The notes below the pieces were generated by a model that had not been told where the DNA came from, ran no database searches, and worked only from the letters and a program-made list of their open reading frames with translations. From Kineosporia babensis (GTDB lineage: Bacteria; Actinomycetota; Actinomycetes; Actinomycetales; Kineosporiaceae), in the NCBI RefSeq assembly GCF_021129305.1, contig NZ_JAJOMB010000014.1, positions 62,001 through 126,000 on the forward strand: a stretch of DNA of 64,000 nt. Reading direction: 5' to 3'. Each line of letters opens with the position of its first letter. Position 1 is the first letter of the stretch. This document shows positions 1-64,000 of this stretch, one piece after another. A program made the position numbers and the translations under genes.

Positions 1-254
1 AGCTCCAGCTGCTCGGCCGGGCTCAGGGCGCGAACCACGGCTCCCCGATGAGAGTCGATCTGCAGGAGGCCCTCGGCGGCCAGGGTGCGCAGCGCCTCGC
101 GGGTGGGGGTGGTGGAGACCCCCAGCTCCTCGGACAGATCCATCTGCCGCAGCCGGGCCCCGACCGGCAGCTCGCCGCTCAGGATGCGCTCGCGCAGGAT
201 CTGCGCGACCCGTGACTGGGTGGTGAGCGATCCGAGAGCCGTTGTGCTGCTCAC
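1..254 (-). CDS. GntR-family transcriptional regulator (partial, N-terminal part)
   Basis: The 84 visible residues form a winged helix-turn-helix of the GntR/FadR type: a helix ending in LRERILSGELPVGARL, then DLSEELGVSTTPTREALRTL and a wing with GLLQIDSHRGAVV. The effector domain lies beyond the window edge, so the subfamily (FCD or other) cannot be read. The GTG start at 254 is chosen because the HTH begins about 15 residues later. It is divergent from the MFS gene at 410, and the gap holds a TGCA-repeat palindrome, so it probably controls that transporter and itself. Confidence 0.85.
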   Translation of the reverse strand, partial: MSSTTALGSLTTQSRVAQILRERILSGELPVGARLRQMDLSEELGVSTTPTREALRTLAAEGLLQIDSHRGAVVRALSPAEQLE

Positions 255-329
255 GATCCCGGACCGGGGGTGGGACGGCGCAGCCGCTGCGGGTGGCTTG
301 TCATACGACCTCCGTCTCGATGGGATAGA

Positions 330-347
330 TGCATAATGCACAATGCA
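330..347. promoter_or_regulatory. Putative GntR operator: three TGCA blocks at 7-bp spacing
   Basis: TGCATAATGCACAATGCA contains two overlapping TGCA-N3-TGCA palindromes in the intergenic region between the divergent GntR gene (start 254) and the MFS gene (start 410). Short palindromes of this form are usual for GntR-family operators; assigning it to this regulator is inference from position. Confidence 0.5.
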
Positions 348-409
348 CAGACGCGGAACAAGACTCCGCTGCTCCACCTCCCGGAAAGATGTCGAGGTGA
401 TTTCCCCAC

Positions 410-1678
410 GTGAGCACCGTTTTCCCGCCTCCCGGCGGCCCTGAACTCCCACATCGTGGGAAAACTGGCTCCTGTGAACCGGAAAGCTTTAACCAGAACG
501 AAACAGCCGGCGCGAAGCTGCCCGGTGTGATCCGCGTGATGGCCGTCTCGGCCGGGCTGATCGGCGCCAACGTCCACTACGCCCAACCTCTCATCCCGGT
601 GATCGCGATCTCCGTGGGCGTGGGAACGGACACCACCGGAATGCTGCCCGCCCTCAGCCAGATCGGATTCGCCATCGGACTTCTCGCCGTCCTGCCGCTG
701 GGCGATCTCCTGGAGCGCCGACGGCTGATCACCACCACGGTCTGGCTCGCCGTAGGAGCCTTGGCCCTGATGGCGCTGGCACCGAATGTGCCGCTGCTGA
801 TGACCGCCGCGTTCCTGGTCGGCCTGTTCAGCATTGCCCCGCAACTGCTCTCACCCTTCGCTGCTGATCTGGCCCCGCCGGGACGCCAGGGGCAGGCTTC
901 CGGTCTGGTCATCTCCGGGATCCTGTTCGGAGTGCTGTTCAGCAAGCTGGTGGCCGGGGCGGTGGCAGCCACGGCCGGCTGGCGCTGGCTGTACGTAGGC
1001 GCAGCCCTCACCCTGATCGTCCTGGGCATCGTTCTGCAGCGCACGCTTCCGCTCAGCCGGCCCGCAGACCCACCCCGCTACTCAGTCCTGATGCGCTCGC
1101 TCGGTGAGCTGGTCGTCCATCATCCACGTCTGAGGCTGCACGCCGTTCTCGGCGCGGCGAGTTCGGCCCTGTTCATGATCTTCTGGTCCACGTACGCAGT
1201 GCACCTGGCCGAGCGTTTCGGGTACGGACCGTTCCTGGCCGGTCTTTTCGGCCTCGCGGGTATCGCCGGCAGCCTGCTGGCACCGCTGGCCGGCCGGGCC
1301 ATCGATCGCGGACGGTTCACCCCCGTCCTCTCGGCGGCCATGGCAGCGATCTTCGTTGCGTTCGCCGTGCTGCTCGCGGGCGGAGGGTCGTGGTGGGCCA
1401 TCGTCGTGGGGGCAGTGCTTTTGGACGCTGGTGTGGGAGTCAGTCACGCGGCCAACCAGGCCGCGGCGTTGCGTTTGGATCCCGCCCGGCGAAGCCGGGT
1501 CAACAGCGTCTACATGTTCGGGTACTTCATGGGGGGCGCGCTGGGAACGGCGGTAGCGGGCGGGGTATCGGGGCAGTGGGGATGGTCGGGAGTGTGCTCG
1601 CTGGGACTGGTCCTGACCGCCTGCACGAGCATCCTGGTGGCTGCGTCCCGGTATCCACGGGGGAGCGGCTCATCGTGA
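410..1678 (+). CDS. MFS transporter (12-TM, sugar-efflux/YnfM-like)
   Basis: A 422-residue major facilitator protein with about 12 hydrophobic segments. The first membrane segment carries ANVHYAQPLIP, resembling the NLYYAQPLL signature of the drug/sugar-efflux MFS group, and the loop 2-3 motif is LGDLLERRRL. The GTG at 410 has GAGGTGA about 10 bp upstream and is used here. It gives a 43-residue non-membrane N-terminus, so starts at 527 or 539, right at TM1, are possible alternatives. The substrate is unknown. It is divergent from a GntR regulator, and its 3' end overlaps the convergent MFS gene by 9 bp. Confidence 0.8.
   Translation: MSTVFPPPGGPELPHRGKTGSCEPESFNQNETAGAKLPGVIRVMAVSAGLIGANVHYAQPLIPVIAISVGVGTDTTGMLPALSQIGFAIGLLAVLPLGDLLERRRLITTTVWLAVGALALMALAPNVPLLMTAAFLVGLFSIAPQLLSPFAADLAPPGRQGQASGLVISGILFGVLFSKLVAGAVAATAGWRWLYVGAALTLIVLGIVLQRTLPLSRPADPPRYSVLMRSLGELVVHHPRLRLHAVLGAASSALFMIFWSTYAVHLAERFGYGPFLAGLFGLAGIAGSLLAPLAGRAIDRGRFTPVLSAAMAAIFVAFAVLLAGGGSWWAIVVGAVLLDAGVGVSHAANQAAALRLDPARRSRVNSVYMFGYFMGGALGTAVAGGVSGQWGWSGVCSLGLVLTACTSILVAASRYPRGSGSS
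447..464. promoter_or_regulatory. Palindrome of the YTYCCA-N4-GTGGGAA type, copy A
   Basis: CTCCCACATCGTGGGAAA has the same length and register as copies at 11982-11999 and 12157-12174. It lies inside the first codons if the MFS gene starts at 410, but would be a leader/operator site if translation starts at 527 or 539. Confidence 0.4.
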
Positions 1679-3067
1679 CTGGCGTCGGCGTCTCAGCTGC
1701 GCCGGCAGCCCCGCGATCAGCAGCATCAGGCCGATCAGCACCAGGCACAGGCCAATGTTCCGGATCGCCGCGTCCATCGCGGCCGCTGCGGCATCGCGGT
1801 CCGTGGGGACCAGATGGGTCAGCAGGACCGCTGAGACAGCCGCGCCGACGTACTGCGAGGTGCGGTACAGGCCACTGGCGCTGCCGCTGGCCTCGGCGGG
1901 GGCAGCCGCGTGCAGGGTGAGCTGGTTGCCGAGGTTGTTGAATCCGGTCGGCAGCCCGAGCAGGACGTTGGCCAGAACCAGCAGGGCCAGCGGGCTTTCC
2001 ACGCCGGTGGTGAATGCCAGCACCAGGCCGGCGACGACCAGAGCGGCGTTGCCCACGACCAGCAGCCGCACCGGGCCCAGGCGCGCGGACAGCCGGGTGG
2101 CCAGGAAGGTCGAGACCACGCCGACACCGAAGATCGGCAGCATGAGTAGCCCCGCGGCGTCCGCGTCGAGGTCCCGGCCCACCTGCAGCCACTGCGGAAT
2201 CCCGTAGAACACCGTGTAGAAGGCGACGAACGTCACCATCCCGCGCAGGCAGGTCAGGAGGATCTGGGGGTGGGCGGCCAGCAGGCCCAGATCGAGAAAA
2301 GGCGTGGCGCAGCGGCGTTCGCGCCAGATCAGCAGGACCGCCAGGACCAGGCAGATGGCGATGGACCCAGCGGCCCGGGTGTCGAGCCCCTCGTCGAGGG
2401 ACAGCAGCACGGTCATCGCCAGCGACAGGGTGAGCACGAACAGCACGGCGCCGGGCACGTCGATGGCCCGCAACGAACGCGTGGCCGCGCGGGGCGGGTC
2501 GGCCGGTACACAGCGCCACACCCAGAAGAGGCAGTTCGCCACCAGGGGCAGGTTGATCCAGAAGATGCCCGGCCAGCCGGAAGCGACCACGATGAGGCCG
2601 CCCAGTGTGGGAGCCAGGGCGGCGCTCGTCTGACCGCACAGGGCGATCACCCCGATGGCCCCGGACACTCCTGCGCTGTGCCGGTCGGCCTCGCGCCGGA
2701 TGATCGCCATGGCGGCCGGGAACTGCAGCGAGGTACCCAGGCCGAGCAGTACCCGGTCGGCCACCAGCCAGCCTGCTGAGGGGGCGAACGGGCCGAGCAC
2801 GGAAGCGATCACGACCAGAGCCAGGCCGGACACGAAGATCCGGCGGGGCCCGAAGAGGTCAGCCAGCCGGCCGCCGGTCGGGGACCCCACGGCCGAGGCG
2901 ATGTACAGACCACTGATCAGCCACGGGATGGCCGCGGAGCTGCCGTAGTGCTCGGCGATCGGGATCAGCGCGACCGCGATCACCGCCGAGTTCAGCCCCT
3001 GCAGCACCGTTCCGCTGCCCAGCGCCCAAGCCAGGGATCTGGGCAGCGCAGGGGCGGCGGTGCTCAC
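1670..3067 (-). CDS. MFS transporter, DHA2/EmrB-type (14-TM)
   Basis: A 465-residue transporter with about 14 hydrophobic segments. The conserved loop 2-3 motif appears as GGRLADLFGPRR and motif C-like glycines are present in TM5, as in the 14-TM drug:H+ antiporter-2 family. The second GTG (3067) is preferred over 3073 because it gives the GTGA overlap with the upstream deacetylase stop, as at the other junctions of this operon. As last gene of the operon it most likely imports the substrate or exports a product or toxic intermediate of the pathway; direction cannot be read from sequence. Confidence 0.82.
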   Translation of the reverse strand: MSTAAPALPRSLAWALGSGTVLQGLNSAVIAVALIPIAEHYGSSAAIPWLISGLYIASAVGSPTGGRLADLFGPRRIFVSGLALVVIASVLGPFAPSAGWLVADRVLLGLGTSLQFPAAMAIIRREADRHSAGVSGAIGVIALCGQTSAALAPTLGGLIVVASGWPGIFWINLPLVANCLFWVWRCVPADPPRAATRSLRAIDVPGAVLFVLTLSLAMTVLLSLDEGLDTRAAGSIAICLVLAVLLIWRERRCATPFLDLGLLAAHPQILLTCLRGMVTFVAFYTVFYGIPQWLQVGRDLDADAAGLLMLPIFGVGVVSTFLATRLSARLGPVRLLVVGNAALVVAGLVLAFTTGVESPLALLVLANVLLGLPTGFNNLGNQLTLHAAAPAEASGSASGLYRTSQYVGAAVSAVLLTHLVPTDRDAAAAAMDAAIRNIGLCLVLIGLMLLIAGLPAQLRRRRQSR

Positions 3068-4002
3068 GGCCACGAATGCACGCTTTCGGCCACGGTTGCG
3101 GGGGTGGCCAGGAGAACCTCGGGGCGGGACGCGAGGCGACGCAGAAAGCGATCGGCGACGTCCGCGAAGCAGGCCTGCCCGAGGACCCAGCCGAACCAGC
3201 TCAGACCCAGGTGGCGCCCGCCCACCTCGTCAGCGTCGGCGATCAGCTGGTCGACCGTGGCGTCCAGCACCTTCTCGTAGGCGGGGAACGGCAGGCCTCG
3301 GGTGTAGAGGCTGAACATGTCCTCGGTCTCGAGCGGGTGCGAGACTGCGACGAGCCCGGCTGAAGAACCCTCCAGAGCCACGGGGCGCTCGTCCACCGGC
3401 CACTCGCCGAACCACCGGTACCCGGCCTCCCGCAGCAACCGGGTGGTGCGCGCGGACTGGCTTCGCTCGGGACCGAACCAGCCGGTGGCAACGCGTCCGG
3501 TGGCCTCCTGGACCGCCGCCGTGGAGTCAGCGATGTAGGCCTGTTCGGCTGCTTCGGAGAGCCCGGTGCCGAGAAGGACGTTGGCAGCCGCGCCTCGCAC
3601 GACGATCTCGTCGGCCTTGGAAGCCGCCAGCGAAGCGAGACCAGGCATCGTGCGTACGCCCTGCGCATCCAGGGCCACGGCAACCGGAACGCCTGCGGCC
3701 TGGGCGATGTCGAGCAGCCGCCAGATGCCGGTGGTCAGGCCGAAGTCCCACTGCGAGAGCCGGGCGACCTGGCCGTGGCGGGGCTCGGACGTCTCCCGCC
3801 CGACGCCGCCCTGCATGGCCGTCGGCTTCAGCCGGCCGGCCGGGACGTCGTCCAGGTAGGCCGGGGCGTGCAGCAGCAGCGAGACCACGAGCTTCTTGCC
3901 CTCGGGCAGCTGCCAGGGCTCACGATCGGGGTCGTAGGTGCGCGGAAGGTCGGGCGCGAAGACCGTTGCGTCCGGGGGATTGACCACGAGCGGAAGGTTC
4001 AC
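3064..4002 (-). CDS. Polysaccharide-deacetylase/allantoinase-like protein, probably catalytically degenerate
   Basis: A 312-residue paralogue of the gene just upstream. It keeps the fold-level landmarks of the PuuE-like NodB group (FGLTTGIWRLLDIA, ATGWFGPERSQSARTTRLL, YRWFGEWPVDERP). The metal-ligand region that reads MSHGISN in the partner reads VVRGAAA here, and the late histidine motif THPFVSG is replaced by LSWFGWV. The usual histidines are therefore missing, and it may be a pseudoenzyme or partner subunit. The GTG at 4002 overlaps the upstream stop (GTGA). Function is inferred only from family and context. Confidence 0.7.
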   Translation of the reverse strand: MNLPLVVNPPDATVFAPDLPRTYDPDREPWQLPEGKKLVVSLLLHAPAYLDDVPAGRLKPTAMQGGVGRETSEPRHGQVARLSQWDFGLTTGIWRLLDIAQAAGVPVAVALDAQGVRTMPGLASLAASKADEIVVRGAAANVLLGTGLSEAAEQAYIADSTAAVQEATGRVATGWFGPERSQSARTTRLLREAGYRWFGEWPVDERPVALEGSSAGLVAVSHPLETEDMFSLYTRGLPFPAYEKVLDATVDQLIADADEVGGRHLGLSWFGWVLGQACFADVADRFLRRLASRPEVLLATPATVAESVHSWP

Positions 4003-4907
4003 CGGGTCACCGCCGCAAGCTGCTGGTCGTAGTGGTGCTCCAGGTAGTGGTCGGTGATCTCGCCGGCCGTCGTCAGCCACACGCCGTCCTGCTCCCGAAG
4101 CCAGCCGAAGATCTCGCGCAGGTACTCGGTGAACCAGGGCTGGCCGCTGACGAACGGGTGGGTGGCCACACAGGCGACCCGACCCTGCCCGTCCGCACCG
4201 GCGTCCCTCAGCAACCGCCCGACCTGGGCCTTGACCATGTCCACGAAGTACTCACCGTCGTAGTGCTTGGCGTGCAGCAGCGGCACGTCGTTGAGCATGT
4301 AGCTGTAGGGGACGGAGACCAGCCGGGCGCCGGAAGCCGTTCGCAGGGGCCGGGGTTGCTCGTCGTGGATCCAGTCGGCGTGGTAGGTCATGCCGGCCTC
4401 GGACATCAGGTCGCAGGTGTGGTCGGTGCCGGAGACCTTCGGCCCGAGCATGCCCTTGATCGGCGCACCCCAGTAGCGCAGCGCCAGGGCCTGGTTCTGG
4501 ACGTAGAACTCCCGCTCGGCCTCGAGCGAGTATCCATACAGGGGACGCAGGTTGGAGATCCCGTGGCTCATCACCTCCCAGCCGCGTTCTTTCATCGCGT
4601 CGCGGACCTGCGGAATCTCTTCCAGGACGGACAGGCTCAGGCTGACCGTGGAGGGGATCGCGTACTCGTCCACCACCCGCAGCATCCGCCAGAAAGCGGT
4701 GCGGTTGCCGCTGTCACGGTGCATGTAGTGCTGGACGTCCGGCGCGGGCACCCGGCCCTGCGGGCTGCCCTGACCCGGTGGGACATAGTCGTAGTGCTCG
4801 ACGTTCGGGGCGTGCCAGACCGCTACCCGGGCGCCGCCGGGCCAGGTCACCCGGGGGCGCAGCGGCAGTGGCTGGTACACCATCCGCTGGTTGTTGAGGA
4901 TCGTCAT
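3999..4907 (-). CDS. Polysaccharide deacetylase family, allantoinase (PuuE)-like hydrolase
   Basis: A 302-residue NodB-fold protein resembling the metal-dependent allantoinase-type deacetylases. Visible landmarks are VAVWHAPNVEHYDY near the N-terminus, GWEVMSHGISNLRPLYG (metal-histidine region), MLGPKVSGTDHTCDLMSEAG, YHADWIHDEQP, and THPFVSGQP near the C-terminus. The family hydrolyses amide or ring C-N bonds, e.g. allantoin or N-acetyl groups. Start at ATG 4907 overlaps the isochorismatase stop (ATGA). With its degenerate downstream paralogue it may form a two-subunit enzyme (inference). Confidence 0.78.
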   Translation of the reverse strand: MTILNNQRMVYQPLPLRPRVTWPGGARVAVWHAPNVEHYDYVPPGQGSPQGRVPAPDVQHYMHRDSGNRTAFWRMLRVVDEYAIPSTVSLSLSVLEEIPQVRDAMKERGWEVMSHGISNLRPLYGYSLEAEREFYVQNQALALRYWGAPIKGMLGPKVSGTDHTCDLMSEAGMTYHADWIHDEQPRPLRTASGARLVSVPYSYMLNDVPLLHAKHYDGEYFVDMVKAQVGRLLRDAGADGQGRVACVATHPFVSGQPWFTEYLREIFGWLREQDGVWLTTAGEITDHYLEHHYDQQLAAVTR

Positions 4908-5536
4908 GCCCGCGCGAACCTCTCGAGCATCCACTCCAGCGACACCACGTCGGCAAAGCGGTCCTGCATGTCCCACAGGGAGACCTCGCCGGACAGGGTG
5001 CGGAAGTCGTCGCAGCACTCCTCGACGACGCTGATCCGGTAGTTCAGGTACGCGGCATCGGTGACCGTGGCCCGGACGCAGCCGCTGGTGGAGGTGCCGA
5101 TCATCACGACCTCGTCGACCCCGAGTTCCTGCAGCAGGTCGTGCAGACGGGTGCGGAAGAAGCCGGAGGCGACGGTCTTCTCGACGATGTGATCGCCCGG
5201 CTGGGCGGGCACGGCGGTGGAGATCTCGGTCCACGGGTTGCCTCGTTCGCAGCGTTCGGTGAGCGAGGAACGCACGCGCTGGGCCAGCATCCGGTCATCG
5301 AGGCTGTCCAGGATCATCACCAGGTAGATCACCGGGACACCGGCTGCCCGGGCGGCCTCCAGCAGCTGCTGGGAGTGCTTGAGGGCGACCGGGGTGCTCG
5401 GGCCGACGAACTCGTGCTCGGTGAAGGCGCGCTGGAAGTCCACCACCACCACGGCCGGATGCTCGCCGGGTCCGATCCGGGTCCGGTCGCGCCGCAACTG
5501 CCGGATCCGCTCGACCTCGTGGTTCCAGTCGGTCAT
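4904..5536 (-). CDS. Isochorismatase-family cysteine hydrolase (2 of 2)
   Basis: A 210-residue cysteine hydrolase. The catalytic triad of the family is visible: Asp in VVVDFQRAF, Lys in VEKTVASGFF, and the nucleophile Cys in TSTSGCVRAT after the cis-peptide strand. Members include nicotinamidase, maleamate amidohydrolase, N-carbamoylsarcosine amidase and ureidoacrylate hydrolase, so an amide or ureide bond is the likely target. ATG 5536 overlaps the preceding stop by one base (TGATG). It is only moderately similar to the adjacent isochorismatase, so the two probably act on different intermediates. Confidence 0.85.
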   Translation of the reverse strand: MTDWNHEVERIRQLRRDRTRIGPGEHPAVVVVDFQRAFTEHEFVGPSTPVALKHSQQLLEAARAAGVPVIYLVMILDSLDDRMLAQRVRSSLTERCERGNPWTEISTAVPAQPGDHIVEKTVASGFFRTRLHDLLQELGVDEVVMIGTSTSGCVRATVTDAAYLNYRISVVEECCDDFRTLSGEVSLWDMQDRFADVVSLEWMLERFARA

Positions 5537-6171
5537 CAGAGGCCTTTCGCAGAGTGGAGAAGATCGATGGCGGAACGTGTCTCGATCACTTGGCCGATCT
5601 TGGCGTCGATGTCGCGCAGGTTGGCCCGGTGGACGTCCTCGTGCCGGTCGCCCACGGCGTCGGCCACCACGAACGGGACGAAGCCGTGCTGCAGGGCGTC
5701 GAGGGCGCTGGCGCGCACGCAGCCACTGGTGCTGAGCCCGGCGATGACGAGCGTGTCGATGGCCTGGGCGGTCAGGGTGGCGGCCAGGGACGTGCCGAAG
5801 AACGCGCTGGGGTAGTGCTTGGTCACCAGGGTTTCGCCGGCGGTTGGTTCCAGACCTTCGATGAACTCGGCCCACGGGTTGCCGGGGGTGAAGCACTGGC
5901 CGGTCGCCGGTACCTTGCGGGCGAAGACGCCTCCGTCGCCGGGGTATTCGTGCAGGACCCGGGTGATGACGACGGGGGTTGCGGTGGTGCGGGCGGCCTG
6001 GAGCAGGGTGCCCATGTTGCGAACCGAACTATGGACGTCGGCGTGCAGTGGGGAAGCCGGGTCGACGTAGGCGCGGGCCGGGTCGATGAGCAGGAAAGCT
6101 GCGCGTCGGCCGGGGGTCAACTGCCCGGCCAGCCCGGCCGCGGCGAAGTCGGCGGCCAGGTCGTGGTTCAC
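5536..6171 (-). CDS. Isochorismatase-family cysteine hydrolase (1 of 2)
   Basis: A 211-residue hydrolase with an intact triad: Asp in FLLIDPARAY, Lys in VTKHYPSAFFGT, Cys in LSTSGCVRAS. The insert GQCFTPGNPWAEFIEGLEP, with a pre-catalytic loop, resembles N-carbamoylsarcosine-amidase-like members. The GTG start at 6171 forms a GTGA overlap with the Dabb gene stop. Amidohydrolase activity is well supported by the triad; the substrate is not. Confidence 0.85.
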   Translation of the reverse strand: MNHDLAADFAAAGLAGQLTPGRRAAFLLIDPARAYVDPASPLHADVHSSVRNMGTLLQAARTTATPVVITRVLHEYPGDGGVFARKVPATGQCFTPGNPWAEFIEGLEPTAGETLVTKHYPSAFFGTSLAATLTAQAIDTLVIAGLSTSGCVRASALDALQHGFVPFVVADAVGDRHEDVHRANLRDIDAKIGQVIETRSAIDLLHSAKGL

Positions 6172-6464
6172 GGTTTCTCGACCTGCGCGAACAGTTTCGA
6201 CGACAGGACCGGCGCGATCCGGTCCTTGATCACGGCGAGGTGCGCAGGATGCGTCCCGTACGCCTCCCAGGCCGACTTCTCGGCGAAGACCATCCGGAAG
6301 GTGATGTCCGCGTTGCCTTCCCGCAGGCCGGCATCCTGCCCGGCGTGCGCCTCCAGCAGGCCGGGGATCTCGCCCGGCAGGGCATTCAAGCCGTCCACGA
6401 TGGCGGCCCGCTGCTGCGCGGTGGCCTCGGGGGTGAGCTGGAGCATGCCGAAGTGCTCGAACAC
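6168..6464 (-). CDS. Dabb (stress-responsive A/B barrel) domain protein
   Basis: A 98-residue ferredoxin-like alpha/beta protein. It has the Dabb/EthD-like pattern: FEHFGMLQLTPEATAQQRAA at the start, then an ITFRMVFAEKSAWEAYGTHP strand-helix and HLAVIKDRIAPVLSS. Dabb proteins are dimeric barrels found in catabolic and biosynthetic clusters as small isomerases, cyclases or chaperone-like proteins. GTG 6464 is preceded by AAAGGGA, a good ribosome binding site. It sits 14 bp after the maleate-isomerase-like gene and overlaps the next gene by 4 bp. Confidence 0.78.
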   Translation of the reverse strand: MFEHFGMLQLTPEATAQQRAAIVDGLNALPGEIPGLLEAHAGQDAGLREGNADITFRMVFAEKSAWEAYGTHPAHLAVIKDRIAPVLSSKLFAQVEKP

Positions 6465-6478
6465 GGTGGTCCCTTTCC

Positions 6479-7222
6479 TCAGTGCTCGGCCAGCAGCCGG
6501 CCGAAACCCTTGACCTGGTCGTCGATACCCTCGGCGCGCAGGGCGTGCCAGACCGTGGCCGCGTTGATCGCGATCACCGGCTTGCCGAGTTCGGCCTCGA
6601 GTTCGGCGGCGGTGGCGACGGCGGCCAGGTTGGTGCCGGCCTGGACCAGGGCGTCGACGTCGGGGGAGTCGACGGCCAGGAAGGCCTCGCGGATCTCCTG
6701 CGGCGTGACATCGGCTATGCCCGTGGCACTGTCCACCGACAGCCCCTTGACGATCGTCACCTCGAAGCCCATCTGGGTGAAGAAGGCCCGCACCTGCTCG
6801 TCCCCGACCGGCTGGTACGGCGTGATCACGGCGATCCGTTTGGCCCCGAAGGCGTCCAGGGCGGCCTTGCACGCCGCAGCGCCGGTGGAGACCGGCCGGC
6901 CGGACTTCTCGTTGACCCAGGACTCGAACTGGGCCGCGCCGTCCGCGCCGCCCCAGAACGTCTCGGCCGACATCCCCATCACGATCCGGTCCGGCTTGCA
7001 GGTGACCACGTCCCTGACCGCGGAGCCGATCTGGGTGCGCAAGTCCTCCAGAAACGTCTCCATCTTGCCGTCCGAGCCCAGATCCTCGTCGGCGATGTAG
7101 ATCCGGCCGGTGTGGAACGAGACCCCCGGCGGGCGCATGTCGTTGTACTCGGCCTCGACGACGGTGTTGGTCGAGGGGAGCACCACGCCGAGCACGGCGC
7201 GGGGAGAGGTGACGGTGGTCAA
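6479..7222 (-). CDS. Maleate isomerase/arylmalonate decarboxylase-like protein (Asp/Glu racemase superfamily) lacking the usual cysteines
   Basis: A 247-residue protein with the maleate cis-trans isomerase layout: LGVVLPSTNTVVEAEYNDM at the start, RIAVITPYQPVGDEQVRAFF in the middle, VDALVQAGTNLAAVA and GKPVIAINAATVWHALR near the end. Known maleate isomerases use two cysteines; the corresponding places read MGMSAETFWGG and QAGTNL, so neither is present. I believe this reflects a conserved cysteine-free subfamily of unknown reaction rather than decay. The TTG start at 7222 is chosen because it overlaps the upstream stop (TTGA). Confidence 0.75.
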   Translation of the reverse strand: MTTVTSPRAVLGVVLPSTNTVVEAEYNDMRPPGVSFHTGRIYIADEDLGSDGKMETFLEDLRTQIGSAVRDVVTCKPDRIVMGMSAETFWGGADGAAQFESWVNEKSGRPVSTGAAACKAALDAFGAKRIAVITPYQPVGDEQVRAFFTQMGFEVTIVKGLSVDSATGIADVTPQEIREAFLAVDSPDVDALVQAGTNLAAVATAAELEAELGKPVIAINAATVWHALRAEGIDDQVKGFGRLLAEH

Positions 7223-9273
7223 GCGGTCCTCCGGTTTTCCAGTAGGCCGGTGAGGTCGGCCCACGACATCTGCGACTCGGTCGAATGGGGGACGTGGGTG
7301 GTGGCGATCGCGGCGTAGGTGTCCCGGATCGCGCCGGAGGCGGCCAGCAGGCCGGAGACCGGGTAGATCACCACCGCGACGCCGCAGTCGCCGAGCAGGT
7401 CCAGGTCCGGCGCGGTGATCTCGCCGTGTGCCTCGGACAGGTTGAGCACCAGCCGTTTTCCGGTGGACCGGTTCAGGTGGGTCAGCAGCTTGGGCTCGCT
7501 CAGGTGCTGCACCATCAGCAGGTCGGCGCCCGCTTCGGCGTAGGCCTGGGCCCGCTCCAGCGCGGTCTCCAGGCCGTCCACGCCCAGGGCGTCGGTGCGG
7601 GCGATCACCAGCATCTGCTGCCGTGCCGCCACCGCCGAGCGGATCTTCTCCACCATGTCCGGCAGCGGGATCAGCGCGGTCTTGCTCTTGGGGTGGACCT
7701 GGTCCTCGAGCTGGATGGCGGCGGCCCCGGCCAGCTCGTACTCGCGCACGGTCCGCGCCACCTGCAGCGGCCCGCCGTAGCCGCCGTCGGCGTCGGCAAT
7801 CACCGGGACCCCGGCCGCTGCGATCCGCCGGATCTGCTCGGTCATTTCCGCGACCCCGGCGAACCCGGAGTCCGGGGAGCCCAGAACGGTGGCCGAAACC
7901 CCGGCACCGGAGAGGTATCCGGCGGTGAATCCGGCCTGCTGCAGGAGCCGGGCGGAGACCGCGTCATGGCAGCCCGGTGCGATCAGCGGCTTGGCGGTGA
8001 GCAGGTCGGCCAGCTGCCGGCCGGGAGCCTGCGCAGTGGTACGGGCCGCGCGCAGTCCGGTGGCGAGCTGTTCGCGGCTCTCGGCCAGGGAACGGATCAT
8101 CGAGCTGTTGAGCAGGTAGGCACGCGCCTTCACCGGGTCGGCCGCCATCGCGCCGAGCGCGGCGGTGCGCTGGTGGCGGGCCTCGGTGTCGCTCTCGCGC
8201 ATGTCGGCGTAGTTCTTCTTGGTGGTGGCCTGCACGTGCGAGATCGTCGCGCTACGCCGGGCGTGGTCGTAGGCGGCGGCGCAGGCGTCCGGGTCGGCGC
8301 CGCTCAGCGCGGCCAGGATCACCCGGACCGCGGCCTCGGCGTCGTGGATGCCGGAGTTCATGCCCATCCCGCCGAGCGGGTTGTTGGCGTGCGCGGCATC
8401 ACCGGCGATCAGCACCCGGCCGGCCGCGAAGGTGGCCGCGACCCGCTGGTGCACGGCGTAGATCGAGGCGTGGTCGAGCGGGTAGGGCTCGGGGCGGGCC
8501 GAAAGCTGCTGCAGGCGGGCCTCGATCGTCTCCGGGGCCAGAGCCTGCTCGTCCGTGGTGCCCTCGGCGACCGGCATCAGCACCCGCCAGTGCTTGGGGG
8601 TGCGCAGCAGCACGCCCCACTCCTGGGGGTCGGAGACGTAGGAGACCAGGGCCAGGCCGGGAAAGGCCTCGGTCAGGTCGAAAGTGGTTGAGGCGACCAG
8701 GAACCGCTCGGGCAGGGTGACACCCTCGAACGCCACGCCCAGGCTCTTGCGCACGGTGGAGGAGGCGCCGTCGGTGGCGATCACCCACTTGGCCCGGTAG
8801 GAGGGTTCGCGTCCGTCGCCGGGCAGGTACACCGACACGTTCTCGGATCCGCGCTCGACTCGCTGGACCTCGGCCCCGAAACGCAGGCTCGCGGTGGGCA
8901 GCTGCTCCAGGTGAGCGGCGACGATCTCGGTGAGCTTGTTCTGCTCGCACTGCAGCCGGTACGGGAAGGCCGTGTCGTCGGCGAGCAGCCCGAGGTCCAG
9001 GTCGGCCAGGACGTTCCCGTGCCGGTCGCGGTACTGGAAGTTGCGGGCGATCAGGCCCTTGGCGTGGAGTTCTGCACCGACGCCGAGCCCGTGCAGGATC
9101 TCCAGGGTGGGCGGGTGGAAGGTGGAGGCCCGGGACTCGGCCGAGAGTTCTTTGCCGGCTTCCAGAACCACGACCGGCACGCCGTTGCGGGCCAGGGACA
9201 GGGCGGCGACCATGCCGACCGGGCCGGCGCCGACCACGACGACGTCGGTCTCGACCGTGGGGCTGGGGTTCAT
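7219..9273 (-). CDS. Fusion: FAD-dependent aromatic-type monooxygenase + PEP mutase/isocitrate lyase-superfamily domain
   Basis: One uninterrupted 684-residue reading frame. Residues 1-400 are a class A flavin monooxygenase: VVVVGAGPVGMVAALSLA (FAD Rossmann), DGASSTVRKSLG around 168-179, and GRVLIAGDAAHANNPLGGMG at 285-304. Residues 415-665 are a PEP mutase/isocitrate lyase barrel: metal motif DADGGYG at 494-500 and LEDQVHPKSK at 522-531. The active-site Cys usual after the ED-Q motif (KKCGH/PKRCGH) is absent, which points to a decarboxylase or hydrolase-like member rather than a classical lyase. The fusion suggests ring hydroxylation followed by C-C cleavage. ATG 9273 overlaps the nitrilase stop (ATGA). 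Confidence 0.85.
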   Translation of the reverse strand: MNPSPTVETDVVVVGAGPVGMVAALSLARNGVPVVVLEAGKELSAESRASTFHPPTLEILHGLGVGAELHAKGLIARNFQYRDRHGNVLADLDLGLLADDTAFPYRLQCEQNKLTEIVAAHLEQLPTASLRFGAEVQRVERGSENVSVYLPGDGREPSYRAKWVIATDGASSTVRKSLGVAFEGVTLPERFLVASTTFDLTEAFPGLALVSYVSDPQEWGVLLRTPKHWRVLMPVAEGTTDEQALAPETIEARLQQLSARPEPYPLDHASIYAVHQRVAATFAAGRVLIAGDAAHANNPLGGMGMNSGIHDAEAAVRVILAALSGADPDACAAAYDHARRSATISHVQATTKKNYADMRESDTEARHQRTAALGAMAADPVKARAYLLNSSMIRSLAESREQLATGLRAARTTAQAPGRQLADLLTAKPLIAPGCHDAVSARLLQQAGFTAGYLSGAGVSATVLGSPDSGFAGVAEMTEQIRRIAAAGVPVIADADGGYGGPLQVARTVREYELAGAAAIQLEDQVHPKSKTALIPLPDMVEKIRSAVAARQQMLVIARTDALGVDGLETALERAQAYAEAGADLLMVQHLSEPKLLTHLNRSTGKRLVLNLSEAHGEITAPDLDLLGDCGVAVVIYPVSGLLAASGAIRDTYAAIATTHVPHSTESQMSWADLTGLLENRRTA

Positions 9274-10979
9274 CGGGGCTGCTCCGGGGAAGAAAGGAAG
9301 GACGCGTACAGGTGCGGCTGGCGGGTGGCGAGGGGGTCGAGGTGGAAACCCATCACCTTGGAGTGCGACTCGCGCAGGTCCAGGTCCACCCGCATCTGCT
9401 CCTCGAACCCGCTGCGGCAGGTCCAGACGGTGGGGAAGCGCATCAGCGCGATCGGCTGGCCGAAGACGAACTCGTCGGCCTGGACCACCTGGCTGCCGAG
9501 TCCGGCCGGGCAGTCCAGCCGGGTGGCCGAGATCAGGTGGGTGCGGTTCTCCTCGGTGCGCTCGACCGCGGCGATGGTGGCGGCCTCGGGCCGGTCCCAG
9601 TCGGTGGGGTGGGCGATGATCTCGGCGCCCCGCACGGTGAGGACCCGGGCCACCTCCGGCAGCCAGACCTCGGCTCCGATCATCAGGCCGATCCGCCCGA
9701 TCGGGGCGTCCAGCACGGTGAGCTCGTCCCCGGCCGTGGCCCACGCGCGTTCGGGGTCGGTCAGGTGGGTCTTGCGGTAGCTGCCGAACACCCCGTCCGG
9801 CCCGATCAGCCACGCGGTGGAGAAGTAGCGGCCGGCCTCTTCCTCGACCAGGTTCGCGACCACCCAGAGTTCGCCCCCGGCAACGGCTTCGGTGAGGCGG
9901 CCGAGGACGTCGGTGCTGAGCTTGGCGGCTGCCGCGGGGTCGGCGGCCACCTCGCCGCGGGCGAAGCAGAACAGCTCCGGCAGCACACCCAGTTGAATGC
10001 CGCGGGTGGCCGCGTAACTGATCTGGCCCAGGGCACGGGTGATCGTCCAGTCCTGGTTGTGGAACCAGGAAACCTGGAGCGGGGCGACGGTCAACGGCTT
10101 CTTGGGGACGTCGGTGGCGGGCCCGTACATGGCGGCCACCGGCAGGTCGGTGACGGGAAGGACCAGGTCGCCGTACAGGTCGGGGCGGCGCCAGGCGATC
10201 ACGTCGGCGCCGAAGGAGGCCCACTTGTCGTCCGCCTCGCTGACCTGGATGTCCGCCCAGACCAGCATCTCGGAGTGCTCGTCGGCGACCGCGACCACCT
10301 CCCCGTCGGGGGAGACGACCTGCGAGCCGCCCATCCACGGGTAGGCGTCGGCCGGCCCGCCGACGGTGTTGGCCGAGACGTGCCAGACCCGGTTCTCCAT
10401 CGCCCGCAGCGGCACGTGGGTGCGCAGTTCGTCCGGGCCCCGGCTGTTGAGCGAGTTGAGCAGGATCTGCGCCCCGGCCAGGCCGAGCAGGCGGGGGACC
10501 TCCGGGACGATGCCGTCGGCGCACATCAGCAGGCCGAGCCGGCCCAGCGGGGTCTCGACCACCTCGATCGGCTCGTCGCCCGGGACGAACAGGGTGTACT
10601 CGTAGTCCCAGAAGATGTGCTTGCGGTGCACCTTGAGGATCGAGCCGTCCGGGCCGATCAGCACCTGGCCGATGTGCACGTCCGGGGCCTGCTCGCCGCG
10701 CAGGTCGACTCCGACGGCGGCGTACAGGCCCAGTTCGGCGCAGGCGGCGCGCAGTCCGGTGACGAACTCGCCCTCCAGCGTCTCGGCGTGCTCCCAGGCA
10801 CTCTCGCGGGTGGTGAAGTCGCGCACCCGGTTGGAGTTTTCGGGAGTGACCAGGATCTGGGCACCGGCCTCGGCGGCCGCGCGCAGGTAGTGCCCGCACA
10901 GCTCGAGATTGGCCCGGACATCGGTGCCGGAGAAGAACTGGGCGGTGGCGACCCGGACCGGGGCGGGCAGGGCGGGCAT
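9270..10979 (-). CDS. Tandem two-domain nitrilase/amidase (carbon-nitrogen hydrolase), second domain catalytically dead
   Basis: A 569-residue protein with two consecutive CN-hydrolase domains. In domain 1 the Glu-Lys-Cys triad is visible: E47 in VTPENS, K120 in VHRKHIF, C153 in GLLMCADG. In domain 2, E335 (LPELF) and K403 (YRKTHL) remain, but the nucleophile position is G435 (GLMIGAEVW). The second half should therefore be non-catalytic and may hold a tetramer-like interface. The first gene of the nine-gene minus-strand operon. ATG 10979 follows GGAGG by 7 bp and is preferred to an upstream in-frame start. Likely hydrolyses a nitrile, amide or N-carbamoyl bond. Confidence 0.85.
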   Translation of the reverse strand: MPALPAPVRVATAQFFSGTDVRANLELCGHYLRAAAEAGAQILVTPENSNRVRDFTTRESAWEHAETLEGEFVTGLRAACAELGLYAAVGVDLRGEQAPDVHIGQVLIGPDGSILKVHRKHIFWDYEYTLFVPGDEPIEVVETPLGRLGLLMCADGIVPEVPRLLGLAGAQILLNSLNSRGPDELRTHVPLRAMENRVWHVSANTVGGPADAYPWMGGSQVVSPDGEVVAVADEHSEMLVWADIQVSEADDKWASFGADVIAWRRPDLYGDLVLPVTDLPVAAMYGPATDVPKKPLTVAPLQVSWFHNQDWTITRALGQISYAATRGIQLGVLPELFCFARGEVAADPAAAAKLSTDVLGRLTEAVAGGELWVVANLVEEEAGRYFSTAWLIGPDGVFGSYRKTHLTDPERAWATAGDELTVLDAPIGRIGLMIGAEVWLPEVARVLTVRGAEIIAHPTDWDRPEAATIAAVERTEENRTHLISATRLDCPAGLGSQVVQADEFVFGQPIALMRFPTVWTCRSGFEEQMRVDLDLRESHSKVMGFHLDPLATRQPHLYASFLSSPEQPR

Positions 10980-11010
10980 AAAGGGACCTCCGCAAGGGCC
11001 GGGAGAATGA

Positions 11011-11049
11011 TTCGCACGAGGTGAGAATGAGCTGCTCACCATCTGCGAA
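11011..11049. promoter_or_regulatory. Inverted repeat pair TTCGCA-N27-TGCGAA, copy 1
   Basis: TTCGCA at 11011-11016 faces TGCGAA at 11044-11049, giving half-site centres 33 bp apart. It lies 32 bp upstream of the nitrilase start, in the divergent gap with the IclR gene. Copy 2 has the same half-sites and exactly the same spacing, so this is a strong candidate operator for the adjacent IclR protein. Confidence 0.6.
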
Positions 11050-11135
11050 GAACGTAGGCACCCTCGGCGTGCGGGGTCAAGGTCCGGCGGCGCGGTGTGA
11101 CCAGAAGTTGATGGCCGGGAAATCTGACGGACGCA

Positions 11136-11174
11136 TTCGCATCATCGGCGAAGCGAGATGTCATTATGTGCGAA
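11136..11174. promoter_or_regulatory. Inverted repeat pair TTCGCA-N27-TGCGAA, copy 2
   Basis: TTCGCA at 11136-11141 and TGCGAA at 11169-11174. The last base is the A of the IclR ATG, so a bound protein would cover the start region of its own gene. The extended half-sites ATCATTCGCAC (this copy, reverse strand) and ATGATTCGCAC (copy 1) match almost fully. Confidence 0.6.
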
Positions 11175-11977
11175 TGATGGCAGAGAGAACTGTCGCCGAC
11201 GGTGCGGGCCGTCGCCTCGGCGGGATCGAGAGCGGGCGCAAGCTCGTCAGCGTCCTGATGTCTTTCGACGGTGAGCGCCCGGTCTGGACGGTGGCCGAAC
11301 TGGCCCACGAGCACGGGCTGACCACCTCGACGGCCTACCGGTACGTCGGGGTGCTGCGAGAGATGGGCCTGCTCGACGCGGCCGGTCCGGCCGGGGCCTA
11401 CCGCGTCACCGAACGGGTCTCCTCGCTGCAGGGGGCGCTGGACGCCGGGACGGCCGCCCTGCGGGACATCGCGATGCCAGTGATGATCCGGCTGCGCGAC
11501 GAGATCGACGAGACGGTGCTGATCGCCCGCCGGGGCGGGGAGCATGCCTACTGCATCGACCGGGTGGAGTCGCGGCATCCGGTGCGGCTGCAGTTCCAGC
11601 GCGGCGAGGCGATGACACTGCACCTGGGCTCGATGGCCCGGCTGCTGCTCTCACAGATGCCGCCCGCCGATCGCCGGCGCTACCTGGACCGGATCGAGCC
11701 CACTCTCACACCCGGCCAGGCCGGGCAGATCACCGAGGAGAAGCTGGCGCAGATCGCCCGCGACGGCTTCGCGGTCAGCAGCGAGGAGATCGACGAGGGG
11801 ATCTGGGGGACGGCTGCCATGGTGCGGGCTCCCTCGGGTGCGGTTCCGGCGGTGATCGGGACCGCCGGGCCGGTGCACCGGCTGCCGCCCGAGCGCCGGG
11901 ACGAGGTGATCCGGTGTGTCGTGGCCGCGGCGGAGGAGATCACGGCCGGTCTGCGGCGGCGTCCCGGTAGCGCCTGA
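11174..11977 (+). CDS. IclR-family transcriptional regulator
   Basis: A 267-residue regulator. The N-terminal winged HTH is visible as WTVAELAHEHGLTTSTAYRYVGVLREMGLL, followed by the IclR effector domain (TVLIARRGGEHAYCIDRVES, GEAMTLHLGSMARLLLSQMP, ISSEEIDEGIWG-like region, AVIGTAGPVHRLPPERRDEVI). The ATG at 11174 is chosen because the HTH begins about 30 residues later; ATG 11177 is equally possible. It is divergent from the nitrilase operon and upstream of the ABC/methyltransferase operon, so it is placed to control both. Twin TTCGCA repeats flank its promoter region. Confidence 0.85.
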   Translation: MMAERTVADGAGRRLGGIESGRKLVSVLMSFDGERPVWTVAELAHEHGLTTSTAYRYVGVLREMGLLDAAGPAGAYRVTERVSSLQGALDAGTAALRDIAMPVMIRLRDEIDETVLIARRGGEHAYCIDRVESRHPVRLQFQRGEAMTLHLGSMARLLLSQMPPADRRRYLDRIEPTLTPGQAGQITEEKLAQIARDGFAVSSEEIDEGIWGTAAMVRAPSGAVPAVIGTAGPVHRLPPERRDEVIRCVVAAAEEITAGLRRRPGSA

Positions 11978-11979
11978 GC

Positions 11980-12000
11980 AGTTCCCAGGATGTGGGAACT
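11980..12000. promoter_or_regulatory. Palindrome AGTTCCCA-N5-TGGGAACT, copy B
   Basis: A perfect 8-bp inverted repeat with a 5-base centre starting three bases after the IclR stop. Its core (11982-11999) matches the palindromes at 447-464 and 12157-12174. It could form a hairpin terminator for the IclR gene, but no T-run follows, so an operator role is favoured. Confidence 0.45.
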
Positions 12001-12106
12001 CCTTCGCGCGTCCTCCCAGGTCGCTGAAGGAGGCCCGCCTGTGAGGGGCGCATGTGTCGCACTGCGCGACATGTGTTTCCGGCCGATTAATGATTACGGG
12101 CCACCC

Positions 12107-12136
12107 TTGACGGTCCTGCTCGGCTGAATCTAACTT
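12107..12136 (+). promoter_or_regulatory. Candidate promoter of the methyltransferase/ABC operon
   Basis: TTGACG (12107-12112), an 18-bp spacer and TAACTT (12131-12136) make a plausible primary-sigma promoter 56 bp before the first gene. The palindrome at 12157-12174 would sit just downstream of transcription start. Confidence 0.4.
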
Positions 12137-12156
12137 CTCGGCATATGGCTGAAGCG

Positions 12157-12174
12157 TTTCCATATTGTGGGAAT
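12157..12174. promoter_or_regulatory. Palindrome TTTCCATATTGTGGGAAT, copy C
   Basis: Imperfect palindrome 17 bp upstream of the first gene of the long plus-strand operon. It shares NTNCCA-N4-GTGGGAA with copies A (447) and B (11982), and is 175 bp from copy B, so looping between the two is possible. Confidence 0.5.
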
Positions 12175-12191
12175 GCCACCGGGAAGGTTGG

Positions 12192-13244
12192 ATGATGGAC
12201 GTCGCACTGGGCCAGCGCTCACGGGCCGCCCTGCAGTTTCTCGGATCGGCACAGGGCTACGCCGGCGGCACCCTGCAGCCCGCGGCCGCGGCGGTGTACG
12301 AGCAGGCCGTCCCCGAGCCGCCGCTGGACCTGGACTCCCGGCGGGCCTCGGTCGAGAGCGTCCTGGCCGACTGCGCCGAGTGGCAGATGGACCGCCTGGT
12401 CACGCGCTGGGTGGCCGAGGAGATCTACGTCCGGGCGCTGCCGGCCGTGGAGGAGATCCGCCCGCGCGTCGAGAAGTGGCTCGAGGTCGGCGAGAGCCCG
12501 GTGAGCCTGGAACTGAACCCCGACCGCGAGGCCCCGGCGTACTGGGAGGGCGGCTTCCATCTGACCCCCGGCGGCTGGGACGGGCACGACCTGATGGGCA
12601 CCGCCATCCACGAGCTGGTCTTCGCCTACGTGCTGACGCCTGGCGGCGTCGGCGCGGTGCGTACCGGCCAGAACCTGAACGACCAGCGGGCCAAGGCTGC
12701 CCGCGAGGCCTACCGCGACGAGTACCGCAACATCGCCGAACTCGGCAGCAGCACCGGCCGTTTCACCGTCCGCCTGCACCAGGCCTACCCGCAGGCCCGG
12801 ATCACCGGCGTGGAGCTGGGCGCCAGTGCCCTGCGGCACGGCCGGGCCTACCTCACCGAGCAGGGCGTCCCGGCCCGGCTGGTCCAGGCCGCCGCCGAGG
12901 ACACCGGCCTGCCGGACGCCTCGTTCGACCTGGTCGCCATGTACACGCTGATCCACGAGGTCCCGGTCACCGCCAGCGCGCAGATCTTCGCCGAGGCCTT
13001 CCGCCTGCTGGAACCCGGCGGCGACCTGCTGATCGGCGAGATCGCGCCGACCGACCAGCACTCCGCCTTCCGCGCGGTCGTCCTGGACTGGGAGACCGAG
13101 AACCGCGGCGAGCCCTACGCCCGCGAGGCGATGTCGATGGACGCGGTGGCCATGCTGCGCGAGGCCGGCTTCACCGAGATCGAGTCCTACGGCCTCGACG
13201 GCGTTCACCCGTGGGTCACCCGCGCCCGCAAACCCCAGGCCTGA
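12192..13244 (+). CDS. SAM-dependent methyltransferase-like protein (paralogue 1, altered SAM loop)
   Basis: A 350-residue protein with an N-terminal helical region (about 1-110), a conserved linker (YWEGGFHLTPGGWDGHDLMG, HELVFAYVL, NQRAKA-type) and a class I methyltransferase fold (about 180-345) with LLEPGGDLLIGEI. Motif I reads IAELGSSTGRF, whereas the paralogue at 15143 has the canonical CDLGCGTGQ; the central glycine is a serine here, so SAM binding may be weakened. ATG 12192 or 12195 follows GGAAGG. It is the first gene of a 13-gene operon and is followed 14 bp later by a small partner protein. Confidence 0.75.
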   Translation: MMDVALGQRSRAALQFLGSAQGYAGGTLQPAAAAVYEQAVPEPPLDLDSRRASVESVLADCAEWQMDRLVTRWVAEEIYVRALPAVEEIRPRVEKWLEVGESPVSLELNPDREAPAYWEGGFHLTPGGWDGHDLMGTAIHELVFAYVLTPGGVGAVRTGQNLNDQRAKAAREAYRDEYRNIAELGSSTGRFTVRLHQAYPQARITGVELGASALRHGRAYLTEQGVPARLVQAAAEDTGLPDASFDLVAMYTLIHEVPVTASAQIFAEAFRLLEPGGDLLIGEIAPTDQHSAFRAVVLDWETENRGEPYAREAMSMDAVAMLREAGFTEIESYGLDGVHPWVTRARKPQA

Positions 13245-13258
13245 GAGGTACTCCGAGG

Positions 13259-13546
13259 ATGACCGAGAAGCGACCCACCTACCTGAGCGGCGACGAGCGC
13301 CTGGACGACCTGGCCCGGATGGTCCTCGAGCTGACCTCCGAGGTCTGGGTGCTCAAGGACCGCACGATGGTCCTGGAGCACCTGCTCGCCGCCAAGGGAA
13401 CGCTCGCCGAGGCCGAGATCGACCAGTTCCAGCCGGCTGCCGAGCTCGCCGCAGTGCTGCGCCGTGAGCGTGAGGCGCTCCTCGCCCGCGTGCTGGGGGC
13501 GCTGCTGCCCTCCGACGACCGGGTGAAGTCCGCCCTGAGCCGTTAG
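13259..13546 (+). CDS. Small helical protein, paralogue 1 (uncharacterised)
   Basis: A 95-residue protein with no recognised domain. The core is LARMVLELTSEVWVLKDRTM, then VLEHLLAAKGTLAEAEID, then a predicted amphipathic helix AAVLRREREALLARVLGALL. A second copy at 18233 keeps the same pattern (ELxSEVWVLxDRxxVLExLLAxxGTL), so the family is real and duplicated together with the methyltransferases. ATG 13259 lies after CCGAGG. A role as non-catalytic partner of the methyltransferases is inference. Confidence 0.7.
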   Translation: MTEKRPTYLSGDERLDDLARMVLELTSEVWVLKDRTMVLEHLLAAKGTLAEAEIDQFQPAAELAAVLRREREALLARVLGALLPSDDRVKSALSR

Positions 13547-13589
13547 CCCCACTACCCCTTCCTTTTTACTCCCTGCCCCAGGAGCTCCC

Positions 13590-15146
13590 GTGTCCCCCGA
13601 GTTCGTTCGTGCTGCCCAGAATCCCTTCTCCCGCAGAAGCTTCCTGCAGTTCAGCAGTCTCGCCGCCGGTGTTGCCGCGCTGGCCGCCTGTGGCGGCCCG
13701 GGCGGTGGCGACGCCGCCGAGGGCGGTAGCGGCGCCAAGGCCACTCTGATCAAGATCGGTACCGCGGCCACCGCGGGCTCGATGAACCCGCTCGACGAGC
13801 AGTACTCCAGCCTGCAGGTCAACGTGTTCGACTCGCTGGTGCGGGTCTACGCCGGTGACCCCGAGCCGCAGGGCCGGATCGCCGAGTCCTGGGCGGAGAC
13901 CGGGGAGAACACCTGGACCTTCACGCTGCGCCAGGGCGTGACGTTCCACGACGGGACCCCGGTCACCGCCGAGGACGTGGCGTTCAGCTTCGACACGCTG
14001 ATGGCCGAGCAGTACGCCAACTCGATCACGCTGATCAGCATCAAGTCGATCAAGGCGGTGGACGACTCGACCGTCGAGGTGGTCTCGGCCGGGCCGGACC
14101 CGCTGCTGATGAGCCGGCTCTCCGCGCTGTACGTGGTGCCCAAGGCGCACTGGGAGAAGTCCGGCGGTGGCGAGGGTTTCGCCCAGGACCCGATCGGCTC
14201 CGGCCCGTTCAAGGTGGAGTCGTACTCGGCCGACACCGGCGCCCAGCTGGTCGCGTTCGCGGACTTCTGGGACGGTGCCCCGGCCACCGAGAAGATCCAC
14301 ATGACCTACTTCAGCGACGCCTCGGCGCTGGCCCTGGCCCTGCAGTCGGGTGAGGTCGACGTGGCGCACCAGCTCACCACGGCGCAGTACCCGACCCTGG
14401 AGGGCGACGACAACCTCGACCTGAGCGCGCAGTTCGGTGGCACCCAGAACATGCTGCAGCTGAAGACCACCAGCGGCCCGTTCGCCGACATCCGGGTGCG
14501 CCAGGCCGCGATCGCCGCGATCGACGCCGACGCGCTGGTCCAGGGCCTGACCCACGGCCTGGCCGAGAAGGAGGACGGCCAGCTGCCGCTGAAGGAGGTC
14601 AACGGCTACACCGACACGATCACCCGCCCCGCCTACGACCTCGAGAAGGCCAAGGCCCTGCTGGCCGAGGCCGGCGCGACCGGCGCGGAGATCAAGATCA
14701 CCGGCATGTCGCTGTACCGGCAGCTGCTGGAGGCGATCGGCGAGCAGCTCACCGCCGCCGGGTTCAAGCCGACCATCCAGGCGCTCGAGATCTCCGAGTG
14801 GGTGCAGCAGTTCACCGGCGGCTCGGACTCCGACATCTTCTACCGGGGCGTGGCCTACACCGGCGTCTTCGACGTGGACCGGGCCTTCTCGATGGTCTCC
14901 TTCGGTGACAAGCCGGCGGTCAAGGACCCGGAGTGGGACAAGCTGTTCGCCGCCACCCGCACCGAGACCGACCCGGCCGCCCGGCTGGAGAAGATCGCCA
15001 CCGCCAGCCAGTACCTCAACGACCAGGCGTACATCCTGTGGAGCTACGCCAACCCCTCGATCAGCGCGGCTGCCAAAACGGTCTCCGGCACCGACTTCAA
15101 CCAGGGTCTGGTGCTGCCGATGCAGGGGCTGGTGAAGCAGGCGTGA
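13590..15146 (+). CDS. ABC transporter substrate-binding lipoprotein, dipeptide/oligopeptide type (SBP_bac_5)
   Basis: A 518-residue extracellular solute-binding protein. The N-terminus has a twin-arginine RRSFLQF and a lipobox LAAC, so it is exported folded and lipid-anchored. The family pattern follows: ESWAETGENTWTFTLRQGV, FHDGTPVTAEDVAFSFDTL, DPIGSGPFKVESY, VRQAAIAAIDADALVQG. Proteins of this family bind peptides, but also nickel, opines, glutathione and other small compounds. The GTG start at 13590 is 43 bp after the small gene. Works with the ABC components at 16210-20309. Confidence 0.88.
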   Translation: MSPEFVRAAQNPFSRRSFLQFSSLAAGVAALAACGGPGGGDAAEGGSGAKATLIKIGTAATAGSMNPLDEQYSSLQVNVFDSLVRVYAGDPEPQGRIAESWAETGENTWTFTLRQGVTFHDGTPVTAEDVAFSFDTLMAEQYANSITLISIKSIKAVDDSTVEVVSAGPDPLLMSRLSALYVVPKAHWEKSGGGEGFAQDPIGSGPFKVESYSADTGAQLVAFADFWDGAPATEKIHMTYFSDASALALALQSGEVDVAHQLTTAQYPTLEGDDNLDLSAQFGGTQNMLQLKTTSGPFADIRVRQAAIAAIDADALVQGLTHGLAEKEDGQLPLKEVNGYTDTITRPAYDLEKAKALLAEAGATGAEIKITGMSLYRQLLEAIGEQLTAAGFKPTIQALEISEWVQQFTGGSDSDIFYRGVAYTGVFDVDRAFSMVSFGDKPAVKDPEWDKLFAATRTETDPAARLEKIATASQYLNDQAYILWSYANPSISAAAKTVSGTDFNQGLVLPMQGLVKQA

Positions 15147-16213
15147 GCGTGAGCGCGCCCACCCTCGAGCGGGTCGACCTGGACCAGCGCGGTCGCGCCG
15201 AGCTGGGTTTCCTGCGCAGCCTGCGGGGCGGTCTGGCCCCGCTGAAGGCGCGCACCCTCGGCCTGCTGGAACGCGAAGGAGCGTTCGAGGCGCCGTTCAC
15301 CACGATCGAGGACCTGCGCGGCCGCACCGACCCGGTGCTGGCCGGGGACGCCGGAACCCGGTTCGGTGCGGCGGTCCTGCGGTGGGCGCGCGAGCAGACC
15401 ACACCCCGGGCGGTGGCCGCCTACGAGCGGCGCCGCGACGAGCTGGAACCGCTGGCGGTGCCGGCCGGCCTGGAGCGCTTCCAGGACCGGCTCGGCCCCC
15501 GCAAGCCCCCGGCATACTGGACGTACGAGTTCCACACCACCACCGGCGGCTGGGACGGCCACCCGCAGATGGGATTCGTGCACCACGAGCTGGTGTACCG
15601 GCACCTGCTGATGGCCGCCTACGGGCCGGGCATCTTCAACCAGCGCCAGAGCGTGGCCGAGGCCGCCCCCCGCGAGAGCTACACCAGCATCTGTGATCTG
15701 GGCTGCGGCACCGGTCAGTACACGGTGAAACTGGCCGAGACCTACCCCCAGGCCCGGATCACCGGGGTGGACCTGTCCCGCTCGGAACTGCTGTACGCGC
15801 TGCGCCGGGGCGAGGAACGCGGCCTGGCCTGGCAGATGGTCCGGGCCGCCGCCGAGGACACTGGGCTGCCGGGTGGCAGCTTCGACCTGGTGACCTCGTT
15901 CATCCTGCTGCACGAGGTCCCGCCCGCGGTCACCCGGCGGATCCTGGCCGAGGCCTACCGGCTGCTGGAACCCGGCGGCGACGTGCACTTCTCCGACGTC
16001 ACCCCGTACGCCCGGCGCACCCCGCAACAGGCCTGGGCCGACGATTGGGACGCCGAGCAGGGCAACGAGCCGTGGTGGCGCACCGCCGCCACCCTCGATC
16101 TGGCCGCCCTGGCCACCGAGGCCGGGTTCGAGGACGTGCAGCAGCGCGGCCTCGGGCCGGGAGAGTACCCGTGGGTGCTCACCGCCCGTAAACCCCTGAA
16201 GGAGAACTCATGA
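15143..16213 (+). CDS. SAM-dependent methyltransferase (paralogue 2, canonical motif)
   Basis: A 356-residue protein with the same layout as the gene at 12192: N-terminal helical region, linker YWTYEFHTTTGGWDGHPQMG with HHELVYRHLL and NQRQS, then a class I methyltransferase fold. Motif I is CDLGCGTGQYTVKL; the acidic strand is ITGVDLS; post-motif LLEPGGDVHFSDV. Both motif I and the acidic residue are intact, so it should bind SAM. GTG 15143 overlaps the binding-protein stop (GTGA). The acceptor substrate is unknown; presence inside the transporter operon suggests the imported compound or a breakdown product. Confidence 0.82.
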   Translation: MSVSAPTLERVDLDQRGRAELGFLRSLRGGLAPLKARTLGLLEREGAFEAPFTTIEDLRGRTDPVLAGDAGTRFGAAVLRWAREQTTPRAVAAYERRRDELEPLAVPAGLERFQDRLGPRKPPAYWTYEFHTTTGGWDGHPQMGFVHHELVYRHLLMAAYGPGIFNQRQSVAEAAPRESYTSICDLGCGTGQYTVKLAETYPQARITGVDLSRSELLYALRRGEERGLAWQMVRAAAEDTGLPGGSFDLVTSFILLHEVPPAVTRRILAEAYRLLEPGGDVHFSDVTPYARRTPQQAWADDWDAEQGNEPWWRTAATLDLAALATEAGFEDVQQRGLGPGEYPWVLTARKPLKENS

Positions 16214-17232
16214 CGGCGACCGAGATTGACTCGCCGCCGGCCGGGACCGCGTCTGCACCCGCCCTGCGCCTGGAGGACGTCCGGGTCGAACTGTCCGGCA
16301 GTTCCGGGCGCGTGCAGATTCTGCGCGGGGTCAGCTTCGAGGTGCCCCGGGGCCAGATCGTCGCGCTCGCCGGGGAGTCCGGCTCCGGCAAGTCCACCGC
16401 CATGCTCGCTGCGGTCCGGCTGCTGCCCTGGGGAGCCGGGGTGTCGGGAACGATCGAGTGCCAGGGCGAGGACGTCCGTGCGCTGTCCTCCCGGCAGCTG
16501 CGGCAGTTCCGGGCCCGTACCGCTCGGGTGATCTTCCAGGATCCGTGGTCCTCGCTGCACCCGATGCGCTCGGTCGGCAGCCAGCTGGTGGAGTCGGCGC
16601 GCAGCGCCGACGGCTCGCTGAGTAAGGCGGCGGCCCGCGAGCTGGCCGTCGAGACCCTGCGCCGGGTCGGGATTCCCGATCCGAAGGCGCGGATGGACGT
16701 TTACCCGCACCAGATCTCCGGCGGTCAGCTGCAGCGCGTGATGATCGCGATGGCGCTGGTCGCCCGGCCGGCCGTGCTGCTGTGCGACGAGCCGACCACC
16801 GCCCTGGACGTCACCACCCAAGCCCAGATCCTGGACCTGCTGCGCGATCTGAACCGCAGCGAGGGGATCACCGTCCTGATCGCCACCCACGACTTGGACG
16901 TGATCGCCGGGATCGCCGACCGGCTGGTGGTGATGTACGCCGGGCGGGTGGTCGAGGACGGCCCGGCCCAGCAGGTGCTGGCCGCGCCGAAGCACCTGTA
17001 CACCTGGTCGCTGCTGCAGGCGGCGCCCGCTCATCAGCACGAGTCCCGGCTGCGCCCGATCGAGGGCCGTCCGCCGCGCTCGGACGAGAACCTGCCCGGC
17101 TGCGCCTTCGCACCGCGCTGCCCGGGCGCCCGGGACGAGTGCACAGGCGAACTGCCGGGCCTGGAACTGGTGGCCGTCGGGCACCGCTCGGCGTGCCTGC
17201 CGGTGCAGCAGCAGAAGGAGGCCCAGCAGTGA
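16210..17232 (+). CDS. ABC transporter ATP-binding protein, DppD/OppD-like
   Basis: A 340-residue ATPase. Walker A is GESGSGKST, the signature is SGGQLQRV, and Walker B is VLLCDEPTTALD. The C-terminal oligopeptide-transporter extension has the cysteine-rich motif CAFAPRCPGARDEC. ATG overlaps the methyltransferase stop (ATGA). Together with the next ATPase it powers the two permeases at 18481 and 19401. Confidence 0.92.
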   Translation: MTATEIDSPPAGTASAPALRLEDVRVELSGSSGRVQILRGVSFEVPRGQIVALAGESGSGKSTAMLAAVRLLPWGAGVSGTIECQGEDVRALSSRQLRQFRARTARVIFQDPWSSLHPMRSVGSQLVESARSADGSLSKAAARELAVETLRRVGIPDPKARMDVYPHQISGGQLQRVMIAMALVARPAVLLCDEPTTALDVTTQAQILDLLRDLNRSEGITVLIATHDLDVIAGIADRLVVMYAGRVVEDGPAQQVLAAPKHLYTWSLLQAAPAHQHESRLRPIEGRPPRSDENLPGCAFAPRCPGARDECTGELPGLELVAVGHRSACLPVQQQKEAQQ

Positions 17233-18236
17233 TTCTGCAGACCGAGAACCTCGAACAGTCCTTCCCGGTCTCCGGCGGGCGCCGGGTGCAGGTGCTGAAC
17301 GGGGTCTCGATCAGCGTCAACGCCGGCGAGACCCTGGGCGTGGTGGGGGAGTCCGGCAGCGGTAAGACCACCCTCGGGCGAGCGGTCATGCGGCTGAGCG
17401 AGCCCACTGGCGGGCGGGTGTTCTTCGAGGGCCGCGACGTCACCCACGCCAACTCCGCGCACCTGCGCCGGATCCTGCGCCGGCGCGCCGCGATGGTCTT
17501 CCAGAACCCCTCCACCTCGCTGAACCCGTTCCTGAAGCTGGTCGACGCGCTGACCGAGCCGCTGGCCGTGCACCGGATCGGCAGCCGGTCCGAACGCCGG
17601 CAGCAGGCCTACGACATGCTCGAGCGGGTCGGCCTGGACCGCGCCCAGGCCGAGCGCTACCCCCAGGAGCTCTCCGGTGGTCAGCGTCAGCGGGTCGGTG
17701 TGGCCCGGGCCCTGATGCTGAACCCGGCCCTGGTGGTGGCCGACGAGCCGACCGCCTCGCTGGACGTCTCGGTCCAGGCCCAGGTGGTCAACCTGTTCCA
17801 GGACCTGCAGCGCGACCTCGGCCTGGCCTACCTGTTCATCAGCCACGACCTGGCCCTGGTCTCGCACCTGAGCCACCGGATCGCGGTGATGTACCTCGGC
17901 CGGGTGGTCGAGATCGGCCCGGCCGCCGAGGTGTTCGACCGTCCCAAGCACCCGTACACCGTCGTGCTCAGCTCGATGCGCCGCCCGGCGGGCGAGCAGC
18001 TCACCCCCGGCGGGGACCCGCCGTCGCTGCTGTCCCCGCCCACCGGCTGTGCCTTCCACCCGCGCTGCCCGATCGCCCGGCCGGTCTGTTCCACCACCGC
18101 TCCGGAGCTGACCGCCCTCGCCGAGACCAAGGGCCACGAGGTGGCCTGCCACTTCCCCGGCGACCTGGAGCTGAGCGGCGGCCTGGAGACCGCGGTCGCC
18201 CCGCCACCCCCGATCCCGCTGGAGGCGGTCCGGTGA
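17229..18236 (+). CDS. ABC transporter ATP-binding protein, DppF/OppF-like
   Basis: A 335-residue ATPase with Walker A GESGSGKTT, a Q-loop FQNPSTSLNPF, signature LSGGQRQRVGVARAL, Walker B LVVADEPTASLD and the C-terminal motif CAFHPRCPIARPVC. GTG 17229 overlaps the preceding stop by 4 bp. Second nucleotide-binding subunit of the importer. Confidence 0.92.
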   Translation: MILQTENLEQSFPVSGGRRVQVLNGVSISVNAGETLGVVGESGSGKTTLGRAVMRLSEPTGGRVFFEGRDVTHANSAHLRRILRRRAAMVFQNPSTSLNPFLKLVDALTEPLAVHRIGSRSERRQQAYDMLERVGLDRAQAERYPQELSGGQRQRVGVARALMLNPALVVADEPTASLDVSVQAQVVNLFQDLQRDLGLAYLFISHDLALVSHLSHRIAVMYLGRVVEIGPAAEVFDRPKHPYTVVLSSMRRPAGEQLTPGGDPPSLLSPPTGCAFHPRCPIARPVCSTTAPELTALAETKGHEVACHFPGDLELSGGLETAVAPPPPIPLEAVR

Positions 18237-18484
18237 AAACCCCTGAAGACATCGACGGAATGATGCGGATGATGCTCGAGCTGGCTTCCGAGGTCTGGGT
18301 GCTGCGCGACCGGTTCAGCGTCCTGGAGGCGCTCCTGGCCGAGCGGGGCACCCTGAGCGCCGCGGACCTGGACGCCTACCAGCCCGGCGCGGACCTGGCC
18401 CAGCACCTGGACGGCGAGCGTGCCGCCTTCGTGCGGCGCCTGCTGGACGCCGGGGCCGGCCGCGTGGAACTGGGGACGACGTGA
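18233..18484 (+). CDS. Small helical protein, paralogue 2 (uncharacterised)
   Basis: An 83-residue paralogue of the protein at 13259, with MMLELASEVWVLRDRFSVLE, ALLAERGTLSAADLDAYQP and a C-terminal helix ERAAFVRRLLDAG. It lies between the second ATPase and the first permease and overlaps both by 4 bp, so its stoichiometric synthesis with the transporter is built in. No catalytic residues or membrane segment are seen. It could be a transporter accessory or a methyltransferase partner. Confidence 0.7.
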   Translation: MKTPEDIDGMMRMMLELASEVWVLRDRFSVLEALLAERGTLSAADLDAYQPGADLAQHLDGERAAFVRRLLDAGAGRVELGTT

Positions 18485-19401
18485 TCGGCTTCCTGGCCCG
18501 GCGTCTGGGCCTGCTGCTCCTGGTCGTCTTCGGGGTCACGACCGTGCTGTTCGTGCTCACCCGGCTCTCCGGCGACCCGGCGGCGATCATGTCCCCGCCG
18601 GACGCCGGACCGGAGGTGCTGGCGGCCACCCGGGAACGGCTGGGCCTGAACGACCCGCTGTGGCTGCAGTACGTCAACACCCTGGTGAGCACGTTCACCT
18701 TCGACTTCGGCCAGTCCTTCGCGATGGACACCTCGGTCAGCTCGGTGCTGTGGTCGCGGCTGGGCACCAGCCTCTACATCATCATCCCGGCCCTGGTGAT
18801 CGGGCCGCTGGTGTCCATGGCGATCGGCGTCTACGCCGCCCTGCGCCCCACCCGGCGCAGCGGCCGTGCGGTGATGGGGGCCGCCTTCCTGACCGACGGC
18901 GTGCCCTACTTCCTGCTCGCCTTCATCCTGATCCTGGTCTTCGCCATCCAGCTCGGCTGGCTGCCGGCCACCGGTAACGCCAGCTACGCGGCCCTGGTCA
19001 TCCCGGTGGCGGTGCTGACCTTGCAGGCGGTCTCGGCCACCTCCCGGCTGGTGCGGGGGCAGATGCTCGACGCTCTGGGCCAGGGGCCGGTGCAGACCGC
19101 CCGATCTCTGGGCCTGTCCCCGGCGGTGGTGCTGTTCCGGCACGCCCTGCCGCTCGCTCTGCCGCCGCTGCTGGCCTGGCTCGGCATCCAGTTCTCGTTC
19201 CTGTTCAGCTCCCTGCTGGTGCTCGAGCCGATCATGAACTACGGCGGGATCGGCAACCTCCTGGTGCGCAGCGTGAACCAGCGCGACTTCCCGGTGGTGC
19301 AGGCCTGCGTCGTGGTGTTCGCCGTGCTGATCACCACCGTCAACATCGCCCTCGACGTCGCTGTCCGAGGCCTTGACCCGCGTCTTCGGAAGGCATCCTG
19401 A
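18481..19401 (+). CDS. ABC transporter permease, DppB-like
   Basis: A 306-residue inner-membrane permease with about six hydrophobic segments. It begins with the DppB-type MIGFLARRLGLLLLVVFGVT and VLTRLSGDP, and carries the EAA-loop region ARSLGLSPAVVLFRHALPLAL. GTG 18481 overlaps the upstream stop. Forms the translocation pore with the next gene. Confidence 0.92.
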   Translation: MIGFLARRLGLLLLVVFGVTTVLFVLTRLSGDPAAIMSPPDAGPEVLAATRERLGLNDPLWLQYVNTLVSTFTFDFGQSFAMDTSVSSVLWSRLGTSLYIIIPALVIGPLVSMAIGVYAALRPTRRSGRAVMGAAFLTDGVPYFLLAFILILVFAIQLGWLPATGNASYAALVIPVAVLTLQAVSATSRLVRGQMLDALGQGPVQTARSLGLSPAVVLFRHALPLALPPLLAWLGIQFSFLFSSLLVLEPIMNYGGIGNLLVRSVNQRDFPVVQACVVVFAVLITTVNIALDVAVRGLDPRLRKAS

Positions 19402-20309
19402 TGAGCAGCAGCGCACCCGCGGCACCGGTGGCCCGGCGCTCGAGGGCCCGGCAGGTGGCCGCATCGACCTGGGCGTCGGCGACCGGCCGGACCGGTCTGG
19501 TGATGCTGGCGATCACCCTGCTGGTGGCGGTGTTCGGGCCGCTGCTCGTCAGCACCAGCCCGACCGCCCAGAACCTGATGGCCACCAACCAGCCGCCGTC
19601 CTGGCTGGGTGGCTCCGGCGGCCTGATGGGTACCGACGCCCTGGGCCGCGACGTGTTCAGCCGGGCCGTGCACGGCCTGCGCCTGAGCCTGCTGTTCGGC
19701 CTCGGCGTGGCCACCGCCAGCGCGGTCCTGGGCCTGGCCTTGGGTCTGCTGGCCGGCTACGAACAGCGCTTCGCCGGCCCGGTCCTGCTGCGCCTGGCCG
19801 ACATCCAGTTCGCCCTGCCGTTCGTCGTGGTCGGCCTGGCGCTGACCGCGGTGATGGGCCCCGGCATCCTGAAACTGTCCATCGTGCTCGCGATCTGGGG
19901 CTGGACGGTCTACGCCCGTACGATCGTCACCTCGGTCGCCCAGGTCTGCCGGATGGACTACATCACCGCCGCCCGCACCCACGGGATGGGCGCCACCCGG
20001 CTGCTGCTGCGGCACGTCACGCCGAACGTCCTCGGGCCGGTGGTGGTGCTGTGGACCACCTCGGCCGGGGTGATGATCCTGGTCGAGAGCTCACTGAGCC
20101 TGCTCGGCCTGGGGACCCAGCCGCCCTCGTTCTCGCTCGGCACGATGCTCGGCGACGCCACCACCCAGCTGCGCCTGGCCTGGTGGGCCGTCGTGGCCCC
20201 CGGCTCGGTCCTGCTGTGGATCGTGCTGGCCTTCAACCTGACCGGCGACGGGCTGCGCGACGCGCTGAGCTCGTCCGGCCGGATCGAACACGACCCGGAG
20301 CTGGTATGA
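19401..20309 (+). CDS. ABC transporter permease, DppC-like
   Basis: A 302-residue permease with about six membrane segments. The DppC hallmark LMGTDALGRDVFSRAVHGLR is present, as is the EAA loop AARTHGMGATRLLLRHVTPN. ATG 19401 overlaps the DppB stop by one base. Completes the importer: binding protein, two permeases and two ATPases. Confidence 0.92.
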   Translation: MSSSAPAAPVARRSRARQVAASTWASATGRTGLVMLAITLLVAVFGPLLVSTSPTAQNLMATNQPPSWLGGSGGLMGTDALGRDVFSRAVHGLRLSLLFGLGVATASAVLGLALGLLAGYEQRFAGPVLLRLADIQFALPFVVVGLALTAVMGPGILKLSIVLAIWGWTVYARTIVTSVAQVCRMDYITAARTHGMGATRLLLRHVTPNVLGPVVVLWTTSAGVMILVESSLSLLGLGTQPPSFSLGTMLGDATTQLRLAWWAVVAPGSVLLWIVLAFNLTGDGLRDALSSSGRIEHDPELV

Positions 20310-21007
20310 AACTCGCTGTCAAGGAATGGGGCTCAGGGCCTCGGCGGGCGCTGCTGATTCACGGTGCGACCTCCACCAAGGAAACAATGACGCCGCTGGC
20401 CGAGGAACTGGTGCAGCGCGGCTACCGGGTGATCGCCCCCGACCTGCGCGGGCACGGCGAGAGCCCGCGCGGTGAGCACTACGCCCTGCAGGCCCTGGCC
20501 GACGACGTGGTCGAGACCGTCGGCGAACCGGTGGAACTGGCGGTCGGGCACTCGCTGGGCGGCAAGGTGCTGCCCTGGGCGGTGAAGGACCTGAAGGCGC
20601 GCCGGGCGCTGTACCTGGACCCGGCCTGGACCGCCCGCGAGGTGGACCCGTACGCCGAGGCACTGACCAAGGCGGACGGCTCGCCGATGAACCTGGACGA
20701 CATGCAGGCGCTCTACCCCTGGATGACGCCCGAGGACATGCAGGAGAAGCTGGACCGCTACCTGGCGATGGACTGGAAGCTGTTCCACGACCCGCTGCTG
20801 CAACTGCGCCGCACCACCATGCCCGCGATCCCGGCCGTCACCCGTTCCCTGGTCGTGCTGGCCGATCCGAGCGTCCTGGTGCCGCCGGTCATGGTGCAGG
20901 CGCTGGAGGTCGGAGGATACGAGGTGCGTACCCAAAAGGGCGGCGACCACGGGCTGTTCCAGTCCGACATGCCCGCATTCCTGGCCACGGTCGAGGGCTG
21001 GCTCTGA
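20306..21007 (+). CDS. Alpha/beta-hydrolase fold enzyme
   Basis: A 233-residue hydrolase. The oxyanion region is [13 protein letters not shown], the nucleophile elbow is VGHSLGGK, and the late histidine is in [11 protein letters not shown]. Catalytic Asp is probably in [14 protein letters not shown] 20306 overlaps the permease stop (ATGA). It may hydrolyse an ester, amide or formyl group in the imported compound, before or after oxidation by the molybdenum enzyme encoded next. Confidence 0.85.
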
Positions 21008-21009
21008 CG

Positions 21010-21483
21010 GTGCAGATCAAGGTGACCGTCAACGCTGAACCGACCCTGATGGACGTCGACCCGCGCGAGAGCCTGCTCGACGTCCTGCGGGAAAGACTGC
21101 AGCTGACCGGCACCAAGAAGGGCTGCGACCACGGCCACTGCGGCGCCTGCACGGTACATCTGGACGGGCGCCGGGTGCTGTCCTGCCTGACCCCGGCCGT
21201 CCAGGCGGACGACACCACGGTCGCCACGATCGAGGGGATCGAGGGGATCGAGGGACCGGACGGCGAACTGCACCCCCTGCAGGAAGCTTTCGTCAGGAAC
21301 GACGCCCTGCAGTGCGGCTACTGCACTCCCGGGCAGATCATGTCCGCTCTGGCCTGCGTGGCCGAGGGGAATGCCGGCAGCGACGAGGACATCCGCGAGT
21401 TCATGAGCGGAAACCTTTGCCGCTGCGGGGCCTACGTCGGCATTGTCGCGGCCATCCGGTCCTACGCGGCCGGGCAGCCCTGA
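21010..21483 (+). CDS. Molybdenum aldehyde oxidoreductase, [2Fe-2S] small subunit (PaoA/XdhC-like)
   Basis: A 157-residue iron-sulfur subunit of the xanthine dehydrogenase family. The plant-type cluster site is [16 protein letters not shown] with a further Cys in RVLSC; the second cluster is CGYCTPGQ with LCRCGAY. There is no twin-arginine leader, unlike E. coli PaoA, so the complex is predicted to be cytoplasmic. GTG 21010 is two bases after the hydrolase stop. A 9-bp unit (ATCGAGGGG) is repeated three times around 21233-21257 and encodes IEGIEGIEG. Confidence 0.9.
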
Positions 21484-22469
21484 TGTACCCCTTCGAGTAC
21501 CGGCGGGCGAGCACCCTTGAGCAGGCGCTGCGGATGTCCGCCGACCTGGCTCCGGCGGCGTTCCTGGCCGGCGGTACCACGCTCTACGACCTGATGAAGC
21601 TCGGCGTCGAGCGACCGGTCACGGTGATCGACGTCAACCGCATCCCGGAACTGTCCCACCTACGCCTCAGCCGCTCCGCACTCGTCATCGGCTCCGGTGT
21701 ACGGATGTCCGACCTCGCCGATGCCCGCGAGGTCCGTGAAAGCTTCCCGATCATCCGGGAGGCCCTCCTCGCGGGAGCGACCGCGCAGATCCGGAACATG
21801 GCCTCGATCGGCGGCAACCTGCTGCAGCGCACCCGGTGCACCTACTTTCGCGGCACCCACCCCTGCAACAAGCGGGTGCCGGGTAGCGGATGCTCGGCCC
21901 GCGAAGGCATCGACGAAGGACAAGCCGTTCTGGGCGGCAGCGAGCACTGCACCGCCGTCTACCCGGGAGACCTGGCCACCGCCCTCCTCGCCCTGGACGC
22001 CGCCGTCGACGTCCTGGGGCCGGACGGCGCTCGCAGTCTTGCCCTCGCCGACCTGCACCGAGCACCCGGAGACAGGCCGGAGCAGGACCACACCCTGCGG
22101 CCGGGTGAACTGATCACCGCAGTCAGGGTTCCGGCGACGCGGATGCGCCAGGCGTACACGAAGCTGCGCCCGCGCGAGAGCTACTCCTTCGCCTGGGCGT
22201 CGGCGGCCGTGACGCTCTCGCTGCACCCCGACACCGCCACGATTGAGCAGAGCCGGGTTGTCCTTGGTGGTCTGGCCACCCGACCGTGGCGGGTCCGCGC
22301 CGTCGAGGATTGGCTCCACGGACGTCCTCTGGTCGAAGCAGTTGCCCTTGAAGCCGGGCGCCTTGCCCTGCGGGACGCCGAAGCGGGCCGCCACAAAGCC
22401 TTCCGGATCGATCTGGGAACCCGAGCCGTGGCCGACGCCCTGCTGCGGGCCGGAGAACAACATGAGTGA
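21483..22469 (+). CDS. Molybdenum aldehyde oxidoreductase, FAD subunit with extra Fe-S site (PaoB-like)
   Basis: A 328-residue FAD-binding subunit. FAD motifs are FLAGGTTLYDLMKLG and IRNMASIGGNLLQRTRC. The insertion TRCTYFRGTHPCNKRVPGSG, followed by GCSA, has the cysteine pattern of PaoB, which holds an additional [4Fe-4S] cluster that xanthine dehydrogenases lack. This places the enzyme with PaoABC-type aldehyde oxidoreductases rather than purine hydroxylases. ATG 21483 overlaps the upstream stop (TGATG). Confidence 0.88.
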   Translation: MYPFEYRRASTLEQALRMSADLAPAAFLAGGTTLYDLMKLGVERPVTVIDVNRIPELSHLRLSRSALVIGSGVRMSDLADAREVRESFPIIREALLAGATAQIRNMASIGGNLLQRTRCTYFRGTHPCNKRVPGSGCSAREGIDEGQAVLGGSEHCTAVYPGDLATALLALDAAVDVLGPDGARSLALADLHRAPGDRPEQDHTLRPGELITAVRVPATRMRQAYTKLRPRESYSFAWASAAVTLSLHPDTATIEQSRVVLGGLATRPWRVRAVEDWLHGRPLVEAVALEAGRLALRDAEAGRHKAFRIDLGTRAVADALLRAGEQHE

Positions 22470-24621
22470 CGTCCTTCGCGTGGACGCCCGCGAAAAGGTC
22501 ACCGGAAAAGCCCGTTACGGAGCCGACCGGACGCCCGAAGGGCTCCTACACGCCGCTTTCGCGACCGCAACCATCGCCCGCGGCCGGATCGTCGAGGTCG
22601 ACACCGCCGAGTCCGAGGCGCTCGCCGGAGTCGTCTCGGTGACGACCCGCTTCGGCGAGGACGAACTGGGCCCACCCTCGTTCGTCATGGGTGGCGGCTA
22701 CGGCACCCAGAGCCTGCAGCCGCTGCGCGGAGACCGCATCGCCCACCGCGGCCAGCCCATCGCCCTGGTCCTGGCCGAGAACCCGGTCGTGGCAAACCAT
22801 GCCGCCGAGCTGATCACCGCAACGTACGAGCCGGAGGCGCACGCCAGCCATCTCGATGCCGACCAGGCCGAGACCCTGCTCCAGCGCGAGGCCATCCCGA
22901 TCCCGTTCGCCGACGACCTGACCTTCGGCGACGCCGAAACAGACATGGCCGCAGCACAGACGGTCGTCGATGCCACCTACGAGCATCCGGCCCAGAACGC
23001 AACCCCACTGGAACTGCTCTCCGCGGTCGTGCAGTGGCATGAAGATCGCCTCCTCATTCACGAAGGCACCCAGAACGCCGGAGCTCTACGCAACGGCCTG
23101 GCCCGGCAACTGAACCTGGACCCGCAGCAGATCGAGGTGCGATCGCGCTACCTGGGCGGCGCGTTCGGACAACGAAACGCCCAGCACCCCTATCTCGCCC
23201 CGCTGGTGCTGGCCGCACGACGCGCCGGACGGCCGGTGAAGCTGGTCCTGACCCGGCAGCAAACGTTCCACCAGGCCAGCTTCCGCCCACAGACCCGACA
23301 CCGGATCACTCTCGGAGCCGACGCCACCGGCCGGATGACAGCTGCAGTCCACGAGATCGACCAGCAGACCTCGCGGCACGATCTCTTCCCCGGTGGCTAC
23401 GCCAAGGTGACCTCCCGGCTCTACGGCATCCCCTCGTACCGCAGCCGACAACGACTGGTCCGCAACGACATCCAGACCCCGGGATACGTGCGGGCACCCT
23501 TCGAGCAGCCAGGAGTCTGGGCGTTCGAGTCAGCAGTGGACGAACTCGCAGCAAGAGTCGGGGCCGACCCGGTCGCTTTCCGGCTGGCCAACGACACCTC
23601 CCACGACCCGGTCAGCGGTCTGCCGTTCTCCTCCCGCCACCTGGGAGAGTGCCTGCGCCGAGGTGCACAGGCCTTCGGCTGGGAGCAACGCCCCCTGGCG
23701 CCGGGCGACTGGACCGACGACGAAGGCAACCGGATCGGCTGGGGAGTCGCGGTAGGCGCCTATCCGGCCAACGTCACCCCGGCCCGAGCCCGGGTCAGAG
23801 TCGAACCCGACGGGACCGTCCTGGTCGAGACCGACGGCCACGAAATGGGACAAGGCCTCACCTCCGCCGTGACCAGCCTGGTCACCCGCGAACTCGGCAT
23901 CCCCGCAGAACAGGTCCGGGTGCGCCTGGGCGACACACGGGTCGGCGCCCAACCGCTGACCGCCGGCTCGTGGGGAACAGCCTCCACGCTGCCGGCCGTA
24001 CAGGCTGCACTGGAGCAGTTGAAGGCAGGTGAAAGCGGTGCTGAGGCCGGCAACGGCCTTCCCACCGCGCTCGCCGATCGGGCTGCCAACGGTCTGGTGG
24101 CTGCGGCCGGCCCGGTCTACGGCGAGTTCGCGGCCTTCAGCTTCATCGCTCACTTCGTCGAGGTGCGCCTCGAGCGGGTCACCGGGCGGATCCGGGTGCC
24201 GCGGGTGCTGAGCGTTGCCGACTGCGGGCGGGTGGCCAACCGGGTGACGGCGGCCAGCCAGGTCCGTGGCGGTGTGGTCTGGGGCCTTGGGGCAGCCCTG
24301 CGGGAACACCTGGTGACCGACCCGCGGCTGGGCGGATTCCTGAACGCCTCGCTCGAGGAGTACCCGATCAGCGTGAACGCTGACATTTGCGCCATCGACG
24401 TGGATTTCGTGGACCGGCCCGATCCGCTGCTGAACTCCAGCGGAGTCAAAGGCCTGGGCGAGGTGGCCATGGTGGGAGTCGCACCGGCCGTCACCAACGC
24501 CATCTGGCACGCGACGGGGCAGCGGCTGCGCAAACTCCCGATCACCATAGCCGATCTTCCCGCAGGCGGTCGTCGTCCGCCTTCAGGCCCGAGTACCGGC
24601 GGGTCGCGCCCTACTGGCTGA
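22462..24621 (+). CDS. Molybdenum aldehyde oxidoreductase, molybdopterin subunit (PaoC-like)
   Basis: A 719-residue catalytic subunit. The Moco-binding and active-site landmarks of the family are visible: GGAFGQRNAQHPYL, DGHEMGQGLTSAV, TAGSWGTAST, and the catalytic Glu in SSGVKGLGE near the C-terminus. ATG 22462 has GGAGAA upstream and overlaps the FAD gene by 8 bp. Oxidises an aldehyde to an acid (family knowledge); aromatic or heterocyclic aldehydes are usual for PaoABC. No XdhC/MocA-type maturation gene lies nearby, so maturation must come from elsewhere. Confidence 0.9.
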   Translation: MSDVLRVDAREKVTGKARYGADRTPEGLLHAAFATATIARGRIVEVDTAESEALAGVVSVTTRFGEDELGPPSFVMGGGYGTQSLQPLRGDRIAHRGQPIALVLAENPVVANHAAELITATYEPEAHASHLDADQAETLLQREAIPIPFADDLTFGDAETDMAAAQTVVDATYEHPAQNATPLELLSAVVQWHEDRLLIHEGTQNAGALRNGLARQLNLDPQQIEVRSRYLGGAFGQRNAQHPYLAPLVLAARRAGRPVKLVLTRQQTFHQASFRPQTRHRITLGADATGRMTAAVHEIDQQTSRHDLFPGGYAKVTSRLYGIPSYRSRQRLVRNDIQTPGYVRAPFEQPGVWAFESAVDELAARVGADPVAFRLANDTSHDPVSGLPFSSRHLGECLRRGAQAFGWEQRPLAPGDWTDDEGNRIGWGVAVGAYPANVTPARARVRVEPDGTVLVETDGHEMGQGLTSAVTSLVTRELGIPAEQVRVRLGDTRVGAQPLTAGSWGTASTLPAVQAALEQLKAGESGAEAGNGLPTALADRAANGLVAAAGPVYGEFAAFSFIAHFVEVRLERVTGRIRVPRVLSVADCGRVANRVTAASQVRGGVVWGLGAALREHLVTDPRLGGFLNASLEEYPISVNADICAIDVDFVDRPDPLLNSSGVKGLGEVAMVGVAPAVTNAIWHATGQRLRKLPITIADLPAGGRRPPSGPSTGGSRPTG

Positions 24622-24857
24622 AACATGCTCCAGCCATTCGGCGACTAACGGGCTTCTGGTCTGGCACCGAAGCTTCCGGGCGCTGGACCCAGAGACCCGG
24701 TAGGGACACTCCGTTGCGGCAGGAAGACGTTCGCGACCATAGTCAGGTCGACGGCCAGCAGATGGCGAAGGCCGGGAAACCCGTGCCGCGCGGAGCGCAT
24801 CTCCCGGTAGCTGAGTCGGGCCCGCCTCCACGCGACGGACCCGGCCAGCCAACCGGA
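24622..24857. other. Convergent intergenic gap, no gene
   Basis: A 236-bp gap between two convergent genes. A weak stem (GGCTTC near 24651 with GAAGC near 24669) is the only terminator-like structure I see; it has no T-run. Confidence 0.4.
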
Positions 24858-25967
24858 TCAGCAGTTGGATATGGCGAGCGGGATGGTGGTGGCGCTCTGC
24901 GCGCCGCTGATCGCAAGGTCGCTGCGGTAGTCACCGTCGAAGTCGCCGGCCACGACCTGGTAACCAGCTTCCCTCGCCCAGACCGGGAAGCCCGACACCC
25001 AGGAATTCGTGACGCCGAATGTGCCGTTGCCGTTCGAGAATGCCACCGGGATCGTCACCGCGCTCTGGGCGCCTGTCATCGACAGGTCACTACGGCCGTC
25101 GCCGTTGAAGTCACCGGCTACTACCTGGAAACCGGCTTCCCGGGCCCAGATCGGAAAGTTCGGCACGGTGTAGTTGGTGACGCCGAATGTGCCGTTGCCG
25201 TTCGAGAATGCCACCGGGACGGTCGTCGCGTTCTGGGCGCCGGTCATCGCCAGATCGCTACGCCCGTCATTGTTGAAGTCGCCGGCCACCACCTGATAGC
25301 CGGCTGTCTTCGCCCAGATCGGGAAATTGGCTACCCAGGAATTGGTGACGCCGAATGTGCCGTTCCCGTTCGAGAACGCTACCGGGATCGTCGTTGCGCT
25401 CTGGGCGCCGGTCATTGAGAGGTCACTGCGACCGTCGCCGTTGAAGTCACCGGCCACCACCTGGAAACCGGCCTCTCGGGCCCAGATCGGAAAGTTCGGC
25501 ACGGTGTAGTTGGTGACGCCGAATGTGCCGTTGCCGTTCGAGAATGCCACCGGGATGGTCGTCGCGTTCTGGGCACCGGTCATCGCCAGATCACTGCGAC
25601 CGTCACCGTTGAAGTCACCGGCCACCACCTGATAGCCGGCTGTCCTCGCCCAGATCGGGAAATTGGGCACGTAGTAGTTGGTGACCGTGAACGTGCCGTT
25701 CCCGTTGGAGAACGCCACCGGGATGGTTGTGGCACTCTGGGCACCGGTCATCGCCAGATCGCCGCGGCCGTCTCCGTTGAAATCCCCTGACACAATTTGA
25801 TATCCGGCTTCTCTCGCCCACACCGGAAAGCCCGATACCCAGTTGTTCGTCACGCTGAAGGTTCCGCAGGCGGCCGCCGCCTTGGCCATCGATGGGCCTG
25901 CTGGCAACATCGTCAGACCGACAACGCTGGCCACGGCCAGCAATGCGGTCGAAAGGGACCTCTTCAC
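24858..25967 (-). CDS. Secreted FG-GAP/VCBS-repeat protein (six 56-residue repeats)
   Basis: A 369-residue protein with a signal peptide (KRSLSTALLAVASVVGLTML, cleavage near AKAAA) and then almost nothing but six repeats of 56 residues. Each repeat contains a WxREAGYQVVAGDF strand pair and a Ca-binding loop DFNGDGRSD. The repeats form one beta-propeller-like unit. GTG 25967 is chosen because the signal peptide starts there and GGAGGG lies just upstream; ATG 25982 is possible. Role unknown; such proteins are extracellular and often bind carbohydrate or other surfaces. Confidence 0.85.
   Translation of the reverse strand: MKRSLSTALLAVASVVGLTMLPAGPSMAKAAAACGTFSVTNNWVSGFPVWAREAGYQIVSGDFNGDGRGDLAMTGAQSATTIPVAFSNGNGTFTVTNYYVPNFPIWARTAGYQVVAGDFNGDGRSDLAMTGAQNATTIPVAFSNGNGTFGVTNYTVPNFPIWAREAGFQVVAGDFNGDGRSDLSMTGAQSATTIPVAFSNGNGTFGVTNSWVANFPIWAKTAGYQVVAGDFNNDGRSDLAMTGAQNATTVPVAFSNGNGTFGVTNYTVPNFPIWAREAGFQVVAGDFNGDGRSDLSMTGAQSAVTIPVAFSNGNGTFGVTNSWVSGFPVWAREAGYQVVAGDFDGDYRSDLAISGAQSATTIPLAISNC
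24861..25862 (-). repeat. Six tandem 168-bp coding repeats
   Basis: The coding DNA repeats with a 168-bp period. Repeats 3 and 5 encode almost identical residues (both NYTVPNFPIWAREAGFQ), while repeats 2 and 4 and repeats 1 and 6 are the next closest. This suggests duplication of a 336-bp two-repeat unit and possible repeat-number change by recombination. Confidence 0.75.
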
Positions 25968-26109
25968 TTTTCCCTCCACCATCGTCTGTTTCAACGGTCG
26001 AGGGATGACATCACCACGGGAGAAGAGGAAGATCACTCTGACCCAGGCGGTAATCAAGACAACGAATGGGCCGGGCCTCCTCCATTCGCATCAGCTCCAC
26101 TTACGGTAG

Positions 26110-26310
26110 TCACCTACGGCTACCTCGCCCGAGGCGGATCCCCGCAGCCAGGCCAGCCAGGACGAGTCCGATCACGACCGTGCTGAAACTGAGCAACTGC
26201 CGACCGCCGGGGACCAGGGGGAGCGAGAACCGCGAGCCGCTGGTCAAGACCGCATCGGAGAGCGGCACGTACGCGAACCAGCCGAAGTTCTCTCGGGGGG
26301 CCGTCGCCAC
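26110..26310 (-). CDS. Small membrane protein (hypothetical)
   Basis: A 66-residue reading frame with a polar N-terminus (ENFGWFAYVPLSDAVL) and one membrane segment (STVVIGLVLAGLAAGI) followed by basic residues. The FGWFAY-PL pattern followed by a single membrane helix is familiar from small actinobacterial membrane proteins. An in-frame stop lies two codons upstream of the GTG at 26310, so this is the only possible start; the ribosome binding site is poor. Could be the surviving 3' part of a decayed gene. Confidence 0.45.
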   Translation of the reverse strand: MATAPRENFGWFAYVPLSDAVLTSGSRFSLPLVPGGRQLLSFSTVVIGLVLAGLAAGIRLGRGSRR

Positions 26311-27064
26311 GACTCAAGGCGTCGCCCAGCAGACGGTACAAGGCCAGGTGCTCTCCGGCTTCCAGTGCGACGGCGCGGTCGCCCTCAGGAGCGGAGATGG
26401 TTGCGGTGAGGCCGTCGTCGTTCAATCCGGAGCCATCTGAGCCGGGGCGTCGCCCGGCGATCGACTGTGGTTCCTGCGGGTCGAGACCTTCCGAGACGAA
26501 CACACCCTGAAAGCCGACCGCCCGGAACCCGGGGTCGGAGTGCGGGGGGAGATGGCGCTCATCCACATCCGGGTCCGGACGCCAGAGGTGTGGCGCATGG
26601 TCATGAAGGAGTCGTCGTCGTTGAAGGCGCCGGGGGTGCCGAGTTCGGCGTGGCTGCCGGACTGAATGGTCACTGTCATCGTGAGGACAGCGACCATTCA
26701 GAGGTCAGGGTGCGACGGCGTCGACGGAGAGACCAGTGAGGCGTTCGGATTCGGCTCACCGGCGGGTGGCGACCTGCTCGTCGCGTCCTCGTGCGGAAAC
26801 TTTTGCTGGCGCAGGCGCTCCGAGCAGGTTGAACCGGGGGCCGTAGTAGCCGCTCTGCTTCGCCTCCGAGATGGTGGCCGGGTTCAGCATCGGGTCGGCG
26901 CTGCCCCGGCTGAGTGGCTCGGGGTGATCTTCCAGGCGACCGGACGGGTCCTGGTTCGCGCCCGTCCACTGAGCGGCCATCGTCGGGGCAGCCTGATCAG
27001 ATCGGCCGAGCGACGTCCTCGATCGGCGCGCGGAGGCACTGAGTCGTTGGAGAGTTGGCTGCCA
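26311..27064. other. About 750 bp with no supportable gene
   Basis: Only weak minus-strand frames are seen (26422-26697, 91 residues; 26756-26980, 74 residues), without ribosome binding sites or recognisable motifs, and arginine/proline-rich shadow frames. A decayed gene is possible because protein-like patches occur in more than one frame. No repeat, tRNA or mobile element is seen. Confidence 0.5.
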
Positions 27065-27919
27065 CTATTCCCAGGGCTCTGCGCCCAGGTCGTCCCAGAG
27101 CATCTCTTCCCAACCGCTCAGGCCCATGGCATAGCCCGGATACCCGGCCACGGCGCTGCGCACGTGCACCCGTCCGCTGAAGTCGTAGTCGCTGTGGCGG
27201 AACACGTCGGGGTCGAGACCGTCGGGAACGTCATCGAGGTTCACGCCCAGCAGACAACCGTCCGGGTCGTGCATGGCTTCGGCGTTCGCGATGAACACGG
27301 CCCGAGGTGCCATCTCCTCGTCGTCCCATTCCTTCGGCAGGGCTGACACCACGGTCAGCCAGGAAGCGTTTGCCCAGACCGGGTCGTCGATGACGAAGGC
27401 GGCGGAGTTCTCGTCATTCTCAGCGATCTCGCTGAGGATGCGGGCCCAGGCCTCGGGGTCGCTGAAGTCGGTGCGCACCACGAGGCCACTGAACATGCGG
27501 TACCCCGACAGATCGAGCGTGCGGTCGGGGCCGGCGCTGACTGATCCGGACTCCCATACCCGGGCTCCGGAGTCGTCCAGCAGAGCGATATGGCCCTCAT
27601 CGTCCAGCACGAGCATCTGACCGCGACGATGGGTGTACCAGAGGTCCGTGCCGTTACAGTTCCGCACGGCCAGCACGCCGTCCTCCTGGAGCCCGAACCA
27701 GCCGTAGTCCTCGTCGAGCAAGGGTTCTCCCGGATCGGGCTCGCCCTGGAAGACGCTGTCGGCGGCCCAGATCTCCTCGCCGTCAGCGACGCTCCGCACC
27801 ACCACATCACCGTCGTACTGGTGTTCCAGCGTGTAGGTCCCGTTCGGGCTGGTCACCGACCGGGCCTGGAACTGTTCACCGGGACGCAGGACGACGATGT
27901 GTTCGGCGGCGGAAACCAT
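27065..27919 (-). CDS. Lectin-like / DUF6924 two-domain protein
   Basis: A 284-residue acidic protein. The N-terminal 110 residues resemble bulb-type (B_lectin) repeats: SPNGTYTLEHQYDGDVVVRS, GVLAVRNCNGTDLWYT, GQMLVLDDEGHIALLD. The C-terminal part (about 145-275) matches the DUF6924 pattern: VVRTDFSDPEAWARILSEI, NSAAFVIDDP, APRAVFIANAEAM, LLGVNLDD, YPGYAMGLSGWEEM. There is no signal peptide, so it should be cytoplasmic. ATG 27919 has GAGAG upstream and starts where homology-like sequence starts. No function is known. Confidence 0.7.
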   Translation of the reverse strand: MVSAAEHIVVLRPGEQFQARSVTSPNGTYTLEHQYDGDVVVRSVADGEEIWAADSVFQGEPDPGEPLLDEDYGWFGLQEDGVLAVRNCNGTDLWYTHRRGQMLVLDDEGHIALLDDSGARVWESGSVSAGPDRTLDLSGYRMFSGLVVRTDFSDPEAWARILSEIAENDENSAAFVIDDPVWANASWLTVVSALPKEWDDEEMAPRAVFIANAEAMHDPDGCLLGVNLDDVPDGLDPDVFRHSDYDFSGRVHVRSAVAGYPGYAMGLSGWEEMLWDDLGAEPWE

Positions 27920-28021
27920 CAGATCACTCTCATTCGCTCGGGCGCGACCTTCGGGGACGTACGAGACTATCCACACCTGGTGGGGGCGGTGTCTTCAGCT
28001 GCAACAGGGCACAATCGGGCT

Positions 28022-28876
28022 GTGGAGCTTCACCGGTTCGGCAGTGCGGTAAGACAGTTGCGCGAGAGTACCGATCCTGCGGATCTCGGCCTTCCGGTCG
28101 GGAAGCGGCGGACGCGGGGCCTGCGCCGGGAAGAGCTCGGTGAGCTGGCCGGCATGTCTGCGGACTATGTGCGACGGCTGGAGCAGGGGCGGAGTCATCC
28201 GTCGGCCGGAGTGGTGGATGCCATCGCCAAGGCACTGCACGTCGGCCGGTCTGATTACGAACGATTGTGCGCTTTGGCGGGCTATGCGGCCCTCGAGGGC
28301 CAAGTGCCCAAAGAACTCGGGCCGGGGGCTGTCCGGTTGCTGGAGCGGTTCTCGGACACACCGATGTTCGTCTCCGATGCGGCCATGAATCTGATCGCCG
28401 TCAACAGCGCCTTCATGGCTCTGCGGCACTGGGACCTGACGGGAGACCCGTGGGACTGGAACGTCGCCTGGCGATCCTTCTGCGACCCACTGATCGGCTT
28501 CAAGCAGTCTGCCGCTGATGCCACCGATCATGAAGCAGTCCTCGTCGCCCAGCTGAGGAGTGCAGTGCTGCGCTACCCGGCCGATAGTGACCTCACTGCT
28601 CTGATCGACGAAATGCGGACCCGAAGCCGCATGTTCGATGATCTCTGGCGTAATCCACGTCCGGTGGCGGCGTACGAGAGCAGCGCCGCGTTCGTCCACC
28701 CGGACGGAGGATCCGTCACCCTCATGGGCAGCCTGATCGCCATCCCCGGAGATGACCTGGCGGCTCTGATGCTCACTCCGGCCCCGGGTTCGGCCGATGC
28801 GTCGCGTCTGGCGGAGCTGGTCGCTGAGGAAGGGGACCCGGCGATCATCAGGGTGGGCCAATCCGGCCCAGGATAG
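28022..28876 (+). CDS. HTH transcriptional regulator, MmyB-like (XRE HTH + PAS-like ligand domain)
   Basis: A 284-residue regulator. The N-terminal HTH carries the MmyB signature KRRTRGLRREELGELAGMSA and DYVRRLEQGRSHPS. The remainder is the MmyB ligand-binding domain: ERFSDTPMFVSDAAMNLIAV NSAF, WRSFCDP, VAQLRSAVLRYPADSDLTAL, WRNPRPVAAYESS. GTG 28022 is chosen because the HTH begins directly after it. The oxidoreductase gene 67 bp downstream on the same strand is probably its target, as such regulators usually sit beside the enzyme they control. Confidence 0.85.
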   Translation: MELHRFGSAVRQLRESTDPADLGLPVGKRRTRGLRREELGELAGMSADYVRRLEQGRSHPSAGVVDAIAKALHVGRSDYERLCALAGYAALEGQVPKELGPGAVRLLERFSDTPMFVSDAAMNLIAVNSAFMALRHWDLTGDPWDWNVAWRSFCDPLIGFKQSAADATDHEAVLVAQLRSAVLRYPADSDLTALIDEMRTRSRMFDDLWRNPRPVAAYESSAAFVHPDGGSVTLMGSLIAIPGDDLAALMLTPAPGSADASRLAELVAEEGDPAIIRVGQSGPG

Positions 28877-28943
28877 TCGCGCTGCATCCTGCGAACTTGG
28901 TTGGCGTCACCACAGCGGCGCAACCAAGAAGCAGGTGCGAGTC

Positions 28944-29885
28944 ATGAAGGCAGTACGTTTCCACGAGTTCGGTGGTCCTGAGGCTCTGGTCCACGAGGAC
29001 ATCGAGCAGCCCACCCCCGCCGCCGGTCAGGTCCGGATCCGGGTTGCGGCGACGTCGTTCAACGGAGTGGACGGCAACATCCGGGCGGGCTTCATGCAGG
29101 GCCCGATCCCGGTCGCCCTACCGCACACTCCTGGCCTGGACGTAGCCGGCACCGTCGATGCCCTGGGCAAGGGAGTGGACGACTTCGCAGTCGGTGACCG
29201 GGTGATCGGCTTCCTTCCGATGACGGGTGACGGCGCTGCTGCGGAGTACGTGATCGCAGCTGCCGACATCCTCACCGGAGCCCCGAAGAGCATCCCTCTG
29301 GCCGATGCGGCAGCACTGCCGGTGGTGGGTCTGACCGCCTGGCAGGCGCTGTTCGATCACGGGCAGCTCCGGGCGGGGCAGCGGGTCCTGATCAACGGTG
29401 CCGGGGGAGCGGTCGGTGACTACGCCGTGCAGTTGGCCAAGGAGGTCAAGGCGCACGTGATCGCTGTGGCCGGGCCTCGCCACCAGGCCCGGGTGAAGGC
29501 GGCTGGTGCCGACGAGGTCTTGGACCACACGAGCTCCGATGTGGTGGCGGCGCTGAGCGAGCCGGTCGACCTTGTCGTCAACCTGGCTCCAGTCACCCCT
29601 GAAATCCTGGCAGGCCTGGTCACAGTGATCCGTGACGGTGGCGCTCTGGTGAACACCACCGTCTGGATGGCTGCTCCCTCCGACAAGGAGCGTGCCGTGC
29701 AGGGAATCAACCTTTTCGTGCGCAGCGACGCCGATCAGCTGGCCGACCTCGCGGCCCGAGTGAACACCGGCGAACTTCACGTCGAAGTCGCTCAGCGCGT
29801 GCAGCTCGCCGACTTGGCAGATGTCCACCAGCAGGCTGCTGCGGGGGAGCTCCCTGGCAAGACGGTCATCGTCGTCTCCGCCTGA
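28944..29885 (+). CDS. NADP-dependent quinone oxidoreductase-like enzyme (zinc-free MDR family)
   Basis: A 313-residue medium-chain dehydrogenase/reductase. The start MKAVRFHEFGGPEALV and the GroES-like region (HTPGLDVAGTVDALG, GDRVIGF) are typical of quinone oxidoreductases. The NADP site is VLINGAGGAVGDYAVQLAK. The zinc-ligand cysteines of alcohol dehydrogenases are absent. Reduces quinones or enones with NADPH by family analogy. Follows the MmyB-like regulator. Confidence 0.85.
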   Translation: MKAVRFHEFGGPEALVHEDIEQPTPAAGQVRIRVAATSFNGVDGNIRAGFMQGPIPVALPHTPGLDVAGTVDALGKGVDDFAVGDRVIGFLPMTGDGAAAEYVIAAADILTGAPKSIPLADAAALPVVGLTAWQALFDHGQLRAGQRVLINGAGGAVGDYAVQLAKEVKAHVIAVAGPRHQARVKAAGADEVLDHTSSDVVAALSEPVDLVVNLAPVTPEILAGLVTVIRDGGALVNTTVWMAAPSDKERAVQGINLFVRSDADQLADLAARVNTGELHVEVAQRVQLADLADVHQQAAAGELPGKTVIVVSA

Positions 29886-30230
29886 TTCGAACGCGAAGGG
29901 AAAATCGCGGGTCTTTGTCTCTGGACCCCGAAATCGCGCAGGCGCCGGCCCCGATGGCCGGTGCGATGACAGAGACGGTCCTGCTGGCGCTGGACGGCAT
30001 CCGGTCCCGCTCGTAACCGATCGCCCGGTTCCCGGCAGCGCTACGGCGCAACACCGCGCGAGTTCCGTTCGCACAAGGAGCCTGGCTCAGGGTTCACCCT
30101 GATGCGGTCCCCCCGGCCGATCTGGTTGGCTTGTAGCCGTCTCAGCGAAAGGAGTCTGCTCATGCTGCCCATGCCGCCGGTCTTGCGACGGCCCCACCCC
30201 GGGGCGTCGCGGAGCCGAAAGGTGACCGCC
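29886..30230. other. Intergenic stretch of 345 bp
   Basis: No gene. A small stem CGCGA(29892)-TCGCG(29905) followed by GGTCTTTGTCT may end the oxidoreductase transcript. An inverted repeat CAGGGT-TC-ACCCTG lies at 30088-30101, upstream of the small gene at 30231, and could be an operator. Confidence 0.4.
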
Positions 30231-30518
30231 ATGAGCAGAACCGACAAGCACCGGCCGTATTGGGTACGGCTGGCCGACACCCCGATGCTGACCAGCATTC
30301 CGCACCACGACCACCGTTTCGGGCCGTGCAGCCTGCCGGCCCAGATCACGCCGGAGAGCGTGAAACACCTCGGCTGCTACTGGACTTACGGGCCCGGGCT
30401 GTACGGCGTTCGTCTGGACAACGGCGGCGCGGAATGGCAGCGCTGGCGTACCGAGGCCAACCATCGGGATCGTCGGGAAGCCCGGCGAGCTCTGCGGCGT
30501 CGCCGAAACGAGTACTGA
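30231..30518 (+). CDS. Small basic conserved-looking hypothetical protein
   Basis: A 95-residue protein (SRTDKHRPYWVRLADTPML at the start, then HHDHRFGPCSLP, LGCYWTYGPGLYG) ending in a very basic helix RREARRALRRRRNEY. It resembles small actinobacterial proteins beginning with a S-R-T-D-K-x-R-P-x-W/Y pattern; their function is unknown. AAAGGTGA eight bases before ATG 30231 is a good ribosome binding site. Confidence 0.6.
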   Translation: MSRTDKHRPYWVRLADTPMLTSIPHHDHRFGPCSLPAQITPESVKHLGCYWTYGPGLYGVRLDNGGAEWQRWRTEANHRDRREARRALRRRRNEY

Positions 30519-30752
30519 GTCAGAAGACGCTGTCGTTTCTGTCCGAGACGGCTGGGCGAGCGGGTCGCGGACCACGGTCCCGGCCCGCACTTTGCCGCGA
30601 CTAATGCCTCGGCGCCGTCCGAGCCGGGTCTTTCGTAGCGGTGGTCATCCAGTCGGAGTCGATCCCGAAGAAACCGCGTTCTCCGGCACCGGCGCCGTGC
30701 TGGCGTAGGACCCGCGAACGTGCCCCGCACGGATCCAAATTTTCGACCGCGC

Positions 30753-30778
30753 GTTCTAAAAAGCGTCCTTTTGTTCTA
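30753..30778. promoter_or_regulatory. Direct repeat GTTCTA-N14-GTTCTA before the TetR gene
   Basis: GTTCTA at 30753-30758 and 30773-30778, with an A-rich/T-rich inverted stretch between them, lies 11-36 bp before ATG 30789. Position suggests autoregulation by the TetR protein; TACAGT (30776-30781) could be the -10 element. Confidence 0.35.
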
Positions 30779-30788
30779 CAGTGGAATC

Positions 30789-31388
30789 ATGCGGTCCGAC
30801 GAAGAGCTGTCCTTCATCGAACGGGCGAGACGACGTCAGTTCGTCGAATGTGCTCTGGACTCGCTGCACGAGAAGGGGTTTGCCGGGACGTCCCTGGCTG
30901 CGGTGGCCGAGCGGGCCGGAGTCGCCAAGAGCGTCGTCGTCTATCACTTCGGCTCGAAACAAGCCCTGCTCGAAGCGGTCGTCGACTCGGTGTACGCAGG
31001 GGCCGCACCGGCCGTCCTGGCTGCCGTCGAGGGTGCTGGCGGTCCCCGCGAGCGCCTGCTCGCCTATGTCCGGGCCTGCGTACTGTTCGCCGCCGACAAC
31101 GGCCGGGCGCTGGCTGCGGTGGGCGAGGTCTTCCGGAACCTGCGCACCGCAGACGGCGGTCTGCGTTACACCGCGGCCGACAGCGACGCGCTGATCTCCT
31201 ACGTCGAAGGCCTGCTCGAGGACGGGCAGGACGCCGGCGAGCTGGGCGACTTCCACGCCCGAACGGTCGCGGTGATGATCCGCGCCTCGATCGATGCCCT
31301 GCCGGGCCTGTTCAGCGCCGATCCCGACCTGCAAGGAGCCGACGTCGCCGATCGGATGGGTGACGCGGTGGCCCGCATGACCAGCTGA
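30789..31388 (+). CDS. TetR-family transcriptional regulator
   Basis: A 199-residue regulator. The N-terminal HTH is clear: FVECALDSLHEKGFAGTSLA, AVAERAGVAKSVVVYHFGSK and QALLEAVVDSVY. The C-terminal ligand domain is not assignable. It lies 21 bp before the CPBP protease gene on the same strand and probably controls itself and the following two genes. Confidence 0.88.
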   Translation: MRSDEELSFIERARRRQFVECALDSLHEKGFAGTSLAAVAERAGVAKSVVVYHFGSKQALLEAVVDSVYAGAAPAVLAAVEGAGGPRERLLAYVRACVLFAADNGRALAAVGEVFRNLRTADGGLRYTAADSDALISYVEGLLEDGQDAGELGDFHARTVAVMIRASIDALPGLFSADPDLQGADVADRMGDAVARMTS

Positions 31389-31409
31389 CTCCCTTTCTGG
31401 AGGCCGGAC

Positions 31410-32132
31410 GTGGACACCCAGAACCTGGCCAATCTTCTGCTGTTGCCCTGCATCGCCGTCTTCGGTGTGATCGCGATCCGTTCCCGAGGTCTCGCCGCGG
31501 TGGGCCTACGACCTCGCCCGCGCACGTTCGTCCTTGGTTTCCTGATCGGAACCGTCGCCATTTCGGTGGTGTTCGTTCTTCTCCGGGCTACGGCAACGAT
31601 CGAGGTCGAAAGCGTCGGCGGCGACACGGGCATGATTGTCGCTCTCCTGATCTACCTCGTGCTGCTGGCCCTGATCGAGGAAGCAGTTTTCCGGGGCCTG
31701 CTGATGAACGGCATCGGCGTGGCTGTCCGCTCGGACTGGCTCGCCGTCGGGATCACCGCCGTCCTGGTCGGCGTGCCGTACTTCTTCGCCGAGGGCGCAG
31801 GCGCGCTGGGCATTCTCAGCGGGGTACTGAGCGGCGTGATGTACGGCGCCGCGTTCCTGGCCACGCAGAACATCTGGCTCGGCGCCGGCCTGCGTGCTGC
31901 CTGGAACTTCGTGCAGGGCCCGCTACTGGGTTTCCCGGTCAGCGCCACCATGCTGGTCGACGACCCGCTGATCCACCAAATGGCCACCGGTGCGCGCTGG
32001 TTGACCGGCGGCGTCTACGGACCTGAGGCCAGTGTCCCCGGTCTGGTGATCCGTCTGGTCGTGATCGCCTACCTGATCCGTCAGGTGAAGACTTCAAGAA
32101 GCCTTGCTGGACGCGACGGACAGGCTGCCTGA
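31410..32132 (+). CDS. CPBP-family intramembrane metalloprotease (Abi-like)
   Basis: A 240-residue integral membrane protein with about six to seven hydrophobic segments. The CPBP motif 1 is LIEEAVFRGLLMNGI; motif 2-like AFLATQNIWLGAGLRAAWNF contains the conserved N/H region. Bacterial members take part in bacteriocin self-immunity or protein processing. GTG 31410 follows CTGGAGG by about 8 bp. Forms a small operon with the TetR regulator and peptidase E gene. Confidence 0.82.
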   Translation: MDTQNLANLLLLPCIAVFGVIAIRSRGLAAVGLRPRPRTFVLGFLIGTVAISVVFVLLRATATIEVESVGGDTGMIVALLIYLVLLALIEEAVFRGLLMNGIGVAVRSDWLAVGITAVLVGVPYFFAEGAGALGILSGVLSGVMYGAAFLATQNIWLGAGLRAAWNFVQGPLLGFPVSATMLVDDPLIHQMATGARWLTGGVYGPEASVPGLVIRLVVIAYLIRQVKTSRSLAGRDGQAA

Positions 32133-32169
32133 CTGGCGCCTCGCTCGCCGAGCGTGGTTGGCTCGGGCG

Positions 32170-32838
32170 GTGAATCTTCTGTTGACGTCGAGTGGTCTGC
32201 GCAACGAGTCGTTGCAGGATGCGTTGCGGGACATGGTGGGTCAGCCGTTCGGGTCGGCGAACGTGGTGTACCTGCTGACCGCGTCGGTCGCCCAGCCCGG
32301 TGACCACGGTTGGGTCGTGGCGGACCTGAACCGGGTGCACGGCCTAGGCTGGCGGGAGTTCGACATCCTGGAGCTGAACGGCCTGCCCCAGCAGATGGTG
32401 CTCGAGCGGTTGCGCCGCGCCGACGTGATCTACGTGCAGGGCGGCAACCAGTACCACCTGGCCCGCAGCATCACCGCCAACCACCTGGCCGCAGACCTCC
32501 TCAAGATCCTGGAAGACCGTGTCTACGTCGGGGTCAGCGCCGGTTCGATGATCTTCAGCCGGCACCTCAACGAACGCTCCGCCGACGTCATCGGGGATCG
32601 CGCGGACCTGGAGGTGCTCGGCGCGACTATCCTGGAACCGCCCTTGGGACTGTTCGACTGGTACTTGAAGCCGCACCTCGACTCGCCGGACTTCCCGGAG
32701 CGGGACGACACCTGGGCCGACGATATCTGTGGGCGAGCAGATTTCCCGATCTACTTCATCGACGACGAGACGGCGGTCCGCATCGTCGACGACCGGGTGG
32801 ACGTGGTCTCGGAAGGCCGGTGGCGCTTCGAGTGCTGA
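32170..32838 (+). CDS. pepE: Peptidase E-like protease (family S51)
   Basis: A 222-residue cytoplasmic serine peptidase. The nucleophile elbow is VGVSAGSMIFS, preceded by the VIYVQGGNQYHL glycine-rich strand typical of S51. Catalytic His and Glu are probably in PHLDSPDF and nearby. Salmonella PepE cleaves Asp-X dipeptides; activity here is by analogy. GTG 32170 is chosen because the family sequence (NLLLTSSGL) begins right after it. Confidence 0.8.
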   Translation: MNLLLTSSGLRNESLQDALRDMVGQPFGSANVVYLLTASVAQPGDHGWVVADLNRVHGLGWREFDILELNGLPQQMVLERLRRADVIYVQGGNQYHLARSITANHLAADLLKILEDRVYVGVSAGSMIFSRHLNERSADVIGDRADLEVLGATILEPPLGLFDWYLKPHLDSPDFPERDDTWADDICGRADFPIYFIDDETAVRIVDDRVDVVSEGRWRFEC

Positions 32839-32852
32839 CGAACGCTCGGTCG

Positions 32853-33014
32853 TCAGGCTAGCTGCACCTGTGTCGGGCCCAGACGCTGGCGTTCCTCGGC
32901 CAGGTGATGGGCGCTGGCCCAGGCTTCGGTCCGGGCTCGTTCCCTGGCCTGCGCGTCACGGTCACCGTCATCCAGTTCGGCGCGGATGTCGTCCCAGCCA
33001 TGGAATTCCGTCAC
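32853..33014 (-). pseudogene. Truncated HTH antitoxin-like regulator (53 residues)
   Basis: The protein opens like actinobacterial XRE antitoxin/HTH proteins (MTEFHGWDDIRAELDDGDRD, then a charged helix and AEERQRLGPTQVQLA) but stops where the second half of the HTH should begin. GGAGAA lies six bases before the GTG start at 33014, so it is probably still translated. The partner toxin is not seen on either side. Interpreted as a deletion remnant of a HigA-like gene. Confidence 0.5.
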
Positions 33015-33103
33015 GAATCTGTTCTCCGTTTCCCGTCGAGGACTCGCGCGTCCTCGTAGGCCGCCTCGGCAATCTATCGAACATCTGTACTTGACCACCT
33101 GGC

Positions 33104-33117
33104 GGACCGTGCGGTCC
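33104..33117. promoter_or_regulatory. Inverted repeat GGACCG-TG-CGGTCC upstream of the tct operon
   Basis: A near-perfect 14-bp palindrome, 54 bp before the TctC start. The operon ends with an IclR regulator, which is the likely binder. TTGACC at 33091-33096 just upstream might be a -35 element, but no convincing -10 follows. Confidence 0.45.
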
Positions 33118-33170
33118 ACTGGGCGGCACAGTTCATCGTTCACATCGTCGTGACGAAGGAGGCGTGGCTT

Positions 33171-34160
33171 GTGGATCCGCGCAGGAAACGCTGGCTCAGC
33201 ACAGCCGCCGCAGTGGCACTCGTCCCCCTGGTGCTCACCGCCGGATATGACGCGCACCGCGCGGGAACCCTCTCCGGCGCCCGGACCGGCCTGACCATCA
33301 TCGTTCCGGCGGCGCCGGGCGGTGGCTGGGACACCGTGGCCCGAGAACTGCAGGTGGCGTTGCGGGAGAACGACATCGTCAGCAACCCGCAGGTGGCCAA
33401 CGTGCCGGGTGCGGCGGGCACGATCGGCCTCTCGCAGCTGCTGGGGATGGACGGCCAGGAAGACGTCGTGATGATCACCGGCACGGTGATGATCGGCGGG
33501 ATCGCGGTGAACGGCTCCCCGCAGGACCTGACCGCGACCACCCCGGTGGCCCGGGTCGCGGACGACTACGAGGTGATCGTGGTTCCGGCGGACTCGCCCT
33601 ATGAAACCCTCGACGACCTGCTGGCGGACTGGAAGGCGCAACCGCGCTCGGTGGCGATCGGCGGCGGCTCGCTGGGCGGCACCGACCAGCTCCTGGCCGT
33701 GCTGCTGGCCAAGCAGGTGGGGATCGAGCCGAGCGGGGTCAACTACATCCCGTACGCAGGTGGGGGCGAGGCGGTGGCGTCGCTGCTGTCCGGGGCGAGC
33801 GACGTCGGGATCTCGGGCTGGAACGAGTTCGCCGACCAGGTCGAGGCCGGGAAGCTGCGCGCGCTGGCGCTTTCCGCGCCCGAACCCAAGCCGGAGATCG
33901 GCGTCCCCACGCTGATGGAACAGGGCATCGACCTGCACCTGCCGAACTGGCGCGGGGTGGTCGCACCGGCCGGCCTCAGCACCGAGGAGGCGCAGGAACT
34001 CCAGGACATCGTCGACGAGGCGATCGCCACCCCGGAATGGGCGGACGCGCTGCGGCGTAACGCCTGGGCGGACTCCGAACTGCTGGGCGAGGAGTACGGG
34101 CAGTTCATCGCCGAGGAGACCGCGCGCATCGACAGCATCGTCAAGGAGGCCGGGCTGTGA
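33171..34160 (+). CDS. tctC: Tripartite tricarboxylate transporter substrate-binding protein (Bug family)
   Basis: A 329-residue periplasmic-type binding protein with an N-terminal membrane/signal segment after RRKR (WLSTAAAVALVPLVLTAGY). Bug-family motifs are visible: IIVPAAPGGGWDTVARELQ, VANVPGAAGTIG, NYIPYAGGGEAVASLLSGA, PNWRGVVAPAGLS. GTG 33171 is chosen because AAGGAGG lies 8 bp upstream. Captures citrate or another carboxylate for the TctAB permease. Confidence 0.88.
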   Translation: MDPRRKRWLSTAAAVALVPLVLTAGYDAHRAGTLSGARTGLTIIVPAAPGGGWDTVARELQVALRENDIVSNPQVANVPGAAGTIGLSQLLGMDGQEDVVMITGTVMIGGIAVNGSPQDLTATTPVARVADDYEVIVVPADSPYETLDDLLADWKAQPRSVAIGGGSLGGTDQLLAVLLAKQVGIEPSGVNYIPYAGGGEAVASLLSGASDVGISGWNEFADQVEAGKLRALALSAPEPKPEIGVPTLMEQGIDLHLPNWRGVVAPAGLSTEEAQELQDIVDEAIATPEWADALRRNAWADSELLGEEYGQFIAEETARIDSIVKEAGL

Positions 34161-34672
34161 GCACCCAACCAGAGGAACGTACCGAGCCCGAGGCGGCCGA
34201 GAACCCACCGGCCACCGGATCGTTCGCGATCGCCGCCGTCGTCCTGGGGGTGGCCGTCTACCTCACCCAGGGCCTGCTCACCATGGAGGTCCCGAGCACG
34301 GCGGACTTTCCCGGACCCCGGTTCTTCCCCACCGTGGTCGCCGTCCTCGCCTACATCCTGGTCGTGGCCCTGATCGTCCAGGGCGTGCGCAACCGGGCCC
34401 TTCCCGCCCAGCCGACCCGAACGTCCCCTGGTACCGACTGGGCCGCGGTGGCCGGAATCGTCGCCACGCTGATCGTCTTCACGCTCCTGCTGCGCCCATT
34501 GGGCTGGATCCTGGCCGGAATGCTGCTGTTCTACGGGGTGGCCTATTTCCTGGGCTCCCGGCGGCTGGTCTTCGACCTCGGGCTGGCGCTGGGCGTCTCC
34601 TCGATCGTCCAGTTGGTGTTCTCGGCGGGCCTCGGCCTCAACCTGCCCGCGGGCGTTCTGGGGATGATCTGA
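34157..34672 (+). CDS. tctB: Tripartite tricarboxylate transporter small membrane subunit
   Basis: A 171-residue protein with four hydrophobic segments after a polar N-terminus, the usual size and layout of TctB. It contains PGPRFFPTVVAVLAYILVVA, close to the PGFFP region of the family. GTG 34157 overlaps the TctC stop; TctA follows one base after its stop. Confidence 0.85.
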   Translation: MSTQPEERTEPEAAENPPATGSFAIAAVVLGVAVYLTQGLLTMEVPSTADFPGPRFFPTVVAVLAYILVVALIVQGVRNRALPAQPTRTSPGTDWAAVAGIVATLIVFTLLLRPLGWILAGMLLFYGVAYFLGSRRLVFDLGLALGVSSIVQLVFSAGLGLNLPAGVLGMI

Positions 34673-34673
34673 C

Positions 34674-36179
34674 ATGGAATCACTCGGACATCTGGCCGAC
34701 GGATTCGGCACCGCTCTCACCCCGATCAACATCCTGTGGGTCTTCCTGGGTGCCCTGATGGGCACCGCGGTCGGCGTGCTGCCCGGCCTGGGCTCGGCGA
34801 TGGCCGTGGCCCTCCTGCTGCCGGTCACTTTCACGCTCGACCCGACCGCCGCGTTCATCATGTTCGCCGGCGTCTACTACGGCGGGCTCTTCGGCGACTC
34901 GATCACCGGCATCCTGCTGAACACCCCAGGCAACTCAACGGCTATCGCCGGAACCTTCGAGGGCCACAAGATGGCTCTCAACGGCAGAGCACCGCAGGCC
35001 CTGGCCACCTCGGCGATCGGTGCCTTCACCGGCGGCCTGCTCGCCACCACCCTGGTCGCTCTGTTCTCACCGTTCCTGGCCGAGGCGGCAACCTCTTTCG
35101 GCCCGGCGGAGTTCTTCGCCCTGACCGTCGTCGCGTTCATCGCCACCGCGGCGATCGTGGCCGACTCGGTGATCAAGGGCATGACCGCGCTGGGGATCGG
35201 CCTGGGCATCGCCATGGTCGGCATCGACACCCAGAGCGGGGCCCTGCGGTTCACCGCGGGCGTGCCCGAACTGTTCGACGGCATCAGCGTTCTGGTGGTC
35301 ACCGTCGGCCTGCTCGCCCTGGGCGAAGTGCTGTACATCGCGTCCAGGCGCCGCCATTCGGACAACACCTCGCTGATCAACGGAACCGGACGCCCGTTCC
35401 TGTCCCGCGCCGAGTTCCGCGAAGCGCTCCCGGCCTGGCTGCGGGGCACGGCGATCGGCGTTCCCTTCGGCGCGATCCCGGTCGGCGGCGCGGAGATCCC
35501 GACCTTCCTGTCCTACGGCGTCGAGCGGAACCTGGACAGCAAGCAGCCGGAGCCGCAGTTCGGCAAGCAGGGCGCGATCCGGGGTGTCGCCGGGCCGGAG
35601 TCGGCCGGAAACGCCACGGCCGGAACCGCTATGGGCGCACTGCTGACCCTGGGCCTGCCGACCTCGGCGACGGCGGCCATCATGCTCGCGGCCTTCCAGC
35701 AGTACGGCCTGCAGCCGGGGCCGCTGCTCTTCGACCGCGCCGGGGACCTGGTCTGGGCGCTGATCGCCAGCCTGTTCATCGGCCTGGTCGTCCTGCTGAT
35801 CCTGAACCTGCCGTTCGCCCCGCTGTGGGCCCAGCTGCTGCGGGTGCCCAAGCCCTACCTGTACGCCGGGATCACCACCTTCGCCGTCCTGGGCACCTAC
35901 GCCGCCGCCTCGTCCCTCATCGACCTCGCCCTGCTGGTCGCGATCGGCCTGCTCGGCTTCCTGATGCGCCGGCACGACATCCCGCTCGCGCCGGTGCTGA
36001 TCGCGGTCATCCTCGGCCCGCTGGCCGAGACCGAGATGCGCCGCACCCTGGCGATCAGCGAGGGCAGCTACGCGGCGTTCTTCGACGGCCCGATCGTCCT
36101 GATCATCTACGGCGTGATGCTGGTCGGGATCGCCGTGGCCGTGTTCACCAGGATCCGCAACCGGGGAGCCGCTGCATGA
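34674..36179 (+). CDS. tctA: Tripartite tricarboxylate transporter large permease subunit
   Basis: A 501-residue permease with about 12 membrane segments. Conserved TctA stretches are present: [56 protein letters not shown] and [13 protein letters not shown]. Length is normal for the family. Works with TctC and TctB as a secondary, proton- or sodium-driven carboxylate importer. Confidence 0.92.
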
Positions 36180-37378
36180 GTCGTCCGCTCGAACAGATCC
36201 GCGTCCTCGATCTGACCAACGTGCTGGCCGGCCCGTTCGCGGCCTATCAGATGGCGCTGCTCGGCGCCGACGTGATCAAGGTGGAGATGCGCGGCACCGG
36301 AGACCTGGCCCGGCAGCTCGGGGCCGACACTGAACTCAACGAGGAACGGCTGGGTGCCTCGTTCCTGGCCCAGAACTCCGGAAAGCGCTCGGTCACCGTC
36401 GATCTGAAGAACCCGGCCGGAAAGGAGGCCTTCACCGCCCTGATCCGGGAGTCGGACGTCCTTCTGGAGAACTTCCGGCCCGGGGTGATGGCCCGCCTCG
36501 GCTTCGGCTGGGACGAGCTGCACGCGCTGAACCCGCGGCTGGTGTACTGCGCCATATCGGGTTTCGGCCAGAGCGGGCCGCTGCGCGATCGTCCGGCCTA
36601 CGACCAGATCATCCAGGGGCTGTCCGGGATGATGGCGGTGACCGGCTCGCAGGACTCCGGGCCGTTGCGGGCCGGGTATCCGGTCGCGGACACCCTGGGC
36701 GGGATGGCCGCGGCCTTCGGCACCTGCGCGGCCCTGGTGCGCCGCCAGAGCACCGGTGAGGGCTCTCAGGTGGACGTCTCGATGCTGGAAACCGCGGTCA
36801 CGGCGATGGGCTGGGTGACCTCGAACTACCTGGTGGCCGGCCAGACGCCGGTCGCGATGGGGAACGAGAACTTCACCGCAGCCCCGTCCGGGACCTTCCG
36901 CACCGGCGACGGCGACCTCAACGTCTCGGCGAACAAACAGGAGCAGTTCGAGACGCTGGCCCGCCTGGTCGGCCGCGAGGATCTGCTTCAGGACGAGCGT
37001 TTCGCCCGGCGCGAGGCCCGCAAGGCTCATCGTGCTGAACTGCGCGACGAACTCGAAAAGGCTTTCGCCGCCAAGCCCGCGGCCGACTGGGAGGCCGAGC
37101 TGGCCGCCGTGGGAGTTCCCGCCGGACGGGTGCTCGGGGTGGCCGATGTTCTGGACCACCCACAGATCCGGGACCGTCAACTCGTCCACCATCTGCCTTT
37201 TCCGGGGCACCCCGAACGCGACCTGCGGGTTCTGGGCAACGGGATCCGGGTGGACGAAACCGCCAGCACACCGGCCCTTCCACCGCCGCGGCTCGGGGAG
37301 CACACCGATTCCGTCCTGAGCGAGATCGGCGTCGAGCCGGCGACCATCGAGCGCTGGCGCAATGAGGGAGGAATATGA
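36176..37378 (+). CDS. CaiB/BaiF family CoA-transferase
   Basis: A 400-residue class III CoA-transferase. It starts with the family pattern LEQIRVLDLTNVLAGPFAAY and GADVIKVE, has SGFGQSGPLRDRPAYDQIIQ, and the catalytic Asp lies in GEGSQVDVSMLE. ATG overlaps the TctA stop (ATGA), so transporter and enzyme are made together. It most likely loads CoA onto the imported carboxylate for the lyase encoded next. Confidence 0.88.
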   Translation: MSRPLEQIRVLDLTNVLAGPFAAYQMALLGADVIKVEMRGTGDLARQLGADTELNEERLGASFLAQNSGKRSVTVDLKNPAGKEAFTALIRESDVLLENFRPGVMARLGFGWDELHALNPRLVYCAISGFGQSGPLRDRPAYDQIIQGLSGMMAVTGSQDSGPLRAGYPVADTLGGMAAAFGTCAALVRRQSTGEGSQVDVSMLETAVTAMGWVTSNYLVAGQTPVAMGNENFTAAPSGTFRTGDGDLNVSANKQEQFETLARLVGREDLLQDERFARREARKAHRAELRDELEKAFAAKPAADWEAELAAVGVPAGRVLGVADVLDHPQIRDRQLVHHLPFPGHPERDLRVLGNGIRVDETASTPALPPPRLGEHTDSVLSEIGVEPATIERWRNEGGI

Positions 37379-38169
37379 CAACCGCCGAGGACTGCACCCG
37401 CTGGTGGGAAACGTCAGTCAGCCGGATCGCACCCGGCGAGATCGACCTGCGCGGCTATCCGGTCCAGGAACTGATCGGCCGGCTGTCGTTCCCCGACATG
37501 ATCTGGCTCATGGTCCGGGGCGAGCTTCCGGGGCCGGGGCAGGCGCGCCTGCTCGAGGCGGCGTTGGTGGCCGCCGTCGATCATGGCCCGCAGGCCCCCT
37601 CGATCGCCAGCGCCCGGATGGCCGCCACCTGCGGTCTGGGACTCAACAGCGCAATGGCCAACGGCGTCAACACTCTTGGTGATGTCCACGGTGGCGCGGG
37701 CCAGCAGTGCGTTCAAGTGCTTGAGGACGTCGTTGCGGACGGACGTTCGGAGGCGGCGGCCGAGCTGGTGGCTCGGTACCGCCAAGAACGCCGGCACGTC
37801 CCCGGCTTCGGGCACCGATTCCACCCGCGCGACCCGCGGCGTGACCCGCTGCTGAACCTGGTGGCCGAGGCCCGGGACGCCGGCCAGGTGAAGGGGCTCC
37901 ATCTCGAGGCGGCACTGGCCTTGGAGGCCGCGCTGTCGGTAGGCCGCGAGCGCCCCGTGCCGATGAACATCGACGGGGCGACCGCGGTGGTCTACGCGGA
38001 GCTCGGGATCGAGCCGGAACTGGCCCGCGGCATGTTCGTCCTCAGCCGTTCGGTGGGTATCCTCGCCCACGCCTGGGAGGAGAAGCAGTCCGGCCGCCGG
38101 ATCAAGGGCCCGCTTCCCCCGCCGTTGCTCGCCGACTACACCGGTCCGAGGCGCAGTATGTTGCCGTGA
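37375..38169 (+). CDS. Citryl-CoA lyase-like protein (citrate synthase superfamily)
   Basis: A 264-residue short citrate-synthase-like protein. Active-site landmarks are present: LGDVHGGAGQQC (first His), PGFGHRFHPRDPRRDPLL (second His), and VPMNIDGATAVVYAELG (Asp). Short members of this family act as citryl-CoA lyases rather than synthases. With the TctCBA importer and CoA-transferase it suggests cleavage of a citryl- or alkylcitryl-CoA to acyl-CoA and a keto acid (inference). ATG overlaps the upstream stop. Confidence 0.8.
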   Translation: MTTAEDCTRWWETSVSRIAPGEIDLRGYPVQELIGRLSFPDMIWLMVRGELPGPGQARLLEAALVAAVDHGPQAPSIASARMAATCGLGLNSAMANGVNTLGDVHGGAGQQCVQVLEDVVADGRSEAAAELVARYRQERRHVPGFGHRFHPRDPRRDPLLNLVAEARDAGQVKGLHLEAALALEAALSVGRERPVPMNIDGATAVVYAELGIEPELARGMFVLSRSVGILAHAWEEKQSGRRIKGPLPPPLLADYTGPRRSMLP

Positions 38170-38837
38170 GCTTGATGAACCCCGATTCGGGCGTGCGTAG
38201 TGTCAGCCGCGCCGTCGATCTGCTGGAGGCGTTCGACCTCGGTCATCCCGCCCGCACGTTGCGGGAGCTGATCGAGGTGACCGGGTTGCCCAAGAGCACC
38301 GTGCTGCGCCTGGTCGGCACCTGGGAGAACCGGGGATACCTCCTGCTGCTCAGTGACGGCCGCTACGCCCTGGGCCCGGGCCTGCTGCGCTGGGTCCGCG
38401 CGGCCGACGCGCTGTGGGAGGTCAGCGCGGCGGCACGCTCGGCGATGAAGGCACTGGTCGACCGTTACGGCGAGACGGTCAACATCTACGTGCGCCAGGG
38501 CGAGCACCGCGTCTCGATCGCCCAGCACGAGGGCACCGCCACGGTCCGGAGCGTCGTCGTGGTCGGCTCGCCGATGCCCCTGGAGTTGGGCGCCTCGGGC
38601 CGGGTGCTGCGCACGGGGGTAGATCTGGCGGTCAGTCACGGAGAGCGGGAGGTCGGGGCCTCGTCGGTGTCGGCGGCGATCCGGGCCGCGGACGGACGAG
38701 TGCTGGCCGCCTTGGCCATGTCCGGCCCGACCTCGCGGTTCGTCGAGGAGACGGTGACCCGGTACACGGTTGCGGTGCGGGCGGCGGCTGCGCAGATCGC
38801 CGAGCAGGGCCTCGGAAGCGTCGAGGCCCTGCTCTGA
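38166..38837 (+). CDS. IclR-family transcriptional regulator
   Basis: A 223-residue regulator with HTH RSVSRAVDLLEAFD, LRELIEVTGLPKSTVLRLVG, and an IclR effector domain (GETVNIYVRQGEHRVSIAQ, GASGRVLRTG, SAAIRAADGRVLAALAMSGP). At 223 residues it is somewhat shorter than usual. GTG 38166 overlaps the lyase stop, so it is the last gene of the tct operon and likely responds to the carboxylate or its CoA ester. Confidence 0.87.
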   Translation: MSLMNPDSGVRSVSRAVDLLEAFDLGHPARTLRELIEVTGLPKSTVLRLVGTWENRGYLLLLSDGRYALGPGLLRWVRAADALWEVSAAARSAMKALVDRYGETVNIYVRQGEHRVSIAQHEGTATVRSVVVVGSPMPLELGASGRVLRTGVDLAVSHGEREVGASSVSAAIRAADGRVLAALAMSGPTSRFVEETVTRYTVAVRAAAAQIAEQGLGSVEALL

Positions 38838-38845
38838 GTTGACGA

Positions 38846-40102
38846 TTAGGCGGTTGAGGAAGAGCGGGCTACGACGAGCAGCCCGAACACGGACACCAGC
38901 ATGCCGATGGTCATCATCAGCGCCATTGGCACCGCGGTGTGCTCACCGCCCAGCCCGGCGATCGGCGCTGCGACACCGGCGGTTCCCCACTGCAGCAGCC
39001 CCAGGACGGCCGATCCGGTGCCCGGGTGATCCGGCACCGCGTCGGCGGCCAAGGCACCGGCGTTGCCCCAGAACAGGCCGAGTGCGCACATGAACGCGAA
39101 GAAGCAGACCATCGACAGGACGAGCGGAGTCTCGAACCACAGCGCCCCGGCCAGCATGGCCACACCGGCGGCCAGTGCGATCAGCTGGCCGAGGAGAATC
39201 ACGCGGCGGGTGTCGGCCCGTCCCGCCAGGCGCGCGGCGAGCAGGGCGGTGACCGTCATCCCGGCCGCGTTGGCGGCGAAGTCGATCGAATAGCCCAGTG
39301 GGGAAAGACCGTTGATCGTGCGCAGAACGAACGACGAGGTGGCCACGTAGGCGAACAGGCCCACCATCGCGGCCGCGGCCACCAGGACATAGCCGAGGTA
39401 GTCCCGATTGCTCAGCACCTGACCGGCGTCCCGGGCGAACGCCTGAAGCCCGCCGGCGTGCCGGCGTTCAGGGGGCAGGGACTCCGGCACCAGGAAGTAG
39501 GTGGCCACGATCATCAGCACCACCAGCAGGCCGATCACCCAGAACGGCGCCCGCCAGGTGGAGAACTGCAGGATGATCCCGCCCAGCAGGGGCGCGGCGA
39601 TCGGGGCGATGCCGCCGACGCCCTGCACGATGTTCAGGGCCCGCACCAGCTGGGTGCCACTGGCCAGGTCGACGATCACCGACCGCCCGATCACCATGGC
39701 CCAGCCTCCGGCGAAGCCCTGCAGGAACCGGGCCACCGCCATGAAAGTGATGTTCGGCGCCAGCGCGCAGGCGATGCTGGCCATCAGCATGACGATGGTG
39801 GCGGCCAGCAGCGGTTTGCGCCGGCCGCGCTGGTCCGAGACCGGGCCACCGACCAGCTGCCCCAGCGCCATCCCGACGAAGAACGTGGTCAGGGTGAGCT
39901 GCACGGCCGTGGCGCTGGTGGCGAGATCCCGGGCGACGTCGGGGAACGCCGGGATGTACATGTCCGTGGCCAGCGGGGCGATCGCGGTCACGAAAATGAC
40001 CGTGGCGATCAGGGCGGCCGAGATCGGTTGCCCCGGTGCGGCGCCCAAGGGGGCCGCGGCCACCGTTCTCGGTTTCACGAGCCCTCGCAAACGGACGTGC
40101 AT
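38846..40102 (-). CDS. Bcr/CflA-type multidrug efflux MFS transporter
   Basis: A 418-residue 12-TM transporter. Bcr/CflA landmarks are visible: APLATDMYIPAFPDVARDL in TM1, GQLVGGPVSDQRGRRKPLL in the 2-3 loop, ARFLQGFAGGWAMVIGRSVI in TM4. The last 8 bp before its stop separate it from the convergent IclR gene. Its promoter region is shared with the divergent aldehyde dehydrogenase operon and its TetR-type operator, so it may be co-regulated. Confidence 0.87.
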   Translation of the reverse strand: MHVRLRGLVKPRTVAAAPLGAAPGQPISAALIATVIFVTAIAPLATDMYIPAFPDVARDLATSATAVQLTLTTFFVGMALGQLVGGPVSDQRGRRKPLLAATIVMLMASIACALAPNITFMAVARFLQGFAGGWAMVIGRSVIVDLASGTQLVRALNIVQGVGGIAPIAAPLLGGIILQFSTWRAPFWVIGLLVVLMIVATYFLVPESLPPERRHAGGLQAFARDAGQVLSNRDYLGYVLVAAAAMVGLFAYVATSSFVLRTINGLSPLGYSIDFAANAAGMTVTALLAARLAGRADTRRVILLGQLIALAAGVAMLAGALWFETPLVLSMVCFFAFMCALGLFWGNAGALAADAVPDHPGTGSAVLGLLQWGTAGVAAPIAGLGGEHTAVPMALMMTIGMLVSVFGLLVVARSSSTA

Positions 40103-40207
40103 GGTGAGTCCTTCTGGCTGATCAAGAAGTGGAGCGGTGAGCCCATGCAACCCCGCCCGCCGACCGGCTGACAGGGGGCGCTGGTAGGGGGTACCGGCGT
40201 GACCCCC

Positions 40208-40236
40208 TTGACCGACTAAATCTAAAGACATAAGTT
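40208..40236 (+). promoter_or_regulatory. Promoter with embedded operator, site 3 (TTGACC-N17-TAAGTT; ATCTA-N7-AAGTT)
   Basis: A -35 TTGACC (40208-40213) and -10 TAAGTT (40231-40236) are 17 bp apart. The operator half-sites (40220-40224 and 40232-40236) cover the spacer and -10. The same geometry recurs at 50704-50732 and, more loosely, at 45664-45692. Confidence 0.6.
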
Positions 40237-40268
40237 TTTCTTGGCGACGGCGCACACCGGGAGGCTCG

Positions 40269-41726
40269 ATGTCCTTGTCAGGCGAAGTCACCCTGCGCAG
40301 TTCCTTCTTCGTGGGCGGCGACTGGAGACCACCGGTCGTGCCCCGGCCCGGCCGCCTGATCCAGGAGGCGGCCACCGGCAAGGTGCTGGCCGAGACCCCG
40401 ATGGCGTCCGAGGCCGACGTGGACGCAGCCGTTCGAGCGGCCCGCCACGCACTGGAAGGGGCCTGGGGGAAGACGACCGGCGCTGAGCGCTCGCAGGTGA
40501 TGCGCAGGCTGGCGGATGAGCTCAAGGCCCGCGCGCCCCAGACTGCGGCGCTGGTCACGCGGGAGAACGGAACGCCGATCACCACCTCGCTCCCGGCCAA
40601 CGGCTACGCGCCGGGGGTGATACTGAAGGTCTACGCGAAGCTGGCCGAGAGCTTGGACCAGCCGGACGAACGGCAGGGGCGTCTGGCCACCATCAACGTC
40701 CGTCGCGAACCGGTCGGCGTGGTCGCGGCCATCACCCCGTGGAACTACCCGCAGTCCCTCGCCGCCATGAAGATCGCCCCAGCTCTCGCCGCCGGTTGCA
40801 CCGTCGTACTCAAGCCCTCACCGGAGACGGCCCTTGACTCCTACGTATGGGCGGACGCCGCCGAGGCAGCCGGATTACCGCCAGGGGTGCTGAACATCGT
40901 CCCAGGAGAAAGGGACGCGGGCGCCCACCTGGTGGCCCATCCGGACGTCGACAAAGTGGCGTTCACCGGATCCACCGCGGCCGGCCGGGCGATCGGTGAG
41001 GTCTGCGGACGACTGCTGCGCCCGGTCACCCTTGAGCTGGGCGGCAAGTCGGCCGCGATCGTCACCGAGGACGCCGACCTCGATGCCTTCCTGAAGGCAC
41101 TGCCCGAGCACAGCCTGGCCAACAACGGCCAGACCTGTCACGCCAGCACCCGCATCCTGGTTGCCCGCTCGCGGTACACCGAATTCGTCGATGCGATCAC
41201 CGAAACCGTTGCCTCGCTGCGCATCGGCGATCCTCTCGAACTGGGGACGCAGGTGGGCCCGTTGGTCAGTGCGGCGCAACGCGAGCGGGTGCTTGGGTAC
41301 ATCGAGGACGGTCGGCGCACCGGAGCGCGCCTGACCACAGGCGGCGGTGTTCCCCCAAGGCCAGGCTGGTTCGTGGAGCCTACGGTGTTCGCGGACGTGG
41401 ACAACGCCGGCCGGATCGCCCGCGAGGAGATCTTCGGGCCGGTGCTGTGCGTGCTGCCCTACGACGACGAGGACCAGGCCGTGCAGATCGCCAATGACTC
41501 GGAATACGGCCTGGGCGGCACGATCTGGAGCACCGACGAAGACCGGGCTCGTCAGTTGGCGGCCCGGATCCGCACCGGCAGCATCGGGATCAATCACTAC
41601 GCCCTGGATCCGCTGGCGCCGTTCGGGGGTGTGAAGGCGAGTGGGCTGGGCCGGGAGCTGGGCCCGGAAGGCCTGCAGCCGTACTTCGCCCTGAAATCCG
41701 TGTACACGAAACCGGAGGCCCGATGA
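40269..41726 (+). CDS. Aldehyde dehydrogenase (1)
   Basis: A 485-residue NAD(P)-dependent dehydrogenase. Motifs: ITPWNYPQSLAAMKIAPALA, FTGSTAAGRAIGE, catalytic Glu in LELGGKSAA, catalytic Cys in NNGQTCHASTRI, and EEIFGPVLCVLPY. GGAGG lies six bases before ATG 40269. It starts a four-gene operon with a hydratase and a thiolase/DUF35 pair, oxidising an aldehyde intermediate to an acid for CoA activation. Confidence 0.9.
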   Translation: MSLSGEVTLRSSFFVGGDWRPPVVPRPGRLIQEAATGKVLAETPMASEADVDAAVRAARHALEGAWGKTTGAERSQVMRRLADELKARAPQTAALVTRENGTPITTSLPANGYAPGVILKVYAKLAESLDQPDERQGRLATINVRREPVGVVAAITPWNYPQSLAAMKIAPALAAGCTVVLKPSPETALDSYVWADAAEAAGLPPGVLNIVPGERDAGAHLVAHPDVDKVAFTGSTAAGRAIGEVCGRLLRPVTLELGGKSAAIVTEDADLDAFLKALPEHSLANNGQTCHASTRILVARSRYTEFVDAITETVASLRIGDPLELGTQVGPLVSAAQRERVLGYIEDGRRTGARLTTGGGVPPRPGWFVEPTVFADVDNAGRIAREEIFGPVLCVLPYDDEDQAVQIANDSEYGLGGTIWSTDEDRARQLAARIRTGSIGINHYALDPLAPFGGVKASGLGRELGPEGLQPYFALKSVYTKPEAR

Positions 41727-42502
41727 GCGCAGTCCTGTACGAGAAGCGCGGCCACATCGGGCTGGTGACGCTCAACCGGCCGCAGGCGATGAACGCCGTG
41801 AACACACCGCTGTCGCAGGCCGCCGGGGCCGCGCTGGAGCAGGCACAGGTCGATCCGCAGGTGCGCGTGGTGGTGCTGACCGGTGCTGGCCGGGCCTTCT
41901 GCGCCGGTGCTGATCTCAAGGAGCTGGCGCAGGGCAACCGGGTGGACGACCGGGAGCATCCGGAATGGGGCTTCGCCGGGATCGCACAGCACTGGATCGG
42001 TAAGCCGACGATCGCCGCCGTGAACGGGTACGCCATGGGCGGCGGCACCGAGATCATGCTGGCCTGCGACCTCGCCGTGATCGACGAGACCGCTTCGCTG
42101 GGCCTGCCGGAAGTCAAGCGTGGGCTGTTTGCAGCGGCCGGGGGAGTGATCCGGCTGCAGCGTCAGATCCCGCCGAAGATCGCCGCCGAGATCGCCCTCA
42201 CCGGTGAACCCGTCAGCGCTGCCCGGGCTTACGAGCTGGGCCTGGTGAACCGGGTCGCCGCAGCCGGCACGGCGCTGGTCGTAGCGCTGGAGCTGGCCGA
42301 GAAGACAGCCCGCAACGCCCCGCTGTCGGTGCAGGAGAGCAAGCGGGTGCTGCACCAGACCTGGTCGGCCGGCTCGGACTGGGAGGCCGAGGTCTGGGCG
42401 ATCAACGCCGCGGCCGTGAAAACGGTGTTCAGCAGCCGTGACGCCCGCGAAGGGCCGCAGGCGTTCGCCGAGAAGCGGGAGCCCCGGTGGGAAGGCCGCT
42501 GA
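41723..42502 (+). CDS. Enoyl-CoA hydratase/isomerase (1)
   Basis: A 259-residue crotonase-fold enzyme. The oxyanion-hole segments are GAGRAFCAGADLKEL and GYAMGGGTEIMLACD, and the catalytic-loop Glu is in LGLPEVKRGL. ATG overlaps the dehydrogenase stop (ATGA). Hydrates an enoyl-CoA during beta-oxidation-like shortening. Confidence 0.87.
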   Translation: MSAVLYEKRGHIGLVTLNRPQAMNAVNTPLSQAAGAALEQAQVDPQVRVVVLTGAGRAFCAGADLKELAQGNRVDDREHPEWGFAGIAQHWIGKPTIAAVNGYAMGGGTEIMLACDLAVIDETASLGLPEVKRGLFAAAGGVIRLQRQIPPKIAAEIALTGEPVSAARAYELGLVNRVAAAGTALVVALELAEKTARNAPLSVQESKRVLHQTWSAGSDWEAEVWAINAAAVKTVFSSRDAREGPQAFAEKREPRWEGR

Positions 42503-43650
42503 GCACGGCGATCGTCGGTCTGGGCCTGACCGAGATGGGCAAGGTCTACGGGCGCTCGGCCAGTTCCCTCGCCGCCGAGGCCGTTCGCAAGGCCACGGAC
42601 GATGCGGGCCTGCGGTTGAGCGATCTCGACGGGCTGCTGGTGAGCTCCGGGGTGACCCAGAGCCTGAACGTCGGCCTGGCCCAGACCCTGGCCCTGCCTG
42701 ATCTGAACGTGCTCAGCCAGGTCAGCGCCTTCGGTGCGACCGCCGGGGTGATGGTGGCCCAGGCCGTGCAGATGATCGAGGCCGGAGCCGCCACCACCAT
42801 CGCCTGCGTCTTCGCGGACACACCCCTGAAACCGGCCCGGAAGGCAGGCGAGGCCTGGGCCGGCAGACCCCGTGAACTCAAGGGTATGGCCGGTTGGTCC
42901 GCCTTCTCCGGCGCAGTGAATCCCACCGTCCTGTACGCCGTCTGCGCTCGCCGGCACATGGAACGCTACGGCACCACCAGCGCGCAGCTGGCCGAGATCG
43001 CCGTGGCTCAGCGAGCCTGGGCCGCGCTCAATCCGCTGGCCCAGATGCGTGATCCGATCACGGTAGATGACCACCAGGCCTCCCGCTGGATCGCCGACCC
43101 GCTGCACCTGCTCGACTGCTGCCTGGTCAGCAACGGCGCGGTCGCCGTCATCGTCAGCTCGGCCGAGAAGTCCGAGAGGCCGGTGCATGTCTGGGGCTAC
43201 GGGCAGGCGCATCAGCCCCGCCGCATGCACGCCGGATCCGACTGGGGACTCCTCACCCCGGCCGGCCGATCGGGAGCGCAGGCGATGAGCATGGCCGGGA
43301 TCAGTGTGGACGACGTGGACGTGGCCGAACTGTACGACTGCTACACCTACACCGTGCTGGTCTCACTGGAGGACTACGGCTTCTGCGCCAAGGGTGAAGG
43401 CGGCCCGTTCGTAGCCGACGGCCGGCTCGGGCCCGGCGGAAAGCTGGCCGTGAACACCGGTGGCGGGCAGCTGTCCGGGTACTACATGTGGGGCTTCACC
43501 CCGTTGTCCGAGGCCGTGATCCAGGCCCGCGGTGAAGGTGGCGAACGCCAGGCCCCCAGCAACGACGTCATCCTGGTCAGCGGCAACGGCGGCATCCTGG
43601 AACACCACTCGACCCTGGTCCTGAGCCCTCACCCGGGAGCCCTCCGATGA
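42487..43650 (+). CDS. Thiolase-like lipid-transfer protein / probable acyl-CoA retro-aldolase (1)
   Basis: A 387-residue thiolase-fold protein of the SCP-x/lipid-transfer group. The region where thiolases carry the nucleophilic Cys reads SQVSAFGATAGVMVA, without Cys, while tyrosines in AELYDCYTYTVLV and the glycine-rich NTGGGQLSGYYMWG are kept. Such Cys-less members with a DUF35 partner act as retro-aldolases in steroid side-chain degradation, and the partner follows immediately. GTG 42487 overlaps the hydratase by 16 bp. Confidence 0.82.
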   Translation: MGRPLSTAIVGLGLTEMGKVYGRSASSLAAEAVRKATDDAGLRLSDLDGLLVSSGVTQSLNVGLAQTLALPDLNVLSQVSAFGATAGVMVAQAVQMIEAGAATTIACVFADTPLKPARKAGEAWAGRPRELKGMAGWSAFSGAVNPTVLYAVCARRHMERYGTTSAQLAEIAVAQRAWAALNPLAQMRDPITVDDHQASRWIADPLHLLDCCLVSNGAVAVIVSSAEKSERPVHVWGYGQAHQPRRMHAGSDWGLLTPAGRSGAQAMSMAGISVDDVDVAELYDCYTYTVLVSLEDYGFCAKGEGGPFVADGRLGPGGKLAVNTGGGQLSGYYMWGFTPLSEAVIQARGEGGERQAPSNDVILVSGNGGILEHHSTLVLSPHPGALR

Positions 43651-43997
43651 CCGTGGTGCGCCGTGACCCCGCCAGCGCAGCCTTCTACGACGCCGCCGCC
43701 CAGCACCAGCTCCTGATGCGCCGCGGCCCCTCCGGCACCGTCCTGCCACCTGAGGCCCGCACCGACCCGATCAACGGCAGCCCCGACCTCGAACCGTTCA
43801 TCGTCTCCGGCACCGGCACCCTGATCAGCTGGGCGATCGTCCCCGGCCAGGCCACCACCGCGCTGGTGGAGCTGACCGAAGGCCCCTGGCTCTTCGTCCG
43901 TCTCCAGGCCGATCCCGCCGTCCTGAAGGCCGGCCTAACGGTCGAGGTGTGCTTCGAAGATGCCGGGGAGAGCGTTCCGGTGTTCCGGCTCAGCTGA
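43647..43997 (+). CDS. DUF35 OB-fold partner protein without zinc ribbon
   Basis: A 116-residue OB-fold protein with the DUF35 strand pattern (GTGTLISWAIVPGQATTALV, GPWLFVRLQ, GLTVEVCFED). The rubredoxin-like zinc ribbon normally before the OB fold lacks its cysteines (RRGPSGTVLPPEARTDP). Expected to complex with the preceding thiolase-like protein. Its stop overlaps the convergent TetR gene by 8 bp. Confidence 0.78.
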   Translation: MTVVRRDPASAAFYDAAAQHQLLMRRGPSGTVLPPEARTDPINGSPDLEPFIVSGTGTLISWAIVPGQATTALVELTEGPWLFVRLQADPAVLKAGLTVEVCFEDAGESVPVFRLS

Positions 43998-44652
43998 GGA
44001 AAGCGGCCGGAGGCATCGGCGCGGGGGCGTCGGCCGGCACGTAGGGCGCGGCCCCGCGCAGGAAGCTGCGAATGGTCTCGGCGAACAGTTCTTCCGAGCT
44101 CAGCTGGTTCGCCTTCACCGCTGCGCTCAGCGTCGGCTCGGTCTCCGGCCCGGCGTTGGCGAAGGGCTGGTTGCTGCCGTCCGGGTCACGCACCGCCTCG
44201 GTGATCGCCGCGGCCAGGGTCAGCCGGTCCACCCCGTCCAGGATCAGCACCTGCTGGTCGGCCGGCACCCCCAGCTCGGCCAGCATCTGGGCGCTGGCGT
44301 CGTAGGTGCGCACCAGCACCTCGCGCGGCATGAACTGCAGCAGGATCGGCGCGGCGTTGCGGTGGTTCAGCACACTGGCCCGGAAGCTCAGGCTGACCTG
44401 CACGAACCACTCGATCCAGGTGGGCGCCTGCTCCAGGCGGGGCAGCCGGGCCTGCAGCACGATCGCCCGGGCGATGCCCCGCATGATCTCGGCCTTGTCG
44501 GCGAAGTGGTGGTACAGCGAGGGAGCCCGGACGTTCAGCTCGCGGCTGAGCCGGGGCAGGCTGAACGCCTCGAGACCTTCCTCGTCGATGATGCGCAGCG
44601 AGGTCTCGATCACCGCGTCGTACTGGATCAGGGGCTTGGCCGGGCGAGGCAT
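43990..44652 (-). CDS. TetR-family regulator of the 40-59 kb catabolic regulon
   Basis: A 220-residue TetR protein. HTH: LSRELNVRAPSLYHHFADKA after IDEEGLEAFSLPRL. The C-terminal domain resembles TetR_C-type regulators with LEQAPTWIEWFVQV. ATG 44652 lies 8 bp after the hydratase stop, so it is co-transcribed from the operator-bearing promoter at 45583. Four matching operators in the region make it the likely common regulator, relieved by a CoA ester or the parent substrate (inference). Confidence 0.85.
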   Translation of the reverse strand: MPRPAKPLIQYDAVIETSLRIIDEEGLEAFSLPRLSRELNVRAPSLYHHFADKAEIMRGIARAIVLQARLPRLEQAPTWIEWFVQVSLSFRASVLNHRNAAPILLQFMPREVLVRTYDASAQMLAELGVPADQQVLILDGVDRLTLAAAITEAVRDPDGSNQPFANAGPETEPTLSAAVKANQLSSEELFAETIRSFLRGAAPYVPADAPAPMPPAAFLS

Positions 44653-44660
44653 GGGAAGGA

Positions 44661-45575
44661 TTATCCGCCGTTGCGGCTCGGACCCGGCCAAGGGGGCAAC
44701 GTGGCGGGGTGATCGGTGCTGACCCGCCCGGTGAACCGGGCCGGTCGCTTCTCCAGGAACGACGTCACGCCCTCGGCCGCGTCGGCTCCCCGGCCGAGTT
44801 CGTTGATCAGCTGTGAGTCCAGGGCGTGGGCGTCCCAGGGCGAAGCCGCTCCGAGCATTGACCACAGCAGCTGCCGGGCCGCCCCGACCGCGACCGCCGA
44901 GGTGTTGTCCACGATCTCGGCAGCCCATCGGTACGCCGCGGGCAGCAGTTCGTCCTTGGCGACCACCCGGGAGACCAATCCGCCCTCGCGCGCCTCGGTT
45001 GCCCCGAAAACCCGGCCGGTGGCCACCCACTCCATCGCCTGGGAGATGCCCACCACCCGCGGCAGGAACCAGGCCGAGGCTGCTTCCGGGACCAGCCCGC
45101 GCTGGGTGAACACGAAGCCGAACCGGGCTGCTTCACTGGCGATCCGGACGTCCATCGGCAGCGTCATGGTGGCGCCGACCCCGACCGCCGGGCCGTTGAT
45201 CGCCCCGATCACCGGTTTGCGGCACGAAGCAATAGCGAGCGAGACGGCACCACCAGGATCGCGGGGTACCTCGCCGATGCGCCCGAAACCGTTCAGACCT
45301 GATTGAGGACGTGTCTGCGCACTATCCGCGTCAGCCTCCAGTGAGTTGCGGGTGGCGTCGAAAGTCTCGGCTCCGAGCGCCAGGTCGGCTCCCGCGCAGA
45401 AGGCTCGCCCGCGCCCGGTGACTACCACGACCCGTACCTCGTCGTCCGCGTCGGCCCTGGCGAACGCCTCGATCAGCTCGTGGCCCATGGCCAGGGTGAA
45501 GGCGTTCAGCCGGGCCGGCCGGTCGAGCACGATCGTGGCCACGTTGTCCTGCACCGCGTACGCGATCTCCGCCAT
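44661..45575 (-). CDS. Enoyl-CoA hydratase/isomerase (2)
   Basis: A 304-residue crotonase-fold enzyme with GRGRAFCAGADLALG, the second oxyanion segment GPAVGVGATMTLPMD, and the FTQRGLVPEAAS catalytic region with Glu. A longer insertion (EADADSAQTRPQSGLNGFGR) distinguishes it from the first hydratase. First gene of the operon that ends with the TetR regulator. Confidence 0.87.
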   Translation of the reverse strand: MAEIAYAVQDNVATIVLDRPARLNAFTLAMGHELIEAFARADADDEVRVVVVTGRGRAFCAGADLALGAETFDATRNSLEADADSAQTRPQSGLNGFGRIGEVPRDPGGAVSLAIASCRKPVIGAINGPAVGVGATMTLPMDVRIASEAARFGFVFTQRGLVPEAASAWFLPRVVGISQAMEWVATGRVFGATEAREGGLVSRVVAKDELLPAAYRWAAEIVDNTSAVAVGAARQLLWSMLGAASPWDAHALDSQLINELGRGADAAEGVTSFLEKRPARFTGRVSTDHPATLPPWPGPSRNGG

Positions 45576-45582
45576 CGGATAA

Positions 45583-45599
45583 ACCTACTTTAATTAGGT
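45583..45599. promoter_or_regulatory. Operator site 4 (ACCTA-N7-TAGGT)
   Basis: A perfect 5-bp inverted repeat with a 7-bp centre, 8 bp upstream of the hydratase ATG on the minus strand. Reading the minus strand, a poor -35/-10 pair (CTGGCC, GTAGGT) has the same geometry as at the other sites. It would give autoregulation of the TetR gene. Confidence 0.6.
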
Positions 45600-45663
45600 A
45601 AGGGCGGCCAGAGGTGCGCCGCAGATGACCGGATCGGTCACCGGCAGATGCCTGAAGTGACCG

Positions 45664-45692
45664 TGGACACATTCAACCTAAAGCATTTAGGC
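45664..45692 (+). promoter_or_regulatory. Promoter with embedded operator, site 1 (ACCTA-N7-TAGGC)
   Basis: Operator half-sites at 45676-45680 and 45688-45692, with the core palindrome CCTAAA-GCA-TTTAGG at 45677-45691. TGGACA (45664-45669) takes the -35 place and TTAGGC (45687-45692) the -10 place, the same geometry as sites 2 and 3. Confidence 0.55.
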
Positions 45693-45797
45693 TCGCTGGT
45701 AGTTGCGGTGACGAGGAGGTTTCCGCCAACTGGCGCCCCTTTCCTCGTCGCTGGTTCGAGGCCCGCGAGGCCGGGCCGCGCCGTCAAGGAGGACGCC

Positions 45798-47267
45798 ATG
45801 AGCAGCAGCGCGACCGAGCGCACCCGGTTCCTGATCGACGGTGAGTGGCGCCGCCCGCTGACCCCCGCCCCGCCGATCCCGGTGATCTCACCCTCGCTCG
45901 GACAGCAGATCGGCGTTGTCCCCGACGCCGGCGCAGAAGACGTCGACCAGGCCGTGCGCGCCGCCCGACGTTCCCTCGACGAGGGTACCTGGCGTCGGCT
46001 AAGTGCGGCTGAACGAGCCGACGTGCTGGAGAACGCGTTCAAACTGCTCGAACCCCGGCTGGACGAGATCGCACATCTGGTCACCTCGGAGATGGGTCTG
46101 CCCACATCGATCGCCGGTCAGCAGATCCCCGGTGCGCTCGCGGTGGGCCGCTACTTCCTCGATGTTGCCCGCCGGTCAACGGTTTCCGAGGTGCGCCAGA
46201 CCGTCTACGGCCCGGCTGCCGTGGTGAAGGAGCCGGTCGGGGTGGTGGCCTCGATCGCCCCGTGGAACGGGCCGTTCAACATGGCGATCGCCAAGATCGT
46301 CCCGCCTCTGGTGGCCGGCTGCAGCGTCGTCTACAAGCCTGCGCCCGAAACTCCGCTCGACGCCTACTACATCGCCGAGGCGCTCGATGAGGCCGGGGTG
46401 CCTGCTGGCGTCTTCAATTACCTCACTGGCGCTCGGGCTACCGGACAGGCGCTGGTGGCCCATCCGGGCGTCGACAAGGTCAGTTTCACCGGCTCGACTG
46501 CGGTCGGCCGCGAGATCGGCCGGGAATGCGGCGGCAGCTTCAAACGCGTGCAGTTGGAGCTCGGCGGCAAGTCGGCGGCGATCGTGCTGGACGACGCCGA
46601 TATCGCGACCACGATGGCCGGTCTGGCGGTCGGGACCTTCTTCAACACCGGGCAGGTGTGCGCCGCCTTCAGCCGGATCCTGGTGCCGGATCGCCGGTAT
46701 GACGAGGTGATCGCCGCCTTGGTGGCCACCGCCGAGTCGTTCGTGGTCGGGGATCCTTTCGAGCCGAGGACGACCATGGGGCCGCTGGTCTCCAAGCGGC
46801 AGCAGGAGCGGGTGCTCGGGTACATCGAGACTGGAAAGGCCGAAGGTGCTCGGGTGGCGACGGGCGGGGGTGTCCCGCCGGGTCTGGAGCACGGGGCCTA
46901 CGTTCAGCCGACCGTGTTCACCGATACGGACAACAGCATGCGCATCGCCCGGGAGGAGATTTTCGGCCCGGTTGCTTCGGTGCTGCGCTACCGCACGCTC
47001 GACGAAGCGGTCCGGATCGCCAATGACTCCGATTACGGTCTGCATGGTGGTGTTTTCACCGGTGACCCGGAGCGGGCGGCCGAGGTGGCCCGGAAGGTGC
47101 GGACCGGAACGTTCAGCGTCAACTCCTTCACGTACAACCACCAGGCTCCCTTCGGCGGGGTCAAGCAGTCGGGGGTCGGGCGGGACACCGGGCCGGAGGC
47201 GGTGGAGGCGTACTACGAGCTGAAGACCGTCAACCTGGCCGACGGCATGGCACCGCTGTTCGCCTGA
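45798..47267 (+). CDS. Aldehyde dehydrogenase (2)
   Basis: A 489-residue dehydrogenase with IAPWNGPFNMAIAKIVP, FTGSTAVGREIG, catalytic Glu in LELGGKSAA, catalytic Cys in FNTGQVCAAFSRI, and EEIFGPVASVL. AAGGAGG lies five bases before ATG 45798, so upstream in-frame ATG codons are not used. Starts the operon with the double CoA-transferase and P450; likely oxidises the aldehyde formed after P450 hydroxylation. Confidence 0.9.
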   Translation: MSSSATERTRFLIDGEWRRPLTPAPPIPVISPSLGQQIGVVPDAGAEDVDQAVRAARRSLDEGTWRRLSAAERADVLENAFKLLEPRLDEIAHLVTSEMGLPTSIAGQQIPGALAVGRYFLDVARRSTVSEVRQTVYGPAAVVKEPVGVVASIAPWNGPFNMAIAKIVPPLVAGCSVVYKPAPETPLDAYYIAEALDEAGVPAGVFNYLTGARATGQALVAHPGVDKVSFTGSTAVGREIGRECGGSFKRVQLELGGKSAAIVLDDADIATTMAGLAVGTFFNTGQVCAAFSRILVPDRRYDEVIAALVATAESFVVGDPFEPRTTMGPLVSKRQQERVLGYIETGKAEGARVATGGGVPPGLEHGAYVQPTVFTDTDNSMRIAREEIFGPVASVLRYRTLDEAVRIANDSDYGLHGGVFTGDPERAAEVARKVRTGTFSVNSFTYNHQAPFGGVKQSGVGRDTGPEAVEAYYELKTVNLADGMAPLFA

Positions 47268-47282
47268 AGGGCCGGAGGGGCT

Positions 47283-49466
47283 ATGTCTGCATCGTCTACA
47301 TCGCTGCCGCTGGAACGTCTGCGGGTGCTTGACCTGACCGAGGGTGCGGCCGAGTCGTGCGGTCAGTTGCTGGCCGACCTGGGGGCCGATGTCCTGCGCG
47401 TCGAGCCGCCGGGCGGCTCCGCCGGTCGGGCCGAGCCGATCGGCTGGGCCTTGCGCAACAACGGAAAATGTTCCCTGGATATCGATCTGAGCTCCTCGAA
47501 GGGCCGGCGAAGGCTGAACGAACTCCTGGCCGAGGCCGATCTGCTGCTGCGGTCAGAAGGCGGGATCCCGCAGACCGATGCTCATCCCCACCTGGTCGTC
47601 GTCACGATCACCGACTTCGGCCTGACCGGGCCGCGCCGGGACTGGCAGGCCACCGAGGCGACCCTGGCCGCGGCCGGGGGAGTGCTGTGCCGATCCGGCC
47701 TGCCGGGCCGAGCACCGTTGTTGCCGCCGGAAGGGCTGGTGGCGCAGACGGTCGGGGTGCACGCAGCCTGGGCGGCCCTCGTTGCCTTCGTGAAGCGGTT
47801 GCGCACCGGCCGGGGCGAGCAGGTGGACGTCTCGGCGCTGGAGGCCGTGGTGCACGGCTTCGACCCGGGATTCGGCACGCAGGGCAGCGCGGCGGCCGGC
47901 CGGGCGCAGACGTTTCCCCGCGATCGTCCGGACGCGGCGAACTTCTACCCGGTGTTCGCCTGCGCCGACGGCCACGTCCGGATCTGTCTGCTGGCCCGGC
48001 GGCAGTGGCGGGCCATGTTCGCCTGGCTGGGCGAGCCGGAGGAGTTCGCGGACGAGCGCTACGACACCATCCCGGCCCGGTTCGCGGCCTCGGACCGGCT
48101 GAACCCTTTGATCGCCAAGCTTTTCGCCGGCCGGACGCGGGCCGAGCTGGTGCAGGAGGGCGTGGGGCGGGGGATTCCGATGGCCGGGGTGCTGAGCGTG
48201 GCTGAAGTGCTGCAGGCCGAACACTTTCGGGAGACCGGGGCGCTGGCCGTCCTTGACCTGGAAGACGGCACCAAGGTCATGGCTCCGGCCGGGTCGCTGC
48301 GGGTGAACGGCCGTCGGGCCGCCTCCCCACCACCCTCCGAGTCGGCGATAACAGGCTTTCGCCAGCCACGACGTCCATTTGTCCTGCACCTACCGCCCCA
48401 GACCGAAAGTGAACCCCCGCTGGTCGGTCTGCGGGTGCTGGATCTGGGGGTGATCGTGTTCGGCGCCGAGCTGACCCGCTTGTTCGCCGACCAGGGCGCC
48501 GACGTCATCAAGGTCGAGAACCCGGCGTTCCCGGACGGTCTGCGCCAGACCCGTAAGGGCGGCGGCATGAATCCGTCGTTCGCCTGGGGTGGGCGCAACA
48601 AGCGGGGCTTGAGTCTGGATCTGCGCGCGAACGGCGAGCAGTTCCGGCAGTTGGTGGCTCGGGCAGATCTGGTCACGGCCAACTTCAAGCCGGGAACTCT
48701 TGATTCGCTGGGCCTTTCCTACGACCGACTGAGCAAGGTCAACCCCCGGATCGTGGTGTCCGAGAGCAGTGCCTTCGGCAGGACCGGTCCCTGGCGAGAG
48801 CATCTGGGCTACGGGCCGTTGGTGCGAGCGGCTTGTGGCGTGACGAGTCTGTGGCGCGACCCGGATGATCCGGACAGTTTCTGCGACGGCTCCACGGTCT
48901 ACCCCGATCACATCGCCGGGCACCTGGCCGCGGTGGGCAGCCTGGCTGCGCTCATCGGGCGGGACGAGCACGGCTACGAAATCGGCCTGGCCCAGGTCGA
49001 TGTGGCCCTGGCGGCGCTGGGTCCCACCCTGGCCGGAGTCGAGTCGGACAGCAGCGTGTTTCCCTGTGCGGGGCAGGATGAATGGTGTGTGATCTCGGTG
49101 CGGGGATATGCGGACCGGGCGGCCCTGCAGGTGGTGACCGGGGCGTCCGATCGTAGCGAGCTGACGGAGTGGACCCGGGTGCGCACGCCCGCCGAAGTCA
49201 CGCAACTGCTGCAGAAGGCCGGTGTGCCGGCGGCCGGTATGGCGCGTCTGCCGGAACTGCTCGAGGACGAGCAGTTGGTGGCCCGGGATTCCTTTCACGA
49301 ACTGGAGCATCCGCAGTTGCGGGCGCCGGTGCCGACCGGGGCCCGGATCGCCCGGTTCTCCAGCATTCCTGATCCACCGTTGCGGCCCGCTCCGATGCCG
49401 GGCGAGCACACCGACCTGATCACCGCCGAACTGCTGGGAAGCCGTCTCAAGGAGGAGAGCGCATGA
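47283..49466 (+). CDS. Fused double CaiB/BaiF CoA-transferase
   Basis: A 727-residue protein made of two class III CoA-transferase domains in tandem. Domain 1 (about 8-365) has LERLRVLDLTEGAAESCGQL, GADVLRVEPPGG and VDVSALEAVVHG. Domain 2 (about 380-727) has LVGLRVLDLGVIVFGAELTR, GADVIKVENPAF and IGLAQVDVALAALG. The canonical Asp lies in VDVSALE of domain 1; in domain 2 it is VDVALAAL. Class III enzymes are interlocked dimers, so this chain may form a pseudo-dimer. ATG 47283; the P450 overlaps its stop by 4 bp. Confidence 0.87.
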   Translation: MSASSTSLPLERLRVLDLTEGAAESCGQLLADLGADVLRVEPPGGSAGRAEPIGWALRNNGKCSLDIDLSSSKGRRRLNELLAEADLLLRSEGGIPQTDAHPHLVVVTITDFGLTGPRRDWQATEATLAAAGGVLCRSGLPGRAPLLPPEGLVAQTVGVHAAWAALVAFVKRLRTGRGEQVDVSALEAVVHGFDPGFGTQGSAAAGRAQTFPRDRPDAANFYPVFACADGHVRICLLARRQWRAMFAWLGEPEEFADERYDTIPARFAASDRLNPLIAKLFAGRTRAELVQEGVGRGIPMAGVLSVAEVLQAEHFRETGALAVLDLEDGTKVMAPAGSLRVNGRRAASPPPSESAITGFRQPRRPFVLHLPPQTESEPPLVGLRVLDLGVIVFGAELTRLFADQGADVIKVENPAFPDGLRQTRKGGGMNPSFAWGGRNKRGLSLDLRANGEQFRQLVARADLVTANFKPGTLDSLGLSYDRLSKVNPRIVVSESSAFGRTGPWREHLGYGPLVRAACGVTSLWRDPDDPDSFCDGSTVYPDHIAGHLAAVGSLAALIGRDEHGYEIGLAQVDVALAALGPTLAGVESDSSVFPCAGQDEWCVISVRGYADRAALQVVTGASDRSELTEWTRVRTPAEVTQLLQKAGVPAAGMARLPELLEDEQLVARDSFHELEHPQLRAPVPTGARIARFSSIPDPPLRPAPMPGEHTDLITAELLGSRLKEESA

Positions 49467-50707
49467 CCACAACGCGAGCAGACGTCCGGGACGATCTGGT
49501 CGTCGACTTCGACATCTACGACCCGGCACTGACCATGCCGGTCGACCGCATGCAGGAACGCACCGCGCAGCTGGCCGAGGCCGGTCCGGTGGTCTGGTCG
49601 TCCAGCTACGGCGGGCACTGGGTGGTCACCGGGTACGAAGAGGTGCATCAGGTGCTGCGGGATCCGGGCACGTTCTCCAGCTACCCCAACAATCTGGTCG
49701 ACGCCGGGCAGGGCAAGTTCCTGCCGATCGAGCTGGACCCGCCGGTGCACACCTCCTACCGGCACGTTCTGCAGCCGCTGTTCAACCCGTCCCGGATGCG
49801 GGCGCTGGAGCCGCGCATCCGTGCGCTGGTGGTGGAGCTGATCGAGGGGTTCCAGGCCGATGGCCGGGTCGAGTTCATCGAGCGGTTCGCCCACCCGCTG
49901 CCCACCCAGGTGTTCCTGGCCCTGATGGGCTGGCCGGTCGAGGACGCCCCGCTGTTCACCGAGGCCACCGAGATCGCCCTGAACGGCCGGCCGGGCGACA
50001 CCCCGGAGCAGGCCGTGCAGTCGCGGACCGAAGCCGCCCAGTCGATGTTCGGGTACTTCATGCAGGTGATCGCCCGGCGCCGGCAGCAGGCCGGCGAGAC
50101 CGACGACGTCACCACCGCGATCATGCACACCCGGATCACCGACGAGGAAGGGGTCGAAAGAGACCTCACCGACGAGGAACTGGCCCGGATGTTCTTCCTG
50201 TTGCTGATCGCCGGACTGCACACCGTGCAGGGGTCGCTGGCCTGGATGATGCTGCACCTGTCCGAGGCGGACGAGCAGCGCGAGCGGATCCTGGCCGACC
50301 CCGAGGCGATCCCGGACGCGGTCGAGGAGATCCTGCGCTACGAGGCCGCGGTCTCGATGGGCCGGCGGGCCACCCAGGACGCCGAGCTGGGCGGAGTGAC
50401 GGTCCGCGAGGGTGACCAGTTGCTGCTGATGCTGTGCGCGGCCAACCGGGACGAGTCCCAGTTCACCTGCCCGGCCGACCTGAAGGTGGACCGCACCCCG
50501 AACCGGCACCTGTCCTTCGGGTCCGGCCCGCACCGCTGCATCGGTTCCCACCTGGCCCGGATCGAGCTGCGGATCGCGATGGAGGAACTGCACCGGCGGA
50601 TCCCCGATTACCGCCTCGACCCGGCCGACCCGGCGGTGGTCCTGCCCAGCCAGGTGCGCGGCTTCGCCCGGCTGCCGCTGCTTTTCACTCCGGTCGCGAA
50701 CGATTGA
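49463..50707 (+). CDS. Cytochrome P450
   Basis: A 414-residue soluble P450. The heme-Cys motif is FGSGPHRCIGSHLARIE and the ExxR motif is EEILRYEA. The I-helix, normally AGxD/ET, reads LLIAGLHTVQGSL, so the acid is histidine; the threonine is kept. This alters the acid-alcohol pair used for oxygen activation. Electron partners are probably the ferredoxin and reductase at 51608 and 51799. Confidence 0.9.
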   Translation: MTTTRADVRDDLVVDFDIYDPALTMPVDRMQERTAQLAEAGPVVWSSSYGGHWVVTGYEEVHQVLRDPGTFSSYPNNLVDAGQGKFLPIELDPPVHTSYRHVLQPLFNPSRMRALEPRIRALVVELIEGFQADGRVEFIERFAHPLPTQVFLALMGWPVEDAPLFTEATEIALNGRPGDTPEQAVQSRTEAAQSMFGYFMQVIARRRQQAGETDDVTTAIMHTRITDEEGVERDLTDEELARMFFLLLIAGLHTVQGSLAWMMLHLSEADEQRERILADPEAIPDAVEEILRYEAAVSMGRRATQDAELGGVTVREGDQLLLMLCAANRDESQFTCPADLKVDRTPNRHLSFGSGPHRCIGSHLARIELRIAMEELHRRIPDYRLDPADPAVVLPSQVRGFARLPLLFTPVAND

Positions 50708-50732
50708 CCACTTCAATCTAACGGCTTAAGGT
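50704..50732 (+). promoter_or_regulatory. Promoter with embedded operator, site 2 (TTGACC-N17-TAAGGT; ATCTA-N7-AAGGT)
   Basis: -35 TTGACC at 50704-50709, -10 TAAGGT at 50727-50732, operator half-sites at 50716-50720 and 50728-50732. Starts the SDR-to-acyl-CoA-dehydrogenase transcript. The -35 overlaps the P450 stop codon. Confidence 0.6.
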
Positions 50733-50753
50733 TTATGTCGAGGAGGACATTCC

Positions 50754-51611
50754 ATGGCCAGACTCCAGGACAAGGTCGCGATCATCACCGGCGCCGGTTC
50801 CGGCCTCGGGCGCACCGCCGCCCAGCTGTTCGCGGCCGAGGGCGCCCGGGTCGTCGTGATGGACATCGACGGTGAACGGGCCGACGCATCGGTGAAACTC
50901 GTCGCCGAGCAGGGTGGTAGCGCGGTGGCGGTGCAGGCCGACACCACGATCGAGGACGACGTGGCTCGCACCGTGGCCACCGCGTTGCAGGAGTTCGGCA
51001 AGCTCGACATCATGTGGGCCAACGCCGGCATCGTCTCGCGCGGTGGGGTGCCCAGCGTGGCCGGCGGCGAGCAGGTGGCCTTCGAGGACTTCACCCTGGA
51101 CGACTGGTACCGGGTGGTCAACGCCAATCTCACCGGCCCGTTCCTGTGCGCCAAACACGCGACCAAACCCTTGCGGGACAACGGAGGTGGCGCCATCCTC
51201 GTCACCAGTTCGGCCGCCTCGATGGCCGCCTACCACTCCATCCCCTCCTACTCGGCCACCAAGGCCGGGGTGAACGGCATGGTCCGGGGCCTGGCCCTGG
51301 ATCTGGGGCGCTGGGGCATCCGGGTCAACGCGATCGCCCCTACGCACGGGATGTCCCCGAACTTCCTGATGGAGGCGGGCGCACCGGTGGTCGGGCGCTC
51401 GTACGAGGAAGTGGCCGGGCCCTGGGACAAGAGCGTCACCCCGATCCCGCTCAAGCTCGACCGGCCGCCCTCACTGCTGGACAACGCCAGGACCGCGCTG
51501 TTCCTGGTCTCGGACGACGCGGCCTACACCTCGGGCCAGGTCATCTCCTCGGCCGACGGCGGCACGCTGGCCCGGGTGGCCATCTGGTTCCCGGAAGACC
51601 TGGGCCAATGA
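50754..51611 (+). CDS. Short-chain dehydrogenase/reductase
   Basis: A 285-residue SDR. The cofactor site is ITGAGSGLGRTAAQLF, NAG is in WANAGIVS, and the catalytic Tyr-Lys is in YHSIPSYSATKAGVNG. An insertion around GEQVAFEDFTLDDW and the APTHGMSPNFL segment is seen in larger actinobacterial SDRs. GAGGAGG-type site precedes ATG 50754. Oxidises an alcohol, probably the P450 product. Confidence 0.88.
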   Translation: MARLQDKVAIITGAGSGLGRTAAQLFAAEGARVVVMDIDGERADASVKLVAEQGGSAVAVQADTTIEDDVARTVATALQEFGKLDIMWANAGIVSRGGVPSVAGGEQVAFEDFTLDDWYRVVNANLTGPFLCAKHATKPLRDNGGGAILVTSSAASMAAYHSIPSYSATKAGVNGMVRGLALDLGRWGIRVNAIAPTHGMSPNFLMEAGAPVVGRSYEEVAGPWDKSVTPIPLKLDRPPSLLDNARTALFLVSDDAAYTSGQVISSADGGTLARVAIWFPEDLGQ

Positions 51612-51802
51612 CCCATCTGGTGATCGACCGCGAAGCCTGCGCCGGGCACGGGCTGTGTTACGGCTCGGCTCCCGGCATCGTCGAGTCGGACGAGCAGGGC
51701 GATCCGGTGATCCTGGCCGATCCGGTGCCCTCGGGGCTGCTCGGTCAGGCCCAGCGGGTGGTGGCGTACTGCCCGGAAAGGGCCTTGGAGCTCAGAGAAT
51801 GA
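51608..51802 (+). CDS. Small P450-type ferredoxin ([3Fe-4S])
   Basis: A 64-residue ferredoxin with three conserved cysteines: CAGHGLC (C-x5-C) and YCPERAL near the end. This is the usual single-cluster [3Fe-4S] pattern of actinobacterial P450 electron donors. ATG overlaps the SDR stop (ATGA) and its stop overlaps the reductase start. Confidence 0.87.
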   Translation: MTHLVIDREACAGHGLCYGSAPGIVESDEQGDPVILADPVPSGLLGQAQRVVAYCPERALELRE

Positions 51803-52713
51803 CGGATCTGCTGGAGGTCGAGGTGGTGGCCCGGGACCTGGTGGCCGACGGGGTGGTGCAGGTGACCCTGAGCGCTGCCGATGAGCTGCCCCCGTGGCAA
51901 CCGGGCGCCCACCTCGATCTGCACCTCGCGCCGGGCCTGGTGCGGCAGTACTCGCTGTGCGGAGATCCGGCCGACCGCAGCGTCTTCCGGGTGGCGGTGC
52001 TGCTGGAGGAATCCGGGCGGGGAGGATCCGCGCAGGTGCACCGGCTGCAGCCCGGGCAGGTTCTGAGAACGAGCAGGCCACGTAACCACTTCGAGCTGGT
52101 GCCGGCCAAGCGCTACCTGTTCATTGCCGGTGGTATCGGGATCACCCCGATGCTGCCGATGATCGGGCAGGTCGCGGGTTCGGGTGCGCAGTGGCGTCTG
52201 GTCTACGGTGGCCGCACCCGGGCCAGCATGGCCTTCCTGAGCCAACTGCAGGAGTTCGGCGAGCAGGTGGAGATCCGGCCGCAGGACGAGACCGGTCTGC
52301 TCGATCTGGGTGAGCTCTTCAATGATCCAGACACCCTGGTCTACTGCTGCGGCCCGGAACCACTGCTCAAGGCCGTCGAAGAACGCTGCCCGCCAGGCGT
52401 TCTGCATGTCGAGCGGTTCAACCCGAAAGCGCCGCTGAGCCCGGAAGGCAGCTTTGAGGTCGAGTTCGCGAAGTCGGGCGTGAGCGTGGCCGTCGAAGCA
52501 GGTGTGAGCATCGTGGAGGCGGCCGAGGAAGCCGGCGTGCAGATCGAGACCTCGTGCCGGGAAGGAACCTGCGGCACCTGCGAATCGGTTCTGCTGGAGG
52601 GCGTGCCGGAGCACCGGGACTCGCTGCTGACCCCCGACGAGCAGGCCGCCAACGACGTGATCTTCCCGTGCGTCTCCCGGGCCCGCTCGCCCCGGCTCGT
52701 GATCGACCGCTGA
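51799..52713 (+). CDS. Phthalate-dioxygenase-reductase-type (VanB-like) FMN/[2Fe-2S] oxidoreductase
   Basis: A 304-residue reductase. The flavin domain has WQPGAHLDLHL and RQYSLCGDP, the NAD domain FIAGGIGITPMLPMI, and a C-terminal plant-type ferredoxin domain with SCREGTCGTCESVLLEG and IFPCVSRA. Supplies electrons to the Rieske oxygenase that follows and possibly to the P450 via the ferredoxin. ATG overlaps the upstream stop by 4 bp. Confidence 0.9.
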   Translation: MTDLLEVEVVARDLVADGVVQVTLSAADELPPWQPGAHLDLHLAPGLVRQYSLCGDPADRSVFRVAVLLEESGRGGSAQVHRLQPGQVLRTSRPRNHFELVPAKRYLFIAGGIGITPMLPMIGQVAGSGAQWRLVYGGRTRASMAFLSQLQEFGEQVEIRPQDETGLLDLGELFNDPDTLVYCCGPEPLLKAVEERCPPGVLHVERFNPKAPLSPEGSFEVEFAKSGVSVAVEAGVSIVEAAEEAGVQIETSCREGTCGTCESVLLEGVPEHRDSLLTPDEQAANDVIFPCVSRARSPRLVIDR

Positions 52714-52726
52714 TCTGGAGGTAGTG

Positions 52727-53899
52727 ATGACCGTGCAGCAACCACTGGCCGGGCGGGGTGACCGGATCCGCCGGGCCCTGGAGCACATCCGCAACGACAG
52801 CACCGACGACTACGGCCAGGTCAACGAGTTCCAGGCGAGGGAGTACACCGACCCCGAGGTGGCCCGCCGCGAGCGCGATCTGGTCTTCGGCCGGGTGCCC
52901 TCGATCGTCTGTCACGGCAGCGAGGTGCCCTGCCCGAACGACTTCATCACCCTGCAGATGCCCCGCAACCGGGTCATCGTGGTTCGCCAGAAGGACGGCA
53001 CGGTCAAGACGTTCGTCAACCTCTGCCGCCACCGGGGCGCCTTGCTGGAGGAGCAGGACAAGGGCCGCTGCCGGCTGTTCTCCTGCGGCTACCACCGCTG
53101 GTCCTACGACACCGACGGCTCGCTGCGGGCGATCACCCGGGACAACACCTTCGGTGAGGTGGACCGCTCGCAGTACGGCCTGATCGAGCTGCCCACCGAG
53201 GAACGGCACGGCTTCGTCTGGGTGGTCGACGATGCTTCGGCCGCCATCGACGTCCAAGCCTGGCTGGGCCCGGAGATGGACTCCGTTCTGGACGGTTACG
53301 GTCTCGGTGACCTGATCGCCGTTCGCTCGGAGGGGTTCGACGAGCCGGTGAACTGGAAGATCATGCAAGACGCGTTCCTGGACGGCTACCACATCCAGTA
53401 CGCGCACCCGAACACCGCCGGAAAACTGATCCACACCAACGTGATGGCCGCCGAGGACTTCGGCCGGCACGTGCGGTTCATCGCTCCGCGCAAGAGCATC
53501 GACAAGTACCTGGAAGAAGCTCCGGCCGCCGACGAGGACCTGTCCCGGCACGTCACCGAGACGCACTTCCTGCTGCCGAACAGCACGTTGCTGCGCCAGC
53601 CGGACCATTTCCAGCTGCTCACCTTCCGCCCGCACCCCGGCGACCCGGGGCGCAGCCGGATGGAGATGCGGCTGATCGTGCCCACGGTCGAGGCCTCCGG
53701 GATGAGCGAGGAGCGCTGGAACCACCTGTGGGAGAAGAACTGGAAGATCCTGATCGCGGTGCTGCACAACGAGGACTTCCCGCTGCTGCGCAGTTCCCAG
53801 GCCGGGCTGGCCAGCGCCGATGCCGGCGGCATGCTGCTGGGCCGCAACGAGTTCGTCAACCAGGTGTTCCGGCGTGAACTGCGGAAGCTGATCTCATGA
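52727..53899 (+). CDS. Rieske non-heme iron oxygenase, large (alpha) subunit
   Basis: A 390-residue oxygenase. The Rieske cluster is CRHRGALLEE...CGYHRWSY (C-x-H, C-x2-H). The mononuclear iron site appears as DAFLDGYHIQYAHP with a later acidic residue in NEDFPLL. No beta subunit is encoded, so it is of the homomultimeric type that couples with a VanB-like reductase, as found directly upstream. ATG 52727 (after GGAGG) is preferred to GTG 52724. Catalyses ring hydroxylation or O/N-demethylation. Confidence 0.9.
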   Translation: MTVQQPLAGRGDRIRRALEHIRNDSTDDYGQVNEFQAREYTDPEVARRERDLVFGRVPSIVCHGSEVPCPNDFITLQMPRNRVIVVRQKDGTVKTFVNLCRHRGALLEEQDKGRCRLFSCGYHRWSYDTDGSLRAITRDNTFGEVDRSQYGLIELPTEERHGFVWVVDDASAAIDVQAWLGPEMDSVLDGYGLGDLIAVRSEGFDEPVNWKIMQDAFLDGYHIQYAHPNTAGKLIHTNVMAAEDFGRHVRFIAPRKSIDKYLEEAPAADEDLSRHVTETHFLLPNSTLLRQPDHFQLLTFRPHPGDPGRSRMEMRLIVPTVEASGMSEERWNHLWEKNWKILIAVLHNEDFPLLRSSQAGLASADAGGMLLGRNEFVNQVFRRELRKLIS

Positions 53900-54726
53900 T
53901 CGACCTGGAATGGGCCGGCTCTTCACTGGAGTCGGACGCGCTGGCCGAGATGCTGCAGGCGGCCGCGCAGGCCGATGCCGAGGCGGGCTTTCCCCAGCTG
54001 TCCGCGCACGATCCGTTGCCGCCCGGAACGACCCAGTTGCTGATCTGGTTGCTGCCGGACGAGCGCACCGAACTCGTGGAGCCCAGCCTGGCCGCCTACC
54101 TGCGGGTCGAGCCGGTGGGCGAGGGGGTGGCCGAGTTGTCGTACGTGGTCCGGCCGGAATACCGCTCGCGGGGCATCACCACGCTGGCGCTGGAGAAGAT
54201 CGGCCTGGGTCTGGACGACCCCGGCGGCTGGCAGGGCACCGGAGCGCGGAGCCTGCGGATCTGGGCCAAGGCCAGCCATCCGGCCGCGTTGCGGATGTCG
54301 TTGCGATTCCGGCAGCTCGGCATCCGGACCGGGGCGCGGCGGTGGCAGCTGGTCATCCCGCTCAAGGCCGGTCGCGAGATCGACCCCGGTGCTTCGGCGA
54401 CTATGGACGTTCACTCGTCTGCGGAGCCGGAGGGCCCCTTGGGCAGGTGGCCGGGTGCGCACAAGCTACTGGCTGCTGACGGTGCGCTCTGGTGGCGAGA
54501 AGATCCCGGTGAACCCACCGAGTACGGGGACGCGGGCCGCATCCTGGCGATCGAGGGGGCCCATCAGCGCGAGCTTCTGGTCGCGGTTCTGGAACGACTG
54601 CGCGACGGCGGCCGCCGGGCCGCCTTGATCACCCTGGACGCCTACGACCCGCTGGTGCCCGAAGCGCTCGCTCTCGGGTTCATGCACGACCAGACGGACG
54701 TCCTTTACACGGTGGGTGCCCGATGA
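53896..54726 (+). CDS. GNAT-family acetyltransferase-like protein (tandem GNAT)
   Basis: A 276-residue protein. The acetyl-CoA-binding motif A is visible in the first half: AELSYVVRPEYRSRGITTLA followed by LEKIGLGL. The second half has a weaker GNAT-like pattern (LVAVLERLRDGGRRAALITL, PLVPEALALGFMHD). The layout resembles MshD-type double GNAT proteins. ATG overlaps the Rieske stop (ATGA). Its role in the pathway is unclear. Confidence 0.72.
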   Translation: MIDLEWAGSSLESDALAEMLQAAAQADAEAGFPQLSAHDPLPPGTTQLLIWLLPDERTELVEPSLAAYLRVEPVGEGVAELSYVVRPEYRSRGITTLALEKIGLGLDDPGGWQGTGARSLRIWAKASHPAALRMSLRFRQLGIRTGARRWQLVIPLKAGREIDPGASATMDVHSSAEPEGPLGRWPGAHKLLAADGALWWREDPGEPTEYGDAGRILAIEGAHQRELLVAVLERLRDGGRRAALITLDAYDPLVPEALALGFMHDQTDVLYTVGAR

Positions 54727-55427
54727 TCCCCGATGACTTGCTCGCGGTGGTGGAACATCACGGTCAGGCGGTGGCCCGGGGCGAGGACCGTGCGGTGCTC
54801 GCGGACTTCCGTCAGGACCGGATCGGGCAGTTGGTGGCCTCGGCCCGTCCGCCTCGGGAGATGAATGCGGCGCAGGTTCTGGGCGTGGAACCAGGTCCGG
54901 TCGAGGGGCAGTACACGGCGCACATCCGTTACACCGGGGCGGGCGGGGACGAGGCGATCTTCCGCAGCCGCTGGATTTTCGTGGACGACGCCTGGCGGGT
55001 CACGAACGTGCGGAACGTGCCGGACACTCCACCGCGCTGGCCGGACCCGGAGCCCGATCAGCTGGAGGCTGCGCACTGGCAGGGCCTGGAGCGCGGCGAG
55101 CTACGGCTGCAACATTGCCCGGCCTGCGGTACTTGGATCTGGGCGCCGCGGCCGATCTGCCCTACCTGTCATCGGGCCCGGCCGCTGTGGGAAGAAGTCG
55201 AGCCCCACGGCACGGTGTTCGCGTGGACGCGCACCTGGCAGCCGTTCGATCCGGTGGTCACCGGGCACCTGCCTTATGTGGTGGTGAACGTCGAGCTGGC
55301 GGGCGCGGGTGGGCGGCGGCTCATGGGAGTGCTTTTGGACGGGGACCGCGCCGACGTACGCATCGGCACCACGGTGCACGGAGAGTTCGACAACGGGCTG
55401 CTGCGCTGGCGCCTGGAGGCAGCATGA
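54723..55427 (+). CDS. Fusion: SnoaL/NTF2-like domain + DUF35 zinc-ribbon OB-fold
   Basis: A 234-residue protein. The first 100 residues look like an NTF2/SnoaL-type domain (DLLAVVEHHGQAVARGEDRA, ARPPREMNAAQVLG, SRWIFVDDAWRVTNVRNVP). The rest is DUF35: the zinc ribbon CPACGTWIWAPRPICPTCH and an OB fold (GTVFAWTRTW, PYVVVNVELAG). Known steroid aldolase partners (ChsH2) fuse a MaoC-like domain to DUF35; here an NTF2-like domain takes its place. Overlaps both neighbours by 4 bp and is expected to bind the following thiolase. Confidence 0.78.
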   Translation: MIPDDLLAVVEHHGQAVARGEDRAVLADFRQDRIGQLVASARPPREMNAAQVLGVEPGPVEGQYTAHIRYTGAGGDEAIFRSRWIFVDDAWRVTNVRNVPDTPPRWPDPEPDQLEAAHWQGLERGELRLQHCPACGTWIWAPRPICPTCHRARPLWEEVEPHGTVFAWTRTWQPFDPVVTGHLPYVVVNVELAGAGGRRLMGVLLDGDRADVRIGTTVHGEFDNGLLRWRLEAA

Positions 55428-56593
55428 GCGGCTTCCAGGGCGCGGCCGCGGTGGTCGGCGCGGCCAACACGCCCTTGCACAAGCGCGGCACCAGCGCGAA
55501 GACCTCGCTGGAACTGACCCTCGAAGCCATTCTGGCCGCCGCCGAGGACGCCGGGGTGGACCCGCACGACATCGACGGCTTCAGTTCCTACGCCGCCGAC
55601 GACAACGAGGGCCTGGCCGTCGGGGCGGCCCTGGGGGTACGGGAGATCCGCTGGTCCACCCTGGTCTGGGGCGGAGGCGGCGGCGGAGTCAGCGCAGCCG
55701 TCAACGCCGCCGCGGCCGCTGTGGCCAGCGGACAGGCCGAGATGGTGGCCGTCTACCGCGGCCTGTCCGAGGCCGACGCGGGCCGGCAGAGCTACCGCAA
55801 GGGACACCTGGGCCCGCTGTACGGAGCGCACGGCATGCTCGTCCCGGCCCAGGTCTGTGCCCTGCGCACGCAGCGGATGATCGAGGTCGACGGCGTCCCG
55901 GCCGAGGCGCTGGAAGCGTTGGTGGCCGCGGCCTACCACCACGCCCAGACCAACCCCGCCGCCGTCGCCTACGGCAAACCGCTCGACCCGGCCGTCTACG
56001 CCGACTCCCGGATGATCTCCGAGCCGCTGCGGCTGTACGACTGCTCCCGGGAGAACGACGGCGCCGGAGCAGTGCTGGTGACCACCGCCGAGCGCGCCCG
56101 GAGACTGCGCCGCCCGCCGGCCTACGTGCTGTCGGCCGTGCAGGGCAGCGGGCCCGGCTGGTTCGAGTCTGCCGAGAACGAGGACACCTACACCAGTGCG
56201 GGCTTTCACCCGGCAATGGTGGAACGGCTCTGGCGGGGAGCCGGGATCGGGCCCGGAGACGTGGACGTGGTGCAGGTCTACGAGAACTTCTCCGGCCCGG
56301 CCGTGGCCTCGCTGATCGACCTGGGCCTGGTCCCACCGGGCCCGGACGCCACCAAGGTGCTGCACCGCGACAACCTGCTGGCCCCGCACGGTGCCCTGCC
56401 CCTGAACACGGCCGGCGGCAACCTCGCCGAAGGCTTCGTGCACGGCATCGGCCTGGTGGTCGAGGCGGTCCGGCAGATCCAGGGCCGCTCGCCGAACCAG
56501 GTGCCCGGTGCCGCGATCTCCCTGCTCCTCGGTGGGCCGATGGCGCCGCTGGTCAGCGCCACGCTCTTCGGTTCCGCCGCCACACTTTCCTGA
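55424..56593 (+). CDS. Thiolase-like lipid-transfer protein / probable acyl-CoA retro-aldolase (2)
   Basis: A 389-residue thiolase-fold protein. It has VVGAANTPLHKRGTSAKTSL, DIDGFSSYAADDN, and the C-terminal NTAGGNLAEGFVHGIGLVVE. The nucleophile-Cys region reads TLVWGGGGGGVSAAVNAA, without Cys. Together with the DUF35 fusion protein it is predicted to cleave a beta-hydroxyacyl-CoA by retro-aldol reaction (by analogy to Ltp2). ATG overlaps the upstream stop. Confidence 0.82.
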   Translation: MSGFQGAAAVVGAANTPLHKRGTSAKTSLELTLEAILAAAEDAGVDPHDIDGFSSYAADDNEGLAVGAALGVREIRWSTLVWGGGGGGVSAAVNAAAAAVASGQAEMVAVYRGLSEADAGRQSYRKGHLGPLYGAHGMLVPAQVCALRTQRMIEVDGVPAEALEALVAAAYHHAQTNPAAVAYGKPLDPAVYADSRMISEPLRLYDCSRENDGAGAVLVTTAERARRLRRPPAYVLSAVQGSGPGWFESAENEDTYTSAGFHPAMVERLWRGAGIGPGDVDVVQVYENFSGPAVASLIDLGLVPPGPDATKVLHRDNLLAPHGALPLNTAGGNLAEGFVHGIGLVVEAVRQIQGRSPNQVPGAAISLLLGGPMAPLVSATLFGSAATLS

Positions 56594-56624
56594 AGGACAG
56601 CGCAACGACGCGTGAGGAGTTCCG

Positions 56625-58139
56625 ATGGGTACCTCGGTCGGCTCGGCCCTGAACTGGTGGGCCCGCACCAAAGGCAGCAGCCCGGCACTGGTCTTCGCCG
56701 AGGACTCGGTGGACTACCGGACTCTGCGGGACTGGTCCGGGGCCGTGGCCCGCACCCTGCACGAGCGTGGGGTGGGCGAGGGCGAACGCGTGGGCCTGCT
56801 CGGCGGCAACACGGCGGCCTGGGCGGCCACGGCGTTCGGGGTGATGAAGGCGGGCGCGGTGCTGGTCCCGCTCAACCCCCGGCTGGTGGCCGAGGAGCTG
56901 GCCAAGCTGCTGGGTGATTCGGGCACGACCCTGGTTCTCGCCGAGCGGCAGTACCTGCCGGTGCTGGAGGAGGTGCGCGGCGCCGGGCTGGTCTTCGACG
57001 TCCATGCTCTGGAGGATCTGGCCGCCCTGAGAGGTGGGCCCGCAGACTCGTTCCGGATCGACCGGGCCCCGCACGAACCGGTCGCGCTGCTGTTCACCAG
57101 TGGCTCCACCGGTCTGTCGAAGGGCGTGATCTGCACCAACCGCACGTTGCTGGACATCGTGTTCGAGGCCTCCTTGTGCGAGGAGGGCCTGCGCCCGGGC
57201 GGCAGCAGCCTGCTTCTGCTGCCGCTGTGCTTCACCCCGGGGCTGGTGTGGGGTCTGAGCATGCAGGTGGTGCTGGGCGGCACGCTGGTGGTCGAGGAGA
57301 AGCTGGATCCCTCGCGGGCGGTCCGGCTGATCGAGAAGCACCGGATCGGGACGATGTTCGGGGTCCCGCTGATCTACGAGTCGCTCTCGCGAGCGCCCGA
57401 GTTCGCCGATGCCGACCTCTCGAGCGTGCGTACCGCGGTGATCGGTGGTGCCGCGGTGTCGACGCGACTGCTGGCCGCCTGGGGTGCCAAAGGTGTGAAG
57501 CTACGGCAGATCTACGGGATGACCGAGGCCGGTGGGGTGGCGACCGCGACCTGGCCGTCGGAGGCCGAGAGTCATCCGGGCTCGTGCGGCAGCGGTTCGG
57601 CCTTCACCGAGCTGAAGGTGGTCCGTCCGGACGGCAGCGACTGCGATCCGGGGGAACCGGGTGAGATCCTGCTGCGCGGACCGGGTGTCACCCCCGGCTA
57701 CTGGGAGGACCCGGTCACCACCGGGCAGGCCTTCCGCGACGGCTGGCTGCACAGCGGCGATCTGGGGGTCTGCGACGCCGAGGGCCGGCTGACCTTTCTG
57801 GACCGGATGAAGGATCTGATCATCTCCGGCGGGATCAACATCTCGCCGGTCGAGATCGAGCAGGCGATCAGCACCATCCCGGGGGTGAGCGAGGTGTCGG
57901 TGATCGCGGCCCGGGACGAGCGGTTCGGGGAGACCCCGGCCGCGATCGTGGTGGCCGAAGGGCTGAGCGAGAGCGAGATCGTCCAGGCCTGCAACCGCAA
58001 GATGGCCGACTACAAGGTGCCCCGGTACGTGATCGTCCGGGCCGACGCCCTGCCGCGGCTGCCCAGCGGCAAGATCTCCAAACGGGCTGTGCGGCAGGAG
58101 TATGCCGACATCGCCGACCAGCAGCCCCGCGTCCGCTGA
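56625..58139 (+). CDS. Acyl-CoA synthetase (AMP-forming)
   Basis: A 504-residue ligase. The AMP-binding P-loop is LLFTSGSTGLSKGV, the A5 region is QIYGMTEAGG, and the hinge is SGDLGVCDAEGRLTFLDRMK with DLIISGGINISPVEIE. The final Lys motif is PSGKISKRAVR. Expected to activate a carboxylic acid produced by the aldehyde dehydrogenases. Follows the thiolase by 31 bp with GAGGAG before ATG. Confidence 0.9.
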   Translation: MGTSVGSALNWWARTKGSSPALVFAEDSVDYRTLRDWSGAVARTLHERGVGEGERVGLLGGNTAAWAATAFGVMKAGAVLVPLNPRLVAEELAKLLGDSGTTLVLAERQYLPVLEEVRGAGLVFDVHALEDLAALRGGPADSFRIDRAPHEPVALLFTSGSTGLSKGVICTNRTLLDIVFEASLCEEGLRPGGSSLLLLPLCFTPGLVWGLSMQVVLGGTLVVEEKLDPSRAVRLIEKHRIGTMFGVPLIYESLSRAPEFADADLSSVRTAVIGGAAVSTRLLAAWGAKGVKLRQIYGMTEAGGVATATWPSEAESHPGSCGSGSAFTELKVVRPDGSDCDPGEPGEILLRGPGVTPGYWEDPVTTGQAFRDGWLHSGDLGVCDAEGRLTFLDRMKDLIISGGINISPVEIEQAISTIPGVSEVSVIAARDERFGETPAAIVVAEGLSESEIVQACNRKMADYKVPRYVIVRADALPRLPSGKISKRAVRQEYADIADQQPRVR

Positions 58140-58158
58140 ACCCTTGGGAGGAAGTTCG

Positions 58159-59310
58159 ATGCAGACCGATCTCTACGAGGCCGACCACGAGGACTACCGC
58201 CGCACCGTGCGGGCCTTCATGGAGCGGGAGGTGGTGCCCAACCTGGAGAAGTGGGACGCCCAGCGGGAGGTCGACCGCGAGACCTGGCGCCGGGCCGGTG
58301 CGGCCGGGCTGATCGGTCTGCAGGTGCCCGAGGAGTACGGCGGGCCGGGTGTGAGCGACTACCGCTTCCGGTTCGTGCTGTGCGAGGAGGTGGCGCGGGT
58401 CGGTGCGTCGTCGTTGCAGTCGTCGTTCGCCACCAACGACGACATCGTGCTTGGCTATCTGCTGGGCCTGGGCACCCCGGATCAGAAGGCGCGGTGGCTG
58501 CCGGGTTTCGCCACCGGTGAGACGATCGGCGCGATCGCCATGAGCGAGCCCGGCGCCGGCAGCGACCTGCGAGGCATCACCACCTCGGCGGTGCGTGAGG
58601 GCGATCACTGGGTGATCAACGGCTCGAAGACGTTCATCACCAACGGGATCCTGGCCGACCTGGTGATCGTGGTGGCCCGCACCGACCCGGCCGGCGGCAG
58701 CGACGGGTTCAGCCTGTTCGTGGTGGAGCGCGGCACCGCGGGTTTCGAGCGCGGGCGCAAGCTGGACAAGGTCGGCCTGGCCGCGCAGGACACGGCCGAG
58801 CTGTTCTTCGAGAACGTCCGGGTGCCTTCGGACTGTCTGCTGGGGCCACTGGGTGAGGGACTGCGCCTGCTGATGCGTAACCTGCCCCGCGAGCGGATGG
58901 GGATCGCCGTGGCCGCGCAGTGCTCGGCCGAGGCCGCCTTCGGCTGGACGCTGGAGTACGTGAGGCAGCGCCAGGCTTTCGGCCGGCCGATCGCGCAGTT
59001 CCAGACGGTCGGGCACACCCTGGCCGATTTGCGGACCCACCTCGAGGTGACCCGGGCCTACCTGGACCGCTGTGTGCGCGAACTGAACCGGGGCACGCTG
59101 AGCGCGGTGGATGCGGCCAAGGCCAAGTGGTGGGCGACCGACGTGCAGTGGAAGATCGTCGACACCGGGGTGCAGTTGCACGGCGGCTACGGCTACATGA
59201 GCGAGTACCCGATCGCCAAGGCCTTCGTGGATGCCCGGGTGCAGCGGATCTACGGCGGCACCAACGAGATCATGGCCGAGATCGTCAGCCGCGACCTCAC
59301 GCGCTCGTGA
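58159..59310 (+). CDS. Acyl-CoA dehydrogenase
   Basis: A 383-residue flavin dehydrogenase. The FAD/substrate segment AIAMSEPGAGSDLRGITTSA is present, as are INGSKTFITNG and the C-terminal catalytic Glu in RIYGGTNEIMAEIVSRDL. Introduces the alpha,beta double bond for the hydratases. GGGAGGAAG lies seven bases before ATG. The stop overlaps the convergent MFS gene by 14 bp. Confidence 0.9.
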   Translation: MQTDLYEADHEDYRRTVRAFMEREVVPNLEKWDAQREVDRETWRRAGAAGLIGLQVPEEYGGPGVSDYRFRFVLCEEVARVGASSLQSSFATNDDIVLGYLLGLGTPDQKARWLPGFATGETIGAIAMSEPGAGSDLRGITTSAVREGDHWVINGSKTFITNGILADLVIVVARTDPAGGSDGFSLFVVERGTAGFERGRKLDKVGLAAQDTAELFFENVRVPSDCLLGPLGEGLRLLMRNLPRERMGIAVAAQCSAEAAFGWTLEYVRQRQAFGRPIAQFQTVGHTLADLRTHLEVTRAYLDRCVRELNRGTLSAVDAAKAKWWATDVQWKIVDTGVQLHGGYGYMSEYPIAKAFVDARVQRIYGGTNEIMAEIVSRDLTRS

Positions 59311-60541
59311 GGATCGGCCGGGCCCGGACCGTGATCGACAGGACGGCGGCGATCAGGCAGAGCGCGGCGCCGGACCACCAGGCGTAGGTGTAGGTGCCGA
59401 AGGTGTCGCGGATGACGCCTGCGCCCAGCGCGGCCGCGGCCGCACCGAGCTGGTGGGAGGCGAAGACCCAGCCGAACACGATCGTCCCCTGCTCCTTGAA
59501 GATCTCCCGGCACAGGGCCGCGGTCGGGGGCACCGTGGCCACCCAGTCCAGGCCGTACACCACGATGAACAGCACCATGCTGGGGTGGACGCGATCGGCC
59601 AGGAGCCAGGGCAGCATCACCAGCCCGACGCCCCGGAACGCGTAGTAGGCCACCAGCAGCAGCCGCGGGTCGACCTTGTCGGTCAGCCAGCCCGAGGCGA
59701 TCGTGCCGATGATGTCGAAGACCCCGACCACCGCGAGCAGGCCCGCCGCGGTGGTGGCCGGCATGCCGTGATCGTGGGCGGAAGGGATGAAGTGGATCCC
59801 GATCAGGCCGTTGGTGGTGGCCCCGCAGATCGCGAACGCAGCCGCCAGAGCCCAGAACGAACGATGGCGGGCGGCCAGCAGCAGCCCGCCGATCGCCCGG
59901 CCGCTGCTCGCACTGCGCGCCGGCGCCACATAGCCAGGGCCCGCGCCGTAGGGCCGCACCCCGCGGTCCTCGGGGTGATCACGCAGGACCAGCCAGACCA
60001 GCGGGACGGCCAGCAGCGCGGCCGCGGCCACCACCAGCGAGGCCGGCCGCCAGCCGGTGTTCTCGGCCAGCGCGGTGACCGGCGGCAGGAAGATCAGCTG
60101 ACCGGTCGCCGAGCCGGCGGTGAGCACACCCATCACCAGGCCGCGCCGGTTCACGAACCAGCGGTTGGCCACGGTCGCGGCGAACACCAGCGCCATCGAG
60201 CCGGTACCCAGGCCGATAAGCAGCCCCCAGAAGACCAGCAGCTGCCAGGACGCCGTCATCACCACACTGCCCCCGGCGCCCAGCGCGACCAGCGTGAGGG
60301 CGCAGGCCACCACCTGGCGGATCCCGAACCGGTCCATGAGGGCGGCCGCGAACGGCGCGGTCAGGCCGTACAGCACCAGGTTGATGCTCACCGCCAGCGA
60401 CATCACGCTCGTGGACCAGCCGAACTCCTCGTGCAGCGGCACCATCAACGCACCCGGCGCGGCCCGGAACCCGGCCGCGCACAGCAGGGCGACGAAGGCC
60501 ACCGCGGCCACGCCCCAGGCGGGGTGGAAACGACGCTGCAC
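59297..60541 (-). CDS. MFS transporter (oxalate/formate antiporter-MCT-like, 12 TM)
   Basis: A 414-residue transporter with about 12 membrane segments. The VPLHEEFGWSTSVMSLAVSI start region and LAFAAALMDRFG-like 2-3 loop (LTAPFAAALMDRFGIRQV) match the monocarboxylate/oxalate-formate group, and TM4-5 has LLIGLGTGSMALVFAATVAN. Likely imports an organic acid for the adjacent regulon. GTG 60541 is the start. Confidence 0.82.
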   Translation of the reverse strand: MQRRFHPAWGVAAVAFVALLCAAGFRAAPGALMVPLHEEFGWSTSVMSLAVSINLVLYGLTAPFAAALMDRFGIRQVVACALTLVALGAGGSVVMTASWQLLVFWGLLIGLGTGSMALVFAATVANRWFVNRRGLVMGVLTAGSATGQLIFLPPVTALAENTGWRPASLVVAAAALLAVPLVWLVLRDHPEDRGVRPYGAGPGYVAPARSASSGRAIGGLLLAARHRSFWALAAAFAICGATTNGLIGIHFIPSAHDHGMPATTAAGLLAVVGVFDIIGTIASGWLTDKVDPRLLLVAYYAFRGVGLVMLPWLLADRVHPSMVLFIVVYGLDWVATVPPTAALCREIFKEQGTIVFGWVFASHQLGAAAAALGAGVIRDTFGTYTYAWWSGAALCLIAAVLSITVRARPILTSA

Positions 60542-60604
60542 GATAGACCTAGCCTTCTTCAGGGGAGCCAGAGCGCGGGTAGCGTAGCTCTTTCGGGGCG
60601 GCCT

Positions 60605-62785
60605 TCACCCTTCTGCTCGCGCAGATACCGGCCTGATCGTCACCGGGATGCCGTTCATCTGAACGGTTCCCGACAGCGGGTCCAGCACGGTGGCGTCGGT
60701 CAGGGTGTTGCTGTTGACGCCGGGCTTGCGGGCGGCCACCCGCAGCCGGGCATGCGGGTCGTCGTGACCCCAGCCGTGGCCCAGCGAGCACACCCCGGGC
60801 GGAACCTCGTCGGTGATGGTGACCGGCACGCGGATCTGGCCGGCTGCCGAGGTGAGCACCGCATCGGTGCCGTTCTCGATTCCGTGAGCAGAAGCGTCCT
60901 CTGGTGAGAGATGGAGGGTTGAGCGGTCCTTGCCCTTGGCCAGCGGTGAGACGTTGTGCAGCCAGGAGTTCTTCGATCGCAGGTCGCGCCGGCCCACCAG
61001 CACGAGCCTGCCCGGTTCCGGGGGTTCGAGGGTGGCCAGAATCGTCGGTGGAGTCAGTTCGATGGTGCCGGAGGGAGTGCGAACCACTTCGTTCAGGCGC
61101 GGTTGCAGGGCGCCGAGGTCGATGCCGTGCGGCGCGTCGAGAATCTTGGCCAGGGTGAGCCCGTCGGGGCGGTGGCCGAACTGGTCGCCGTACGGGCCGG
61201 AGCGAATCCGCAGATCCAGCAACTGCCTTGGGCCGGAGGGCTGCTCACTGTGCGGCTGCGCTTCGCTGAACCTCGCGATCGATTTCGACAGGGCTTGCGC
61301 GAGTTCGGTCTCCAGTTCGGCGGAGGTGATGCTCCGGCCTTCGTAGATTGCGCACAGGCGCAGCAGGATCTCCCATTCGCTGAGCGCATTTTCGGGCAGT
61401 GCGCGGGCGGGTTCGGAGAAGCGGGCGAAGTTGCGCTGGCCCATCGGCAGCAGGGCCATGTCGAAATGGTCGCGGGTGAGCAGGCCCGGCGGCGGAAGAA
61501 TCACGTGGGCGTGCCGGGTGGTCTCGTTCAGGTACGGGTCGACGCAGATCAGTGCGTCGAGATGGGCCAGCGCGGTCTGGATCCGGGCCGAGTCCGGGAA
61601 CGAGCGGGCCGGGTTGCCGGCATAGGTGATCAGCCCACGGACTCGTCCCGGGCCCGGCGTGAGGATCTCCTCGGCCAAGGCGGCGACCGGGAATTCGCCG
61701 AGCACTTCGGGATGCCCGGAGACCCGGGTGCGATACCTGCCCACCGTGAAGGGTTCGGCCGGGCCACGGGGCGCTCTGGTGGTGGGCCCGCCGCTGACCG
61801 GTCGCGGGAAGAGCATCCCGCCGGGCCGGTCCAGGTTTCCGGCCAGGACGTTGACTGCCTGCAGCGCCCAGCAGGTCAGGGTGCCGTGCTGGTTGAGGGT
61901 GGTGCCGAGCCGGCCGTAGACGGCTGCGCGTTCGGTCTGCAGCAGGTCACGGGCCAGGTTCTCGATCAGGGACGCTTCGACCCCGCAGATCCCGCTGCTC
62001 ACCTCGGGCGTCCAGGCGGCTACGGCGGTGCTCAGTTCGGCCAGGCCGGTGGTTCTTTCCGGGGTGACGTTCAGGGTGGTCAGCACCTGCAGCACGGCCA
62101 GGAGCAGGAAGAGATCGGTCCCGGGGCGCACGGCGAGGTGCTGATCGGCGACTGCGGCCGTGGCGGTCGCGACCGGGTCGATCACCACCAGGCGTCCCTT
62201 TCGCCGGCGCAGGGCCTTGAGGTGGCCCCGGTAGTCGGGGGCGGCGCCGATGCTGCCGTTGGAGACCAGGGGATTGGCGCCGATCACCACGAGCAGGTCG
62301 GTGTTGGCCAGGTCGGGCACCGGGATGCTGCTGGGTTCACCGAACAGCATGGCTGCGGCGACGTTCTGGGGCAGCTGATCCATCGTGGCGGGCGAGTAGT
62401 TCTGGATGCTGCCGAGGGAGCGGGCCAGGCGGGTGGCCAGCAGGGAGAAGGCGACGTTGTGGCCGGTCGGGTTGCCGGTGTACGCGGCCACGGTGTTGCG
62501 GTCGCTGCTCAGCAGCGGGGTCAGCAGGTCGCGGACCGCCGCGAAAGCCTCGTCCCAGCTGACCTCCTCGAATGCCTCACCGTGTCTGACCAGCGGGGCG
62601 GTGAGCCGGTCCGGATCGTCGTCGACTGCGCCGAGTGAGGCGCCCTTGGGGCACAGGAAACCCTGGGAATAGACGTCGTCCGGGTCGCCGCGGACCGACA
62701 GCACCTCCTCATCCGGGCCGAGCGTCACCGAAAGGCCGCACATGGCCTCGCAGAGCGGGCATCCCCGGAGCACCGTGCGGGACAC
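60605..62785 (-). CDS. Molybdopterin oxidoreductase (formate dehydrogenase-like)
   Basis: A 726-residue enzyme of the DMSO-reductase superfamily. The N-terminal [4Fe-4S] site is CPLCEAMC with a distal CPKG. Further landmarks: NYSPATMDQLPQNVAAAMLF, LVVIGANPLVSNGS, and a C-terminal molybdopterin-dinucleotide-binding domain (LRSKNSWLHNVSPLAKGKDR, HLSPEDASAHGI). No twin-arginine leader is seen, so it is cytoplasmic. GTG 62785 follows AAAGGAGA. Substrate unknown; electron acceptor subunits are not encoded beside it. Confidence 0.85.
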   Translation of the reverse strand: MSRTVLRGCPLCEAMCGLSVTLGPDEEVLSVRGDPDDVYSQGFLCPKGASLGAVDDDPDRLTAPLVRHGEAFEEVSWDEAFAAVRDLLTPLLSSDRNTVAAYTGNPTGHNVAFSLLATRLARSLGSIQNYSPATMDQLPQNVAAAMLFGEPSSIPVPDLANTDLLVVIGANPLVSNGSIGAAPDYRGHLKALRRRKGRLVVIDPVATATAAVADQHLAVRPGTDLFLLLAVLQVLTTLNVTPERTTGLAELSTAVAAWTPEVSSGICGVEASLIENLARDLLQTERAAVYGRLGTTLNQHGTLTCWALQAVNVLAGNLDRPGGMLFPRPVSGGPTTRAPRGPAEPFTVGRYRTRVSGHPEVLGEFPVAALAEEILTPGPGRVRGLITYAGNPARSFPDSARIQTALAHLDALICVDPYLNETTRHAHVILPPPGLLTRDHFDMALLPMGQRNFARFSEPARALPENALSEWEILLRLCAIYEGRSITSAELETELAQALSKSIARFSEAQPHSEQPSGPRQLLDLRIRSGPYGDQFGHRPDGLTLAKILDAPHGIDLGALQPRLNEVVRTPSGTIELTPPTILATLEPPEPGRLVLVGRRDLRSKNSWLHNVSPLAKGKDRSTLHLSPEDASAHGIENGTDAVLTSAAGQIRVPVTITDEVPPGVCSLGHGWGHDDPHARLRVAARKPGVNSNTLTDATVLDPLSGTVQMNGIPVTIRPVSARAEG

Positions 62786-62802
62786 GCTGTCTCCTTTCCG
62801 GT

Positions 62803-63870
62803 TCACCGTTGCAGCCAGTCGCTGAGAACGGCTGTGGTGTCGGCGTCCGGGCGTGGCGGAGCGCCCGGCTTCGAGCGGGAGAAACGGGGTGCCGGGCCGG
62901 GCTGGCGAACTCCGTCGATCTCGACGAACGTGCCCCGGGCGGTGAGGTGTTCGTCCTCCAGAGCCTCGGACATCGACAGCACGGGTGTGACGCAGGCGTC
63001 CGTTCCCTGGAAAAGCTCGGCCCAGTGGTCGCGGTCGTGCCGGGCGAAGGCTTCTTCGAAACGGCGGCGCAGGATCGGCCAGCCGGCGCGGTCGTTCTGG
63101 TCGGGTAGATCGCTGAGACCCAGACCTTTGACGAGCTCGGCGTAGAACTGCGGCTCGATCGCCCCGACCGCGACATGCCGGCCGTCGGCGCAGGTGTACG
63201 TGTCGTAGAACGGAGCGCCACCGTCCAGCAGATTCGTCCCTCGCTCGTCCTGCCAGTCGCCGCTCGCGCGCATCGCCCAGATCATCTGCATGAGCAGGGT
63301 ACTGCCGTCGACCATCGCCGCATCCACCACCTGCCCCTGCCCGGAGTCCTGACGCTCCAGCAAGGCCGCCAGCACGCCCACCACCAGGAACATCGAGCCC
63401 CCACCGAAGTCGCCGGCCAGGTTCAGCGGGGGCACCGGACGCTCCCCGGCCCGGCCCACGGCATGCAGCGCGCCGGTCAGCGAGATGTAGTTGATGTCGT
63501 GACCGGCCTGGTGCGCTCGCGGGCCGTCCTGACCCCAGCCGGTCATCCGCCCGTAGACCAGCCGCGGATTCCGGGCCCGGCATTCGTCCGGTCCCAGGCC
63601 CAGGCGCTCGGTGACGCCTGGGCGCAGGCCCTCCAGCAGCACGTCGGCTCGCTCGGCCAGCTCCAGCAACGTCGCGCGGCCGGTGGGCGATCTCAAGTCC
63701 AGCGTGATCGCGCGCCGCCCTCGTAACAGCTGCTCGGGCGGGGCGCCGGGCCGGTCTATGCGCACCACGTCGGCGCCCAGGTCGGCCAGGATCAGACCGG
63801 CGTGCGGCACCGGGCCGATGGCGGCCAGTTCGAGCACCCTGATTCCGCTGAGCGGTCCTTGCTTGTGCAT
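62803..63870 (-). CDS. CaiB/BaiF family protein, alpha-methylacyl-CoA racemase-like
   Basis: A 355-residue protein of the class III CoA-transferase fold. The AMACR signatures are strong: [32 protein letters not shown] and [15 protein letters not shown]. Such racemases epimerise the 2-methyl centre of branched acyl-CoAs, letting (S)-specific acyl-CoA dehydrogenases act. This supports a branched or isoprenoid substrate for the neighbouring regulon. 17 bp upstream of the molybdopterin gene in the same transcript. Confidence 0.87.
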
Positions 63871-63912
63871 TTACCGGCTCCTTCGCTGGACTGGCGGTGC
63901 GAGGATCGCTGA

Positions 63913-64000
63913 GTGGAGATCCGTCATCTGCGGTACTTCGTCGCGGTCGCCGATGCCGCCGGTTTCACCAGGGCCGCCGAGCAGCTCGGCATGGCCACGT
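63913..64000 (+). CDS. LysR-family transcriptional regulator (partial, N-terminus)
   Basis: The 29 visible residues (EIRHLRYFVAVADAAGFTRA followed by AEQLGMAT) are the standard start of a LysR HTH. GTG 63913. The window ends inside the HTH. It is divergent from the racemase gene with a 42-bp gap, and probably controls it. Confidence 0.82.
   Translation, partial: MEIRHLRYFVAVADAAGFTRAAEQLGMAT

Follow-up and report, generated by a model that had tools for sequence, protein, structure and literature searches.

The window analysed here, a 64,000-nucleotide stretch of a Kineosporia babensis contig, contains a minus-strand gene in which a flavin monooxygenase (FMO) and a PEP-mutase/isocitrate-lyase barrel (PEPM) are encoded as a single protein. 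Comparison with its relatives suggests, as the simplest account, a single origin of the fusion in Actinomycetota: two genes that stand apart elsewhere, both belonging to one conserved catabolic cluster, were joined. In the branch to which the window belongs, the barrel has lost the catalytic Cys of its lyase relatives and is, relative to its FMO, constrained as much as a fused barrel that retains it. Both domains are well known; the novelty lies in their combination, in the single origin most likely for it, and in a barrel that lacks the Cys and is nevertheless constrained.

The gene (7219..9273, minus strand) runs from an ATG at 9273 to a TGA at 7219-7221, and its 684 codons contain no stop other than the terminal one; the plus strand over the same interval has internal stops in the corresponding frame. 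Pfam places FAD_binding_3 at residues 8-344 (E = 2.7e-60) and PEP_mutase at 424-656 (E = 1.8e-46) of the same chain. An earlier note on this DNA had described an uninterrupted 684-residue two-domain frame, and this was borne out; its domain ranges were also correct, and the strand was absent from it. Between the domains lies a linker of residues 401-423 (8005..8073, minus strand). In the AlphaFold model of the fusion (mean pLDDT 93.5, pTM 0.76) a helix at 393-413 extends into this linker and carries on into another at 417-424. At both junctions the gene overlaps its neighbour by four bases, ATGA at 9270-9273 and TTGA at 7219-7222. The same fused protein is present in a congener (genome G398, locus L142; 78% identity over residues 6-679), and full-length fused relatives occur at seven more actinobacterial loci (L038, L058-L063; 50-59% identity). 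Because the congener and the other genomes share the same frame, an assembly or frameshift artefact was rejected, and the fusion is neither chance nor assembly error.

The N-terminal half (residues 1-400; 8074..9273, minus strand) is a group-A flavin monooxygenase. FAD_binding_3 scores 204.9 bits against a gathering score of 22, and what we take to be the GxGxxG, DG and GD fingerprints of the group are all present, as GAGPVG near the N terminus, ATDGASSTVR and AGDAAHANNPLGG. Its closest solved relatives are PnpA (6ain) and HspB (7da9). PnpA is also the best Foldseek match of the whole fusion model (TMt 0.92), and the top 50 matches listed are all FMO-fold chains.

The C-terminal half (residues 424-656; 7306..8004, minus strand) is a barrel of the PEP-mutase/isocitrate-lyase superfamily by Pfam (159.1 bits against a gathering score of 31.5), alignment and model. 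It carries the metal motif DADGGYG (residues 494-500; 7774..7794, minus strand), whose aspartates are presumably D85/D87 of PrpB. Throughout, the columns come from alignments, and the PrpB residue numbers and roles attached to them are our assumption. In these columns the window has the equivalents of Ser45, Asp58, Asp85/87, Glu115, Arg158 and Asn210, together with Gln589 (7507..7509, minus strand) at the Glu188 position, where the congener has Glu. The KRCGH motif with its acid Cys, by which 2-methylisocitrate lyase is recognised, is missing: its site is occupied by PKSKTALI (residues 528-535; 7669..7692, minus strand), an active-site loop five residues shorter. The earlier observations that DADGGYG is kept and that the usual catalytic Cys is missing therefore both hold, in the translation and in alignment to solved lyases. 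The prpB model (NCBIfam TIGR02317) gives the half 193.6 bits, below its cut-off of 354.4, and is still the best family model for it.

We asked how widely the Cys is conserved. K[RK]CGH is found in all 33 separate PEPM genes (32 of them distinct, as L044 and L073 belong to the same genome), implying that selection holds the Cys where a separate PEPM enzyme is used. Among the nine fused barrels it is present in five and gone in the four of the window's subclade. These four all keep the equivalents of Ser45, Asp58, the DxD pair, Glu115, Arg158 and Asn210, and three keep Glu188, the window having Gln. The loop that substitutes for KRCGH exists in four different versions in the four proteins and therefore reveals no new catalytic residue. 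One of the Cys-containing fused barrels, L060 from Rhodococcus, has Ser in the Asn210 column. Four further FMOs (L064, L066, L067 and L068, the last a protein of 617 residues) end in a decayed barrel in which the motif and nearly all checked residues are lost; L068 retains the Arg. Each of these four loci also has a separate PEPM gene that contains the Cys.

The set of relatives comprised the best 80 of 187 confirmed loci together with L038, L142, L044, L045 and L049, giving 85 loci plus the window. The nine fused proteins (window, L142, L038, L063 and L058-L062) answer the earlier call to look for the same architecture in actinomycete genomes, most simply with one origin, and the possibility raised there that homologues are always separate genes was rejected. 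The remaining loci, apart from the decayed ones, have an FMO without a fused PEPM; four of the 33 separate PEPM genes lie beside a decayed barrel. Of 84 FMO tree rows, 28 have a separate PEPM gene, 43 have none in the examined stretch (no tblastn match above 60 bits in about 8 kb per side, contig permitting), and in 4 the FMO carries just a decayed barrel. In L045 and L137 the separate FMO and PEPM genes lie side by side with an overlap of a few bases; in Nocardiopsis the separate PEPM is on the opposite strand to the FMO. Full-length fused matches were found in 3 of 394 genomes of the class (E 1e-60), and in 3 of 396 of the order and 1 of 396 of the phylum (E 1e-90), with the window's genome counted and the three samples overlapping; this rarity makes the fused gene a patchy trait. 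Within the genus, 2 of 6 genomes have such a match. No fused copy was seen among plasmid records at E 1e-30: 136 had a match, none with a single place covering 80% of the query.

Trees of the two halves point to a single joining event. The FMO tree has 84 rows, after removal of L044, which comes from the genome of L073, and of L070, whose FMO is truncated; the PEPM tree has 44, without L044 and the four decayed domains. In the FMO tree, the nine fused proteins, the four decayed ones and one MAG row without PEPM (L069) form one 14-row clade with support of 100/99. Within it, the Cys-containing fused proteins (five rows, 100/100) and the Cys-less ones (four rows, 100/96: the window, its congener, a Microbacterium and Arthrobacter citreus) each form a subclade. 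The Cys-less group is sister to the decayed rows L064, L066 and L067 (96/88); since the fourth, L068, stands apart, barrel decay most simply took at least two events. In the PEPM tree, too, the fused barrels form a single clade (98/94); its sister group (98/92) comprises 16 separate PEPMs of the cluster, out of the 18 such actinobacterial genes in this part of the tree. Within Actinomycetota the two trees largely mirror one another. Both contain a single fused clade, so a single joining of two genes from one pathway is the simplest account of the fusion. We also considered whether the separate PEPMs of L064, L066 and L067 might be the lost domain set free; this was rejected, as in the PEPM tree they group with L151 and L152, genomic prpB-like genes from two genomes of the window's order. 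The separate PEPM of L066, the only one tested, scores 348.9 bits against the prpB cut-off of 354.4.

We estimated dN/dS by NG86 with bootstrap, the window type resting on one genome pair, window and congener. The values were 0.258 for the FMO (bootstrap 0.19-0.36) and 0.236 for PEPM (0.15-0.34), with 0.46 for the linker (0.14-1.07) and 0.74 for the tail, both with wide intervals. Two Cys-containing fused pairs, which share L058 from Streptosporangium, gave 0.15 and 0.17 for PEPM and 0.14 and 0.09 for the FMO, at a dS of about 1 or more. The decayed barrel, in contrast, gave 0.68 (0.51-0.95; the single pair L066/L064) against 0.18 for its FMO. Free decay was thus rejected for the window type, and purifying selection of this strength implies that the window's PEPM half is still used. 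Summed end branches, expressed as PEPM over FMO, were 2.43/0.823 = 2.95 for Cys-less fused proteins (n = 4), 1.68/0.562 = 2.99 for Cys-containing fused ones (n = 5) and 3.285/1.934 = 1.70 for separate cluster genes (n = 16). Some relaxation after fusion is therefore likely, fused barrels of both kinds lying near 3.0, whereas the near identity of 2.95 and 2.99 implies that the Cys was lost without further loosening. Taken with the residues that are kept, this pattern indicates that the window's PEPM half probably works by chemistry that needs no Cys.

The neighbouring genes suggest what kind of pathway the fusion serves. It lies in a minus-strand row with stop-start overlaps at several junctions. 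Upstream is a double carbon-nitrogen hydrolase of the nitrilase family (9270..10982, start approximate), with an intact E-K-C triad in its first half; in that half Glu, Lys and Cys are kept in 45/45 rows. Downstream is a maleate isomerase/arylmalonate decarboxylase-like protein, Amd (6479..7222), whose TTG start would overlap the stop of the fusion. It matches the maleate cis-trans isomerase 4fq5. Maleate isomerase uses two catalytic cysteines; in what we take to be the two corresponding motifs of Amd there is no Cys in 42 of 45 rows, the window included, and one Cys, in the second motif, in the other 3. The row continues with a Dabb-domain protein (6168..6491, start approximate) and two isochorismatase-family amidases. 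Amidase B (5536..6171) has an intact D-K-C triad, and among it and its relatives Asp is kept in 27 of 28 rows (the other a gap) and Lys and Cys in all 28; amidase A (4904..5536) starts at an ATG at 5536, the search query having had two extra upstream codons. Two PuuE-like hydrolases follow, B (3999..4907; PuuE/polysaccharide-deacetylase-like) and A (3064..4023, start approximate), the latter with a weak match to TIGR03212 and no Pfam match at 1e-4. An MFS transporter (1670..3073) ends the row.

On the plus strand, a divergent IclR-family regulator (11141..11977, start approximate) begins the other arm. The genes of this arm (12204..21007) encode two methyltransferase-like proteins (12204-13244 and 15143-16213), an oligopeptide-type ABC importer (13590-15146 and 16210-20309) and an alpha/beta hydrolase (20306-21007); members of the methyltransferase family also occur at 15 other related loci. 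The order of the operon genes is shared with the congener (73-89% identity) and with the cultivable Arthrobacter citreus DSM 20133 (L063), and parts of the catabolic cluster also occur in Pseudomonadota and Chloroflexota. Together, the isochorismatase amidases, nitrilase, PuuE-like hydrolases, maleate-isomerase-like protein and oligopeptide transporter suggest breakdown of an N-heterocycle or imide. A ring-cleaving dioxygenase was not seen in those operon genes that were tested, and the case for an N-heterocycle therefore draws on the hydrolases only.

Our preferred reading, to which we give about an even chance, is that the fusion serves a catabolic operon as a bifunctional enzyme, the substrate probably being an N-heterocycle or imide, and that its Cys-less barrel most likely acts without that acid. 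The FMO half would hydroxylate an aromatic, already hydroxylated ring, in the manner of PnpA or HspB; the operon's PuuE-like hydrolases, nitrilase and two isochorismatases would open the product and strip its nitrogen; and the PEPM half, with a divalent metal, would act on a carboxylic acid from the same pathway. What the fusion provides would then be that two enzymes of a shared pathway are always made together, for which channelling is not required. Because the acid Cys is gone with its loop and the metal site is kept, along with the carboxylate residues, the window subclade's barrel may be expected to perform a step that needs no Cys acid, such as decarboxylation or another oxaloacetate- or PEP-mutase-like reaction. 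Several observations count against this reading. The replacement loop is not conserved, the Glu188 to Gln change of the window is absent from its congener, and the likely relaxation after fusion points the same way. In addition, a different contig of the genome from which the window comes encodes a PEPM that contains the Cys (L150), and this enzyme could supply the reaction. In favour of the reading, a search at E 1e-10 of the congener genome, which may be incomplete, found no other PEPM with a D.D.G[YFH]G motif, the sole other match being the weak L153.

It is possible, if doubtful, that the fused barrel turned into a scaffold with no catalysis of its own, serving to stabilise or oligomerise the FMO, and that losing the Cys was the beginning of its death as an enzyme. 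Catalytic residues have indeed been lost in the related lines L064, L066 and L067 and, elsewhere in the tree, in L068, at loci that all have a separate Cys-containing PEPM gene, and fused barrels of both kinds outpace separate ones relative to the FMO. The model of the L066 remnant (whole-chain pLDDT 90.2, pTM 0.80) still shows eight strands in the C-terminal region, but its alignment included intact barrels and this biased it toward a barrel. The dN/dS values separate the two conditions, the clearly decayed remnant drifting whereas the window type is constrained like its FMO, and the metal ligands are kept in 4/4 Cys-less barrels.

An unlikely reading is that the barrel retains an ancestral C-C cleavage of the methylisocitrate-lyase kind, in which water or a different residue would serve as acid. 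Such retention would fit the congener, in which the other checked lyase active-site residues are kept, the standing of prpB as best family model, albeit below cut-off, and the prpB-like gene at each of the remnant loci L064, L066 and L067. It fits less well with the invariant Cys of the separate PEPMs and with a window barrel that is also altered at Glu188.

The earlier note had proposed that a substrate might be hydroxylated and the product then cleaved or decarboxylated without release. As stated, this was not supported, and we consider it quite improbable that the barrel takes the hydroxylated product directly from the FMO site. The single chain with its short helical linker in the AlphaFold model, the overlapping gene pairs of L045 and L137, and the largely mirrored trees are what direct transfer would lead one to expect; the 43 FMO rows with no PEPM in the examined stretch, the 28 with a separate one, on the opposite strand in Nocardiopsis, and the 4 with a decayed barrel are not. 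As most FMO relatives have no fused barrel, the FMO product would seem normally to be released, although distant FMOs may differ in substrate, and the operon hydrolases would probably act between the two steps. Least probable, and very unlikely in our judgement, is a true hydroxylase-lyase, in which the barrel without the Cys would have acquired a novel metal-dependent reaction at a C-C bond of a ring-derived product of its own FMO, a two-step attack on a ring for which we know of no characterised counterpart.

Among the matches listed, the open-access literature contains no fusion of this architecture, in agreement with the earlier note, which knew of no characterised enzyme with this domain order. 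The relatives form an ordered series, from separate genes through fused proteins with the Cys and fused proteins that are Cys-less but constrained to fused proteins with a decayed barrel, which allows one to study how the reaction of a domain changes or vanishes after fusion. The Cys-less barrel can serve to probe what the lyase fold is capable of once its acid residue is gone, and the locus as a whole draws attention to a catabolic cluster of Actinomycetota that is uncharacterised.

Among known systems, the cluster resembles the bacterial nicotinate pathway, which, in the composition that we assume for it (NicC/NicE/NicF), likewise combines an FMO, a maleate-isomerase-like protein and an isochorismatase amidase. 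It differs in adding the PuuE-like hydrolases, the double nitrilase and PEPM, and in the Amd motifs, which mostly have no Cys; the 2,5-dihydroxypyridine dioxygenase of the nicotinate pathway is not among the window-cluster genes tested. A term search of the main text on the 4-hydroxypyridine pathway of Arthrobacter IN13 (PMC7356986) found no marker enzyme in common with the window cluster. For the FMO half, PnpA, the p-nitrophenol 4-monooxygenase of Pseudomonas putida (E = 4.8e-70, TMt 0.92), and HspB (E = 7e-48, TMt 0.91) are stand-alone chains of 418 and 393 residues; at only 34 and 31% identity, they do not allow its substrate to be predicted. With PrpB (1mum, 1o5q) and 2,3-dimethylmalate lyase (3fa3), which match at E of about 1e-37 to 5e-35, the PEPM half shares the metal and carboxylate residues, whereas it has a shortened loop without the KRCGH Cys and Gln for Glu188, and scores far under the prpB cut-off. 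The PA4872 oxaloacetate decarboxylase (3b8i, E = 4.5e-25) and PEP mutase (1m1b/1pym, E = 1e-20), matched more weakly than the Cys-containing lyases, belong to the same superfamily and presumably work without the lyase Cys.

In four loci of other genomes (L064, L066, L067 and L068), the flavin monooxygenase (FMO) proteins carry a C-terminal barrel that lacks nearly all catalytic residues, and each of these decayed barrels shares its locus with a separate PEP-mutase/isocitrate-lyase gene that contains the catalytic cysteine. The L064 contig is titled Planococcus sp. APC 4015, but the cluster on it falls together with those of Microbacterium and Nocardia, and the Planococcus name looks wrong.

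Beside the fusion lies a double nitrilase (window 9270-10982), in which one gene holds two nitrilase halves. When the window protein was aligned with its relatives, the Glu-Lys-Cys triad of the first half was intact in all rows (45/45). The second half has Gly at the expected Cys position in the window (LMIGAEV), and the variants listed for the relatives show the same replacement (33 of 45 rows). It is thereby a further fused unit of apparently non-catalytic character.

The cluster's maleate-isomerase/AMDase-like protein (window 6479-7222), often present near this FMO in related loci, has the motifs GMSAETFW and VQAGTN, both without the usual cysteines at the columns assigned to them. Both motifs are cysteine-free in 42 of 45 rows of this protein's alignment, the window included, and these proteins possibly form a separate subfamily. 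Two methyltransferase-like genes (window 12204-13244 and 15143-16213) both bear a long N-terminal extension; their family was found again in 15 other FMO-bearing loci, including Novosphingobium.

A Mariluticola plasmid (L140:7374-9904) encodes an FMO relative with 41% identity, accompanied by AA_synth (PF06684), DUF4286/EthD and amidohydrolase genes. Going by its annotation, Agrobacterium vitis pAt carries a similar gene set, and the two sets perhaps represent a different version of the cluster's pathway.
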